From the IMG/VR virus record IMGVR_UViG_3300044712_000988, positions 1 through 42,494 of that record: a stretch of 42,494 bases of DNA; one strand, 5' to 3'. Source of the stretch: a virus. Positions 1 to 42,494 of the stretch are shown here, one piece after another. Every line of letters starts with the position of its first letter. Position 1 is the stretch's first letter. Under the pieces are notes generated by a model. It was not told the DNA's origin and did no database searches. It saw only the letters and a list, made by a program, of their open reading frames with translations. A program made the translations under genes and the position numbers.

Positions 1-291
1 GGCGGTCTTTCGCCGGTGATCTTCGGTCCTGACCCACCGCATGTTCGAGGGTTTGTCCTGCCCCCCTTGAGACAAGGGCTTGATATGGTCAACGTCATAA
101 GCGTGGCCGTCGTTGGGTTTTGGATGCTGCTTTTTGAATTTTTTGACGGCGGCATAGTCCCGGTAGATTTTCCCGGTCTTCTGGACTCTTCGGACGCCGT
201 TGCTGTCGACATAGGTTGCGGAGCGTTTGCGGGCTTCGGCTGTTGTGGAGAAGGCAAGGAGTAGAGATAAAACTACAATACCTGTTCTCAT
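1..291 (-). CDS. Secreted HNH endonuclease-like protein (3' end cut by window)
   Basis: Reading leftward from the ATG at 291-289 gives 97 codons before the window edge. The N-terminus is a clear signal peptide (MRTGIVVLSLLLAFSTTAEA) with likely cleavage after AEA. The distal part carries an HNH-type motif, DVDHIKPLSQGG followed by N-MRW and a basic stretch, as in HNH nucleases of the McrA type. The final metal-binding His/Asn may lie in HRRK or beyond the edge. Family knowledge predicts a metal-dependent DNA nuclease; export to the periplasm is inferred from the leader. The start lies 5 bp from the stop of the rightward neighbour on the same strand, so the two are probably co-transcribed. Phage HNH proteins normally sit beside the terminase and lack a leader, which makes this one odd. 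Confidence 0.7.
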   Translation of the reverse strand, partial: MRTGIVVLSLLLAFSTTAEARKRSATYVDSNGVRRVQKTGKIYRDYAAVKKFKKQHPKPNDGHAYDVDHIKPLSQGGQDKPSNMRWVRTEDHRRKTA

Positions 292-295
292 GACG

Positions 296-682
296 CTATT
301 TCTTGAGCGGAAATTGTTTAATATCGCCAAATTCCCAGACTACTATTTTTTGCAGATTATCATTCGACACACTGTCAATTTTGGTGACGGTACGCGACTC
401 CTCGGCATTCAGCTTCAGGCTAATGTTGACTCTCTCTAGCTCAAAGCCAGCGGAATCTTTTCCGGCGATCTTGATGAACATTTCCCGCGGTTCCTCGTTG
501 TTCCTGATCTGAAATTTGAAACTGACCTTCGTATACCTTTTACCATTCTCAATTATTTTATAATCAAGTGCATCCGGTTGTATATCGGCTGCCATGGCCG
601 CAAGACACGGGGAAAATATAAATATCGCAGTAACGATTTTTAAGAAATATTTAGTATGCGACGTATTTTGACATAAATTCAT
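296..682 (-). CDS. Exported hypothetical protein, 128 aa
   Basis: I do not recognise the family. The first 32 residues include a hydrophobic stretch (FLKIVTAIFIFSPCLAAMA) ending in an AxA-like signal peptidase site, so the mature protein of about 96 residues should be periplasmic. The mature part alternates charged and hydrophobic residues in a pattern expected for a small beta-sandwich (KVSFKFQIRN, REMFIKIAG, KIVVWEFGD). The gene is AT-rich compared with the phage core and lies head-to-tail with the secreted HNH gene downstream of it. It could be a lysogenic-conversion gene expressed from the prophage, but no function can be stated. Confidence 0.6.
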   Translation of the reverse strand: MNLCQNTSHTKYFLKIVTAIFIFSPCLAAMAADIQPDALDYKIIENGKRYTKVSFKFQIRNNEEPREMFIKIAGKDSAGFELERVNISLKLNAEESRTVTKIDSVSNDNLQKIVVWEFGDIKQFPLKK

Positions 683-720
683 ATTAACGTACCTCTTCGA
701 TTTTAATTTAAGGAGGGGTT

Positions 721-882
721 ATGGATGCTTCAGTCAAGTTGGCAATTGTGAAACAGATCGTTTTCTCTTCGTTGCCGCCGGCAAAGGCTTTGCTCACGAT
801 TGCGGCGATAGTTTCTTCTGATGAATTTTGCGGGCTTCTTGCAGCAGCTCGAAAGACTCGTTTTCGTCCATCACGTCAATAA
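721..882 (+). CDS. Possible small hydrophobic protein, 53 aa
   Basis: An ATG at 721 sits behind an excellent ribosome binding site (AAGGAGG around 710-717) and opens 53 codons: MDASVKLAIVKQ, then a hydrophobic segment (ALLTIAAIV) and a basic tail. Its 3' half overlaps the end of the CI-like repressor on the opposite strand, so that part may be chance. I do not recognise it. Its support is the ribosome site and the otherwise empty 111-base gap; its weakness is the antisense overlap. Confidence 0.25.
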   Translation: MDASVKLAIVKQIVFSSLPPAKALLTIAAIVSSDEFCGLLAAARKTRFRPSRQ

Positions 883-1216
883 GCTCCAATAACCATCTTT
901 TTTCTGGCGATACTTTTTGCTTTAGGTAGTCCTGTAGATTGTCGCTTATCTGGCCGGCGTCGGGGGTCAGTAACATATCTCCCTCGCCGGTTCTTACCCA
1001 TTCCTCATGGATGTTGTTTTCACGACATACGGCCTTTAGAAACACATCGTCGAGTTTTCCTTTTCCCGCCAATGTATCACTGATTTTCCCTTTCGAGAAC
1101 CCTGTCTGTAGATGAATTTTCGTGACACGACCATGTTTTGGAATGCCTTTATTATCAAGGGCCTTCAATAACCGATCTAAAATAATATTCGCGTCATGAA
1201 TATTTTTTGTTGACAT
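794..1216 (-). CDS. CI-type phage repressor (HTH, no protease domain)
   Basis: A 140-residue DNA-binding protein. Residues about 10-70 form the bacteriophage CI repressor helix-turn-helix domain (KIHLQTGFSKGKISDTLAGKG as the DNA-reading region), followed by the signature EEWVRTGEGDML typical of this family. The C-terminal 60 residues are charged and helical (KRWLLELIDVMDENESFELLQEARKIHQ). There is no S24/LexA-type peptidase domain with a Ser-Lys dyad, so RecA-driven self-cleavage is not expected; induction would need an antirepressor or another route. It faces the Cro-like gene across a 66-bp palindrome-rich gap, the standard immunity-region layout. Maintenance of lysogeny is inferred. Confidence 0.8.
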   Translation of the reverse strand: MSTKNIHDANIILDRLLKALDNKGIPKHGRVTKIHLQTGFSKGKISDTLAGKGKLDDVFLKAVCRENNIHEEWVRTGEGDMLLTPDAGQISDNLQDYLKQKVSPEKRWLLELIDVMDENESFELLQEARKIHQKKLSPQS

Positions 1217-1256
1217 TATTCGTGTCCTGAAATAATATTTCGTATAACGAATTATT
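1215..1256. promoter_or_regulatory. Candidate divergent operator/promoter region of the immunity switch
   Basis: The gap between repressor and Cro-like gene is AT-rich and holds two palindromes: ATTATT (1215-1220) with AATAAT (1231-1236), and TTCGT (1239-1243) with ACGAA (1247-1251), the latter extended by AATAAT and TTATT on the two sides. A related ATATTCG sequence recurs inside the repressor start region near 1185. These are the expected places for CI and Cro binding. Which protein binds which site cannot be told from sequence. Confidence 0.55.
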
Positions 1257-1282
1257 TATTTGCATAACAAGGCGAAAACATT

Positions 1283-1495
1283 ATGAAAATAAACTTTGCC
1301 AAAACCGGAGAGAACTTGCAACTGATAAATGTTGCACGTCTTGCACGTCTGGAAAACATGAACCAAACTATGGTGGGCCAGGTCGCCAAGGGTATTTATC
1401 CTTTCATGGGCTCCCCAAAGGCCATTGCGGTTATTGAGATGCTGCGCCGCAGGGGATATTTGGTTGAAGAGCCGGATGAAGAACAAGCAGCTTAA
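1283..1495 (+). CDS. Cro-like DNA-binding regulator, 70 aa
   Basis: A small protein divergent from the CI-type repressor. Residues 15-55 read as a helix-turn-helix (LINVARLARLENMNQTMVGQVAKGIYPF) followed by a short helix and an acidic tail (EEPDEEQAA). Size and position match Cro or antirepressor-type early regulators. The ribosome site is weak (AAGG about 11 bases upstream). The last codons are part of a strong terminator hairpin, so gene end and transcription stop are superimposed. Confidence 0.6.
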   Translation: MKINFAKTGENLQLINVARLARLENMNQTMVGQVAKGIYPFMGSPKAIAVIEMLRRRGYLVEEPDEEQAA

Positions 1496-1517
1496 AAGCT
1501 GTCTTGTTCTTTTTTTT
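1481..1517 (+). terminator. Intrinsic terminator after the Cro-like gene
   Basis: GAACAAG (1481-1487) pairs with CTTGTTC (1503-1509) and CAGCTT (1488-1493) with AAGCTG (1496-1501), with one bulged T, followed directly by eight T residues (1510-1517). The stem overlaps the stop codon of the Cro-like gene. A terminator here between cro and the next regulator is the same arrangement as lambda tR1 and suggests antitermination or attenuation of the early operon. Confidence 0.85.
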
Positions 1518-1582
1518 ACCCAAAAATGCATAGCGAAGTAGAGCGAATTGTATTCGCCGGGTTTCGCTGCAGAGGATAAGCC

Positions 1583-1963
1583 ATGAGTGAACAGCAAACA
1601 TTGCCGTTGCCGAGGAAGCGTGAGGAAGCCTCAAAGATAAGCATCTATTCGTGCAATTCGCTGGTCGAATCTGTCCGCCTGATGATCATATCGAGCGGCT
1701 ACGACCTCGACCAGGTTGGATATGCCCTCGGCTATTCACCTTCTCACTGGTCTGAAATCCTCAACGGCAAGAAGAACCTCCCCTGGGCAAAACTCGACGA
1801 GGCCATGAATTTTTGCGAAAGCGACATCCCGTTGCTCTGGTGGGCTGATCACAGGGGATTCGACGAGCCGCGGCCGAAGCAATCCAAAGCCGAGCAACGG
1901 ATCGACGAGCTCGAGCAGCAATTGGCTGCCGTAACACTGTTATTGAAGGGGGTGCTGAAGTGA
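1583..1963 (+). CDS. CII-like early regulator with HTH and coiled coil, 126 aa
   Basis: Residues about 28-75 contain an XRE-like helix-turn-helix (YDLDQVGYALGYSPSHWSEI, LNGKKNLPWAKLDEAM). The C-terminus from about residue 100 is a short leucine-rich coiled coil (RIDELEQQLAAVTLLLKGVLK), suggesting an oligomer. Position after Cro and the terminator, plus this architecture, resemble phage CII-type activators, but sequence identity to CII itself is not evident. Its stop codon overlaps a GTG start (GTGA) of the next small gene. Confidence 0.6.
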   Translation: MSEQQTLPLPRKREEASKISIYSCNSLVESVRLMIISSGYDLDQVGYALGYSPSHWSEILNGKKNLPWAKLDEAMNFCESDIPLLWWADHRGFDEPRPKQSKAEQRIDELEQQLAAVTLLLKGVLK

Positions 1964-2136
1964 TCTTAAACCACCGACAAATATCGATGTCCAAGAAGAG
2001 AAACGCCAGGAGAAACCGCAGAATGGTTGCTCCTCGCATCGACATGGATGAACTGGCAATAAAATTGTGCCCCCATTTCCGGGAATTTATACGGACAGTG
2101 TTTCAAGGTGGGCTAGAAAAACAATTCCGGAGATGA
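1960..2136 (+). CDS. Small basic protein, 58 aa
   Basis: GTG at 1960 overlaps the previous stop and lies 8 bases after GAAGGGGG; an alternative ATG is at 1987. The product is strongly basic at its N-terminus (MSKKRNARRNRRMV) and more neutral later (DELAIKLCPHFREFI). The short spacing to both neighbours and the coupled start support a real gene. The family is unknown; nucleic-acid binding is only a guess from charge. Confidence 0.5.
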   Translation: MILNHRQISMSKKRNARRNRRMVAPRIDMDELAIKLCPHFREFIRTVFQGGLEKQFRR

Positions 2137-2140
2137 AGTG

Positions 2141-2389
2141 ATGACCACATTGACCGCCAGTAAAGTAATCGATGGAATCACTTTTTCTGTTTCCGTGCGA
2201 TTTGCAGATGAAAGTTCACCGCAGACTTTGCAAGGTCTTCAGTCTTCTTGCGAAGCCGAAGAATCCGCATATCTGTCGGAACGGTTAGCGGTGGGAACAG
2301 TGAAAGGGCTTGCTGCTGTAGAGCGCGAAATAATTCAATGTCAAATTGAGGCTCTTCAGTTTGCTCGGGTGCGGGCTGAGGGCGATTGA
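2141..2389 (+). CDS. Hypothetical early phage protein, 82 aa
   Basis: ATG 2141 lies 8 bases after GGAG (2129-2132); a GTG one codon upstream is possible. The protein begins with a beta-like stretch (VIDGITFSVSVRFAD) and continues as an acidic helix (SCEAEESAYLSERLAVG) and a second helix (LAAVEREIIQCQIEALQFARV). No recognised domain. The opposite strand also has an open frame across this region, but the ribosome site and co-directional neighbours favour the forward one. Confidence 0.5.
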   Translation: MTTLTASKVIDGITFSVSVRFADESSPQTLQGLQSSCEAEESAYLSERLAVGTVKGLAAVEREIIQCQIEALQFARVRAEGD

Positions 2390-2492
2390 TATCGTTTTTC
2401 ATCTTCCCTTCCTCCTCTGTTTTTTGGTTTGACTGGCATCGGCCACTATAACAGAGCGGGGAAGGGAATTAAACAAGTGATGAGGTGAAGCA

Positions 2493-2645
2493 ATGATCTA
2501 CGTGATGGCCGCCCGTGTCTCTCTCATGGTGTGCGATTTCCAGTGCTCGGTTGACGACGCCCTGGCGTGGGTGACGCGGCGGCTGCCAAAGACGTTGCGG
2601 CGCTATTACTGGAGCAGGATTACGGAGGCCTTGTTATGGGTCTGA
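2493..2645 (+). CDS. Small early protein, 50 aa
   Basis: ATG 2493 follows a purine-rich AGGTGAAG ribosome site. The product has a short hydrophobic start (MIYVMAARVSLMVCDF), then DDALAWVTRRLPKTLRRYYW. It overlaps the next start (2636) by 10 bases and supplies the translated upstream region for it, which suggests coupled translation. Family unknown. Confidence 0.4.
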   Translation: MIYVMAARVSLMVCDFQCSVDDALAWVTRRLPKTLRRYYWSRITEALLWV

Positions 2646-2797
2646 AATGGGATGATTTCAGCGAGCAGGAGCAGCGGGACCTGTCATCCGTGTTTTCCCA
2701 GTTGACGGGCTTTGCCCGGGAACTGCGCCGCCAGCAGACGGAACGCCGTATCGATACGCGCACTATGGGGGAGGCATGCCATGAAGCAGCGCCGTGA
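2636..2797 (+). CDS. Small acidic/helical protein, 53 aa
   Basis: The start is ATG 2636 because GGAGG (2624-2628) lies 7 bases upstream; the open frame extends further upstream without a ribosome site. The product (MGLKWDDFSEQEQRDLSSVFSQ... ending GEACHEAAP) looks helical: a tryptophan-containing N-terminus, then an amphipathic helix rich in Glu/Arg. It overlaps the following membrane-protein gene by 17 bases. No family recognised. Confidence 0.5.
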   Translation: MGLKWDDFSEQEQRDLSSVFSQLTGFARELRRQQTERRIDTRTMGEACHEAAP

Positions 2798-3005
2798 GCG
2801 AACCATGTATGTGCTGGCCTGGGTGTTGTTGGCTGTAACCGGGATTGTGTACGTGTACGCCCTGATCCAGCAGGGCCGGGAACGTCAGGAGATCAAGGGG
2901 CTTTACAACCAGCAGCTTCGTAGCGCCATCGTCGACATGTGGCACGAGGAGCGAGTGATTGTGGACTACCGGGGCGAGCCGCAACTGGCGGTGGTCAAAC
3001 GGTAG
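2781..3005 (+). CDS. Small single-pass membrane protein, 74 aa
   Basis: ATG 2781 follows GGGGGAGG (about 2766-2773). Residues 9-27 (MYVLAWVLLAVTGIVYVYAL) are a transmembrane segment after a basic KQRRER start, so the N-terminus should be inside. The remaining soluble part (GRERQEIKGLYNQQLRSAIVDMW) is charged and probably helical on the far side of the membrane. Position in the early operon leaves its role open; superinfection exclusion is one possibility, not shown. Confidence 0.5.
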   Translation: MKQRRERTMYVLAWVLLAVTGIVYVYALIQQGRERQEIKGLYNQQLRSAIVDMWHEERVIVDYRGEPQLAVVKR

Positions 3006-3067
3006 TTTCAGGTGGCGGGGCTTCACCCTCCTAGTCCCGCCGCCTATTTTTTCCTGCGAGGTGCACC

Positions 3068-3223
3068 ATGCTCTGTATGTTCTGAGCCAACGATTACAAA
3101 TGCAAGTGCAAGACGGATTATCTCCGGAGGTATTGCTTCGGTTGTGGCTGGGCCGGTGAGCATGTCCCGTGTGAGAGGTACGAGGAACGGCCATATCATG
3201 GCATTGAGGGGGTACGGGCATGA
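3068..3223 (+). pseudogene. Cys-rich zinc-finger gene with an in-frame TGA at codon 6
   Basis: ATG 3068 follows GAGGTG at 3057-3062. The frame reads M-L-C-M-F, then TGA at 3083-3085, then 45 further codons ending at TGA 3221-3223. After the TGA the sequence is a convincing small zinc-binding protein: ANDYKCKC, YCFGCGWAGEHVPC, then EERPYHGIEGV. The expected residue at the TGA is Cys, completing CxxC with codon 3. The frame's end overlaps the next start (ATGA), the same coupling used elsewhere in this operon, so the frame looks genuinely translated. Either a TGC/TGT-to-TGA nonsense mutation, a sequencing error, or recoding. No clear selenocysteine hairpin is visible just downstream. Confidence 0.5.
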
Positions 3224-3411
3224 ACCTTCTGGCGGAACTGGACAGGTTGACGGAACCTTCGCCTCGAGCAGGCAAGGCGAGGATCCTCTCCCGGGATGAG
3301 ATCGAGCGGTTGACACAAACGGGAGCCGTGACGCCGATCGACGCGATCCCCGCTTTGCGGTATCTGCACAAGGTCAATTTCTCGCCTGATTTCTGCAGGC
3401 GGCGATGGTGA
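3220..3411 (+). CDS. Hypothetical early phage protein, 63 aa
   Basis: ATG 3220 overlaps the stop of the Cys-rich frame before it (ATGA). The product starts MNLLAELDRLTEP, has a charged middle (RILSRDEIERLTQTGAV) and ends with SPDFCRRRW. The phrase AITP/AVTPIDAIPALRYL resembles nothing I can name. Spacing of 3 bases to the next gene indicates an operon. Function unknown. Confidence 0.5.
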   Translation: MNLLAELDRLTEPSPRAGKARILSRDEIERLTQTGAVTPIDAIPALRYLHKVNFSPDFCRRRW

Positions 3412-3414
3412 CCA

Positions 3415-3942
3415 ATGGATATGCCGCCAGGTGTCCGTGAACGGATGATGCGCGGTTCCTGTTATTTCGAGGGACCGCGTAGAGAAGTAGAGCAGCTGCC
3501 GTCGGCCGGCGCGGAATTTATCAAAATGGAGCCGAAAGGCTCGGTCTTTACGGGGGAAGCGATGGCTGTTAAATGCTCGGTTGCTGGATGCACGAAACAA
3601 AGCCAAAAGGGTGCCAATGGCATGTGCTGGGGGCATTGGCGTGAAAAGACCGGCACTCCGAAGAAGAAAAGCGGAATAAAGCCTGTTTCATCAAGCACTG
3701 CGCCGCCCCAGTCTCCTGCAAAGCCGGCGGTACCCGCTCCGGTTGCCGCCACCCCCCCCCCTGCTGCCTCTCCGGAAAACTCCCCTCAAGGTCTGAATTC
3801 CCTTATCCCTCCAGTATCGGGCTATACCCTGGACATTCCGCAAGGTCTGCTCGACCGCATGGAAGAGGCCGGGGTCTGGCCGGCCGATGTTATCACGCTT
3901 ATCGAAATGCTGCTTGATGGCCGCCTGCGGCGGGTTGCGTAA
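3415..3942 (+). CDS. Hypothetical protein with Cys/His cluster and Pro/Ala linker, 175 aa
   Basis: Three parts are visible. Residues about 1-48 are unassigned. Residues 49-75 hold a possible zinc site (KCSVAGC, then MCWGHW) as in small phage zinc-binding modules. Residues 90-125 are a low-complexity Pro/Ala linker, encoded by a C-rich run near 3751. The C-terminus (IPQGLLDRMEEAGVWPADVITLIEMLL) is helical. An internal ATG at 3562, preceded by GGGGGAAG, could be the true start, giving 126 residues that begin at the Cys cluster. Function unknown; location before the primase suggests a replication accessory role, inferred only. Confidence 0.5.
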   Translation: MDMPPGVRERMMRGSCYFEGPRREVEQLPSAGAEFIKMEPKGSVFTGEAMAVKCSVAGCTKQSQKGANGMCWGHWREKTGTPKKKSGIKPVSSSTAPPQSPAKPAVPAPVAATPPPAASPENSPQGLNSLIPPVSGYTLDIPQGLLDRMEEAGVWPADVITLIEMLLDGRLRRVA

Positions 3943-3965
3943 TTTATTCTATTTGGGAGGGCACC

Positions 3966-4316
3966 ATGGGTTTACTGAGTAATATCCCCGGACTGGCGAC
4001 GCACCAGGTCGAAGTTCCGTCTCCGGTGTTCGACCGTGCCCGGGCCGGGCGGTTGGTCTGCGACATGATCGCGCTGATCGGCAGTTATTTCCCTGGTGAG
4101 GCGCTGGTGTGGCTGTCTGTCAACAGGCCGGACGTGCAGCGCTATATCCGTCAGGCCCTGGACGAGGTTGACGCGGCGGTGAATGCCGGAGATCCGGGCA
4201 GGTTCACCCGGGCGCTGGAAGATTGCGCGAAATTCCACCGCCGGGCCTTCGAGATTTTCGAGCAGCGCCCGCAAGAGGTTGTACGGCAGGCTGAAATGTT
4301 CCAGGGTGCCGCCTGA
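3966..4316 (+). CDS. Hypothetical helical phage protein, 116 aa
   Basis: A well-spaced GGAGG ribosome site precedes ATG 3966. The product is mostly helical: residues 25-60 (RAGRLVCDMIALIGSYFPGEALVWLS), then RPDVQRYIRQALDEVDAAVNAGDPGRFTRALEDCAKFHRRAFEIF in shorter helices. The stop overlaps the primase start by one base, placing it in the replication operon. No family recognised. Confidence 0.55.
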   Translation: MGLLSNIPGLATHQVEVPSPVFDRARAGRLVCDMIALIGSYFPGEALVWLSVNRPDVQRYIRQALDEVDAAVNAGDPGRFTRALEDCAKFHRRAFEIFEQRPQEVVRQAEMFQGAA

Positions 4317-5317
4317 TGGGGTGGGCACTGGAACACCTGGGGTCTGAGCGCTGCCGCCAGATCGCCGAAGGCCTTATCCGGGTGGAGAAGGTTTACGGCT
4401 ACAAGCTGCACGGCTTTTGCCCGGTGCACGGCGACCAGAAATCCGCGTCGGCCTTTTACAATTTTTCGCAGGATTCAGGCGGCTGCCAGTCGTGCGGCGA
4501 GAAGTGGGACCTGGTCAAGTTGTGGTGCCTGGTCAACGGCCATGACGCCCAGGACCTGAAATCGTTCCGGGAGGAGTTCGACAACGAGTATGCCGGACCA
4601 TCGCCCGGCAGGAAAAAACCGGCCAGCGGGCAACCTCCGCGGCCGAAATTTCCCACCCCGCCCCCTGCCCCCCAGGCGCCTGAGGTGTTCGTCGCCGAGA
4701 CTGAACTGCAGGCGCTCCCGCCTTTGCCGGAAGAGACGATCAACATGCTGCGCAGGGTGCGCGGCTGGACTCCGGCCGTGATCGAGGAGATGGGCCTCCG
4801 CCAGTTCATCGATGCTAAGAAGAATGAGCGGATTGCGATGCCGGTGCGGACGGATGACGGGCAGCTCGGCAATATCCGGCTGTATCAGCCTGGTGCCCAG
4901 CAGTTCAAGATTATTTCCTGGTTCGACAGGAAGTGCCCGCACTGCGGCGGATCCTGGAAGATCGTGAAGAAGGCGAAGACCTGCAAGGATTGCGGCAAGA
5001 GCCCGAACGATTATGGCCGCGCCCGGCTGTATCCGCCGCCGTCGCAATGGCGGCCGGGCACTCTCTGGCTGTGCGAGGGTGAACCGGACATGCTTTGCGC
5101 CAGGTCGAACGGTCTGAACGCGACGACGCAGACGGCCGGTTGCGGCACCTGGCCGGAAGAGTTTACCGAGTACATGGCGGGGCGCGACGTGGTGATCTGT
5201 TACGATGCGGATCATGCTGGTTTCCGGGGGGCGCACAAGGCGGCCGAGTCTATCGCGCGCCTGGCCAAGTCGGTGCGAGTGATCGTCTGGCCGACGTTGA
5301 TGGGGGTTGCTGAGTGA
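4316..5317 (+). CDS. Phage DNA primase: zinc finger plus TOPRIM domain
   Basis: Makes primers for phage replication. The N-terminal zinc site is C35, H38, C57, C60 (FCPVHG ... CQSCGEKW), as in CHC2-like primases. A Pro-rich linker (about 100-120) follows. A second zinc pair is at C207/C210 and C223/C226. The TOPRIM metal-binding residues are E254 (LCEGEPD) and D297/D299 (ICYDADHAG). At 333 residues it is short for a primase-helicase because the helicase is a separate gene starting inside its stop codon (GTGA at 5314). The expected primase tail motif (NHGQDLTDWF) is found at the start of the helicase product instead. Confidence 0.85.
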   Translation: MGWALEHLGSERCRQIAEGLIRVEKVYGYKLHGFCPVHGDQKSASAFYNFSQDSGGCQSCGEKWDLVKLWCLVNGHDAQDLKSFREEFDNEYAGPSPGRKKPASGQPPRPKFPTPPPAPQAPEVFVAETELQALPPLPEETINMLRRVRGWTPAVIEEMGLRQFIDAKKNERIAMPVRTDDGQLGNIRLYQPGAQQFKIISWFDRKCPHCGGSWKIVKKAKTCKDCGKSPNDYGRARLYPPPSQWRPGTLWLCEGEPDMLCARSNGLNATTQTAGCGTWPEEFTEYMAGRDVVICYDADHAGFRGAHKAAESIARLAKSVRVIVWPTLMGVAE

Positions 5318-6897
5318 CTCCCTCCCCTCCCTCATGCTATCCGAAGAACCACGGCCAGGACCTGACTGACTGGTTTGTCAAGCACGGCCGGAGCGTTGCC
5401 GACCTGACCGATCTCCTGGCCCATGCGATTACCATCGAGGAGGAAAAGCAGGCCCCTGATGCCGGGGTGTTGCGCTTCTTTCGTGGCCGGAAGTTCATGC
5501 CGGCGCTTCTGGCCAAGGCCATCATGGAAGACATCGATGTCATATCTGACCCGTTGACGGGCCTGGTGTATCGCTGGGAAGGGCGCTACTGGGAGGAATA
5601 CGGCCGGGACCATATCGAGCAGAAGGCGCTTTTGATGCTGGGTGAGGAAGGCAACTCGGCGAAGGCGGCGGACGTGGCTAACATGATCTGCAAACTGTCG
5701 ACGCTGCCGATCGGCAAGAAGATGAATGACCACCCGGACCTGATCTGTCTGGAGAACGGCATGCTGAACCTGAGCACGGGCGCCCTGGTGGAACCGGCCA
5801 AGGAATACTATGCCTCGTACATGCTGCCGGTCACGTTCGATCCGAAGAATATCCAGGACTGCCCCCGCTGGAAGCTGTTCCTGGATGAGGCTGTCGTCGA
5901 TCGGGCGGTGATTCGGGAGATCCAGAAGTTTTTCGGCTACTGTCTGACCCGGGAGACGAAGTACGAAAAGATGATGATCTTTTACGGCCCCGGGGGAGAC
6001 GGCAAGTCGAAACTACTGAAGATCCTTAAGGCCCTGGTGGGTGCGAAGAACTGCACGCATATCCCCATGGGCCGGCTGGAGGATCAGTTCTACCTGTCGA
6101 AGCTGGTGGGTAAGCTCCTCAACACGTTCACCGAGGTGGAATCGAAGGCGATGCAAAGCCAGGAGATCAAGGCGATCGTCTCGGGTGATCCTATCTCGGC
6201 ATCGTTCAAGAATGAGACCCCTTTCGACTTCGAGCCCTATTGCAAGCTGGCTTACAGCACGAACAAGCTGCCGAAGATGCTGGACAATTCGGACGGATTC
6301 TTCCGCAAGATCATGATCGTGGAGATGACCCGGCAGTTCGTTCGTATGGGTATGGCTGATATCGACCTGGAGGGGAAGCTCCTGGAGGAGTTGCCCGGCA
6401 TCTTCGCCTGGTCCCTGGCCGGACTGGCTGCCTTGCGAGAAGACAAGGGGTTCGGTGAGCCCGAGCAGATGAAACGCAGCCTGAGCGAATACAAGACGGT
6501 CAACAATAACGTGCTCTACTTCATCCATAAGCACGTCCAGGAGGATCCGGACGGCAAGGAACTGAAGTCGGGTACTGGGTGCGTTTACGACGTCTACACG
6601 AAGCGCTGCCGGGAATGGAACCTCCCTCCCTTTGGCGAGCCGCACTTTCTCAAGGAATTCGCGCGACTGTTGCGGGACATGGGCATCAAGGTCCGCGATG
6701 GGAAGAAGGACATTGTCTCCAGTGCTGCCGGCATCTCGAAGCGCGCAAATTGTTATTGTGGGTTTACTCTCGTCGACGAGAAGTCGGAGGAGGAGTCCGC
6801 CCCCGTTTCCCCCGCTCGCCGGAGGCCCGCCATGAGTGAGATAGCAAGGGTCGTGCCGACCGCGTTTTTGTCCGGGATGTCCGGGATGTCCGGGTAA
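5314..6897 (+). CDS. Replicative helicase, D5/SF3 (P4 primase C-terminal) family
   Basis: A 527-residue ATPase. Residues 1-35 resemble the tail of TOPRIM primases (KNHGQDLTDWFVKHGRS). A D5 N-terminal-like region follows (about 100-200). Walker A is GPGGDGKS at 225-232, Walker B-like LLNTFTEVE at 268-276, and the SF3 sensor region follows (AYSTNKLPKML). The C-terminus (HFLKEFARLLRDMGI) is a winged-helix-like end. The last residues SGMSGMSG are encoded by three TGTCCGGG repeats of the downstream iteron-like cluster. GTG start, coupled to the primase. Predicted to unwind DNA at the phage origin. Confidence 0.88.
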   Translation: MTPSPPSCYPKNHGQDLTDWFVKHGRSVADLTDLLAHAITIEEEKQAPDAGVLRFFRGRKFMPALLAKAIMEDIDVISDPLTGLVYRWEGRYWEEYGRDHIEQKALLMLGEEGNSAKAADVANMICKLSTLPIGKKMNDHPDLICLENGMLNLSTGALVEPAKEYYASYMLPVTFDPKNIQDCPRWKLFLDEAVVDRAVIREIQKFFGYCLTRETKYEKMMIFYGPGGDGKSKLLKILKALVGAKNCTHIPMGRLEDQFYLSKLVGKLLNTFTEVESKAMQSQEIKAIVSGDPISASFKNETPFDFEPYCKLAYSTNKLPKMLDNSDGFFRKIMIVEMTRQFVRMGMADIDLEGKLLEELPGIFAWSLAGLAALREDKGFGEPEQMKRSLSEYKTVNNNVLYFIHKHVQEDPDGKELKSGTGCVYDVYTKRCREWNLPPFGEPHFLKEFARLLRDMGIKVRDGKKDIVSSAAGISKRANCYCGFTLVDEKSEEESAPVSPARRRPAMSEIARVVPTAFLSGMSGMSG

Positions 6898-7166
6898 GCA
6901 AAACATTACACCGGACAGCGCAAAACCGCAACAATCAAGCAATGGCGAGGTTTGTCCGGGATGTCCGGGATAATTTCTATTGCCTCACATAGCGCGCGCA
7001 CGCGCGAACAGATATATAAAAGCACTGTTACTGTTTTAAAAATCTCCTTGGGAATTAAGATTATCCCGGACAGCCCGGACAAAGTTAATAAATACTTGAA
7101 ACCGTTTTAAAAAAGTTTGTCCGGGGAAGCAGAAAAACCCCGGACAGTGCCCGGACAGCCCGGACA
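6869..7166. repeat. Iteron-like cluster of TGTCCGGG octamers; candidate phage origin
   Basis: Twelve copies: forward TGTCCGGG at 6869, 6878, 6887, 6953, 6962 and 7118; reverse CCCGGACA at 7065, 7074, 7139, 7150 and 7159; and a 7-base CCGGACA at 6911. Several are spaced exactly 9 bp. The left copies are mostly forward and the right copies mostly inverted, flanking an AT-rich stretch (about 6970-7064, with GATATATAAA near 7011) and an alternating GC tract (6992-7006). The position directly after primase and helicase fits a replication origin or a regulator-binding array. The 279 bases between genes hold no coding frame I can support. Confidence 0.7.
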
Positions 7167-7176
7167 AGGAGTAGGG

Positions 7177-7410
7177 ATGAACGCACGAAGCGAATTGCGG
7201 CAAGGGATATCGGGCCTGAATGAGGGCGTGTTGACGGATTTCTTTTATGCTCTGCTCAACAGCGCCAAGCGACATGAGACCGTCGAGATCCTTTACCATG
7301 ACTACGTAGACTTCTGCCATGCCCGCGACGTTGAGCCTGGCAGCCAGGGAACGTTCAGCGAGATATTCAACCGCCTGGTCGAGAAGATCGGCAGAGAGAT
7401 CGTGCAATGA
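7177..7410 (+). CDS. Hypothetical protein, 77 aa
   Basis: ATG 7177 follows AAGGAG (7166-7171), which touches the last CCCGGACA repeat, so whatever binds the repeats could also control this gene. The product looks all-helical: LRQGISGLNEGVLTDFFYALLNSAKR, then TVEILYHDYVDFCHARDVE and IFNRLVEKIGREIV. No domain recognised. A role tied to replication is suggested only by location. Confidence 0.55.
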   Translation: MNARSELRQGISGLNEGVLTDFFYALLNSAKRHETVEILYHDYVDFCHARDVEPGSQGTFSEIFNRLVEKIGREIVQ

Positions 7411-7516
7411 CAAGCACGGCAACAATGTCACGGGTCCTTCCTGGAGATAAAAACCTCTGCGGACACGCAAGCGCGCGGGCTTTTCGCGCGAAATGATTTT
7501 TTCGAGGTCCGGAAAT

Positions 7517-7942
7517 ATGGAACGTGGACGAATCATAGCACCATCTTCGGCCTTGCTGTTTACCGGGCAAACACTTCCGCACTTCACACCGGCCGAAGCG
7601 ATGGCACAGTTGTCGGCTCCCCTCCTCGATGAGGATGCGTGCCGCGGCTGGATCCTCCGGATGATTCACCGGGAGCATGGGCCGCGCTGCCCTCACTGCC
7701 AGTCGGCCGAGATCTCCGTAGAGTCATTCTGGCGGGGCCGGCGGATCCGGTGCCCAGGGTGCGGGGGATGGTTTACCGCGTCAACGGGGACGATCCTGGC
7801 ATGGTCCGCCCTGGGCTTCCGGGAGATTTACCTCCTGGGGGTCCTGATCGGCATGGGCCTGGCCGACACGGCGATCGCCGATCGCCTCCAGATCAATCGC
7901 AAAACCGTCGCCGAGTGGCGCCGGAAACTCAAGGGAGTCTGA
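7517..7942 (+). CDS. Zinc-ribbon plus HTH protein resembling the transposase zinc-ribbon family
   Basis: Residues about 50-90 form a zinc ribbon (CPHCQSAEI ... CPGCGGWFTASTGTIL) of the kind found at the N-terminus of IS1595/IS1-type transposases. Residues 110-141 are a helix-turn-helix (GLADTAIADRLQINRKTVAEWRRKL). There is no DDE nuclease domain, and at 141 residues it is complete, so it is not a transposase fragment in the usual sense. It is best read as a DNA-binding regulator. Start chosen at 7517 for the GAGG 9 bases upstream; an in-frame ATG at 7493 lacks one. It could be the protein that binds the nearby octamer repeats, which is inference. Confidence 0.6.
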   Translation: MERGRIIAPSSALLFTGQTLPHFTPAEAMAQLSAPLLDEDACRGWILRMIHREHGPRCPHCQSAEISVESFWRGRRIRCPGCGGWFTASTGTILAWSALGFREIYLLGVLIGMGLADTAIADRLQINRKTVAEWRRKLKGV

Positions 7943-8029
7943 CGGCCGTCGGGCATACTCTTCTGGCCAGCGGTTCGTTCCAGGGGAGTAGGGATAAAAA
8001 GGGCGCGCGCGGCGGGGGAGGGGCGGAGA

Positions 8030-9115
8030 GTGAAATTATCGGTTACTCGTGACAGCTTCAAAGAGGTCCTCGACGGGCTGTATAAGATCGTCGAGAAGAA
8101 ATCAACCTTCCCCGTCCTGTCGCACCTGCACCTGCGAACCGATGAAGATATCCTGGAGGTATGCGCCACGGACCTGAACATCCGTAAGAGCGTGCGGATA
8201 GAAGCCATCATCGATGAGCCCGGGGAGGCGCTTCTCCCCGCGACAATCCTGCGGGACATGGTTTCCGCTGCCTCCCTGGAGAGGATCGAGATCGAAACTA
8301 TCGGCGGACACCGGGTCGCTGCCAGCGCCGGGGAATACCTGGTCAAGATTTCCGGCCTCGATCCTGCCGAATTCCCGCAACCGCCCGCCGATGCCGCCGA
8401 AGAAACCATCGAGATCGAGGCGAAAGACCTGCAGGATATGGTCAATGCCTGCGGATATGCCGCGTCCCGGGACGATTCCAAATGCCATATCAGCGGTGTC
8501 CGCCTCTCCAGCCGCGCCGGGATAGCCTATGCCACAGCCACCGACGGCAACCGGCTTTCCGTGGCCGGCAAACGGCTGCATCAGGCGCTTTCCCTTCCCG
8601 TCACCGTTCCGGTCAAAGGTATGGAAGAGATCCTGCGCCTCGACGACGCTCCCGTTTCCGTGACCCGGGGGGAGAGATACATCGGCCTGACCCAGGGGGG
8701 AATGAGCGTCACCATCCGGCTCCAGGAAGGAGAATTCCCCGATGTTGCCCGGGTGATCCGTTCCGAAAGCCCCGTCATGGTCACCCTGGACGGCCCGGAT
8801 TTCCTCGCCGCGGTCAAGAGGACCGCGTTGTTCGGCAGCAAACAGAAACTCACCCTCTCCATCCAGAAAACATTCATCATCCTTTCCGCCGGGAACAGTG
8901 AAAACGAGGCCACAGATTCAGTCGAATGCGACCTCCACGGGGATCCCCTCGACATCAGCTTCAACGCCCGGTACCTGATCGAGGCCCTTTCCGCGCTCCC
9001 TGTCGGCGATATCTTCCTCAACCTTTGCGACGAAACCTCGGCCGTGGTCATCATTCCCGGTAACATGGCCGGTTGGGATGAGCGCCTGTGCGTCATCATG
9101 CCCATGCGGAGCTAA
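8030..9115 (+). CDS. dnaN: Phage-encoded DNA polymerase III beta subunit (sliding clamp)
   Basis: A 361-residue full-length clamp covering all three DnaN domains. The start (MKLSVTRDSFKEVL), the domain 2 segment (AYATATDGNRLSVAGK, matching the ATDGHRL signature) and the end (VVIIPGNMAGWDERLCVIMPMRS, matching the MPMR-type C-terminus) are diagnostic. GTG start with GGAGGGG about 6 bases upstream. The clamp encircles DNA and tethers polymerases. No phage polymerase or clamp loader is visible, so it would have to be loaded by, and compete for, host proteins. It sits between replication and packaging genes on the same strand, 1 base ahead of the small terminase gene. Confidence 0.92.
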   Translation: MKLSVTRDSFKEVLDGLYKIVEKKSTFPVLSHLHLRTDEDILEVCATDLNIRKSVRIEAIIDEPGEALLPATILRDMVSAASLERIEIETIGGHRVAASAGEYLVKISGLDPAEFPQPPADAAEETIEIEAKDLQDMVNACGYAASRDDSKCHISGVRLSSRAGIAYATATDGNRLSVAGKRLHQALSLPVTVPVKGMEEILRLDDAPVSVTRGERYIGLTQGGMSVTIRLQEGEFPDVARVIRSESPVMVTLDGPDFLAAVKRTALFGSKQKLTLSIQKTFIILSAGNSENEATDSVECDLHGDPLDISFNARYLIEALSALPVGDIFLNLCDETSAVVIIPGNMAGWDERLCVIMPMRS

Positions 9116-9116
9116 C

Positions 9117-9848
9117 GTGCCTGCTGATCTGCCCGAAATACCGGCCGTCGATTCCCTCGAGACAGCCCTCGATTCCCGCGAACGGGAATTGCAGTCCGCC
9201 GTCGACGCCGCATTCGACCAGGCAAAGCGCAAGCCCACCCAGGCGAACCGCAGGGTATGGCGCGATGCCTGCGCCGCCCTCGATCGCTTCAAGTCAGATC
9301 GCCGGGATTCCGGCACCTCGGCAGAGCGCTTTTTCGACGGCCCCCCCGAGGCCCTCGAATACCTGGAAGCCCAGCAGTGGAAGATCGGCAAGACAAAATT
9401 TTACGACGACCTTAAGAACAGGGTGATCGAGCGGCGGGAAGACGGCAGAATCTCCATCCTTGCCCTGGACGAATACACCCGCTGCCTGTCCAAACTCGAC
9501 GGAACCCCGGGACACATGGCCGGCCGCAGTCTCCAGGAGCAGAAAACTATACAGGAGATCGAGCGGATCCGGATCGACCGGGAGATGCGGGAAGTCCGCC
9601 TCCACGCCGAGCGGGGCGAATGGGTGCCGCGCTCCGATGTCGAGATAGAACTGGCCAAGCGGACAAACTATCTCCGCAGCGACCTCAAGAACATCTTCCG
9701 CGCCCTGGCCGGCGAGATCATCAAAGTGACCAAAGGCGACCCCTCCACCATTCCCGCCCTGATCACCTGGGGGGCCGGCGAAGGCGGTGCGGTAGACGAA
9801 ATCATGGACCGGTACAGCCGGCCGATCAAGGGATTCGAAGATGACTGA
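9117..9848 (+). CDS. Putative small terminase subunit
   Basis: GTG 9117 starts one base after the dnaN stop, with CGGAG just upstream. The N-terminal half is helical and acidic. Residues about 75-125 hold an HTH-like segment (ALEYLEAQQWKIGKTKFYDDLKNRVI, then ISILALDEYTRCLSKL) typical of phage Nu1-like DNA-recognition proteins. A coiled-coil-like region follows (RIRIDREMREVRLHAERGEW). Position upstream of a GpA-type large subunit supports the call. Two AT-rich genes separate it from the large subunit. It would recognise the packaging site. Confidence 0.6.
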   Translation: MPADLPEIPAVDSLETALDSRERELQSAVDAAFDQAKRKPTQANRRVWRDACAALDRFKSDRRDSGTSAERFFDGPPEALEYLEAQQWKIGKTKFYDDLKNRVIERREDGRISILALDEYTRCLSKLDGTPGHMAGRSLQEQKTIQEIERIRIDREMREVRLHAERGEWVPRSDVEIELAKRTNYLRSDLKNIFRALAGEIIKVTKGDPSTIPALITWGAGEGGAVDEIMDRYSRPIKGFEDD

Positions 9849-10203
9849 CTTGGAACTAAGTCCAAGGGAGGCATGGCAACGTAAACTGATTACTTTCAGA
9901 CGGTATTTGTTGAGTAAATATAGATACCAGGTTGAAGTCAGTGAAAGGATAATTCTCAGAATTTTGAGGAAAAAGATAATAACCCTGCCATGTGAGGGAG
10001 AAGCTATTATTGAAAGAATGGGAGGTCTACGTAAAAGGTTTGAACATTACAACATAACTAACAGTGTTACTATTTATTACGGTAAAAATAAAATACAACA
10101 TTATCATTGTGATGAGTTTTCAAAAGCGCAATTAAGTAACCGTTTGGCTGCAATGTGCAGGGTAGCAGAAATAGAAATCCAAAACATAAAACGGGGGGGA
10201 TGA
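9841..10203 (+). CDS. AT-rich inserted phage gene, 120 aa, unknown
   Basis: Overlaps the small terminase stop by 8 bases. The product is basic and mixed alpha/beta: KLITFRRYLLSKYRYQVEVSERII, LPCEGEAIIERMGGLRKRFEHYN, then TIYYGKNKIQHYHCDEFSKAQL. Base composition is visibly richer in A and T than the flanking terminase genes, with AAA, ATA and TTA codons. I do not recognise the family. The pairing with the next gene, 3 bases away and equally AT-rich, suggests they were acquired together. Confidence 0.55.
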   Translation: MTDLELSPREAWQRKLITFRRYLLSKYRYQVEVSERIILRILRKKIITLPCEGEAIIERMGGLRKRFEHYNITNSVTIYYGKNKIQHYHCDEFSKAQLSNRLAAMCRVAEIEIQNIKRGG

Positions 10204-10206
10204 GTC

Positions 10207-10593
10207 ATGGGAATCTTAGAAACTGAGATTATGGAACTGCGTAAGTTGATAACAGACGTTAAAGAAAAGCAGGTTGATATTGAAACGGCAAGAACCGTGA
10301 TTGGAATTTACAACCAAGTGTCAAAAAGGGTGAGCCACATAATTCAGGTTGCATCAATATCTGCCAAGTATGGAGATAGGGATAAGACATGGAATAAGAT
10401 TTTGAATAAGAACCTGCTGTCGAGCGGTGCTATAGAATGCAAGGAAGTCGGAGAAGAGGTAGTCAAGTGCGCAGACCAGGGCGGTAAACTGATAACCCGT
10501 GAGGAATGCCTTGACCACTCTGGCTTGGAACGGAACATTGACCGTTGCCAGAATTGTGAGCAATTTTCCATCACAAGAAAAACGTTTCCTTGA
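10207..10593 (+). CDS. AT-rich inserted phage gene with C-terminal Cys cluster, 128 aa
   Basis: GGGGGG precedes ATG 10207. The N-terminal 60 residues are helical (ETEIMELRKLITDVKEKQ, VDIETARTVIGIYNQVSKRV). The C-terminal third holds four spaced cysteines (VKCADQ, REECLD, DRCQNCEQF) that look like a metal site. It ends 9 bases before the large terminase start. Phage proteins of this general plan occur near terminases, but I cannot assign a function. Confidence 0.55.
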   Translation: MGILETEIMELRKLITDVKEKQVDIETARTVIGIYNQVSKRVSHIIQVASISAKYGDRDKTWNKILNKNLLSSGAIECKEVGEEVVKCADQGGKLITREECLDHSGLERNIDRCQNCEQFSITRKTFP

Positions 10594-10602
10594 TAGGATA
10601 AC

Positions 10603-12663
10603 ATGTCCAACCTCGCCCACAAACTTCCCGATCCTCCCCCCCGCGACTTCACCTGGCTCCCGGGAGAGATCGAAGTGCTCCGCAAAAAAGAGCCACTCCC
10701 CAATGGCGCTGCCGACTGGGCACCGCGGCACCGTGTCATCTCCCGGTCCTCACGCCCCGGCCCCTATCGCCACGAAAACTCCCCCTACTTCTACGGCCTC
10801 ATGGTCCTTTACTCCCGGCCCTGGCTCCGTGAGCTCACCCTCTGCGCCGGGTCCCAGCTCGGCAAGACCGACGGCCTCCTCTACAACACCCACGGCTACG
10901 ACGTCCATTACGATCCAGGGGATACCCTCTTCGTCATGCCCACCCGGGACACCACCAAAGACGTCTCCCTCGACCGCGTCGACGACATGTACGACAGTTG
11001 CGACGTGCTCCGGGCCATGAAGAGCCGCAACCCCGACGACACCAGCATGACCCGCAAGAAACTGCGCAACGGCGTCGTCTCCTACTTCGGCTGGGCCGGT
11101 TCCGATGCTGTCCTCGCCTCCAAGCCCATCAAGTACGTCAAGATCGACGAGGCCGACCTCGTCGGCCGGCGCTCCATGAACCTGGCCCGCGCGCGCTTCC
11201 GCACCTTCCGCCACGAATACAAATTCATCGCCGTATCCAAGCCCTCCTACGACGACGGCCCGATCTGGGAAGACCTCAACGCCTCCCATGCCATCTTTGA
11301 CTTCCATGTCGCCTGCCCCCACTGCGACCACGACCAGGTCATGAACTTCGCCCAGTTCCGCTGGACCGAAGGGGTCACCGACCCCCGAAAGATCGAGATG
11401 ACCGGCGATGCCTGGTACGAATGCGGCGAATGCGGCAAGCCCTGGAGCGAGTACGACCGCGACGAAGCAGTCAAGGCCGCCATGCAGGATGGCGAATACG
11501 GCGGGTGGAAGCCCCGCCAGTTGTGCGCCTGCTGCGATATCCAGATGGTAGACGGCCGTTGCCCCAAGTGCCGCGGCGAAGAGGCCGCCCCGATCCCCGC
11601 CGAACCCGAGCATGCCGGGGCGCACCTGCCCGCCTTCTATTCCCCCTACGTCCTCTTTGCCGACATCGTCGCCGATTACCTCCGCTACCTCCAGGACCCG
11701 GCCGCCCGCGAAAACGAAAAGACCCCCAGCAACGCCGAGAAATTCTGGTGCGACGACTGCGCCCTCCCCATCCGCACCAGCCAGGACGGCGAAACCCTCA
11801 GCGAACAGACCCTCTACGATCGCCGCGAATGGTACAGCCCCAAAGGTGCCAGGTGGGAAATCCCCCTGGCGGCCGCGCTCCTCACCGCCTTTGTCGACGT
11901 CCAGGGCAACCGCCTGGAGATCGAGGTCGAAGCCTGGGGGATGAAAAAAGAAAACTGGGGGATCTGTCATGAAGTCCTGCCCGGCAACCCGGAAAAAGAA
12001 GAAGTCTGGCGGGACCTCGAAGAGCGGTTTCTCGAACGCACCTGGCGCCACGAGTCCGGCGTCGAGATGACCATCACCGCCCTGGCTGTCGATTCCGGCT
12101 ACCTCCCCGACATGGTCTACAAATTCGTCAAGAAGTGGCGCAAGCGGCGCAAGGTCTACGCAACCAAAGGTTGGGCCATGCCGGGCAAGCCGATCAAGGG
12201 CAAACCCTCCATGAACAACAGCTACAAAATCCCCGTCTACATGATCGGCACCGAAGCGGCCAAAGACACCATCTTCGGCTGGCTCGACGTGGCCGAGCCC
12301 GGCCCCTACTACCGGCATTTCTCCCGGGCCTATGGCTACGAGTTCTTCCGCCAGCTCTGTAGCGAAGAGGGCAAAACCAAAAAAGACAAGCGCGGCCGCT
12401 CCGTCAAAGTCTACGAGATCCGCAAAGGGTACAACCGGAACGAAGGCCTCGACCTGGTCGTCGGCAACCTGGCGGCGTACGAGATCCTGAATCCCGTCAT
12501 GGAGCGCCTGGTGGAAAACCTCAAGGCCGGCGGCACCGGCCGGCGACCAAAGGTCAAAGACAGCGACAACGAGTCCCGAGTCACAAGTCACGAGTCCCGA
12601 GTCCCGAGCCCCGAGTCCCGAAACTCAACCGGCGAGCGTGGCCGGCCGAACTGGAGGAAATAA
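10603..12663 (+). CDS. Terminase large subunit, GpA family
   Basis: The 686-residue packaging motor. Walker A is AGSQLGKT at 82-89 and Walker B VKIDEAD at 179-185. Two zinc clusters follow (CPHCDHD with CGECGKPW, then CACCDIQ with CPKCRGEE), as in lambda gpA relatives. The C-terminal nuclease part is visible as FVDVQGNRLEIEVEAWG and ALAVDSGYLPDMV, carrying the acidic metal ligands. It packages DNA into the prohead through the portal and cuts it to length. The last 35 residues are translated from a 7-bp-period repeat (12571-12626), giving an SRV/ESR-rich tail unlike the rest of the protein and probably dispensable. Confidence 0.93.
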   Translation: MSNLAHKLPDPPPRDFTWLPGEIEVLRKKEPLPNGAADWAPRHRVISRSSRPGPYRHENSPYFYGLMVLYSRPWLRELTLCAGSQLGKTDGLLYNTHGYDVHYDPGDTLFVMPTRDTTKDVSLDRVDDMYDSCDVLRAMKSRNPDDTSMTRKKLRNGVVSYFGWAGSDAVLASKPIKYVKIDEADLVGRRSMNLARARFRTFRHEYKFIAVSKPSYDDGPIWEDLNASHAIFDFHVACPHCDHDQVMNFAQFRWTEGVTDPRKIEMTGDAWYECGECGKPWSEYDRDEAVKAAMQDGEYGGWKPRQLCACCDIQMVDGRCPKCRGEEAAPIPAEPEHAGAHLPAFYSPYVLFADIVADYLRYLQDPAARENEKTPSNAEKFWCDDCALPIRTSQDGETLSEQTLYDRREWYSPKGARWEIPLAAALLTAFVDVQGNRLEIEVEAWGMKKENWGICHEVLPGNPEKEEVWRDLEERFLERTWRHESGVEMTITALAVDSGYLPDMVYKFVKKWRKRRKVYATKGWAMPGKPIKGKPSMNNSYKIPVYMIGTEAAKDTIFGWLDVAEPGPYYRHFSRAYGYEFFRQLCSEEGKTKKDKRGRSVKVYEIRKGYNRNEGLDLVVGNLAAYEILNPVMERLVENLKAGGTGRRPKVKDSDNESRVTSHESRVPSPESRNSTGERGRPNWRK
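12571..12626. repeat. Heptad repeat inside the 3' end of the large terminase gene
   Basis: Eight tandem 7-bp units of the form GAGTCCC, GAGTCAC, AAGTCAC, GAGTCCC, GAGTCCC, GAGCCCC, GAGTCCC, GAAACTC. It is the same kind of degenerate short-period array seen between the late genes, here read as codons. Seven is not a multiple of three, so consecutive units are read in different frames. Confidence 0.85.
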
Positions 12664-12666
12664 AAC

Positions 12667-12906
12667 ATGACACGTCCGTCAACCTTGGCCCGCGAACCGC
12701 AACGATCAACCTGCAACGTTGAGCAGGCCCGCGAAAAACTGTGCCGGGACAAGCCGCCGTCACGCCAGCACATCTACAACCTGTTCAACCGTGGGGATCT
12801 GGAGGGGTACTTTGTGGGAGACGGCCGGGGGCTGCGGATATTCGTCGATTCCATCGAGGCGTACCGGTTGCGGCAGACGGGAGAAGCGTTGATGGGGGCA
12901 TCATGA
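12667..12906 (+). CDS. Small HTH/excisionase-like DNA-binding protein, 79 aa
   Basis: GGAGG precedes ATG 12667. Residues 17-70 fit a MerR/excisionase-type helix-turn-helix with wing (VEQAREKLCRDKPPSRQHIYNLFNRGDLEGYFVGDG, then LRIFVDSIEAYR). Such genes are common next to terminases. The role is probably DNA binding, either regulatory or in packaging. It is the last phage gene before the integron; its stop (12904-12906) marks the left limit of the inserted region. Confidence 0.6.
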   Translation: MTRPSTLAREPQRSTCNVEQAREKLCRDKPPSRQHIYNLFNRGDLEGYFVGDGRGLRIFVDSIEAYRLRQTGEALMGAS

Positions 12907-13149
12907 AGGTTTTACAGAGTTGGGAGAACGTGGCGGCGGATGAGCGGCCCCCGCGCAGCGGGAGACCGTTTCTATCCGCTGGTTCGGCGCGCCTGCCGTT
13001 GGCTAAGATGACCATGTTCCTGGCGCGCCGGGGAAATGATTCATCGGTGGCAATCGCGGGCCGGACTAGCGAACTACAGTTCTCAGGGGTTGATTTTAAA
13101 GCGCGCGCAGTTGACTTTGGTTCAGACCGCGTAGCGGAAAGGAAAGTAT
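12907..13149. other. Left boundary of the integron; candidate attI region
   Basis: These 243 bases have no convincing gene. A frame opens at ATG 12903 for 96 codons, but its product is compositionally unremarkable and overlaps the first cassette. If cassettes enter at the 5' end of the array, attI must lie here. Candidate core sites are GTTGACT at 13111-13117 (6 of 7 bases of GTTRRRY) and GTTCAGA at 13121-13127. The stretch also holds inverted copies of two pieces of the first attC (12928-12950 and 13089-13107). The text ACCGCGTAGCG at 13127-13137 recurs in attC3 (14942-14952). Confidence 0.4.
12928..13107. repeat. Left inverted copies of attC1 segments
   Basis: Positions 12928-12950 (begins GAACGTGGCGG) are the exact reverse complement of 13741-13763, and 13089-13107 (begins GGTTGATTTT) of 13718-13736. 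A shorter third match joins GTTCGGCGCGCCT near 12984 to AGGCGCGCCGAAC near 13785. On the right the first two pieces are almost adjacent; on the left they are split by about 138 bp, so one side has an insertion or the other a deletion. Confidence 0.8.
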
Positions 13150-13527
13150 ATGAAAGCATGCCCATTTTGTGGACAACTGCCAATTCAGTGTGACGAGCCT
13201 GATTTTTGGCGAATATTGCATGCGGATGATTGCTGGATAGTTTCTACTGGTCAAATTACAGAGGAATGTTGCCAGTATATAACTTGCAAACAGGACGCCG
13301 ATAGTTGGAGTAAAAGAGTGTGTGAACAGGGTTGTGAACTGGCCAAAAAAGAGAAGGCAGTTAGGTCGGCATACAACGATTTGCTAAAGCGTGTCCACTT
13401 TGACGAAACAACCCCGCCGGGCGAGAGGTGGCACATCATGGCGATACTGGGAGAGCTGATGCAGGAGAACAAGCTCTTAAAGTACGAGAATGCTGCGCTG
13501 AATATACTCAACGAAGGCGGAGAATAA
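13150..13527 (+). CDS. Cassette A gene 1: Lar-like zinc ribbon with helical tail, 125 aa
   Basis: Starts MKACPFCGQLP, the hallmark opening of the Lar (restriction alleviation) zinc-ribbon family, with AAGGA a few bases upstream. A second cysteine set follows (EECCQYITC, RVCEQGCELAKK). Residues 65-125 form a long helical segment (AVRSAYNDLLKRVHF, ILGELMQENKLLKYENAAL) absent from plain Lar proteins. Codon use is more AT-rich than the phage late genes, consistent with cassette import. Lar from the Rac prophage modulates type I restriction; the same role here is inference. Confidence 0.6.
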   Translation: MKACPFCGQLPIQCDEPDFWRILHADDCWIVSTGQITEECCQYITCKQDADSWSKRVCEQGCELAKKEKAVRSAYNDLLKRVHFDETTPPGERWHIMAILGELMQENKLLKYENAALNILNEGGE

Positions 13528-13529
13528 TT

Positions 13530-13691
13530 ATGAAACCATGTCCGTTCTGTGGAGGCAAGGAAACCTACGTAGACCATGTCGTTATCGATGACGGATACGT
13601 GTATTTCCGCGTTTGCAAGAAATGCGAATGCGAAGGGCCTGTGGCTGATAGTGTGGAAGGAGCAAAAAAGAAATGGGATGAAAGGGTTTAA
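13530..13691 (+). CDS. Cassette A gene 2: Lar family protein, 53 aa
   Basis: MKPCPFCGGKETYV, then FRVCKKCECEGPVADSVEGAKKKWDERV, is a complete Lar-type single zinc ribbon (CPFC ... CKKC) with the usual EG-A-KKWDER end, at the family's typical length. It starts 2 bases after the previous stop. The TAA stop lies inside the first base-paired box of attC1 (GTTTAAC, 13686-13692), as expected for a cassette gene. Predicted to protect incoming phage DNA from host restriction, by analogy to Lar. Confidence 0.75.
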   Translation: MKPCPFCGGKETYVDHVVIDDGYVYFRVCKKCECEGPVADSVEGAKKKWDERV

Positions 13692-13838
13692 CGCCTTTAT
13701 CGGGCTGAAAGCCCGATGCGCGCTTTAAAATCAACCTTTAGCCGCTCATCCGCCGCCACGTTCGGCACGACGAGCGGAGCGAGGCGCGCCGAACGGGTTG
13801 CCGGTGTGCGGCCTGACCGCACCACTGGCGGGTTATGC
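13686..13838 (+). other. attC: attC1 (end of cassette A), unusually long
   Basis: R'' GTTTAAC at 13686-13692 matches RYYYAAC exactly; R' GTTATGC lies at 13832-13838. Flanking pairs AACGCC (13690-13695) and GGCGGGTT (13827-13834) form the outer stem. Inside are a perfect ATCGGGCT/AGCCCGAT hairpin (13699-13717) and a GTTCGGC/GCCGAAC pair. The length of 153 bp is above the usual range and suggests a composite site or an insertion between the arms. Confidence 0.65.
13718..13763. repeat. Right inverted copies matching 12928-13107
   Basis: GCGCGCTTTAAAATCAACC (13718-13736) and the 23 bases at 13741-13763 are exact reverse complements of 13089-13107 and 12928-12950. Together with the left copies they bracket cassette A, which could make it a separately mobile or invertible unit. 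Confidence 0.8.
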
Positions 13839-13865
13839 CCGTCAGGTGCCACGGAGAAAATGAAG

Positions 13866-14054
13866 ATGACCTATCCAAAAATTAAACAGTGCCCTACATG
13901 TGGAGAATCTGGAGACAATCTGAGTGTCTACACCTACGATAGCGGCGGAAGGCATGTCGAGTGCAACAAGTGCCACTATCTCGGCCCGTGCGGAGGAAGC
14001 ATCTTATCCGCGATCCGGTTGCATAACGAACGCTGCACGAAAGGACAGCCATGA
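13866..14054 (+). CDS. Cassette B gene 1: zinc-ribbon protein, Lar-like, 62 aa
   Basis: Start ATG 13866 is preferred over 13860 because GGAG (13853-13856) is then 9 bases away. Motifs are IKQCPTCGESGD, then HVECNKCHYLGPCGG and a helix (SAIRLHNERC), matching the CPxC...CxxC...GP layout of Lar-like ribbons. The cassette begins with TTATGC right after the attC1 crossover point. It ends in an ATGA overlap with the DUF551-like gene, so the cassette carries two coupled genes. Confidence 0.6.
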   Translation: MTYPKIKQCPTCGESGDNLSVYTYDSGGRHVECNKCHYLGPCGGSILSAIRLHNERCTKGQP

Positions 14055-14299
14055 ACGGATGGATAGCAACAAAGGATCGTCTGCCAGAAGATGGCCAAGA
14101 AGTGACCATACGGATGATGCACGGACAGATTAAGCAGGTTGTCAGGGATCGGACGTATGCAGGCGGATGGAAACAGGTGAATTGTCAGGGGTGGGAGATT
14201 GTCACCTGGCACGCAGATACCGTCACGCATTGGCGACCAGAAATATTTGACCGGCCAGCTAAAACCGGCCCAGAGAACGCGCCCTGGATGAGGGCATAA
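14051..14299 (+). CDS. Cassette B gene 2: DUF551-like protein, 82 aa
   Basis: MNGWIATKDRLPEDGQEVTIRM ... VTHWRPEIF has the W-I---RLPE-G--V start and VTHW-P end that define the DUF551 family, common in phages and prophages and of unknown function. The C-terminal 20 residues run toward attC2, and the TAA at 14297-14299 lies in its R'' box. Coupled to the zinc ribbon before it. Predicted soluble. Confidence 0.75.
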   Translation: MNGWIATKDRLPEDGQEVTIRMMHGQIKQVVRDRTYAGGWKQVNCQGWEIVTWHADTVTHWRPEIFDRPAKTGPENAPWMRA

Positions 14300-14354
14300 C
14301 GATCAAGCTGACCGGCGCGGGTTCATCGCGTCCGTGTCGGGCGGCTTGTTATGA
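14294..14354 (+). other. attC: attC2 (end of cassette B)
   Basis: A classic 61-bp attC plan: R'' GCATAAC (14294-14300), L'' CAAGC (14304-14308), L' GCTTG (14344-14348), R' GTTATGA (14348-14354). The central arms CCGGCGCGG (14312-14320) and CCGTGTCGG (14332-14340) pair over nine positions with two G-T wobbles. Imperfect pairing with conserved ends is the feature recognised by IntI on the folded bottom strand. Confidence 0.85.
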
Positions 14355-14366
14355 TGGGAACCACCG

Positions 14367-14927
14367 ATGATTTCAGTCTTATTTGCGAGAGCAGACAGCA
14401 ATTACAAGACGATCCCTGACGTGGATGTGTGGGACGCTGAACGTGACGCCCTCACTTGGCCGGGAGGTACTCCAGTTGTGGCACATCCTCCCTGCCGAGC
14501 ATGGGGGCGGCTGCGGCACTTCGCCAAGCCGAGACCGGATGAAAAGGCGCTGGCGTACTTTGCGATTGAGGCCGTGCGGAAGTTCGGCGGGGTTCTGGAG
14601 CATCCGGCCAGCTCAACACTTTGGCCGGATGCCGGATTGCCTGCACCTGGCAAACGGGATCAGTTCGGCGGGTGGACGCTCGGAGTTAATCAGCATTGGT
14701 GGGGACACCGGGCGGAGAAAAAAACTCTGCTTTACATTTGTGGCGTTGAGCCCCGCGACATTCCGCCCCTGCCGCTCCGATTGGATGATCCAACACATAT
14801 TGTGGGATCGAGCCGGCGCAAGAGCGCAATTCGGTTGCCGGAAGTTTCCAAGGCTGAGCGGGAGCATACTCCACCAGATTTCGCGGTCTGGCTGGTGGAA
14901 TTGGCAAGACGTTGCAGACCATCATAA
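14367..14927 (+). CDS. Cassette C: phage-type protein with PPC motif, 186 aa
   Basis: Contains VVAHPPCRAWGRLRHFAKP and later GGVLEHPASSTLW, a combination I associate with a protein family frequent in phage genomes. PPC and LE-P are reminiscent of motifs IV and VI of cytosine-5 DNA methyltransferases, but no SAM-binding motif I is visible, so activity is doubtful. Other landmarks are FGGWTLGVNQHWWGHRAEKKT and a C-terminal KAEREHTPPDFAVWLVELARRC. It starts 18 bases after the attC2 crossover and its TAA (14925-14927) lies in the attC3 R'' box. Function unknown. Confidence 0.65.
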   Translation: MISVLFARADSNYKTIPDVDVWDAERDALTWPGGTPVVAHPPCRAWGRLRHFAKPRPDEKALAYFAIEAVRKFGGVLEHPASSTLWPDAGLPAPGKRDQFGGWTLGVNQHWWGHRAEKKTLLYICGVEPRDIPPLPLRLDDPTHIVGSSRRKSAIRLPEVSKAEREHTPPDFAVWLVELARRCRPS

Positions 14928-14984
14928 CGGCTACGGCGTGTACCGCGTAGCGAAGCGGAGACGGACACCACGCCGTGGTTATGT
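14922..14984 (+). other. attC: attC3 (end of cassette C)
   Basis: R'' TCATAAC (14922-14928) and R' GTTATGT (14978-14984) enclose a strong stem ACGGCGTG (14933-14940) with CACGCCGT (14969-14976), plus an inner CCGC/GCGG pair. Length 63 bp. The ends match those of attC1 and attC2 (ATAAC...GTTATG), showing one family of sites served by one integrase. Confidence 0.85.
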
Positions 14985-15007
14985 CCGTCTTTTGACAGGA
15001 GTAACTT

Positions 15008-15379
15008 TTGGAAACTGGTAAAGCTCATGATTGCCCAGCTATTTGCAATGACGATTGCGCCAACTGCTGCCATAACCCTCCGCTTACCAAGGATTGGGAG
15101 TGCGGAAAGTGTGGTGCGCGGTATATGGCGAGGGCAACGGCTGAACGTTGTTGTGGCAACAACCGTCCTAAATATTGGGGCGACAACCATCATTATTACA
15201 AATGGCGCATTGATACCGTCGAGGTGGTGGAGTACGCCCATCGCCAGTTTTATGGCGGCTTGTACCATTACAGATTTAAAACGAGGCCGGAAGCGGATGA
15301 AGCATTGGACCGCCTCAACCATCGCCAAAAATGTGAGGTGGTGGAAATTCGGAACTGGCGGCGAAAATCAGAGGCATAA
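15008..15379 (+). CDS. Cassette D: Cys-rich zinc-binding protein, 123 aa
   Basis: TTG start at 15008, with AGGAG at 14997-15001. The N-terminal 60 residues are dense in cysteine (HDCPAICNDDCANCCHN, WECGKCGARYM, AERCCGNNRP), consistent with two zinc sites. The C-terminal half has aromatic and basic residues (HHYYKWRIDTVEVVEYAHRQFYGG, FKTRPEADEALDRLNHRQ). TAA (15377-15379) lies in the attC4 R'' box. The family is not recognised; nucleic-acid or protein binding is plausible. Confidence 0.6.
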   Translation: METGKAHDCPAICNDDCANCCHNPPLTKDWECGKCGARYMARATAERCCGNNRPKYWGDNHHYYKWRIDTVEVVEYAHRQFYGGLYHYRFKTRPEADEALDRLNHRQKCEVVEIRNWRRKSEA

Positions 15380-15412
15380 CAATCATTATCCCCCTGGACT
15401 GGCATGATAGTT
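15374..15412 (+). other. attC: attC4 (end of cassette D), short or degenerate
   Basis: R'' GCATAAC (15374-15380) is identical to that of attC2. AAC-A-ATCAT (15378-15386) pairs with ATGAT-A-GTT (15404-15412) around TCC/GGA, so a symmetric stem exists. The R' box would be GTTTTTA rather than GTTATG, and the span is only about 40 bp. It is either a worn last attC or an attC truncated when joined to the intI leader, whose ribosome site (AAGGAGG) starts at 15415. Confidence 0.5.
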
Positions 15413-15428
15413 TTTAAGGAGGATTGTC

Positions 15429-16466
15429 ATGAACACAGCAAGAAAAACGAACCTTTACCACCTCCCGCCGCGTGATAACCTGGCACCGAAAAGCGGACAG
15501 CAGATTAAAAAAGAGCAACTGCTCGACAAGCTCGCCAAAGCCATCCGCCTGAAGCATTACTCCCGGGAGACGGAACGGTCCTATGTGAATTACGTGGCCG
15601 CGTTCATCGATTTCCGCATGAAGCGCAGATCCGGGACCGAGGGGGCCGCGGCCATCGAGGAATACCTCACCTACATGGCCCTGGAGAAGAAGGTTGCCGC
15701 CTCCACCCAGAACGTCGCCTTCAATGCCCTGCTCTTCTTCTACCGCCGCGTGCTCGGCGTCGAGCCGGGCGAGATCAACGCCTGCCGTGCGAAAAAACCA
15801 CAGCGCCTGCCCGTCGTCTGCACCCGCGAAGAAGTTGCAGCCATCCTCGACCATCTGAAAGGCGACGCCTGGCTGGTGGTTGCCCTCCTTTACGGTTGCG
15901 GCCTGCGGGCCGAGGTAGATGGCCTGTCCCTCCGGGTCAAAGACATCGACTTCGGCCAACGCACCGTCACCATCCGCGAAAGTAAGGGCGGCAGCGCCCG
16001 GGTGCTCTCCTTGCCGGAACAGTTGCACGAAAGGCTCCAGCGCCACATACAAAAGGTCAAGGCAATCCACGAAATGGATCTGCGCGAAGGATGGGGAGCG
16101 GTCGAGCTGCCCGGCGCCCTGGCCCGGAAATACCCGAACGCCAACAAGGAATTCGGCTGGCAGTTCCTCTTCCCGGCTGCCACCCGCTGGACAGACAAAG
16201 AAACCGGCCGGCAGGGCCGTCCCCATATTCACGAGACGGCAATTCAAAAGGCTGTCAAGTCCGCCCGGATCGCCGCCCGGATCTACAAGCACGTCACCCC
16301 GCACACCTTTCGGCACAGTTACGCCACACACCTGCTCGAAGACGGCGAAACCATCCGCACCGTCCAGGAGCTGCTCGGCCACAAGAGCGTCAAGACCACC
16401 ATGATCTACACCCATGTCATGCAAAAGAAATCCTCCGTTCGCAGCCCGTTAGATAGACTGCTGTAA
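15429..16466 (+). CDS. intI: Integron integrase IntI (tyrosine recombinase)
   Basis: A 345-residue recombinase that catalyses attC x attI and attC x attC exchange. The SAM-like N-domain has the IntI wording [19 protein letters not shown] (31-49). Catalytic residues R160 (GCGLR), K186, H292 and R295 ([13 protein letters not shown]), H318 (LLGHKS) and Y327 (MIYTHV) are all present. Residues about 214-250 ([21 protein letters not shown], then WQFLFPA) form the extra segment found in IntI and absent from XerC/D and phage integrases. The C-terminus VRSPLDRLL matches class 1 IntI (VRSPLD). AAGGAGG precedes ATG 15429. It lies downstream of, and parallel to, the cassettes, and is followed by phage head genes. 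Confidence 0.93.
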
Positions 16467-16473
16467 ATATTTT

Positions 16474-16502
16474 GTCAACCACGTCCACCTCGTCAACCAC
16501 GT
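16474..16502. repeat. Two direct 11-bp repeats after intI
   Basis: GTCAACCACGT occurs at 16474-16484 and 16492-16502, an 18-bp period. They lie in the short gap between intI and the gpW-like gene, before the hairpin. They could be binding sites for a regulator, or IntI-binding direct repeats like those of attI1. The sequence alone cannot decide. Confidence 0.7.
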
Positions 16503-16520
16503 AAATGACACCCCCCTTGA

Positions 16521-16547
16521 GATCATGCTACACCCCGTAGCATGATC
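16521..16547 (+). promoter_or_regulatory. Perfect 11-bp hairpin covering the gpW-like start codon
   Basis: GATCATGCTAC (16521-16531) and GTAGCATGATC (16537-16547) are exact complements around ACCCC. The ATG of the next gene (16542-16544) is inside the right arm, and no ribosome site is visible upstream. The structure would hide the start in mRNA, or serve as a protein operator in DNA. It is not followed by a T-run, so it is not an intrinsic terminator. Confidence 0.75.
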
Positions 16548-16781
16548 TCTCCTTTTGACACCCTCGCAGAAGTCAACACGCATCTGACGGCCGCCAAAGC
16601 CGCCCTGATCGACCTCATGTCCGGCAAAGAGGTCCGCCTCAGCGTCGGCGGCGGCGACCGCACCTACAAGACCGAAGACCTCGACAAACTCCAGGCGCAC
16701 GTCGCCTTCCTTTCCAAAGAGCGGGCCAAGTTCCTGAAAACCAACCGCCCCGTCACCGTCCAGGGGAGGCCCGCCCGATGA
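16542..16781 (+). CDS. gpW-like head-tail joining protein, 79 aa
   Basis: Length and position (directly before the portal gene) match lambda gpW. The sequence MISPFDTLAEVNTHLTAAKA, then LIDLMSGKEVRLSVGGGDRTYKTEDLDKLQAH fits the gpW pattern of helix, beta hairpin and helix. gpW stabilises packaged DNA and forms the platform for tail attachment. ATGA overlap with the portal gene. The start codon is embedded in a perfect hairpin, which may regulate its translation. Confidence 0.75.
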   Translation: MISPFDTLAEVNTHLTAAKAALIDLMSGKEVRLSVGGGDRTYKTEDLDKLQAHVAFLSKERAKFLKTNRPVTVQGRPAR

Positions 16782-18358
16782 AGCGCCCTCTCCTGAAAGT
16801 CAACACCTGGGACCGGTTCGTCGGCATCACTAACCCCGAGAAAGCCCTCCGCCAGGCCAAAGCCCGCACCGCCCTCAACTTCATGGCCGGCACCGTCTCC
16901 CGCACCGGGGCCGGTACGAAAGGCACCCTCGGCAACTGGTTCGTCCGCCGCCTCTCCCGGTTTACCGAGTCATGGGAGCGGACCCGCACCACCGATCGCG
17001 CCGAAGACCTGATCGCCAACAACCCCTACGCGGCATCCATCGTCGATTCCACCGCACTCAACGTCGTGGGCGGGACCGGCCTTATCCCCCAGTCCCGCCC
17101 CAACTGGAAAGTGCTCGGCATAACCGAAGAGCAGGCGCAGGCCATCTCCGACCAGGCGGAATACTGGTTCAACGTCTGGGCCGACCGGGCCGGCGCCGAA
17201 GGCGAGAAGTTCGCCGATCTGCAATACACCACCATGCACACCATGGTCGGCCGGGGCGAATACCTCAACCTCCCCGTCTCCCTGGAGACCGGACCGAACC
17301 GGGACTTCAACCTGGCAATCCAGATCCTCGATCCCCGCCGCCTCCGGACCCCCTACAGCGCAGCCGTCGACCCGTTCGTCCGCGACGGCATCAAGCTCAG
17401 CCCCCGCGGCGAAAAGCTCATTTACTACATCGCCAACCCCGACGACGGCCTGCTCACCGTCAACCTCAACAGCAACCAGTTCGAGCCGGTCCCCGCCTGG
17501 CGGGCGCACCGCCCCGGCATCCTCCACGGCTTCATCAAGAAAGACCCCGAGCAGGTGCGCGGCCTGCCGTCGCTCGCCACCTGCATGAAACAGTTCCGCG
17601 ACTTCGACGACTACATGGACTTCGAAGTCGTGGGGGCCATCCTCGCCGCCTCCTTCCCCGTCTTCATCGAGACCCCCGACGGCGACGAGCCCGAAGACTA
17701 CATCGGCGAAACCGAAGCCGGGGGCACCCTGGACCGCCCGGTCAAATACAAATCCTACGAGCCCGGCCAGGTCATGTACGGTTCCGCCGGGCAGAAACCC
17801 AGCGTCCTGAAAAGCGAGCGCCCCGGCAACTCCTTCCCGATCTTCGTCGAGGTCATGCAGCGGATGTTCGGCGTTGCCGGCCTCCTGCCGTACGAGATCG
17901 TCACCAAGGATTTCAGCAAGACCAATTACAGCAGCGCCAAGGCCGCCCTTAACGAAGCCTACCGGATCTTCATGCTCTACATCTGGCACCTGATCAACCA
18001 CCATAACCACCCGATCTGGTCCATGGTCTTCGAAGAGTCCTGGCTGCGCGGCCGGATCAAACTGCCGAAGAGCGCCCCCGATTTCTACCAGGCCCGGGCC
18101 GCTTACTGTGCCGCCAAATGGATCCCGCCGAAACGGATGGTCCTGGACGAAGTCAAGCAGGTTGCCGCCGGCAAGGAAGAGATCATCAGTAACATGGGCA
18201 CCCTGGCCGACTGGTACGCCGAGCAGGGCGAGGACTGGCAAGAGCAGCTCCGCCAGATCGCCCGCGAACGCCAGGTCATGAAAGAGCTCGGCCTGACCAT
18301 GGCCGACATGCCCGGTTTCGATTTGAAGGGGCTGGCAACGCAGCCGGAGAGGCAGTAA
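16778..18358 (+). CDS. Portal protein, lambda gpB family
   Basis: A 526-residue portal. Typical features are AEDLIANNPYAASIVDSTALNVVGGTGLIPQ near residues 75-105, YWFNVWADRAG, and the central VMQRMFGVAGLLPYEIVTKDFSKTNYSSAKAALNEAYR (about 350-390), which is diagnostic of lambda-type portals. The dodecameric ring forms the DNA channel at one capsid vertex, docks the terminase and later connects the tail. Its end is followed by a heptad-repeat spacer. Confidence 0.93.
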   Translation: MKRPLLKVNTWDRFVGITNPEKALRQAKARTALNFMAGTVSRTGAGTKGTLGNWFVRRLSRFTESWERTRTTDRAEDLIANNPYAASIVDSTALNVVGGTGLIPQSRPNWKVLGITEEQAQAISDQAEYWFNVWADRAGAEGEKFADLQYTTMHTMVGRGEYLNLPVSLETGPNRDFNLAIQILDPRRLRTPYSAAVDPFVRDGIKLSPRGEKLIYYIANPDDGLLTVNLNSNQFEPVPAWRAHRPGILHGFIKKDPEQVRGLPSLATCMKQFRDFDDYMDFEVVGAILAASFPVFIETPDGDEPEDYIGETEAGGTLDRPVKYKSYEPGQVMYGSAGQKPSVLKSERPGNSFPIFVEVMQRMFGVAGLLPYEIVTKDFSKTNYSSAKAALNEAYRIFMLYIWHLINHHNHPIWSMVFEESWLRGRIKLPKSAPDFYQARAAYCAAKWIPPKRMVLDEVKQVAAGKEEIISNMGTLADWYAEQGEDWQEQLRQIARERQVMKELGLTMADMPGFDLKGLATQPERQ

Positions 18359-18421
18359 GACGTGAGACGTAAGACGTTAGAAGTGAGACGTTACGTCTTA
18401 CATCTTACATCTCCCGTCTCA
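18359..18421. repeat. Heptad repeat spacer with two complementary arms
   Basis: Five GACGTGA-type heptads (18359-18393) are followed by four of the complementary CGTCTTA type (18394-18421), so the RNA can fold into a long imperfect hairpin (for example GTGAGACG with CGTCTCAC). It separates the portal and protease genes. Confidence 0.85.
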
Positions 18422-18450
18422 CTGCCTAACAAGTTTACGGAGTAAACAAA

Positions 18451-19902
18451 ATGCGCCTGATCGACATCGTCAACGGCCCCTGGGCCATCCTTCCGGAAAC
18501 GCACCGCGAGATACAGGACATCTACGTCCGGCACCTCAAGGGCGAGAAGATCGATGTCAAGAGCCTCGACATCCAGAAGAAAGACCCGCTCGCCTCCCCT
18601 GCCCTGGTGGCTGCGGCTGCCGAGCGCCAGGCCGAGAACCGGGGCACCTACCTGGTCGTCGACAACGTGGCCGTCATCCCGGTGCACGATGTCATCGCCA
18701 AGCGGATGACCTTCTTCATGGAGATCTGCGGCGGCACCTCCAGCCAGATCCTCATGCGCGACTTCGCGGCCGCCCAGAACGACCCCTCCGTCATCGGGAT
18801 CATCCTCTACTTCGACACCCCCGGCGGCACCGTCGACGGCACCATGGAGGCGTCCGAGTTCATCCAGGGATACCAGGGGCAGAAGCCGGTCGTCGGCTTC
18901 ACCGACGGCATGATCGCCTCCGCCGGGGTCTGGATCGCGGCCCCCTGTGACAGCATCTACATCTCCAGCAACACCAACCCCATCGGCTCCATCGGCGTCG
19001 TGGCCGCCCACGTCGACGTATCCAAGCGGATGGAGATGTTCGGACAGCGCGTCACCGAGATCACCGCCGGCGATTACAAGCGGGTCGCCTCCGCCTATTC
19101 CCCCCTGTCCGACGAGGGCCGGGCCTACATCCAGGCGCAGCTCGACCATATCTATACCGCCTTTACCGATGCCGTTGGCAGCAATCGCGGCCTGTCCGTC
19201 GATGATCACAAACAGTGGGCGGACGGGCACATATTCCTTGGCTCGCAAGCCATCGAGGCAGGTCTGGTGGACGGTGTCTCCACCCTCGACGACCTGATCG
19301 CCGAAATGGCCGCCGGCCGGATGAAACCGAAGCAACCCATACAGCCGCAGCAAAAACAGCAACAGGCGCGGGCCGGTGTCGCCCGGGTCGAAACCACTTT
19401 GACAGAAGGAGAGACCACCATGACAAGAGAAGAGTTTCAGGCGAAGCACCCCGAGCTCTTTCAGGCGATCCTGGAAGAGGGGCGGGCAGCCGCGGCCGCC
19501 ACGACCGGCGAAGCGGTAGCGGCCGAAACGGGCCGGGTCCTGGCCCTGGTAACTGCCGCGTTCGGCGACGAGCCGGGCAAAAAGTTCGCGGCCGCCGCGG
19601 CTAGGGGACTGACCGCCGACGATTTCCAGGCCCTGGGCATCAGCTTCACCGGTTCCGCCGACAAGACCGAAGGCGACGAAGCCAGCCGCTCTGCCATCCT
19701 CAAGGCCATTCAGGATGCAGGCCAGCAGCCGCTCAAAACCACCAAGGGCGAAGAGGCCGAAAAAGACTTCATGACGCTCGTGAAAGAGCACCAGGCGGCC
19801 AATGCCGACTGCTCCATGGCCGACGCCATGAAGGCCGTCACCGAGAAACACCCGGAAGCCTATGCCGCCTACATCGCCAAAGCCAACGAAGGGAGGAACT
19901 GA
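18451..19902 (+). CDS. Head maturation protease (S49/SppA-type, lambda gpC-like) with C-terminal scaffold
   Basis: Residues about 65-290 form an S49 peptidase: GIILYFDTPGGTVDG, catalytic Ser157 in IASAGVWIAA, then NPIGSIGVVAAHVDVSKRMEMFG and catalytic Lys210 in AGDYKRVASAYSPLSDEG. After a Gln-rich linker (about 294-308) comes a scaffold-like helical domain, which can also be made separately from an internal ATG at 19420. The enzyme acts inside the procapsid, removing scaffold and trimming the portal. Total length 483 residues fits gpC plus Nu3 in lambda-like phages. Confidence 0.92.
   Translation: MRLIDIVNGPWAILPETHREIQDIYVRHLKGEKIDVKSLDIQKKDPLASPALVAAAAERQAENRGTYLVVDNVAVIPVHDVIAKRMTFFMEICGGTSSQILMRDFAAAQNDPSVIGIILYFDTPGGTVDGTMEASEFIQGYQGQKPVVGFTDGMIASAGVWIAAPCDSIYISSNTNPIGSIGVVAAHVDVSKRMEMFGQRVTEITAGDYKRVASAYSPLSDEGRAYIQAQLDHIYTAFTDAVGSNRGLSVDDHKQWADGHIFLGSQAIEAGLVDGVSTLDDLIAEMAAGRMKPKQPIQPQQKQQQARAGVARVETTLTEGETTMTREEFQAKHPELFQAILEEGRAAAAATTGEAVAAETGRVLALVTAAFGDEPGKKFAAAAARGLTADDFQALGISFTGSADKTEGDEASRSAILKAIQDAGQQPLKTTKGEEAEKDFMTLVKEHQAANADCSMADAMKAVTEKHPEAYAAYIAKANEGRN
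19420..19902 (+). CDS. Nested scaffold protein (Nu3-like), 160 aa
   Basis: ATG 19420 is in frame within the protease gene and has its own GAAGGAG (19405-19411) 8 bases upstream. The product (MTREEFQAKHPELFQAILEEGR, then Ala-rich helices and AEKDFMTLVKEHQAANADCSMADAMK) is a helical, acidic scaffold-type protein. Lambda makes Nu3 from exactly this kind of internal start, so free scaffold in excess over protease-scaffold is expected here. Confidence 0.75.
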   Translation: MTREEFQAKHPELFQAILEEGRAAAAATTGEAVAAETGRVLALVTAAFGDEPGKKFAAAAARGLTADDFQALGISFTGSADKTEGDEASRSAILKAIQDAGQQPLKTTKGEEAEKDFMTLVKEHQAANADCSMADAMKAVTEKHPEAYAAYIAKANEGRN

Positions 19903-19905
19903 CCC

Positions 19906-20298
19906 ATGCCACGATTTTCCGAAGTCCGTGCATTCCTGGCCGGCGCTGCGGCGCTCCTTGCCAAGCGCCTGGTGAAACTCGACGGCGCCACCGTCGTCTA
20001 CAACACCGCCACCGCCACCGATGACCCCATCGGGGTCACCGAGTTCAACGTCGCCGCCAATGGCGACGCCGGCATCCGCATGCTCTGCTCCGACGAAACC
20101 CAGGAGATCACTGCAGCCGGAGTCATCGCCGTCGGGGATGACGTTTACGCCGCCGCCGATGGCAAGGTGCAAACCCTGCCCGCCGGAAACGGCACCTACC
20201 GCCGTGTCGGCAAGGCCCTCGAAGCCGCCACCGCCGACGGCGACATCATCGAGATCCTGCCGTACAACGACGGCAAGACCACCGTCGTCAACAATTAG
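19906..20298 (+). CDS. Capsid decoration/cement protein, DUF2190-like, 130 aa
   Basis: Sits between scaffold and major capsid genes, the place of lambda gpD. The sequence is beta-rich with short repeats of small residues: GATVVYNTATATDDPIGVTEF, AAGVIAVGDDVYAAADGKVQTL, RVGKALEAATADGDIIEILPY. This is the pattern of DUF2190-type capsid cement proteins (parallel GxA-AGD and GxAL-AATADGD motifs). Predicted to bind the expanded capsid surface and stabilise it. Confidence 0.7.
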   Translation: MPRFSEVRAFLAGAAALLAKRLVKLDGATVVYNTATATDDPIGVTEFNVAANGDAGIRMLCSDETQEITAAGVIAVGDDVYAAADGKVQTLPAGNGTYRRVGKALEAATADGDIIEILPYNDGKTTVVNN

Positions 20299-20316
20299 GA
20301 AAGGAGACCTATAGCC

Positions 20317-21273
20317 ATGCCAACCCCCAAGAATGGAGTAACCTTCCGCCCCGAGCTGGGAATCCTCGCCTATGCCTATGCTCTGGAGGCGTCCCTGCGC
20401 GGCTTTATCGGCCTGCAGATGTTCCCGATCTTCGAAACCGCCCTCCAGTCGGCTCAGTACCCGGTAATCCCGGCCGAGGTATTCCTCAAGCTCTACGAAA
20501 CCAAGCGCACCGCCCGGGCCGGATACGGCCGCTCCGATTACGAGTTCGACGACGGCGATTATTCCTGCAAGGAAAACGGCTGGGAAGAGCTCCTGGACGA
20601 CAGCGAGCGCAAACTCTACTCCCGCTTTTTCGATGCCGAAGTCGTCGCCATTCAGCGTGCCGTCGATATCATCCTGCGCCGGCAGGAAAAACGGGTTGCC
20701 GACAAATGCACGGCAACAGGCAGCCTACCCAACGGCGCCGCCCCGAAGAAATGGGACGACCCCAACGCATCGCCCCGAACCGACGTGCGGGGAAAAGTAA
20801 AGCTCATGCGCGACACCATCGGCCTCGAACCCAGCCGGATCACCGTCTCTTGGGATACGTTCCAGGACCTGCTCGTCTGCAAGGAGTTGAACGAATACCT
20901 CAAGTACACCACGTCCCATCTCCTGGAGCCGGTTGAAGTGCAGAAGCGGATCATTGCCCAGTGGCTCGGGCTCGGCGAAGTCATGGTGGGCAATGCCATC
21001 TACGACAGCGCCAAAAAAGGACAGACCCTCGTGCCGGCCAACATCTGGCCCAACGACAAGGCCGTCCTCAGCGTGGCCCCGACGAACGCCATGGACCTGA
21101 AGCAGCCGGTCCTCGGCCGCACGTTCCTCTGGACCGAGGATTCTCCCCAGAACCTCACCACCGAAAGCTATCGTGATGAGCCCAAGCGGAGTGATGTCTA
21201 CCGGGTCCGCCAGTACACCGACGAGGCCTACGTATTCACCGCGGCCGGGTACATCATCACCGGCGTCAAGTAA
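20317..21273 (+). CDS. Major capsid protein, lambda gpE-like
   Basis: A strong AAAGGAG site precedes ATG 20317. The 318-residue product has the expected order: N-terminal arm, LRGFIGLQMFPIFET, E-loop region with YGRSDYEFDDGDYSCKENGWEELLDDSE, the helix AEVVAIQRAVDIILRRQEKRV, then the core with ITVSWDTFQDLLVCKELNEYLKY and a C-terminal AYVFTAAGYIITGVK. This layout, and its place after the decoration protein, identify it as the HK97-fold shell subunit. Confidence 0.88.
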   Translation: MPTPKNGVTFRPELGILAYAYALEASLRGFIGLQMFPIFETALQSAQYPVIPAEVFLKLYETKRTARAGYGRSDYEFDDGDYSCKENGWEELLDDSERKLYSRFFDAEVVAIQRAVDIILRRQEKRVADKCTATGSLPNGAAPKKWDDPNASPRTDVRGKVKLMRDTIGLEPSRITVSWDTFQDLLVCKELNEYLKYTTSHLLEPVEVQKRIIAQWLGLGEVMVGNAIYDSAKKGQTLVPANIWPNDKAVLSVAPTNAMDLKQPVLGRTFLWTEDSPQNLTTESYRDEPKRSDVYRVRQYTDEAYVFTAAGYIITGVK

Positions 21274-21342
21274 CCGGGAATGAAGAGTGGATGAGTGGTC
21301 GAGTGGACCATTTGACAACTCTCAACGAAAAGGAGCCGACAC

Positions 21343-21750
21343 ATGAACCCGAATAAGATCCTCGTAACGGCGCTCTCCGTCGCCGTTCTTCTCTCCCTGG
21401 CCGCCATGGCGTTCGCCGCCGGGGGCTATCTCCCCTGGCCGGTCAACAAGAACACCCCCATCCAGGGGGATACCATCGCCCCGGCTGTCGGGGCTTCCCG
21501 GTGCGACACCGTCACCGGAGTCGCAGCCGTCCAGAAGCGGTACAGCGCGGCCGGATACATCAAGTTCCACGGGGAGGCCCACCACCCCACCACCGGTGCG
21601 CCGATCGTCGTCAAGTGGCAGGAGGACGGCACAGCAGTCTGGGCCGACAGCAACTACAAGATGACCAACGACCAGGGGCAGAACGTTACCTATGTCACGC
21701 CGCTGGCCTTCGGCAACCATACCGCCGTCTTCTGCGTGCGGAGAGAGTAA
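21343..21750 (+). CDS. Exported hypothetical protein in the head operon, 135 aa
   Basis: A clear signal peptide (VLLSLAAMAFAA) precedes a mature part of about 110 residues with two cysteines (SRCDTVTG and AVFCVRRE) that could form a disulfide. The middle reads GYIKFHGEAHHPTTGAPIVVKWQEDGTAVW, beta-rich. GGAG precedes the ATG. An exported protein between capsid and connector genes is unexpected; it may be a lysogenic or late secreted factor. No family recognised. Confidence 0.65.
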   Translation: MNPNKILVTALSVAVLLSLAAMAFAAGGYLPWPVNKNTPIQGDTIAPAVGASRCDTVTGVAAVQKRYSAAGYIKFHGEAHHPTTGAPIVVKWQEDGTAVWADSNYKMTNDQGQNVTYVTPLAFGNHTAVFCVRRE

Positions 21751-21751
21751 G

Positions 21752-21888
21752 GCGGAGAAGCGGGGAAGCGGGAATGCGGAGAAGCGGAGATGAGAAAAGC
21801 GATTTTCCCGCTTCAACACTTCAACGCTTCCCCGCTTCCCCGGGATTTACCACTTTCGACTCTTCCAATTTTCCACTCCTCAAGAGGT
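21752..21888. repeat. Octad repeat spacer with complementary arms
   Basis: Purine-rich GCGGAGAA/GCGGGAAT-type 8-bp units on the left are followed after TTTTCCCGC by pyrimidine-rich CTTCAACG/CTTCCCCG units that complement them. A second pyrimidine stretch of 7-bp type (GACTCTTCC, TTTTCCACTCC) completes the gap. No coding frame. Confidence 0.8.
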
Positions 21889-21896
21889 AGCAACAA

Positions 21897-22244
21897 ATGG
21901 GCTTCAACGAGCTGATCGAGAAAACCAACACCAGGAGCATCGCCCGGTTCGCCAACGTCACCGTCACGGCCCGGCTCTCCGGTGCCGTCACGGCTCAGTT
22001 CCTCGGCATCTGCAACGAAAACGCCGAGGTCGTCGCCCCCTTCCAGGCCGAAGCCACCACGTTCAAAACCACCCTTACCGCCGCCAGCAGCGACATGGAC
22101 GGCGTAACCTCCGGGCACGTCCTGACGATGGAACACCTGGCGGATTCCACCTGGTCGCTGAACGGCCGGGAGTTCCGCTTCGAAGGCAAGCCCCGCCCCG
22201 ACGGCGTCGGGCTCACCACCACGTTCCTTACGGTGAAGAAATGA
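21897..22244 (+). CDS. Putative head completion/head-tail connector protein, 115 aa
   Basis: Follows the capsid block and precedes a tail-terminator-like gene, matching the place of lambda gpFII (117 aa) in both order and size. The sequence is beta-rich (FANVTVTARLSGAVTAQFLGICNE, ATTFKTTLTAASSD, WSLNGREFRFEGK) with a C-terminal VGLTTTFLTVKK. It is coupled to the next gene by a 4-base overlap. The family call is positional rather than by motif. Confidence 0.5.
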   Translation: MGFNELIEKTNTRSIARFANVTVTARLSGAVTAQFLGICNENAEVVAPFQAEATTFKTTLTAASSDMDGVTSGHVLTMEHLADSTWSLNGREFRFEGKPRPDGVGLTTTFLTVKK

Positions 22245-22702
22245 CGACCGAAGAAACCATCCTCGCCTATCTGGAAACCGGCCTCGGGACCATCGCCGTG
22301 GAATTCGGACTCATTCGTGAAGAGGCGGGCGGCACGGCGGAAAATGTTTTCCGGAACCTGGAATACCAGACCCGGCCCGATATCGATGCCATCATCGTCT
22401 TCCCTGGAAAAAAGACCAGCGGCTATGACGGCGATCCCCCCGCCTGCCTCGGCGAGCTCAACAATTATCTGCCGGTTTCCGTCCAGGCTTTCGTCGACGA
22501 CGATTTACGCGGTACACGGGCGGCGGCCCTCAAGGCTGCCATCGAGCAATGGCTCGTCGCCAACGACGACTTTGGCGGCAATGCCGAACCGCTGCAAAAG
22601 TGGGAAGCGGAATCCGTCGTACCCGAGGGCGGGGATCCCGTGTTCGGTTTCGTCCAGGTCGGCTTTACCATCCTGTTTATCACCCAGAAGGGGGAGGTCT
22701 GA
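22241..22702 (+). CDS. Putative tail terminator/minor tail protein (gpU-like), 153 aa
   Basis: Helix plus beta organisation: EETILAYLETGLGTIAVEFGLI at the start, then DIDAIIVFPGKKTSGY, PVSVQAFVDDDLRGTRAAALKAAIEQWLV and FVQVGFTILFITQKGEV at the end. The plan of an N-terminal helix, a central strand set and a helix with a final strand matches the small tail-completion proteins that cap the tail tube. Size and position support it; no signature residue proves it. Overlaps the next start by one base. Confidence 0.5.
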   Translation: MTTEETILAYLETGLGTIAVEFGLIREEAGGTAENVFRNLEYQTRPDIDAIIVFPGKKTSGYDGDPPACLGELNNYLPVSVQAFVDDDLRGTRAAALKAAIEQWLVANDDFGGNAEPLQKWEAESVVPEGGDPVFGFVQVGFTILFITQKGEV

Positions 22703-22926
22703 TGGATATCAGCAAGGATGAGCTGGCCGCATTGATCGAGGGCGCCGTGACCAAGGCCATGAAAGCTCATGTCTGCGTCTTCTCCTCCGAAGAGAAGCAG
22801 ATACTCAAAGACCTGGCCACCGGTGGCAAAGCCTTCAAGCGCATCATCATCTACCTGGTCGTCGGGTTTGTCCTGGTGGGGATCGGCATCAACCACGTAC
22901 CAGGCATCATCAAGGCGTTCAAGTGA
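22702..22926 (+). CDS. Small membrane-anchored protein, 74 aa
   Basis: GGGGAGG precedes ATG 22702. The N-terminal 40 residues are soluble and charged (DISKDELAALIEGAVTKAMKA, SSEEKQILKDLATGG); a transmembrane segment follows (IIIYLVVGFVLVGIGI), then a short tail. With one C-terminal anchor and a place just ahead of the lytic enzymes, it may belong to the lysis block, for example as a holin partner. Overlaps the next gene by 4 bases (GTGA). Confidence 0.55.
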   Translation: MDISKDELAALIEGAVTKAMKAHVCVFSSEEKQILKDLATGGKAFKRIIIYLVVGFVLVGIGINHVPGIIKAFK

Positions 22927-23105
22927 CCTGCCCGGAATGCTTCAGCCAGATGCAGTCAGACGGAGGCTGCTGGATATGCAGGATATGCGGGTACAGCGCC
23001 TGCGAGATGACCGGGAATGCGGAGATCAAAAATGCAGGAGATCAAGCGCACCTTTGCGGCCGTGGCGACGTTGCTCCGGGACATCCGGGCGGCACGGGAG
23101 ATTGA
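22923..23105 (+). CDS. Small zinc-ribbon protein, 60 aa
   Basis: GTG 22923 overlaps the previous stop. MTCPECFSQMQSDGG-CWICRICGYSACEM contains two CxxC pairs and forms a complete zinc ribbon in the first 28 residues. The rest (ending GHPGGTGD) overlaps the next gene in another frame and looks unconstrained, so selection may act only on the front half. Confidence 0.45.
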   Translation: MTCPECFSQMQSDGGCWICRICGYSACEMTGNAEIKNAGDQAHLCGRGDVAPGHPGGTGD

Positions 23106-23199
23106 CGATCGCCTCACCCGGCGCATCGACCAGGTGTCCGACCTCGTCACCCTGGCCGGCAATTACATAGTCGAGCGGGAATACCCGGAGAAGCGGTAA
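23032..23199 (+). CDS. Small helical protein, 55 aa
   Basis: ATG 23032 has GGAG 7 bases upstream; an in-frame ATG at 23017 is less well placed. The product MQEIKRTFAAVATLLRDIRAAREIDDRLTRRIDQVSDLVTLAGNYI is one long amphipathic helix with alternating charge, likely a coiled coil. Its last codons enter the following repeat array. Function unknown; Rz-like coiled coils lack this length and this one has no membrane anchor. Confidence 0.45.
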   Translation: MQEIKRTFAAVATLLRDIRAAREIDDRLTRRIDQVSDLVTLAGNYIVEREYPEKR

Positions 23200-23246
23200 G
23201 CGGAGAAGCGGGGAAGCGTTGAAGCGGGGAAGCGGAGAAGCGGAGC
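23186..23246. repeat. Octad repeat spacer, purine-rich arm only
   Basis: GGAGAAGCGG / GGGAAGCG / TTGAAGCG units of about 8 bp run from the 3' end of the small helical gene to the ribosome site of the amidase gene. Unlike most other spacers it lacks the complementary pyrimidine arm, and its purine-rich text may itself serve as ribosome site. Confidence 0.75.
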
Positions 23247-23250
23247 AACC

Positions 23251-23736
23251 ATGCGGAAGATAAACTACATCGTCATCCATAAATCCGAAACCCCGAACGG
23301 GCAGCCCTGCACCGTGCAGGAAGTGGACGGCTGGCACCGGGAGCGGGGCTTCCGGCGTGACGAGCTCTCCCGCCTGCGCTTCAACCCAGACCTCACGTCC
23401 ATCGGATACCATTACATGATTTACCCGGACGGCAGCCGCCACACCGGGCGCGACGAGAGCGAGCCGGCCGCCGCGGTCCGGGGGCACAACCACGACAGCA
23501 TCAACATCTGCCTTGCCGGGAACGGCATCTACACCCCGGAGCAGTGGGACGACTTGCAGTCCCTGGTGGTCGAGCTGAAGTCCCGCTATTCCTCAGCCGC
23601 AGTCCGGGGGCACTGCCAGTTTCCCTCGGCCATCGCCCAGGGGAAGACCTGCCCCGACTTCGACGTGCCGGCCTGGTTCGACGCCGGCATGACGCCCCCG
23701 GATGGGCACATTTATCAAGAGGACGCGACCCCATGA
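23251..23736 (+). CDS. Endolysin 1: N-acetylmuramoyl-L-alanine amidase (T7 lysozyme-like)
   Basis: An Amidase_2/PGRP-fold enzyme that cuts the bond between MurNAc and the peptide stem. Zinc ligands equivalent to T7 H17, H122 and C130 are H10 (YIVIHKSET), H121 (VRGHCQF) and C134 (GKTCPDFDV); K132 and Y53 fill the T7 catalytic positions. At 161 residues it is one domain with no separate wall-binding module and no signal peptide, so it needs a holin. Its stop overlaps the GH19 start (ATGA). Confidence 0.9.
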   Translation: MRKINYIVIHKSETPNGQPCTVQEVDGWHRERGFRRDELSRLRFNPDLTSIGYHYMIYPDGSRHTGRDESEPAAAVRGHNHDSINICLAGNGIYTPEQWDDLQSLVVELKSRYSSAAVRGHCQFPSAIAQGKTCPDFDVPAWFDAGMTPPDGHIYQEDATP

Positions 23737-24290
23737 AGAGCGTCGACCGAAAAAAATTCTTCGACGGCTACCGGGCAGCCATCGGCCACTTGACGCAACG
23801 CCAGGTCAACGGACTGGAATCTCTCCTTGCCTCCCTGGAGATGGATGACCAGGTAACCGATCCCCGCTGGGCCGCCTACATGCTGGCCACCACCAGGCAC
23901 GAGACGGCGGATACCTTCTGCCCCATCTCCGAGTTTGGCCGGGGCGCGGGCCGCCCCTACGGCGAGGCAGATCCCGAGACGGGCCGGACCTATTACGGCA
24001 GGGGCTATGTCCAGTTGACCTGGAAAGACAATTACCGGCAGATGGGCGAGGTCTTCAACATCGACCTGGTGAATGACCCCGACGCGGCCCTGCTCCCCTC
24101 CCTGGCCTACCGCATCATGTCGTACGGCATGCGCCACGGGTCGTTCACCGGCGTCGGGCTCGCCCGGTACATCAATGCCGAAACGTGCGACTACCGGAAC
24201 GCCCGGCGCATCATCAACGGCACCGACTGCGCCCTGCGCATCGCCGGCATGGCGGAAAAATTCCAGGCCATACTGGAGGGGGCGCAATGA
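23733..24290 (+). CDS. Endolysin 2: GH19 (chitinase-like) muralytic enzyme
   Basis: The 185-residue GH19 catalytic core: TTRHETADTF with general acid E57, ISEFGRG with second carboxylate E67, then RTYYGRGYVQLTWKDNYRQMG, the most conserved GH19 stretch, and a C-terminal RRIINGTDCALRIAGMAEKFQ. Phage members cleave the glycan strand of peptidoglycan. ATG 23733 is coupled to the amidase stop, and its own stop overlaps the lipase start. It and the amidase attack different bonds, so the phage carries two complementary lytic enzymes. Confidence 0.92.
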   Translation: MKSVDRKKFFDGYRAAIGHLTQRQVNGLESLLASLEMDDQVTDPRWAAYMLATTRHETADTFCPISEFGRGAGRPYGEADPETGRTYYGRGYVQLTWKDNYRQMGEVFNIDLVNDPDAALLPSLAYRIMSYGMRHGSFTGVGLARYINAETCDYRNARRIINGTDCALRIAGMAEKFQAILEGAQ

Positions 24291-24880
24291 CCGTCACCGC
24301 CCCCGAAATAGTCATCTGCGCCAAACTGTGCAAGGCGAGCTACGAGCCGAACGACCTGCGCTTCGTCACCGTCGGCGACCTCCGTTTCGGCGTGCTGGCC
24401 ATCTCCGGCGACACCACGGCCATCGCCTTCCGGGGCTCGGCCAATACCGCCAACTGGATACGCAATTTTTTCGTTCTCCCCGCCCGCACCTCGGGCGGGT
24501 ATTTGGCCCATGCCGGTTTCATCAGCGCCGTCGACGACCTGAAAAAGGCGCTCTTCCCGCACATCCCCACGGGCGGCAGGATCGTGGCCACCGGGCATTC
24601 CTTCGGCGCCGCCATAGCACTCCTCTTCGGCGAGATCCTCCAGTGCCCGGTCATCACCTTCGGCGGCCCCCGGGTCTACTGGCGTTTTGGCCGGGCACCC
24701 TGGATGCCCGAGCATCTCCGCATCGTCTGCGACGACGATCCGATCCCCATGGTGCCGCGCTTCCTTTTCCGGCACCTCAACAAGTCGGTTGTCCTGAGGG
24801 ACCGTGACGGAATCAGGGTCGAGCGGGAAGACCACGACATCGACGTCTATATCGACCGGTTGACCTGGGGGGCGCCATGA
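24287..24880 (+). CDS. Class 3 lipase/esterase in the lysis block, 197 aa
   Basis: An alpha/beta hydrolase with nucleophile Ser105 in ATGHSFGAAIALLFG, Asp in CDDDPIPMVP (149-151) and probable His183 in EDHDIDVYID, the order and spacing of fungal-type class 3 lipases. The oxyanion-hole strand is AIAFRGSANTANWIRN. No signal peptide is present. Fused by ATGA overlaps to the GH19 and holin-like genes, it should be made with the lytic enzymes and could attack membrane lipids at lysis. The substrate is not predictable. Confidence 0.88.
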   Translation: MTVTAPEIVICAKLCKASYEPNDLRFVTVGDLRFGVLAISGDTTAIAFRGSANTANWIRNFFVLPARTSGGYLAHAGFISAVDDLKKALFPHIPTGGRIVATGHSFGAAIALLFGEILQCPVITFGGPRVYWRFGRAPWMPEHLRIVCDDDPIPMVPRFLFRHLNKSVVLRDRDGIRVEREDHDIDVYIDRLTWGAP

Positions 24881-25077
24881 TAACCGACAGCCGCATCATC
24901 CTGGCCGGGATATTCACCCTGGCCATCATCGCCGGGCTCCAGGAGAAATGGGAAATAGCCGGGCTCGCCATCTCCGGCGGCTTCGCGCTCCTCAAGGGCT
25001 CGCAAATAGGAAAGGACACCAGCCATGAAAAAACTGACGATCTGCCTGCTTCTCCTCCTGGCGGCGCTTCTGCTTAA
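24877..25077 (+). CDS. Holin-like small membrane protein, 66 aa
   Basis: Two hydrophobic segments, about 7-20 (IILAGIFTLAIIAG) and 26-40 (IAGLAISGGFALLKG), are separated by a short charged turn (LQEKWE), followed by a hydrophilic tail. Size, topology and location after three lytic enzymes suggest a class II-like holin. The 3' end overlaps a lipoprotein gene in another frame by 53 bases, which recalls nested spanin genes. Confidence 0.6.
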   Translation: MITDSRIILAGIFTLAIIAGLQEKWEIAGLAISGGFALLKGSQIGKDTSHEKTDDLPASPPGGASA

Positions 25078-25273
25078 CGGCTGCGCTTCGACCACTACCA
25101 ACAACAACTTCACGGCGCAGGGGGATATCAAGTGCACAATCCTGAGCACCGTGGACAAGCCGGTCACCACGCAGACCGATCTGCTCCGCGACGCCTTGAG
25201 AGACGCCGCTGTCCAGCCAAACATGCCGACACAGGGCGGAACGGTAACAAACCCGACGCAGACGAAGAACTGA
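25025..25273 (+). CDS. Lipoprotein of the lysis block (possible o-spanin), 82 aa
   Basis: A signal sequence with a lipobox (LLLLLAALLLNGC, Cys20) marks an exported lipoprotein anchored by its N-terminal Cys. The mature part is Thr/Asn/Gln-rich (STTTNNNFTAQGD ... PTQGGTVTNPTQTKN). Outer-membrane spanin subunits are such small lipoproteins, often overlapping the preceding gene, but Pro enrichment as in Rz1 is weak, so the role is tentative. Confidence 0.6.
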   Translation: MKKLTICLLLLLAALLLNGCASTTTNNNFTAQGDIKCTILSTVDKPVTTQTDLLRDALRDAAVQPNMPTQGGTVTNPTQTKN

Positions 25274-25274
25274 G

Positions 25275-25334
25275 ACAGAGAAGCGGATAAAGGTTTTCCC
25301 GATCCCCAGTCCCAGATCCCCGATCCCCAGCGAC
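25275..25334. repeat. Mixed octad/heptad repeat spacer
   Basis: A short purine arm (GAGAAGCGGATAAAGG) and TTTTCCC are followed by heptads GATCCCC, AGTCCCA, GATCCCC, GATCCCC. The same GATCCCC heptads reappear at 36635-36664. Confidence 0.75.
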
Positions 25335-25349
25335 CAAAGGGAGCAACCC

Positions 25350-25706
25350 ATGGGTCCCAAAGAACTAAATCTCACCGCCTACAGCGACACCGGCCTGCGG
25401 GAAACCTTCCGGGTCCTCGGTACCGACCGGGCGGTGAAAGACCTGACAACCTGGGCAGTCCATTTCTCGGCGGTCGAGTCGGTCCTTGACGCGGCCGAGG
25501 CCATCGTCGTAACCGCGACGATCCCGGCCCCCGCCACCGGCGACATCGAGGTGGTGATCGAACCGGCGGCCGTGCTGGCGCTCCTGGGGGCTTCGGCCCT
25601 GAAAAAAGATCTTATCTATACCTTTATGGCGAAGCCGTTCGGAACGTACAAGGTCAGGCTCTGGGGCGGCACGCTGACCCTGCGCCGGGGGGCCGGCAGA
25701 TGGTGA
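25350..25706 (+). CDS. Putative structural (baseplate/fibre-associated) protein, 118 aa
   Basis: Beta-rich phage protein: ELNLTAYSDTGLRETFRVLG at the start, a helix or hydrophobic middle (VLALLGASALKKDLIYTF), then AKPFGTYKVRLWGGTLTLRRG, a strand-turn-strand end common in fibre-adjacent proteins. Overlaps the next small gene by 7 bases, and that gene overlaps the collagen-like fibre gene, so the three are translated as a set. No named family assigned. Confidence 0.5.
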   Translation: MGPKELNLTAYSDTGLRETFRVLGTDRAVKDLTTWAVHFSAVESVLDAAEAIVVTATIPAPATGDIEVVIEPAAVLALLGASALKKDLIYTFMAKPFGTYKVRLWGGTLTLRRGAGRW

Positions 25707-25891
25707 TTCCGACCGTTGTGGGAACGCCCCTGGATGAAGTTGTTTTTCAGGAAACCGTCACGCCGACCATTTACGGCGCTCCTCTGGACAGCATCGTCGT
25801 GCCGGACTTCCCGGAAGACCTGGCCGGGAACGGCGTGACCTTCGAGGGCGAGTTCGTGACGCATGAAGGAGTGCGGGTGACATGGCAATGA
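25700..25891 (+). CDS. Small beta-rich protein, 63 aa
   Basis: Contains two near-repeats of about 20 residues: PTVVGTPLDEVVFQETV and PTIYGAPLDSIVVPDFP, followed by [20 protein letters not shown]. The duplicated P-T-x-x-G-x-P-L-D motif suggests two beta hairpins. Overlaps both neighbours. Probably a minor fibre or adaptor component; inferred from position only. Confidence 0.45.
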   Translation: MVIPTVVGTPLDEVVFQETVTPTIYGAPLDSIVVPDFPEDLAGNGVTFEGEFVTHEGVRVTWQ

Positions 25892-27375
25892 AGAGGCGGG
25901 GAACAAGGATCGGCACCCATAAGTCAGGCATAAAGGATCAGGGATCGGTAAAGGCGCATCGTCCTGTTTTGGCCTTTGTGCTGTCTCTGTTGCTTGTTTC
26001 GGCGGCACTCGCCGCAGAGCTGACCGACATCCTGAAGACCCGGCCGAACGCCACGCAGCCGCTCAATGCCGGCGATAAGATTCCCGTCATCCAGGGCGGA
26101 GTGATGAAGATCATGTCGGCATCGCGGTTGCCGCAAGGCCCTGCCGGACCTGCGGGGCCACAGGGTGAGCGAGGCTTTCGCGGGTATTCCGGAGCACAGG
26201 GCGAGCAGGGCCTCCAGGGTCCTCCGGGTCCAGCCCACGACCTCACACAGATACCCGGTTTTGTCGTCACGATTAGAAGCACCAGCTGTCCGCCGAGTGC
26301 CGAAACCTTGGCTACCCTGGCGGGATGGGGAATCGACCAAAACCATATCGCATGCCTTGAGTTTCCCGGCGTACCGGGAACAGCAAGCCCCACGGGAGTC
26401 CAGATAACCATATCAGCCGGATCTCTTGCTGTCCTCGCGGACGGGACAGTGTCGCTTACAGGTGGACAGCTTGCATCCGCCGCGGGAACGGTAGGCACAG
26501 GAAACTCTGTAAACGAAACGGCCGCCATATCCGGGGCAGCCGTCACTATCACCGGCGGCGAATTGATAGCCAACGTAAATGGCACAATCAGTATTGTTGG
26601 TGCTACGACCATGACCACCACCGTCGGGAGTGTAACTGCAACCTCTCCCGCGTCAGGAACCGTCACACTGACAGGCACAGCAACGAGCGCCTCGGGCGGC
26701 GCTTCGACCATTTATGTCTCGTATGACTTCAACGAAACCGTCGGGACCGCACCTCCTGCCTATTTCACTGCGTCCACGGCAAGCTCCGGCACTGTAGCAA
26801 CAGATGGAAGCGGGAATATGAAGTTGTATAGCGGCAATAACCTCGACGGCGCCCTTTTAACTCTAACTAACGCCTTGTCGCGTTCAGCCACCGTTACCCA
26901 TAAAATGAAATTCCAGATCGCAAATGAGGCGGATCTGCGCGATACACTCAGGATTATGTCTTACGACGCTGCCGCCAAGTCGGGACCTACCGCCAACACT
27001 TCGTTTCCCGGGTTTGTTCTTCTGACTGAACTGACTATTGGAGCCGGTCCGTCCCTAAAAATCTTGTTCACCTACAAAGACACAGGGGGAACGCTAAAGG
27101 AATGGAAGGCAGGGACAGGATGGCAAACTTATGCCGACCAGGGACGAATAACACTGCAATGGACAACGTACTACGTCTGGATACTGGAGATGAACGGTAC
27201 CCAGTTCCGATACATTCTCAAGAACGCCGACGAGTCTTCCACAATTGCTACAACTGACTGGGTGAACTGGTCGTCCGTTAAAGCAATAACCAATTCAGAA
27301 TGGCTGACTGTGGGCGACTGGGCAACCGATGCACACTACGGGAAACTCTTGATTGACTGGTGGAGGGTGCAGTGA
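25882..27375 (+). CDS. Collagen-like exported or membrane-anchored fibre protein, 497 aa
   Basis: Domain order: a basic, 28-residue leader and a hydrophobic signal or anchor ([17 protein letters not shown]), a linker ([15 protein letters not shown]), a collagen-like Gly-X-Y tract (about 86-115: [13 protein letters not shown] and GLQGPPGP), a Ser/Thr/Gly-rich beta repeat region (about 165-275), and a C-terminal domain of about 210 residues resembling a lectin-type sandwich ([15 protein letters not shown] ... [23 protein letters not shown]). Collagen tracts occur in trimeric phage fibres, but a leader is not expected there. It may be a receptor-binding fibre or an exported adhesin. Confidence 0.65.
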
Positions 27376-28829
27376 TTCGATTCGCCATCACAATAGCGCT
27401 TCTCTTGTTGCCATTGGTCAGCCATGCCGCTCCTGTCACGACGGTAACCATCGACCCGACAGTCAAGACTTGGTCAGAAACGTGGTCCAACGTCAACGAC
27501 TGGGCAGGATTTAGCGCGAATTTTATTGTAGGCAATCTCCACTACGACGCGACTATAGGGAATCACTACGCCGGCCCAGCAGGAGGGTCCCCGCAGAAAC
27601 GATGGGACCGCACAAAGCCTGTCACCGCCCGCCTGCGAATGATTCGCAACGGAGCATCCTGGGTGGGGTTTAGCCTCTTTGCTGGGGAATCGGAGTACGT
27701 CGGATTCTCCATAGATGGCGGAGGTACTGTTCAATATTATTGCAACGCCTCCTACTATACCCCACAGAACACTTTTGTGGCGGCAAACGGTCAGGCCATT
27801 GAACTCCAGATCGAATTCGACGGGAACCAGACCCATGTGATGAAGGCCAGGAACTACGATCCGACCGACACAGCATCCTGGACCACTATCGGGACAAAAA
27901 CTTTTCTGCCGAAGATTGACCTCACTCTTCAGATCAACCAGGTGGGGGCCAGCGGAACAGCCCTATTCGGCCGTATCGATGTGACGGGTAGCGAGGTGTG
28001 GCAGGTTTCTGATGTTCCTGACTGGGAATGGTGGCTCCCGGTACATTCCACCAATTATTGTCTGGAGTGGGGAATCGAGTTTGAGTTGGCAAATGCGGCA
28101 GACCGCGGAGTTCAGCATTTCCTGACCCATGCCGGCGGACTGACTATCCAGGCGGTGACCGATCGGTATGGCAACGGCGGGCATGCGACCTGGGACCAAA
28201 CCAACCTGAGTACAGCCTATGCCACAGGAACATACAGTTATCAGTCAACGACGATCAACCCGGCAGAAGGGTACAAATACGGAGCGATGCAGTTAATCGG
28301 CGGTCTGCGGTCTGGAGGGGCAGGGTCCAGTTTGTCGGTCAGTTTGAGAAAATCAGACGGATCGCTCGTACCAAGTTCAGACCTCAAAGGAGCATCTAAC
28401 CCGGTAGTTTTCACCAGCAGTCTGGCCGAGGTAAAAACTCTGGATATGTCTGATATTGGTTATACGGGGCTTTACTTCGAGATCAACGGGGAGTCACCAA
28501 ATAGTACAACTCATATTTCCCCGACAACAACGACCGACGAAGGAATGACTGGGCCTCCAGTGCTTAAGCAGGCCTCTGTGACGTTTATAGAATCTACCGG
28601 ATCAACTAGTGCCACCGTCACACTGGCCGGGACAACAATAGCTTTATCTACAGGGAGCACTTCCGTGTCGGTAAACGGAGCCGTGGTGCTCGCATTTGCT
28701 ACTGCAAACACGTCGGCGGGAACCATGGCAATCGGCAGCTCCGCCGGCACCAGGCTGACGGATATTAACGGGGGCACTGTAATAATTAACGATATGCAAG
28801 GAAGGGCAGTCGCAATCACTGGGATATAA
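27372..28829 (+). CDS. Exported beta-rich fibre-like protein, 485 aa
   Basis: GTG 27372 is preferred, with GGAGGG at 27362-27367, because it opens on a perfect signal peptide ([20 protein letters not shown]). The body is beta-rich with many aromatic and Gly residues; YDPTDTASWTTIGTKTF and GRIDVTGSEVW are typical of concanavalin-like sandwiches. The C-terminal 150 residues are Ser/Thr/Gly rich (ATVTLAGTTIALSTGSTSVSV) and share style with the preceding protein. Its start overlaps the previous stop. Likely partner of the collagen-like protein. Confidence 0.6.
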   Translation: MIRFAITIALLLLPLVSHAAPVTTVTIDPTVKTWSETWSNVNDWAGFSANFIVGNLHYDATIGNHYAGPAGGSPQKRWDRTKPVTARLRMIRNGASWVGFSLFAGESEYVGFSIDGGGTVQYYCNASYYTPQNTFVAANGQAIELQIEFDGNQTHVMKARNYDPTDTASWTTIGTKTFLPKIDLTLQINQVGASGTALFGRIDVTGSEVWQVSDVPDWEWWLPVHSTNYCLEWGIEFELANAADRGVQHFLTHAGGLTIQAVTDRYGNGGHATWDQTNLSTAYATGTYSYQSTTINPAEGYKYGAMQLIGGLRSGGAGSSLSVSLRKSDGSLVPSSDLKGASNPVVFTSSLAEVKTLDMSDIGYTGLYFEINGESPNSTTHISPTTTTDEGMTGPPVLKQASVTFIESTGSTSATVTLAGTTIALSTGSTSVSVNGAVVLAFATANTSAGTMAIGSSAGTRLTDINGGTVIINDMQGRAVAITGI

Positions 28830-28856
28830 ACACCCAAATAAAAAAGGAGAACACCT

Positions 28857-29363
28857 ATGAAAAAAATCGTCAGCATCACTATCGTCCTTGCGCTCATCGC
28901 GTTCAGCGCCCCCGCTTTTGCCGCCTGCGCCGCCACTACAGTACCGACCGCGGCGAAGGAAGAGTACCTGAAGGGCACGCACGCCGTGGCCGATACCTAC
29001 AAGATCGCATTTTACACGTCGGCAGCGACCTTTGATGCCACGGCGACTACGTACAGCGCCACGAACGAGGTATCCGGCACCGGTTACAGTGCCGGCGGGT
29101 ACACCATCGCCGACAACGGCTCGACGGTCCCTGCCCCAACAACCGGAAACGGCTCGACTACGGGGTTCCTGACGTTCACTGACCTCGCACCTACAACCGT
29201 GACGTTCACGAGCCCTGCCGCCTGTGTGGTGGTCTATAACTCCAGTAAGTCCAACAAGATTATCTACGTCAGTTCCATTACGCCCGTCCAGCCGAGCGCC
29301 GGCACACTGACGATTGACTTCCCGGCCAGCGGGGCAGCTACATCGTTGATTCGGGTACAGTAA
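28857..29363 (+). CDS. Exported phage protein, 168 aa
   Basis: AAAGGAG precedes ATG. The signal peptide MKKIVSITIVLALIAFSAPAFA is unmistakable. The mature part has HAVADTYKIAFYTSAATFDA and SATNEVSGTGYSAGGYTIAD, a pattern I associate with a small phage structural family; here it carries a leader. The remainder is beta-rich and Thr/Ser heavy. It forms a third exported gene in the fibre region and overlaps a tiny lipoprotein gene by one base. Confidence 0.6.
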   Translation: MKKIVSITIVLALIAFSAPAFAACAATTVPTAAKEEYLKGTHAVADTYKIAFYTSAATFDATATTYSATNEVSGTGYSAGGYTIADNGSTVPAPTTGNGSTTGFLTFTDLAPTTVTFTSPAACVVVYNSSKSNKIIYVSSITPVQPSAGTLTIDFPASGAATSLIRVQ

Positions 29364-29479
29364 TGGCCCGGATTATACTGATATGCGGAGTGGTTGTTTT
29401 GCTGGTGGGATGTTCGGCCCCGAGGCGTGATGCCTGTATCACGCTCACCGGTGCGAATATAAGGATGGTTGGAAAATAA
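29363..29479 (+). CDS. Tiny lipoprotein, 38 aa
   Basis: ATG 29363 overlaps the previous stop (TAATG). The product is a lipoprotein signal with lipobox (VVVLLVGCSAP, Cys17) and a 21-residue mature tail (PRRDACITLTGANIRMVGK) containing one more Cys. At this size it resembles entry-exclusion or Rz1-like lipopeptides. Its end is 8 bases from the 3' end of the opposite-strand methyltransferase. Confidence 0.55.
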   Translation: MARIILICGVVVLLVGCSAPRRDACITLTGANIRMVGK

Positions 29480-29486
29480 GGCCGTT

Positions 29487-37247: not shown

Positions 37248-37934
37248 ATGCAAAAATTCCTGATTTCATTTGCCCTGCTGCTCGCCGCCTGCACTCCGAT
37301 CATGGCCCTGGAATACGGCGGCTTCCCCTCGGCCAGCACCATACCTGACGCGGCCAAGCTGCTGATTTACGATTCGTCGCTTCCGTCAAACGACACCTAC
37401 TGGAAATACCGCAATATCACTATAACTGCCCTCAATGCCAAGCTGGCGCCGAATTATCTGGCACCGACAGGTGATGGTTCGGGGCTGACGGCCCTGAAAA
37501 ACCGTACGCTCTTCTCCAGCTATACCAGCGTAGGGAATACGGGCAACGAATATCGTAAATTTTACGAATACACTATCCCTGCCAATACGCTTGCAGTAAA
37601 CGGCGATTCGGTGGTGATGACTGTCGGCCTCAAGACTACTGGGGCTAGCAACTTACGTGGAACAATGATTTTTGTCGGCGCGGAGCCGTTTAACGGTCTT
37701 GCCTTCACTACGACTATAAGGAGTTTGACCGGCACGTACAGATTAATGCGTACAGGTTCAACAACCGCCCGACTTCATGGCGGAATATCCGGTATCGGGA
37801 ATAGTTATGATAATGATATAACCGGCCTGGATTTTACCGCAGGGCTCAATTTTAAATTCTATGCCGCAGGCGCTGCCGAGACAAACAATGAAGTCATGGG
37901 GCGTTACTGCACCATAGACCTGGCGCGACCCTGA
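37248..37934 (+). CDS. Exported hypothetical protein, 228 aa
   Basis: ATG 37248 follows AAAGGAG (37234-37240). The leader MQKFLISFALLLAACTPIMA may be cut by signal peptidase I after IMA; an LAAC lipobox at about residue 15 is an alternative, making it a lipoprotein. The mature part begins EYGGFPSASTIPDAAKLLIYDSSLPSNDTYWKY, a text close to phage fibre openings that list states of a parameter, followed by a beta-rich C-terminus. It is AT-richer than the tail genes around it and ends one base before the tail tip gene. Confidence 0.6.
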   Translation: MQKFLISFALLLAACTPIMALEYGGFPSASTIPDAAKLLIYDSSLPSNDTYWKYRNITITALNAKLAPNYLAPTGDGSGLTALKNRTLFSSYTSVGNTGNEYRKFYEYTIPANTLAVNGDSVVMTVGLKTTGASNLRGTMIFVGAEPFNGLAFTTTIRSLTGTYRLMRTGSTTARLHGGISGIGNSYDNDITGLDFTAGLNFKFYAAGAAETNNEVMGRYCTIDLARP

Positions 37935-37935
37935 T

Positions 37936-40803
37936 ATGAACACCTTCACCCTTGGAGAGGTAGTCATTGCCTTTCCGAACGCTCCCCAGCGCTCCGGATC
38001 GGAAGACGGCGTTACGTTGCACCAGGCCGTCGGCAAAGACGACCTGGGCAATGACTATGTCTACGATAAAGGGATCCTGGTTGATGAGACATTCCGCCTG
38101 GCCTTCCCCAACTGCACCGACGACCTCTTCGCAGCCCTGCTGGTGTTTCTGCAAACGAACGTCCAGGGCACGGCCCTGCCGTTCACCTGGGTAGACCATC
38201 TGGGCGTTTCCCGGAGCGTCAAGTTCCTGGAACCGTTCATCGGCAAGACCCCTACCGGACCCAACAGGAACACCGTCTCCCTGACGCTGATAAAGCAGAG
38301 CGACTGGGCATACCTGCCCGCTCCGGCATCGTTCACCGCCGCGAAAAACGCCAAGACCGGCACCGCACCGGTCTGGATACTCTGGCTGGTCATCAACGGC
38401 GTCGACTATTTCCTCTCCGACAACGTCTTCACCATCGCCTCCACGGCCGTGGTTTCCGACTGGCCCAGCGGTCAGGCAGTCACCACCCTCGCCTGGGTGG
38501 AGCAGTGGGGGCGGGTCGACTCCGTGGGGCAAGGCCTGACGGGGATCAAGATTTCCGATTTTAGCGTCACCCTCCTGAACGACCCGGCCGCCGATCCCGG
38601 CATCGTGGAGTTGGTAGAGACCTACCCGGTGGAGGAATCGGACGCAAAGCTCTTCCTCTGGTTCCACGGCCTCGATCCGGCAACCGATCCGCCGCAGGTC
38701 AAATTCGTCGGCACCGTGCGGGACGCGGACCCCGACGACGATCGTGTGTCGATGGTCATCCAGGACGGCACCCTGAAGATGGAGCGCAATTTCGTCGGCT
38801 GGAGGGCAACCCGGCTGATCTTCCCCGGCATCGATCCCGACGACGTGGGCCGAGTGGTCCCGATCCCTTACGGCACGGTAAAAAAAGGTCTTACCCTGGC
38901 AGTCGACGCGGGGATCATCACCACCATCCCGGCCGCCCTGTCGAGCTCCGCCACCACGATCACCCTGTCGGAAGCCGGCGACCTTGTCCTGGGCGACGTC
39001 ATAACCATCGACGAAGAACGGATACTCCTCGGGACAAAGTCCGGCAACAGTTTCACCGGTTCCACCAGGGGCTATGACTCCACCGTTGCTGCCTCCCACC
39101 AGAAGGGCGCCACAGCCTGGCAGTACCAGGCGGAAACCGTCTACCTCGCCTCCGACGTCCCCCTGGACGGCATGCCCGCCGTCTATGGCCGGGTCGGCGA
39201 CAAGGACATGGATATCACCGCCGTCAGCTGCCGGTACCTCGGCAGCGGCACCGTGGCCACCGTAGCACTGGGGGCAGTAGGTGGCCAACATCCCGATTAC
39301 CTCGGCCGGGCCGTGGTGACGGTCGTGGGGTATATCACCCTGCAGCAGGCCATCGACCTTCTGGTCAACGACGGCATCAGCATCGAGGAGGCCCTCAGCC
39401 TGACGGAAACCATCGGGGTGACCGACGGCATCTCCATTGCCGAGACCATCGGCCTGTCAGATCCGGGCCATAATCATCAGCCGGCCGGAGAAGTTTACCA
39501 GGCAAACAACGGGCTGAACCTGGACAGCGGCAACTATGTCTATGCCAGCCCGGCCGTCTCCATAAACGCCCAGACTGTTAATGATTATTATGAGGCCCTC
39601 GTAAACTGTTCATCTGTGAGCGGCACCCGTCAGAGCGTGCAGCTTCAGTTCCGGATCGTCGGGCACCGAACCGGCGGAACAGTCTACAATTTCACCATCG
39701 GCACCGGCGCCGGCGGGGTGCTGATAGAAGACTGGACTCCGGGCGGCGACGGTGTCACCCTGTACGAAGGAAGTTCCTGGGACTTCGATATCACCATCCC
39801 CATCAGCGCCGGCGCAACGAAGCTGAATGCCGATTCCTATACCCTGTTGGCTGCCGCAAACAACGGCTCACCACCCATATTCACCGTGGAGTATTTCCGC
39901 CGCATCGTCACCCTGAGCGATATCACCACCGTCGATCCTGTCGCCTTCACCGACATGTCCAAGACCGGCACCGTGAGCAAGTCCGGAACCGTCACGAAGA
40001 CCGGCACGGTCAGCCTGGGGGGCACGGTCAGCAAGTCCGGCACCGTCAGCCTGACCGGCAACAGCCTGGCCAACACGCTGATCTGTGATACCCTTCTTGT
40101 GGACAAGGTCAGGAGCTCCTGCACCGATCCGGACGATGTCTTCACGCACCTGCTCAGTTACCTACCGAGTCCCCCGACATTGACCCTCGAGGGGAGTTTC
40201 CCCGCCTCCTACAAGTTCGACGGAGAGATCAACGAATACAAGGCGGTCCTGACCTGGTGCGACATTTTCGCATTCCAGTGTCGCGCCTGGTTCCGTCCGG
40301 TCCAGGGGATCGCCCGGCTCATTGTCCGGCCCGACACTCTCACCCCGATCAAAACCATCCCTGCCTGTCGCATGCTTGACGGGGCCCGGACCCTGACCAG
40401 CCGGAAAAGCGATTACAGCGACATCTGCAACAAGATAGAGATGCTCTATGACCGGGACTGGACGAAGAGCGGAGACGAGGCATATAACAAGTCCATCAAA
40501 GACCAGGACAATACCTCGATCGGTATTTATGATGGCATCTACGAACGTCCGGAACTGTTCAGAATGGACTTCATACGTGATGACGACATGGCGGCCGACG
40601 TGCTGGCATACTGGCTGGGCAACCTGAAAGACCGGCACTGGCGCAGGAGCTTCGAGGCGTTCCTCGATCACAGTGAACTGATCTTCGGCAACATCGTCAC
40701 CTTGGGGTTCAAAGGCAACGAGGTAGGAATAATCATCTCCGCCGGCATCTCCCCGGGCAGCACCAAGGCGATCGACGCGATGAAATTTACCGTCGAGGTA
40801 TGA
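37936..40803 (+). CDS. Tail tip / central tail protein, 955 aa
   Basis: The last tail gene. The N-terminal 150 residues form a distal-tail-like domain (LGNDYVYDKGILVDETFRLAFPNCTDDLFAALLVFL). Residues about 155-300 (ILWLVINGVDYFLSDN, KISDFSVTLLNDPAADPG) resemble baseplate hub segments. At about 675-715 lies an in-frame 18-bp repeat coding KTGTVS-type hexapeptides. The C-terminal 230 residues (YKFDGEINEYKAVLTWCDIFAFQCRAWF, then FEAFLDHSELIFGNIVTLGF) fit the host-contacting hub of tail tips. A histidine-rich spot GHNHQP follows a DGISI/SLTETIG duplication near residue 500. Confidence 0.75.
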   Translation: MNTFTLGEVVIAFPNAPQRSGSEDGVTLHQAVGKDDLGNDYVYDKGILVDETFRLAFPNCTDDLFAALLVFLQTNVQGTALPFTWVDHLGVSRSVKFLEPFIGKTPTGPNRNTVSLTLIKQSDWAYLPAPASFTAAKNAKTGTAPVWILWLVINGVDYFLSDNVFTIASTAVVSDWPSGQAVTTLAWVEQWGRVDSVGQGLTGIKISDFSVTLLNDPAADPGIVELVETYPVEESDAKLFLWFHGLDPATDPPQVKFVGTVRDADPDDDRVSMVIQDGTLKMERNFVGWRATRLIFPGIDPDDVGRVVPIPYGTVKKGLTLAVDAGIITTIPAALSSSATTITLSEAGDLVLGDVITIDEERILLGTKSGNSFTGSTRGYDSTVAASHQKGATAWQYQAETVYLASDVPLDGMPAVYGRVGDKDMDITAVSCRYLGSGTVATVALGAVGGQHPDYLGRAVVTVVGYITLQQAIDLLVNDGISIEEALSLTETIGVTDGISIAETIGLSDPGHNHQPAGEVYQANNGLNLDSGNYVYASPAVSINAQTVNDYYEALVNCSSVSGTRQSVQLQFRIVGHRTGGTVYNFTIGTGAGGVLIEDWTPGGDGVTLYEGSSWDFDITIPISAGATKLNADSYTLLAAANNGSPPIFTVEYFRRIVTLSDITTVDPVAFTDMSKTGTVSKSGTVTKTGTVSLGGTVSKSGTVSLTGNSLANTLICDTLLVDKVRSSCTDPDDVFTHLLSYLPSPPTLTLEGSFPASYKFDGEINEYKAVLTWCDIFAFQCRAWFRPVQGIARLIVRPDTLTPIKTIPACRMLDGARTLTSRKSDYSDICNKIEMLYDRDWTKSGDEAYNKSIKDQDNTSIGIYDGIYERPELFRMDFIRDDDMAADVLAYWLGNLKDRHWRRSFEAFLDHSELIFGNIVTLGFKGNEVGIIISAGISPGSTKAIDAMKFTVEV
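39961..40065 (+). repeat. In-gene 18-bp repeat coding K/S-x-G-T-V-S hexapeptides
   Basis: About six units encode KTGTVS, KSGTVT, KTGTVS, LGGTVS, KSGTVS and LTG. Because 18 is a multiple of 3, gain or loss of units keeps the frame, so the tail tip could vary in length here. Confidence 0.75.
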
Positions 40804-40831
40804 GGCCGCTTGACCCGGTAAACAAAAACTA

Positions 40832-40860
40832 TTGACACATATTCCGGGGCATAGTATAAG
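40832..40860 (+). promoter_or_regulatory. Consensus-like sigma70 promoter
   Basis: TTGACA (40832-40837) and TATAAG (40855-40860) are 17 bp apart. It is the best promoter match I see in the window and lies after the last tail gene. A transcript from about 40867 would cross the tRNA-like fragment and stop at the terminator near 41056, giving about 190 nucleotides without a credible open frame. Confidence 0.7.
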
Positions 40861-40974
40861 GAAAAACGTTTTTCGCGCCGGAATGCACGGTTTTTGAGGC
40901 CCTAAAAGCTGCTTTTTGCATCAAGAAACAGCCAACAAAACCACTAAAATCAAGGCCCGGCAGAAATTCTTCTT

Positions 40975-41005
40975 TCCCCAGTAGCTCAGTCGGTAGAGCG
41001 GGTGA
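40975..41005 (+). other. tRNA 5' fragment (acceptor strand, D arm, start of anticodon stem)
   Basis: TCCCCAG-TA-GCTC-AGTCGGTA-GAGC-G-GGTGA follows the tRNA layout exactly through the D arm (GCTC/GAGC, with the GG of the D loop), then loses it: no complement of GGTGA, no anticodon loop, no T arm or CCA end follows. It is a degraded phage tRNA, a tRNA-derived attachment core, or part of a small RNA. It is not a functional tRNA. Confidence 0.7.
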
Positions 41006-41025
41006 GCGCAAAAAAGAGAAACGAA

Positions 41026-41056
41026 GCCCACCAGGTTAGACCTGGCGGGCTTTTTT
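41026..41056 (+). terminator. Intrinsic terminator
   Basis: GCCCACCAGG (41026-41035) and CCTGGCGGGC (41041-41050) pair over ten positions with one A-C mismatch around TTAGA, followed by six T residues (41051-41056). It ends the short transcript unit on the plus strand and lies just beyond the stop of the opposite-strand recombinase gene. Confidence 0.9.
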
Positions 41057-41077
41057 GTTGTCTTTTGCTCTAATAGG

Positions 41078-42494
41078 TCAGGGCCGGCGATTGTTTTTGA
41101 CTGGAGGGGGCAGGTTTATTTTTGCAGTATATTCGCCGGGTTTGCGCGGGAATCGGTATTGCAGAACGGCATGGCCGGAATAAATGTCGACCCTCTGGAG
41201 GACGATCCGGAGGAAGTGTCGCTTCAGGTCCTGGTCCATTCCATGGAAGTCGTCTATCGTGATGCGCAGGGATTCCCAGTCTGGCGGGTTCTTTTTGCTT
41301 GCGGCTGCCGTGGTCTTCTTTAGTGTCAGTTCGGCCAGCGTGGCGTTGATTTCCTGCATTCTCGGCTTGGCCTCGGCCAGGGTGATGACGTCTTCGGTGA
41401 TGGCAGCAACCAGGCGGGTTTTTTTGTCTTCCTCCGTCTTGATCGCCGTGTCGATCGCAGCCAGATTGTTTACCGGGTCAATGGCTGTCTGTTCCGCTTC
41501 CCATGCTGCCCTGATATCATCGAGGCGAGCGAGGGTGTTGAAGATGTTGGTGGCAATGGCCTTGTCCAGGACCGGCTGGGGTATCAGCCTGGCCCTGGGG
41601 CATGCCTTGACCTGGTCTTTGACCTGGCAGCCATAATAATCGAGGCGGCTGCCGTTTTTGCGGATCCGCGAGTTGTGCCATGTCTTGACTGTGCGGCCGC
41701 AGTAACCGCAATAGAGCAGTTCCAGGTTGGAAAGGAGCGCGGAGGCGGTTCGCTTCCCTTTTTTCAGGTTGCTGCGGATCTGGCGGCCGCTCCGGATCCT
41801 GGCGGCGGTGAGCTCGTCGATACAGGGTTCCCAGTCACAGTTTATGATTTCTCCGTTGTCGGGATCCATCATCTTTGCCTGGCAGAAAAGCAGGCGATCG
41901 TCCGACAGGGCACGCCTGACGGCAATATGTGGCAGGCCCAGTTGTTCGGATATCGCTCGGGCACTATGGGTATGGGCCATGCCCCAGACGCGCTGCATGG
42001 TGTTGAGACTGACCGGATCGATGACGGGCCGGGCCTGTGATTTGTCGTAGACATAGGGTGGCGGGCAGGTGCCTCCGCCGAATTTACCTTTCCGGCGGGC
42101 CGCCGCCCGGCCTTCGGCCATGCGGGTCTTGAGGGTCTGCATTTCTGCTGCCGACAGGGTGCCGGTGAGCTGGGCCAGCAACCATTCATTGGTCTGTCGG
42201 GGGTCTATGGTTTGTGACGGGGTGGCCAGTTTGACGCCGTGGTCTTTGCAGAGCCCGATGAAGCGGGCATAGTCTTCCATGGAATCGTCCCGGGAGATCC
42301 GGGAGAATTCCAGGACCAGGACGATACCAATCTTGTCGGCGCGGATGTCTGCTTCGAGGCGGTTACGTTCTTTCAGGTTGGCGAGGTTTCCCTTGGAGGC
42401 GGAGGCGAAGCCGTCATCATAGATAAGGGGTTTCCATCCCCTGGAGACGGCATAGGCGGGGAGTTGTTCCCGCTGGAGGGTAAGGCGGTGGGCT
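41078..42494 (-). CDS. Large serine recombinase (integrase), 5' end outside window
   Basis: The frame runs from the right edge without a stop; an ATG at 42280 is internal. The visible N-terminal resolvase domain reads YAVSRGWKPLIYDDG, then IVLVLEFSRISRDD, but the catalytic Ser lies beyond the edge. The recombinase domain has GKFGGGTCPPPYVYD and MQRVWGMAHTHSARAISEQLG. A zinc ribbon follows (LLYCGYCGRTVKTW, then YYGCQVKDQVKACPRA), and a C-terminal coiled coil (DTAIKTEEDKKTRLVAAITEDVITLAEAKPRMQEIN). This is the phage integrase layout. It may serve this phage, or it may belong to a neighbour if the phage ends at the tRNA fragment. Confidence 0.88.
   Translation of the reverse strand, partial: AHRLTLQREQLPAYAVSRGWKPLIYDDGFASASKGNLANLKERNRLEADIRADKIGIVLVLEFSRISRDDSMEDYARFIGLCKDHGVKLATPSQTIDPRQTNEWLLAQLTGTLSAAEMQTLKTRMAEGRAAARRKGKFGGGTCPPPYVYDKSQARPVIDPVSLNTMQRVWGMAHTHSARAISEQLGLPHIAVRRALSDDRLLFCQAKMMDPDNGEIINCDWEPCIDELTAARIRSGRQIRSNLKKGKRTASALLSNLELLYCGYCGRTVKTWHNSRIRKNGSRLDYYGCQVKDQVKACPRARLIPQPVLDKAIATNIFNTLARLDDIRAAWEAEQTAIDPVNNLAAIDTAIKTEEDKKTRLVAAITEDVITLAEAKPRMQEINATLAELTLKKTTAAASKKNPPDWESLRITIDDFHGMDQDLKRHFLRIVLQRVDIYSGHAVLQYRFPRKPGEYTAKINLPPPVKNNRRP

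What the first reader, a model, noticed from the sequence alone, without database searches (positions are those of the whole stretch)
12907..16466. A complete integron (intI plus four attC-ended cassettes) inside a phage late operon
The recombinase has all tyrosine-recombinase catalytic residues and the IntI-only insertion (about 214-250). Four palindromic sites share GCATAAC/GTTATG-type ends, and cassette stop codons lie in the R'' boxes. It sits exactly between packaging and head genes without breaking either. I know of no described integron in this setting but cannot search the literature. It would give a phage a cassette-swapping accessory locus that moves between hosts.
Basis: partly seen in the sequence, partly recalled or inferred. 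Interest (0 to 1): 0.95.

Follow-up and report, generated by a model that had tools for sequence, protein, structure and literature searches.

The report
Phage-dedicated integron with mirror-image cassettes
A bacterial virus carries its own gene-swapping platform (an integron, a system known mainly from bacteria) in the middle of its virion-building genes, and related platforms with different gene cargo recur in many other phages, which suggests that phages have a cassette-exchange system of their own.

Summary
Window 15429-16466 encodes a true integron integrase (TIGR02249, 400.6 bits, cutoff 265), next to an attI-like site and four attC candidates: one strong, one weak but homologous to a site in another phage, two weak. 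It lies between terminase and portal genes of a phage.

Corrections. (1) attC polarity is minus, away from intI as usual; the cassette ORFs are reversed (antisense to attC) and read toward intI along the phage operon. At sites of 11 phage loci 20 ORFs are reversed, 3 canonical; in bacterial control arrays 12 and 70. (2) It is not unique: the closest IntIs (72-89% mutual identity) sit in six further phage contigs, while bacterial IntIs found stop near 54% (58% for one fragment). A last scan kept 80 IntI relatives from IMG/VR, mostly in phage-only clades. Same-backbone phages carry largely different arrays at one place; attC sites and one gene recur in unlike phages.

Cargo with a known family leans to DNA modification and anti-restriction. 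Integrons in phages were published in 2023, with host-type or class 1 integrases. Recombination itself is untested.

The parts
15429..16466 (+). intI, integron integrase, 345 aa; putative catalytic R160, K186, H292, R295, H318, Y327 (roles recalled)
   Evidence: TIGR02249 400.6 bits; these residues invariant in the 8-row alignment; tree position
15380..15428 (-). attI-like site just 5' of intI; inferred crossover G^TT at 15380/15379
   Evidence: conserved sequence in 8 aligned loci, similarity ends at the GTT (by eye)
14922..14984 (-). attC of cassette 1
   Evidence: 13.1 with bacterial model; only 7.1 bits with CM; 82% identical over 60 bp to an attC of L011
14928..15379 (-). cassette 1 (next to attI); boundaries inferred
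   Evidence: attI and attC crossover points
15008..15379 (+). cassette 1 ORF, 123 aa, no family match, antisense to attC; stop TAA at 15377-15379 inside the attI R box
14294..14354 (-). attC of cassette 2
   Evidence: 41.1; CM 39.3 bits, E 8.7e-7; 93% over 45 bp to a site in L115
14300..14927 (-). cassette 2; boundaries inferred
14367..14927 (+). cassette 2 ORF, 186 aa, phage family phrog_12600, function unknown
   Evidence: E 1.1e-75; stop TAA in the R' box of attC 14922-14984
13788..13838 (-). attC of cassette 3, degenerate
   Evidence: 10.5; CM 12.3 bits; 77% over 66 columns to a stretch of L010
13794..14299 (-). cassette 3; boundaries inferred
13869..14054 (+). cassette 3 ORF a, Lar-like restriction alleviation (weak)
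   Evidence: phrog_599 E 3.3e-5; no Pfam match
14051..14299 (+). cassette 3 ORF b, DUF551
   Evidence: PF04448 E 6.8e-7; stop TAA in the R' box of attC 14294-14354
12923..12988 (-). distal attC candidate of cassette 4, weak
   Evidence: CM 12.9 bits; box-finder hit on both strands; under 10 with the position model
12929..13793 (-). cassette 4; boundaries tentative, inner part rearranged
   Evidence: 23-bp inverted repeat
13150..13527 (+). cassette 4 ORF a, 125 aa, no family match
13530..13691 (+). cassette 4 ORF b, Lar-type restriction alleviation protein
   Evidence: PF14354 E 5.4e-9; phrog_599 E 1.3e-11
10603..12663 (+). terminase large subunit, gpA type (upstream flank)
   Evidence: PF20454 and PF05876, phrog_15
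12667..12906 (+). small HTH-like ORF (upstream flank)
   Evidence: PF12728 E 5.7e-4, below its curated cutoff; no PHROG
16542..16781 (+). head-tail adaptor-like ORF (downstream flank)
   Evidence: phrog_75 E 5.9e-5
16778..18358 (+). portal protein, lambda type (downstream flank)
   Evidence: PF05136 E 1.3e-72

Best explanation
This is an integron that belongs to a phage lineage rather than to the host. IntI inserts circular cassettes at the attI just upstream of its own gene, by the usual attI x attC reaction on the folded attC strand, and shuffles or excises them. The cassettes are mirror-image: their genes lie antisense to attC and read toward attI and intI, so they are transcribed from the phage operon as ordinary phage genes (often with stop codons formed by the TAAC of the R boxes) and not from an integron promoter. 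Phages thereby swap small accessory genes, some of them for DNA modification or anti-restriction, at one tolerated place. Shown by sequence: IntI identity, attI-like site, attC polarity, reversed ORFs, largely different arrays in same-backbone phages, shared attCs, phage-only integrase clades. Inferred: catalysis, transcription by phage promoters, benefit by counter-defence, transfer during co-infection or lysogeny.
For: IntI far above the TIGR02249 cutoff. Nearest IntIs, 72-89% mutual identity, all in phage contigs: L002-L006 (IMG/VR) and L011, which lies in a Mu-like phage contig of a MAG; the clade has 99/94 support. Other IntIs: at most 54% among the rest of the 80 kept of 338 in genome contigs; at most 54% (58% for one fragment) in the other 195 of 196 genomes around that MAG; 52-53% in the four other genomes that matched at E <= 1e-100 among 395 of its phylum. 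Conservation upstream of intI stops at the GTT in 8 loci. attC strand: all 19 array sites of score 10 or more, in 7 of 8 loci, lie opposite intI; two hits on the other strand overlap stronger ones; CM: 25 of 25 matches at E <= 10 over 11 sources, 11 of them under 0.1 and 5 under 0.01. ORF polarity: 20 reversed, 3 canonical, 3 undecided against 12, 70, 30 in bacteria, Fisher 1.6e-10; 74 further IMG/VR loci: 69, 25, 51. Pfam at E <= 0.001: 9 of 24 array ORFs on the intI strand against 0 of 10 on the attC strand. Largely different arrays in like backbones. Tree of 186 rows: 9 label changes, shuffles about 61.
Against: No recombination was observed. Three of the four window attCs are weak with bacterial models, and a + strand match (7.9 bits) outscores one of them. 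L002, L005 and L010 gave no CM match at E <= 10, L005 no site of 10 or more, and most of the 25 CM matches have E above 0.1. The cassette-4 end carries inverted repeats and may be rearranged. 25 of 94 decidable sites in the extra IMG/VR set are canonical, 8 of them in one contig, L189. Only a minority of array ORFs match a Pfam family; in the scan of 122, the 25 families shown match one or two members each, so the counter-defence role rests on few genes. Same-backbone arrays are not wholly unlike: a match (84 bp, 73%) between L002 and L004 and a weak translated match between L003 and L010 remain. IMG/VR labels and metagenome assembly are taken on trust; terminase was found in 31 of 50 contigs searched.
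Confidence: 0.83

Rival explanations
1. A host chromosomal integron was captured once by this phage, as described for Vibrio anguillarum phage p16; it is a passenger.
For: That happens in published phages (PMC9892861); the MAG that holds the nearest relative outside IMG/VR has a second IntI, beside housekeeping-like ORFs by eye.
Against: That second IntI is only 43% identical, the phage ones 72-89% to each other in unlike phages; phage-only clades in the tree; arrays differ at one place; cassette ORFs are mostly reversed relative to host arrays.
Confidence: 0.07
2. The array is canonical and points to the + strand (ORF followed by attC); intI merely sits at its far end and attI lies elsewhere.
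For: On the + strand most ORF stops fall in an R-box-like TAAC, as in ordinary cassettes; weak + strand CM matches exist.
Against: Position of the unpaired base in the stem, and two models trained on bacterial attCs, put the sites on the minus strand; the conserved attI-like site with its GTT break is next to intI.
Confidence: 0.05
3. A relic: the integrase no longer acts and the cassettes are fixed phage genes.
For: Two relatives, L007 and L099, keep an attI-like site and at least one attC but have lost most of intI by internal deletion; three of the four attCs here are weak.
Against: IntI here is full length with putative catalytic residues kept; arrays of same-backbone relatives are largely different; one attC type is 84-96% identical in four contigs.
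Confidence: 0.12

Closest known systems
Integrons in phage genomes (Qi et al. 2023, PMC9892861)
   Same: intI, attI and attC inside phage genomes; methyltransferase cassettes; a CALIN flanked by tail, scaffold and terminase genes in Shewanella phage M16-3; five of six phage attCs recombined by IntI1 in their assay
   Different: their complete integrons are host or class 1 types (Vibrio, Shewanella, P1); no phage-specific IntI clade and no reversed cassette ORFs appear in the main text that I read
Sedentary chromosomal integron
   Same: IntI, attI beside the 5' end of intI, attC polarity away from intI
   Different: cassette ORFs mostly run with attC there, against it here; located in chromosomes
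Treponema-type atypical integron (PMC3607928, passages)
   Same: intI and cassette genes share one direction
   Different: there intI points toward attI; here intI points away from attI and it is the cassette ORF that is reversed
Virus Rctr41k (KX853513)
   Same: phage genome with an IntI (43%) and an array; listed genes all one way
   Different: attCs lie downstream of intI on its own strand, ORFs with attC; intI annotated as 'integrase-like protein', no integron annotated
XerC / XerD
   Same: tyrosine recombinase family
   Different: below model cutoffs; two Xer rows lie outside the IntI tree

Membership tests
Integron (complete) | integron integrase gene | tested here: met
   TIGR02249 full length, 400.6 bits
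Integron (complete) | attI site next to intI | tested here: met
   conserved sequence ending at G^TT; by sequence only, not by assay
Integron (complete) | two or more attC sites in one polarity | tested here: met
   one strong, one supported by homology, two weak, all minus strand
Integron (complete) | cassette genes in the sense of attC, read from Pc (usual rather than defining) | tested here: not met
   orientation reversed in the window and at most decidable phage sites; Pc not tested
Integron (complete) | attI x attC recombination | not testable with these tools
   needs a bench assay
Phage-borne integron (Qi 2023) | integron inside a phage genome | tested here: met
   terminase, adaptor-like, portal, protease, head gene flanks
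Phage-borne integron (Qi 2023) | IntI of host or class 1 type, as in the published complete cases | tested here: not met
   all 9 INPHARED records matched at E <= 1e-20 are under 60%; own clade
Treponema-type integron | intI transcribed toward attI | tested here: not met
   intI points away from the attI-like site
XerC/XerD | equivalog cutoff | tested here: not met
   123.7 of 335.15 and 117.4 of 329.6 bits
CALIN | two or more attC sites without intI | tested here: not met
   intI intact here; L099, with intI deleted and two attCs, might qualify

The most novel reading that the evidence does not exclude
Tailed phages own several old lineages of integrons with a separate pool of mirror-image cassettes, which move from phage to phage and deliver counter-defence and nucleotide-modification genes straight into phage operons: a phage-to-phage gene exchange system distinct from the bacterial cassette pool.
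Probability: 0.68. Interest if true: 0.93.

Novelty: new variant of a known kind. Interest (0 to 1): 0.88.

Why it matters
Integrons are described mainly as bacterial adaptive platforms. Phage-dedicated integrase clades with reversed cassettes would give phages a dedicated way to swap accessory genes, help to explain phage mosaicism at one site, and define a cassette pool whose genes would be antisense to the usual promoter in host integrons. It makes testable whether phages trade anti-restriction genes by site-specific recombination.

Tried and rejected
Rfam scan and tRNA scan of the window: nothing. Reading the array as canonical on the + strand: rejected on attC strand evidence. XerC/D: rejected. 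An attI pattern scan of viral contigs returned 9 stretches: 3 were known loci (of L003, L004, L005), 1 (L099) a relative with a deleted intI, and 5 carry no close IntI. L006 against L007 gave one short translated match, L006 against L099 none. The simple box finder is noisy, also on the + strand; a stricter use of the same idea seeded the later model. No structure was predicted, since the sequence match was decisive. Rows dropped: control arrays are 61 of the 79 bacterial loci L012-L090, picked by hand for upstream sequence; site thresholds differ (10 for core phage loci, 14 for the extra IMG/VR set, 20 for bacteria). In the first tree rows under 200 aa, in the second rows under 220 aa and duplicate loci were left out; the labels 'phage' and 'bacterial' are mine, two MAG contigs (L011, L115) being counted as phage. 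In the Pfam scan of cassette ORFs 122 of the 124 listed were given (L011 Mor and one L189 ORF left out). The 10 attC-strand ORFs were picked as long ones, not at random; the 9 of 24 leaves out Mor and a repeat of window 14367. The extra IMG/VR set holds near-identical contigs (for one, five identical IntIs among L192-L198), so its counts are not independent. Terminase was sought in 50 of the 74 new contigs, those of 18,264 bases or more. The 160 relatives may include other tyrosine recombinases; only the best 80 were kept and seen.
Full report
WHAT IS THERE. The window is an IMG/VR virus record of 42,494 bases. At 15429-16466 it encodes a 345-aa protein that matches the NCBIfam integron integrase model over its whole length with 400.6 bits against a cutoff of 265; XerC and XerD models score 123.7 and 117.4 bits against cutoffs of 335.15 and 329.6. 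Upstream lie a possible small terminase subunit (E 1.7e-4) and a gpA-type large one; downstream come a head-tail adaptor-like ORF (E 5.9e-5), a lambda-type portal, a head protease and a major head protein, all on the + strand. An integrase-like gene at 41078-42280 on the minus strand (phrog_95) suggests a temperate phage.

THE SITES. I trained a position and pairing model on 100 attC sites found beside bacterial intI genes only. In the window it marks 14294-14354 (41.1), 14922-14984 (13.1) and 13788-13838 (10.5), all on the minus strand; a further hit, 35625-35701 (11.5, minus), lies outside the array and is presumably chance. Block-shuffled phage DNA gave 73 hits of 10 or more and one of 20 or more in 3.0 Mb of strand. 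A covariance model from 28 of the bacterial sites gives 39.3 bits to 14294-14354, 12.9 to 12923-12988, 12.3 to 13788-13838 and 7.1 to 14922-14984, all on the minus strand; only the first is significant alone, and 4 of the 12 matches listed are on the + strand, the best with 7.9 bits. 14922-14984 is 82% identical over 60 bp to an attC of L011; 14293-14337 is 93% identical over 45 bp to a stretch of L115 (10413-10457) that the covariance model marks weakly (12.7 bits) and the position model does not. Between the array and intI lies a sequence of the type GATAATnATTG^TTA in six loci and GATAATCAGTAG^TTA in L009 and L010; beyond the GTT the eight loci differ (by eye). I take it as attI.

POLARITY. 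In 8 phage loci, all 19 array sites of score 10 or more (in 7 of the loci; L005 had none) lie on the strand opposite intI; two hits on the other strand overlap stronger ones, and three hits lie outside arrays (window 35625, L002 8533, L004 17201). With the covariance model, 25 of 25 matches at E <= 10 over 11 sources lie opposite intI or its remnant, 11 of them with E under 0.1 and 5 under 0.01; L002, L005 and L010 have none. So attI, attC and intI are arranged as in ordinary integrons. The ORFs are not: they lie on the intI strand, many with stop codons formed by the TAA of the R' boxes. Counting which ORF ends at each site, 11 phage loci have 20 reversed, 3 canonical and 3 undecided sites; 61 bacterial loci 12, 70 and 30 (Fisher 1.6e-10). 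Comparing longest ORFs per cassette gave 12 reversed, 2 canonical, 5 ties in phages and 12, 78, 24 in bacteria. Ten long ORFs on the attC strand matched no Pfam family at E <= 0.01; of 24 array ORFs on the intI strand 9 matched one at E <= 0.001: Lar and DUF551 (window), an N6/N4 methylase and DUF4406 (L011), Thy1 (L010), C5 methylases (L099, L115), an N6/N4 methylase and Dam (L115).

RELATIVES. IMG/VR holds close IntIs in L002-L006 (77-86% to the window), and remnants in L007 and L099, where intI has an internal deletion but the attI-like site stays. Genome contigs gave 338 relatives of which the best 80 were kept: one at 77% (L011), the rest 54% or less. L011 lies in a 33.6-kb contig of a MAG that encodes a Mu-type transposase, a transposition protein, Mor, endolysin, terminase and portal: a Mu-like phage. 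The same MAG has a second IntI at 43% beside housekeeping-like ORFs by eye. In 196 genomes around that MAG the next best full match was 54%, one fragment 58%; in 395 genomes of its phylum four further genomes matched at E <= 1e-100, with 52-53%. INPHARED gave 9 records at E <= 1e-20, all under 60%; in plasmids the 5000 best records are all under 60%. In the tree the window clade has 99/94 support, joined by L009, L010 and a RecT-bearing MAG contig (L108/L115) with 100/99; two Xer rows lie outside.

A LARGER SET. A last scan found 160 relatives in IMG/VR by tblastn, 80 kept; 74 were new. In these, attC hits of 14 or more number 145 upstream on the strand opposite intI, 31 upstream on the other (10 in L189), 16 and 5 downstream; polarity is reversed at 69, canonical at 25 (8 in L189), undecided at 51. 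A quick tree of 186 rows needs 9 changes between phage and bacterial labels, against about 61 in shuffles, none of 500 as low; there are phage-only clades of 26 (with the window), 26, 11 and 8 rows. Terminase families were found in 10 and 22 of 50 contigs searched, 31 in union. Reading those coordinates, in L133, L134, L137, L138, L144, L150, L158 and L160 the terminase match starts 0.1-1.2 kb after the IntI match on the same strand; in the second large clade it lies on the other strand in 10 of the 11 contigs with a terminase match (three near-identical), so the rule is 'with intI', not 'with late genes'.

EXCHANGE. L002, L004 and L005 share genes on both sides of the integron but little within it: the one nucleotide match between L002 and L004 outside the flanks (84 bp, 73%) lies beside L004's array and at another place in L002. 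L003 and L010 share the head genes (up to 90% in translated segments) and an integron before a small-terminase-like gene, with IntIs 47% identical; their arrays share no nucleotide match but one weak translated one (39%). The window and L009 share the adaptor-portal block after intI (up to 91%). One attC type is 84-96% identical in L002, L010, L099 and L115, the match covering essentially only the attC. One gene, in L099 a C5 methyltransferase, aligns at 69-78% in L099, L146, L179, L182 and L203, whose IntIs (L099's a remnant) lie in different clades; it ends at an attC or at the attI region in L099, L146 and L179, and lies within 6 kb upstream of intI in L182 and L203. Of 81 short matches between phage arrays 41 overlap an attC, which make up 4.4% of the bases. 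Phage and bacterial arrays share 3 pairs, all with one bacterial contig (L073), against 98 phage pairs and 42 bacterial pairs, of 75 and 61 arrays; sampling differs, so this is only a hint.

CARGO. In 122 cassette ORFs scanned, 27 Pfam families were matched; the 25 shown are in one or two members each: N6/N4 and C5 methylases, Mom, Lar, Thy1, PTPS, MazG, Aca2/YdiL, NADAR, DUF551 and others. That leans to DNA modification and anti-restriction, but rests on few genes.

WHAT IS KNOWN. Qi et al. 2023 (PMC9892861; main text read as parts 1-4 of 7) found 3 complete integrons, one In0 and 17 CALINs in 10,705 phage genomes and showed that IntI1 uses five of six phage attCs tested. Their complete cases are Vibrio, Shewanella and class 1 types. 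The Treponema layout (PMC3607928, passages) shares gene direction but by turning intI. Searches of the paper library (listings only) showed no paper on a phage-specific integrase lineage or on generally reversed cassettes; the library lacks most subscription papers and all preprints. In IntegronFinder 2.0 (passages found by the words phage, prophage, virus) phages are mentioned only in passing.

VERDICT. A real, complete-looking integron, and a representative of phage-dedicated integrons with mirror-image cassettes. Anatomy and comparative evidence are strong; activity, expression and benefit are inferred.

Noticed in passing
window 8030-9115: The phage encodes a DNA polymerase III beta clamp homologue (TIGR00663, E 9.6e-59) just before the possible small terminase gene.
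   Followed up: no
window 12926-13104 and 13724-13763: A 23-bp and a 19-bp inverted repeat link the two ends of cassette 4 (for the 23-bp one; the other seen by eye), as if part of an attC had been turned round.
   Followed up: partly
window 16519-16549: A 13-bp-arm hairpin stands between intI and the adaptor-like gene, overlapping its start; terminator-like or an operator.
   Followed up: no
L109 (KX853513, Virus Rctr41k) 4680-10101: A public phage record holds an integron that is not annotated as such: IntI plus six attC hits of 17 or more downstream on the same strand.
   Followed up: partly
L007 1672-1752; L099 5811-5957: Two phage relatives have lost most of intI by internal deletion yet keep the attI-like site and at least one attC.
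   Followed up: partly
L113 8481-12752: In the Mu-like phage the array starts right after the Mor activator gene, whose stop codon lies in the first attC.
   Followed up: partly
L159, L176, L186, L190: Four members of another phage IntI clade have attC hits downstream of intI on its strand, like Rctr41k.
   Followed up: no
L124 (G101:C55): A bacterial array with a repeated stretch, 99% over 312 bp.
   Followed up: no

Follow-up and report, generated by a model that had tools for sequence, protein, structure and literature searches.

Does a row of six small genes lying directly before an integrase gene in a viral genome constitute a true cassette array, and does its cargo serve the phage against host defenses? 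This is the question raised by the locus described here, which lies within a stretch of 42,494 nucleotides (the window). The features are listed below; attC sites were scored with R1, a covariance model for attC trained on bacterial attC sites only.

12923..12988, minus strand: tentative distal attC remnant (R1 9.4 bits, weak)
13150..13527, plus strand: gene 1, an orphan beginning MKACPFCG, with no family and no phage homologue
13530..13691, plus strand: gene 2, Lar family (PF14354, 36.6 bits against a cut-off of 28.6; TIGR03655, 46.3 against 39.6)
13718..13794, plus strand: non-coding element conserved at the distal ends of arrays, common to L003, L091 and L093
13788..13838, minus strand: attC on the left side of gene 3 (third-ranking R1 hit in 4 kb, 9.5 bits)
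13860..14054, plus strand: gene 3, cassette, weak Lar-like zinc ribbon (PF14354, 16.2 bits, below the cut-off of 28.6)
14051..14299, plus strand: gene 4, cassette, DUF551 (PF04448, 30.5 bits against a cut-off of 22)
14294..14354, minus strand: attC between genes 4 and 5 (R1 30.6 bits, E 2.5e-5 in 4 kb)
14367..14927, plus strand: gene 5, cassette, predicted C5-DNA-methyltransferase-like fold (phrog_12600, 254 bits)
14922..14984, minus strand: attC between genes 5 and 6 (second-ranking R1 hit of the 4-kb stretch, 14.3 bits; canonical polarity)
15008..15379, plus strand: gene 6, cassette, Cys-rich, TTG start, no known family
15375..15425, minus strand: attI adjoining the start of intI (junction at 15377/15378; minus-strand core G^TTATGC)
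15429..16466, plus strand: intI, integron integrase of a phage-only clade (TIGR02249, 400.6 bits)
16519..16549, plus strand: terminator-like hairpin directly 3' of intI (13-bp stem and T-rich tail)

Extent of the array

The initial annotation treated all six genes as cassettes. All six open reading frames are present, but only 13838-15377, made up of three segments bounded by the three attC sites, holds genuine cassettes; genes 1 and 2 had been lumped with them and belong to a left part outside the attC-bounded segments, the far boundary of which is only tentatively an attC. The conserved element at 13718-13794 has partial inverted copies at 12926-13106, seen as inverted repeats I1, I3 and I5. 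An Rfam search returned nothing in this region.

A strict attC finder that considered nothing but arm complementarity overlooked the majority of sites and was replaced by arm alignment together with the covariance model, and folding of single sites gave ambiguous hairpins and was not used as a basis. In the site at 13788-13838, arm alignment by inspection shows the expected arm with one extra base. Two of the three window attC sites score poorly with R1 (14.3 and 9.5 bits), which counts against the explanation proposed below.

Cargo of the array

Gene 5, flagged earlier as a phage protein with a PPC motif, was confirmed as phrog_12600. Its AF2 model (pLDDT 92) retrieves M.HaeIII with Foldseek (E 1.9e-4), and all 50 rows of a VIA comparison are C5 methyltransferases (Z 8.1-9.7); there was no match in Pfam, PF00145 included, nor any to PDB sequences with a 37-row profile. 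From the model, gene 5 has a C5-methyltransferase fold, which resembles that of C5 DNA methyltransferases such as M.HaeIII, M.HhaI, and DNMT3A across the whole 186 aa and sets the invariant PPC and, downstream of it, a Glu at positions resembling motifs IV and VI. Residues H40, P41, P42, C43, and E78 are invariant in 37 sequences. Unlike those enzymes, to which it is about 10-15% identical, gene 5 is shorter, has no recognition domain, and has a divergent N-terminal motif; catalysis is uncertain because it has no clear SAM-binding FxGxG motif.

This compact protein occurs in more than 300 viral contigs. A search for the cassette genes in other integrons and phages, as suggested in the initial annotation, was rewarding for gene 5, the relatives of which adjoin attC in seven viral contigs (on both sides in L095, L112, L115, L120, and L155, on one side in L096 and L141) and are always reversed relative to it, but not for genes 1 and 6, which have no phage homologue. 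These contigs were found via gene 5 itself, a caveat on cargo counts.

Methyltransferase cassettes, of N4/N6, N6, and C5 types, are present in related arrays (L003, L007, L011, L120, and L155). In arrays with an intI they account for 5 of 24 cassette segments, a small count, and a search of nine intI-bearing viral records with PF01555 and PF00145 gave three hits, two of which lie inside arrays that occupy no more than a few per cent of the total length. Both observations speak against the strongest rival reading, namely that the integron and its cassettes are real but the cargo consists of ordinary phage accessory genes with no bias toward counter-defense. That reading nevertheless has a considerable chance of being correct, if a somewhat smaller one than its opposite: PADLOC matched none of the window cassettes, L004 has Lar and DUF551 genes that lie outside attC-bounded segments, and the remaining array cargo includes ThyX, DUF4406, DUF551, a lipoprotein, radical SAM, and many orphans. 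Because the ThyX, DUF4406, lipoprotein, and DUF551 cassettes have no known link to defense, the earlier description of the array as an anti-defense store is too strong, although the methyltransferases leave counter-restriction plausible. Anti-restriction cargo, mainly by way of DNA methyltransferases, is a plausible reading of these sequences, and a role of methyltransferase cassettes in phages against restriction has already been proposed (Qi et al., 2023; PMC9892861). The claim that the cargo is unlike resistance genes was borne out: the cargo consists of phage accessory genes, which stand as attC-bounded cassettes beside an intact integron integrase.

Evasion of restriction is better supported by DNA modification than by the Lar-type genes, because methyltransferases recur in the arrays of relatives. 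At least three of the six genes had been called Lar-like. Gene 2 exceeds its cut-offs, and gene 3, though below the cut-off, is a probable member (phrog_599 'Lar-like', E 4e-6; 31% identity to gene 2, E 1.7e-4), but gene 1 has no match in Pfam or NCBIfam and no convincing one among the PHROGs, and falls short of the curated Lar cut-off. The DUF551 assignment of gene 4 was correct. Gene 6 has no match in Pfam, NCBIfam, or PADLOC and no homologue among 50,697 phage records. Lar-type zinc ribbons may help against restriction, but Lar membership says little about function, because the RalR equivalog model gives weak matches to both gene 2 and gene 3, and RalR of the E. coli Rac prophage is reported to be a DNase toxin (PMC4147584). 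The alternative that Lar-type proteins are toxins, nucleases, or regulators rather than restriction-relief factors is nonetheless unlikely, as both scores are far below the cut-off of the RalR model.

Orientation of the cassette genes

In the usual integron layout, which is not strictly defining, promoterless genes are read from attI outward. The six open reading frames of the window are all on the plus strand and read toward attI and intI. Such reading toward intI prevails in phage arrays (20 toward, 2 away) and is rare in bacterial ones (6 toward, 54 away). The longest-ORF counts are unreliable in GC-rich CALIN contigs, and there only genes identified by homology were used (gene 5, methyltransferases, and a queuine-tRNA-ribosyltransferase-like gene). 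In L002 one cassette gene is canonically oriented, which counts against the pattern.

The attC sites themselves are not turned. R1 hits have a polarity directed away from intI in 35 of 36 cases at held-out loci, in 13 of 13 at intI-bearing viral loci, and in 5 of 5 at L009 and L010; the site at 14294-14354 scores only 9.4 bits on the plus strand against 30.6 on the minus strand. Judged from the sequence, therefore, the attC sites keep their canonical polarity with respect to intI, and it is the cassette genes that are inverted. The genes, being opposite to attC polarity, consequently run with the phage operon into intI, and no promoter-like site was seen on the plus strand inside the window array. 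Insertion of the top strand was considered as the cause of the reversal and rejected, as attC polarity would flip too.

One might suppose instead that the attC sites have been misread, with attI at the left end, canonical cassettes, and an IntI recognizing mirror-image sites, since attC boxes are near-palindromic and a conserved element marks the left end in several phages. This is improbable: the bacterial-trained model scores the minus strand in 18 of 18 hits, the left end in L011 is an ordinary attC following Mor and has no conserved site, and the junction on the intI side matches the attI signature exactly, with conservation up to C|AAC and variation past that point. In this signature, in which a G^TT crossover adjoins intI, pairwise identity among seven loci is 95% over the 13 nt on the intI side against 29% over the 13 nt on the cassette side.

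A phage-only integrase clade

The intI product exceeds the TIGR02249 cut-off of 265 bits with 400.6, its residues 31-344 spanning the whole 315-position model, and also matches PF00589 (109 bits) and PF13495 (78 bits). Six viral contigs encode an IntI 77-86% identical to it. When the best 80 loci from 84,980 species were taken from the bacterial search, one (L011, 77% identical) proved to be a Mu-like phage contig with GemA, Mor, and Mu portal genes, and the remaining 79, which are bacterial, were at most 54% identical. A quick tree places the seven phage IntI in one group (support 98), which two further viral IntI join (99). On this sequence evidence the window IntI belongs to a phage-only clade found at differing positions in unrelated phages. 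The possibility that intI is itself a cassette was rejected, since in L003 its stop overlaps the phage gene that follows, and no attC lies beyond it.

Least probable of all is chance capture of a host chromosomal integron fragment, with cargo being whatever the host array held, which has a precedent in Vibrio phage Va_90-11-286_p16 (PMC9892861) and would fit the ordinary integron type of the window IntI, but is opposed by the monophyly of the phage IntI, by the 54% ceiling among those 80 loci with the Mu-like contig as sole exception, by cassette genes reversed unlike those of bacterial arrays, and by the surroundings of the 79 bacterial IntI loci, where only N4/N6 methyltransferases match any cassette gene.

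Proposed explanation and significance

We consider it probable that the locus is a phage-resident integron with a phage-only IntI, canonical attC polarity, inverted cassette genes, and changeable accessory cargo. Cassettes would be inserted by IntI at the attI that immediately precedes the intI gene. Their transcription would start not at a promoter of the integron but in the phage operon upstream, and reach them by read-through. A pool of 'reversed' cassettes could then have arisen because selection favored genes that are co-directional. The cargo would be changeable phage accessory genes, among which DNA modification may be the most frequent recognizable theme, and such modification probably shields phage DNA from host restriction, these last two steps being the weaker ones.

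A bolder version, to which we give not quite an even chance, is that there is a class of integrons peculiar to phages: its phage-only integrase would move between unrelated phages, with a reversed-gene pool isolated functionally from bacterial integrons and a cargo mainly of DNA-modification and other host-evasion genes. On this version expression would depend on the phage operon because the genes are reversed relative to attC.

Phage integrons have previously been described mostly as borrowed bacterial pieces. If the proposal is true, a phage-only integrase lineage across phages of unrelated build, together with cassettes suited to their transcription, would imply a cassette exchange operated by the viruses themselves. 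With the phage arrays one can test directly whether selection on transcription determines how cassettes are oriented, and they provide a ready-made list of candidate anti-restriction genes, among them the one for the compact methyltransferase-like protein.

Comparison with known systems

The virus Rctr41k (KX853513) also carries an intI over the cut-off (383 bits) that is co-directional with upstream genes, but this intI is 43% identical to that of the window, and attC-like hits lie downstream on the plus strand. In Treponema-type 'atypical' integrons (PMC3607928), as in the window, intI and the cassettes share one direction of transcription. There, however, intI is transcribed toward attI with the cassettes beyond, whereas in the window attI directly precedes the start of intI, so that intI is in its normal place and the genes are turned. 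Canonical chromosomal integrons (L012-L090) share with the window the IntI type, attI before intI, and the structure and polarity of attC; their genes read away from attI (54:6), and those of phage arrays toward it.

Similar cargo is known from the integrons and CALINs reported in phages TJE1, P12002L, PH101, Shewanella M16-3, and Vibrio p16 (Qi et al., 2023; PMC9892861), which have phage-borne attC cassettes, some with IntI, and methyltransferase cargo proposed to act against restriction; the methyltransferase cassette of TJE1 is 47% identical to that of L003. Their IntI are host-like and 40-44% identical to the window IntI, which belongs to the phage-only clade, and the TJE1 and M16-3 arrays score as canonical, with genes normally oriented to attC, whereas the window genes are reversed.

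An Integron Lineage Shared by Phages

The integron of the window is embedded among phage genes, and its elements and surroundings are listed here, the attC sites being ranked by a model scan of 4 kb on both strands.

10603-12906: terminase large subunit and a small HTH gene, left flank of the array
12923-12988: candidate fourth attC site, too weak for reliance
13530-13691 (+): gene 2, secure Lar protein; PF14354 36.6 bits (cut-off 28.6), TIGR03655 46.3 bits (cut-off 39.6)
13788-13838 (-): attC, 9.5 bits, rank 3
13860-14054 (+): gene 3, weak Lar match; 16.2 bits, under the cut-off
14051-14299 (+): gene 4, DUF551; 30.5 bits (cut-off 22)
14294-14354 (-): attC, 30.6 bits, rank 1
14367-14927 (+): gene 5, phrog_12600 member; 254 bits
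14922-14984 (-): attC, 14.3 bits, rank 2
15429-16466: intI, complete integron integrase, directly 3' of the cassettes; TIGR02249 400.6 bits
16778-19902: portal and protease genes, right flank of the array

Relatives of the window IntI with 77-86% identity occur in six other viral contigs, among them L007 with a truncated copy. One more relative is encoded on L011, a contig placed in a deltaproteobacterial genome bin, the gene content of which is that of a Mu-like phage (GemA, Mor, Mu portal). Among the remaining 79 bacterial integrases, retained from a search of 84,980 species, none exceeds 54% identity to the window IntI. A quick tree places the seven phage integrases together (support 98), and two further viral integrases, from L009 and L010, join this group (support 99). 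The host phages are of different types: the window and viral locus L003 are lambda-type gpA-terminase/portal phages, in L002 a large primase gene adjoins intI, with similar ORFs in L004 and L005, and L011 is Mu-like. Each type has the integron at a different position, so it has moved between phages. A serine recombinase at 41078-42280 of the window (-; PF00239, PF13408) is probably the phage's own integrase, so that intI would not be needed for lysogeny.

Several further features were observed in these loci. A strong terminator-like hairpin (window 16519-16549) follows intI and contains the start codon of the next head gene. In L003 (3399-3558), a sliding-clamp-like gene is broken by the integron after about 52 codons and its remainder is absent; a similar gene is intact in the window (8030-9115). 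L007 1622-1752 is a decayed integron, consisting of attI and the last ~27 IntI residues beside a short C5-methyltransferase cassette gene. Finally, Virus Rctr41k (KX853513), a phage from a methane-oxidising enrichment, encodes at 4692-5639 an integron integrase that passes the TIGR02249 cut-off with 383 bits and whose sole annotation is that of an XerD-like integrase; attC-like matches lie downstream.

Reversed Genes in Canonically Oriented Cassettes

A 13-nt block just before the intI start is common to seven loci with 95% pairwise identity; beyond the C|AAC junction, toward the cassettes, identity over 13 nt is 29% in the same loci. Read on the minus strand, this junction passes from conserved sequence through G^TTRRRY to variable sequence, which is the signature of attI in its usual position. 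A covariance model trained on 33 attC sites, from bacterial arrays only, gave polarity away from intI in 35 of 36 matches in held-out loci (nearly all bacterial), and in intI-bearing viral loci polarity relative to intI was as in bacteria in all 13 matches, as it was in the five of L009 and L010.

The main ORF between attCs, in contrast, points away from intI in 54 segments of bacterial arrays and toward it in 6, whereas in phage arrays 20 point toward intI, 2 away and 2 are unclear (Fisher p 7e-12, descriptive only because segments within one array are not independent). Every family-identified gene in the arrays examined (Lar, DUF551, phrog_12600, N6/N4 and C5 methyltransferases, DUF4406, DUF7736 and ThyX) lies on the plus strand, against attC polarity. 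Across 80 viral contigs found via gene 5, 28 of 29 attC model matches are on the strand opposite gene 5. In five contigs attCs lie 3-34 bases from gene 5 at both of its ends, and in two others an attC adjoins one end. Seven of eight gene-5 records with attC matches have no integron-integrase match and the eighth has a weak recombinase match only; terminase is present in L112, L120 and L141. Judged from sequence, the genes are thus inverted within their cassettes, with the result that cassettes, intI and neighbouring phage genes share one reading direction.

As a control, the published TJE1 and M16-3 phage arrays score as canonical with the same model, and the TJE1 methyltransferase cassette is a 47% homologue of that of L003 with opposite attC orientation. 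Insertion through the wrong attC strand is excluded as the cause of the reversed genes, because the attC would turn too.

Cassettes would be inserted at attI, directly before intI, and may be expressed by read-through of the phage operon; no plus-strand promoter-like site was found inside the window array, which is weak evidence. A canonically oriented cassette gene in L002 (4604-4894, -) appears, on inspection, to have a promoter of its own, a near-perfect sigma-70-like one that contains the palindrome ACGTAGCGCTACGT, as expected if a gene must be read against the operon.

A conserved non-coding element (window 13718-13794, inverted at 12926-13106; L003 3556-3623; also viral contigs L091 and L093), with the core GGCGGCGGATGAGCGGCTA and a hairpin on each side, is located at the distal end of several phage arrays and resembles half an attC of opposite orientation plus a hairpin. 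In two different phages (L003 5745-5858; L005 1520-1611), the 3' arm of an attC overlaps the part of a small lipoprotein gene that encodes the signal peptide.

Cassette Cargo

All six ORFs of 13150-15379 are present, all on the plus strand. The initial annotation regarded at least three of them as Lar-like and the array as a counter-defence store; one secure Lar gene (gene 2) and one weak, sub-threshold one (gene 3, 31% identical to gene 2, E 1.7e-4) were recovered, with no third, so that the observation is confirmed in part and its interpretation supported in part. Family searches gave no convincing match for genes 1 (13150-13527) and 6 (15008-15379), and PADLOC identified zero defence proteins among the window cassette genes. 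In tblastn searches of 50,697 phage records, genes 1, 3 and 6 had no match and gene 2 a single distant one; gene 5 was found in 13 of these records and, in IMG/VR, on at least 340 contigs. Because Rac-prophage RalR is reported to be a DNase toxin (PMC4147584), Lar membership carries little information on function.

The structure of the gene 5 protein was predicted with 36 relatives (pLDDT 92). All of its 50 best solved-structure matches are C5 DNA methyltransferases (VIA Z 8.1-9.7), the Foldseek E-value against M.HaeIII is 1.9e-4, and HPPC43 and E78 are invariant among relatives. Its N-terminal SAM motif, however, does not resemble FxGxG, and sequence profiles gave no link to known methyltransferases; the protein is therefore termed methyltransferase-like, its activity being putative.

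A methyltransferase or gene-5-type protein is present in 5 of 24 segments of intI arrays (window, L003, L007 and two in L011), and PF01555 and PF00145 searches over nine intI-bearing viral records gave three matches, two inside arrays. The gene-5 contigs L120 and L155 have N4/N6-, N6- and C5-methyltransferase cassettes (the N6 match just under the cut-off), together with a queuine-tRNA-ribosyltransferase-like cassette, from a family linked to DNA modification in phages. Other cargo includes ThyX, DUF4406, DUF551, a lipoprotein, a radical SAM protein and many orphans, and the cargo is therefore not exclusively anti-defence. In the sister viral integron L010, the ThyX thymidylate synthase gene (1620-2270; PF02511, 172.8 bits) adjoins an attC.

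Comparison with Known Integrons

Phage integrons and CALINs were published in 2023, and their methyltransferase cassettes were proposed there as a means of overcoming restriction (PMC9892861). The open-licence papers searched contained no description of a phage-only integrase clade or of reversed-cassette arrays. A phage-only lineage of integrons whose cassettes are reversed is the stronger and newer result here, beyond the Lar claim. In Treponema integrons, intI and cassettes also run in one direction; there, however, intI is turned toward attI (PMC3607928), whereas in the phage arrays described here the cassette genes are turned instead.
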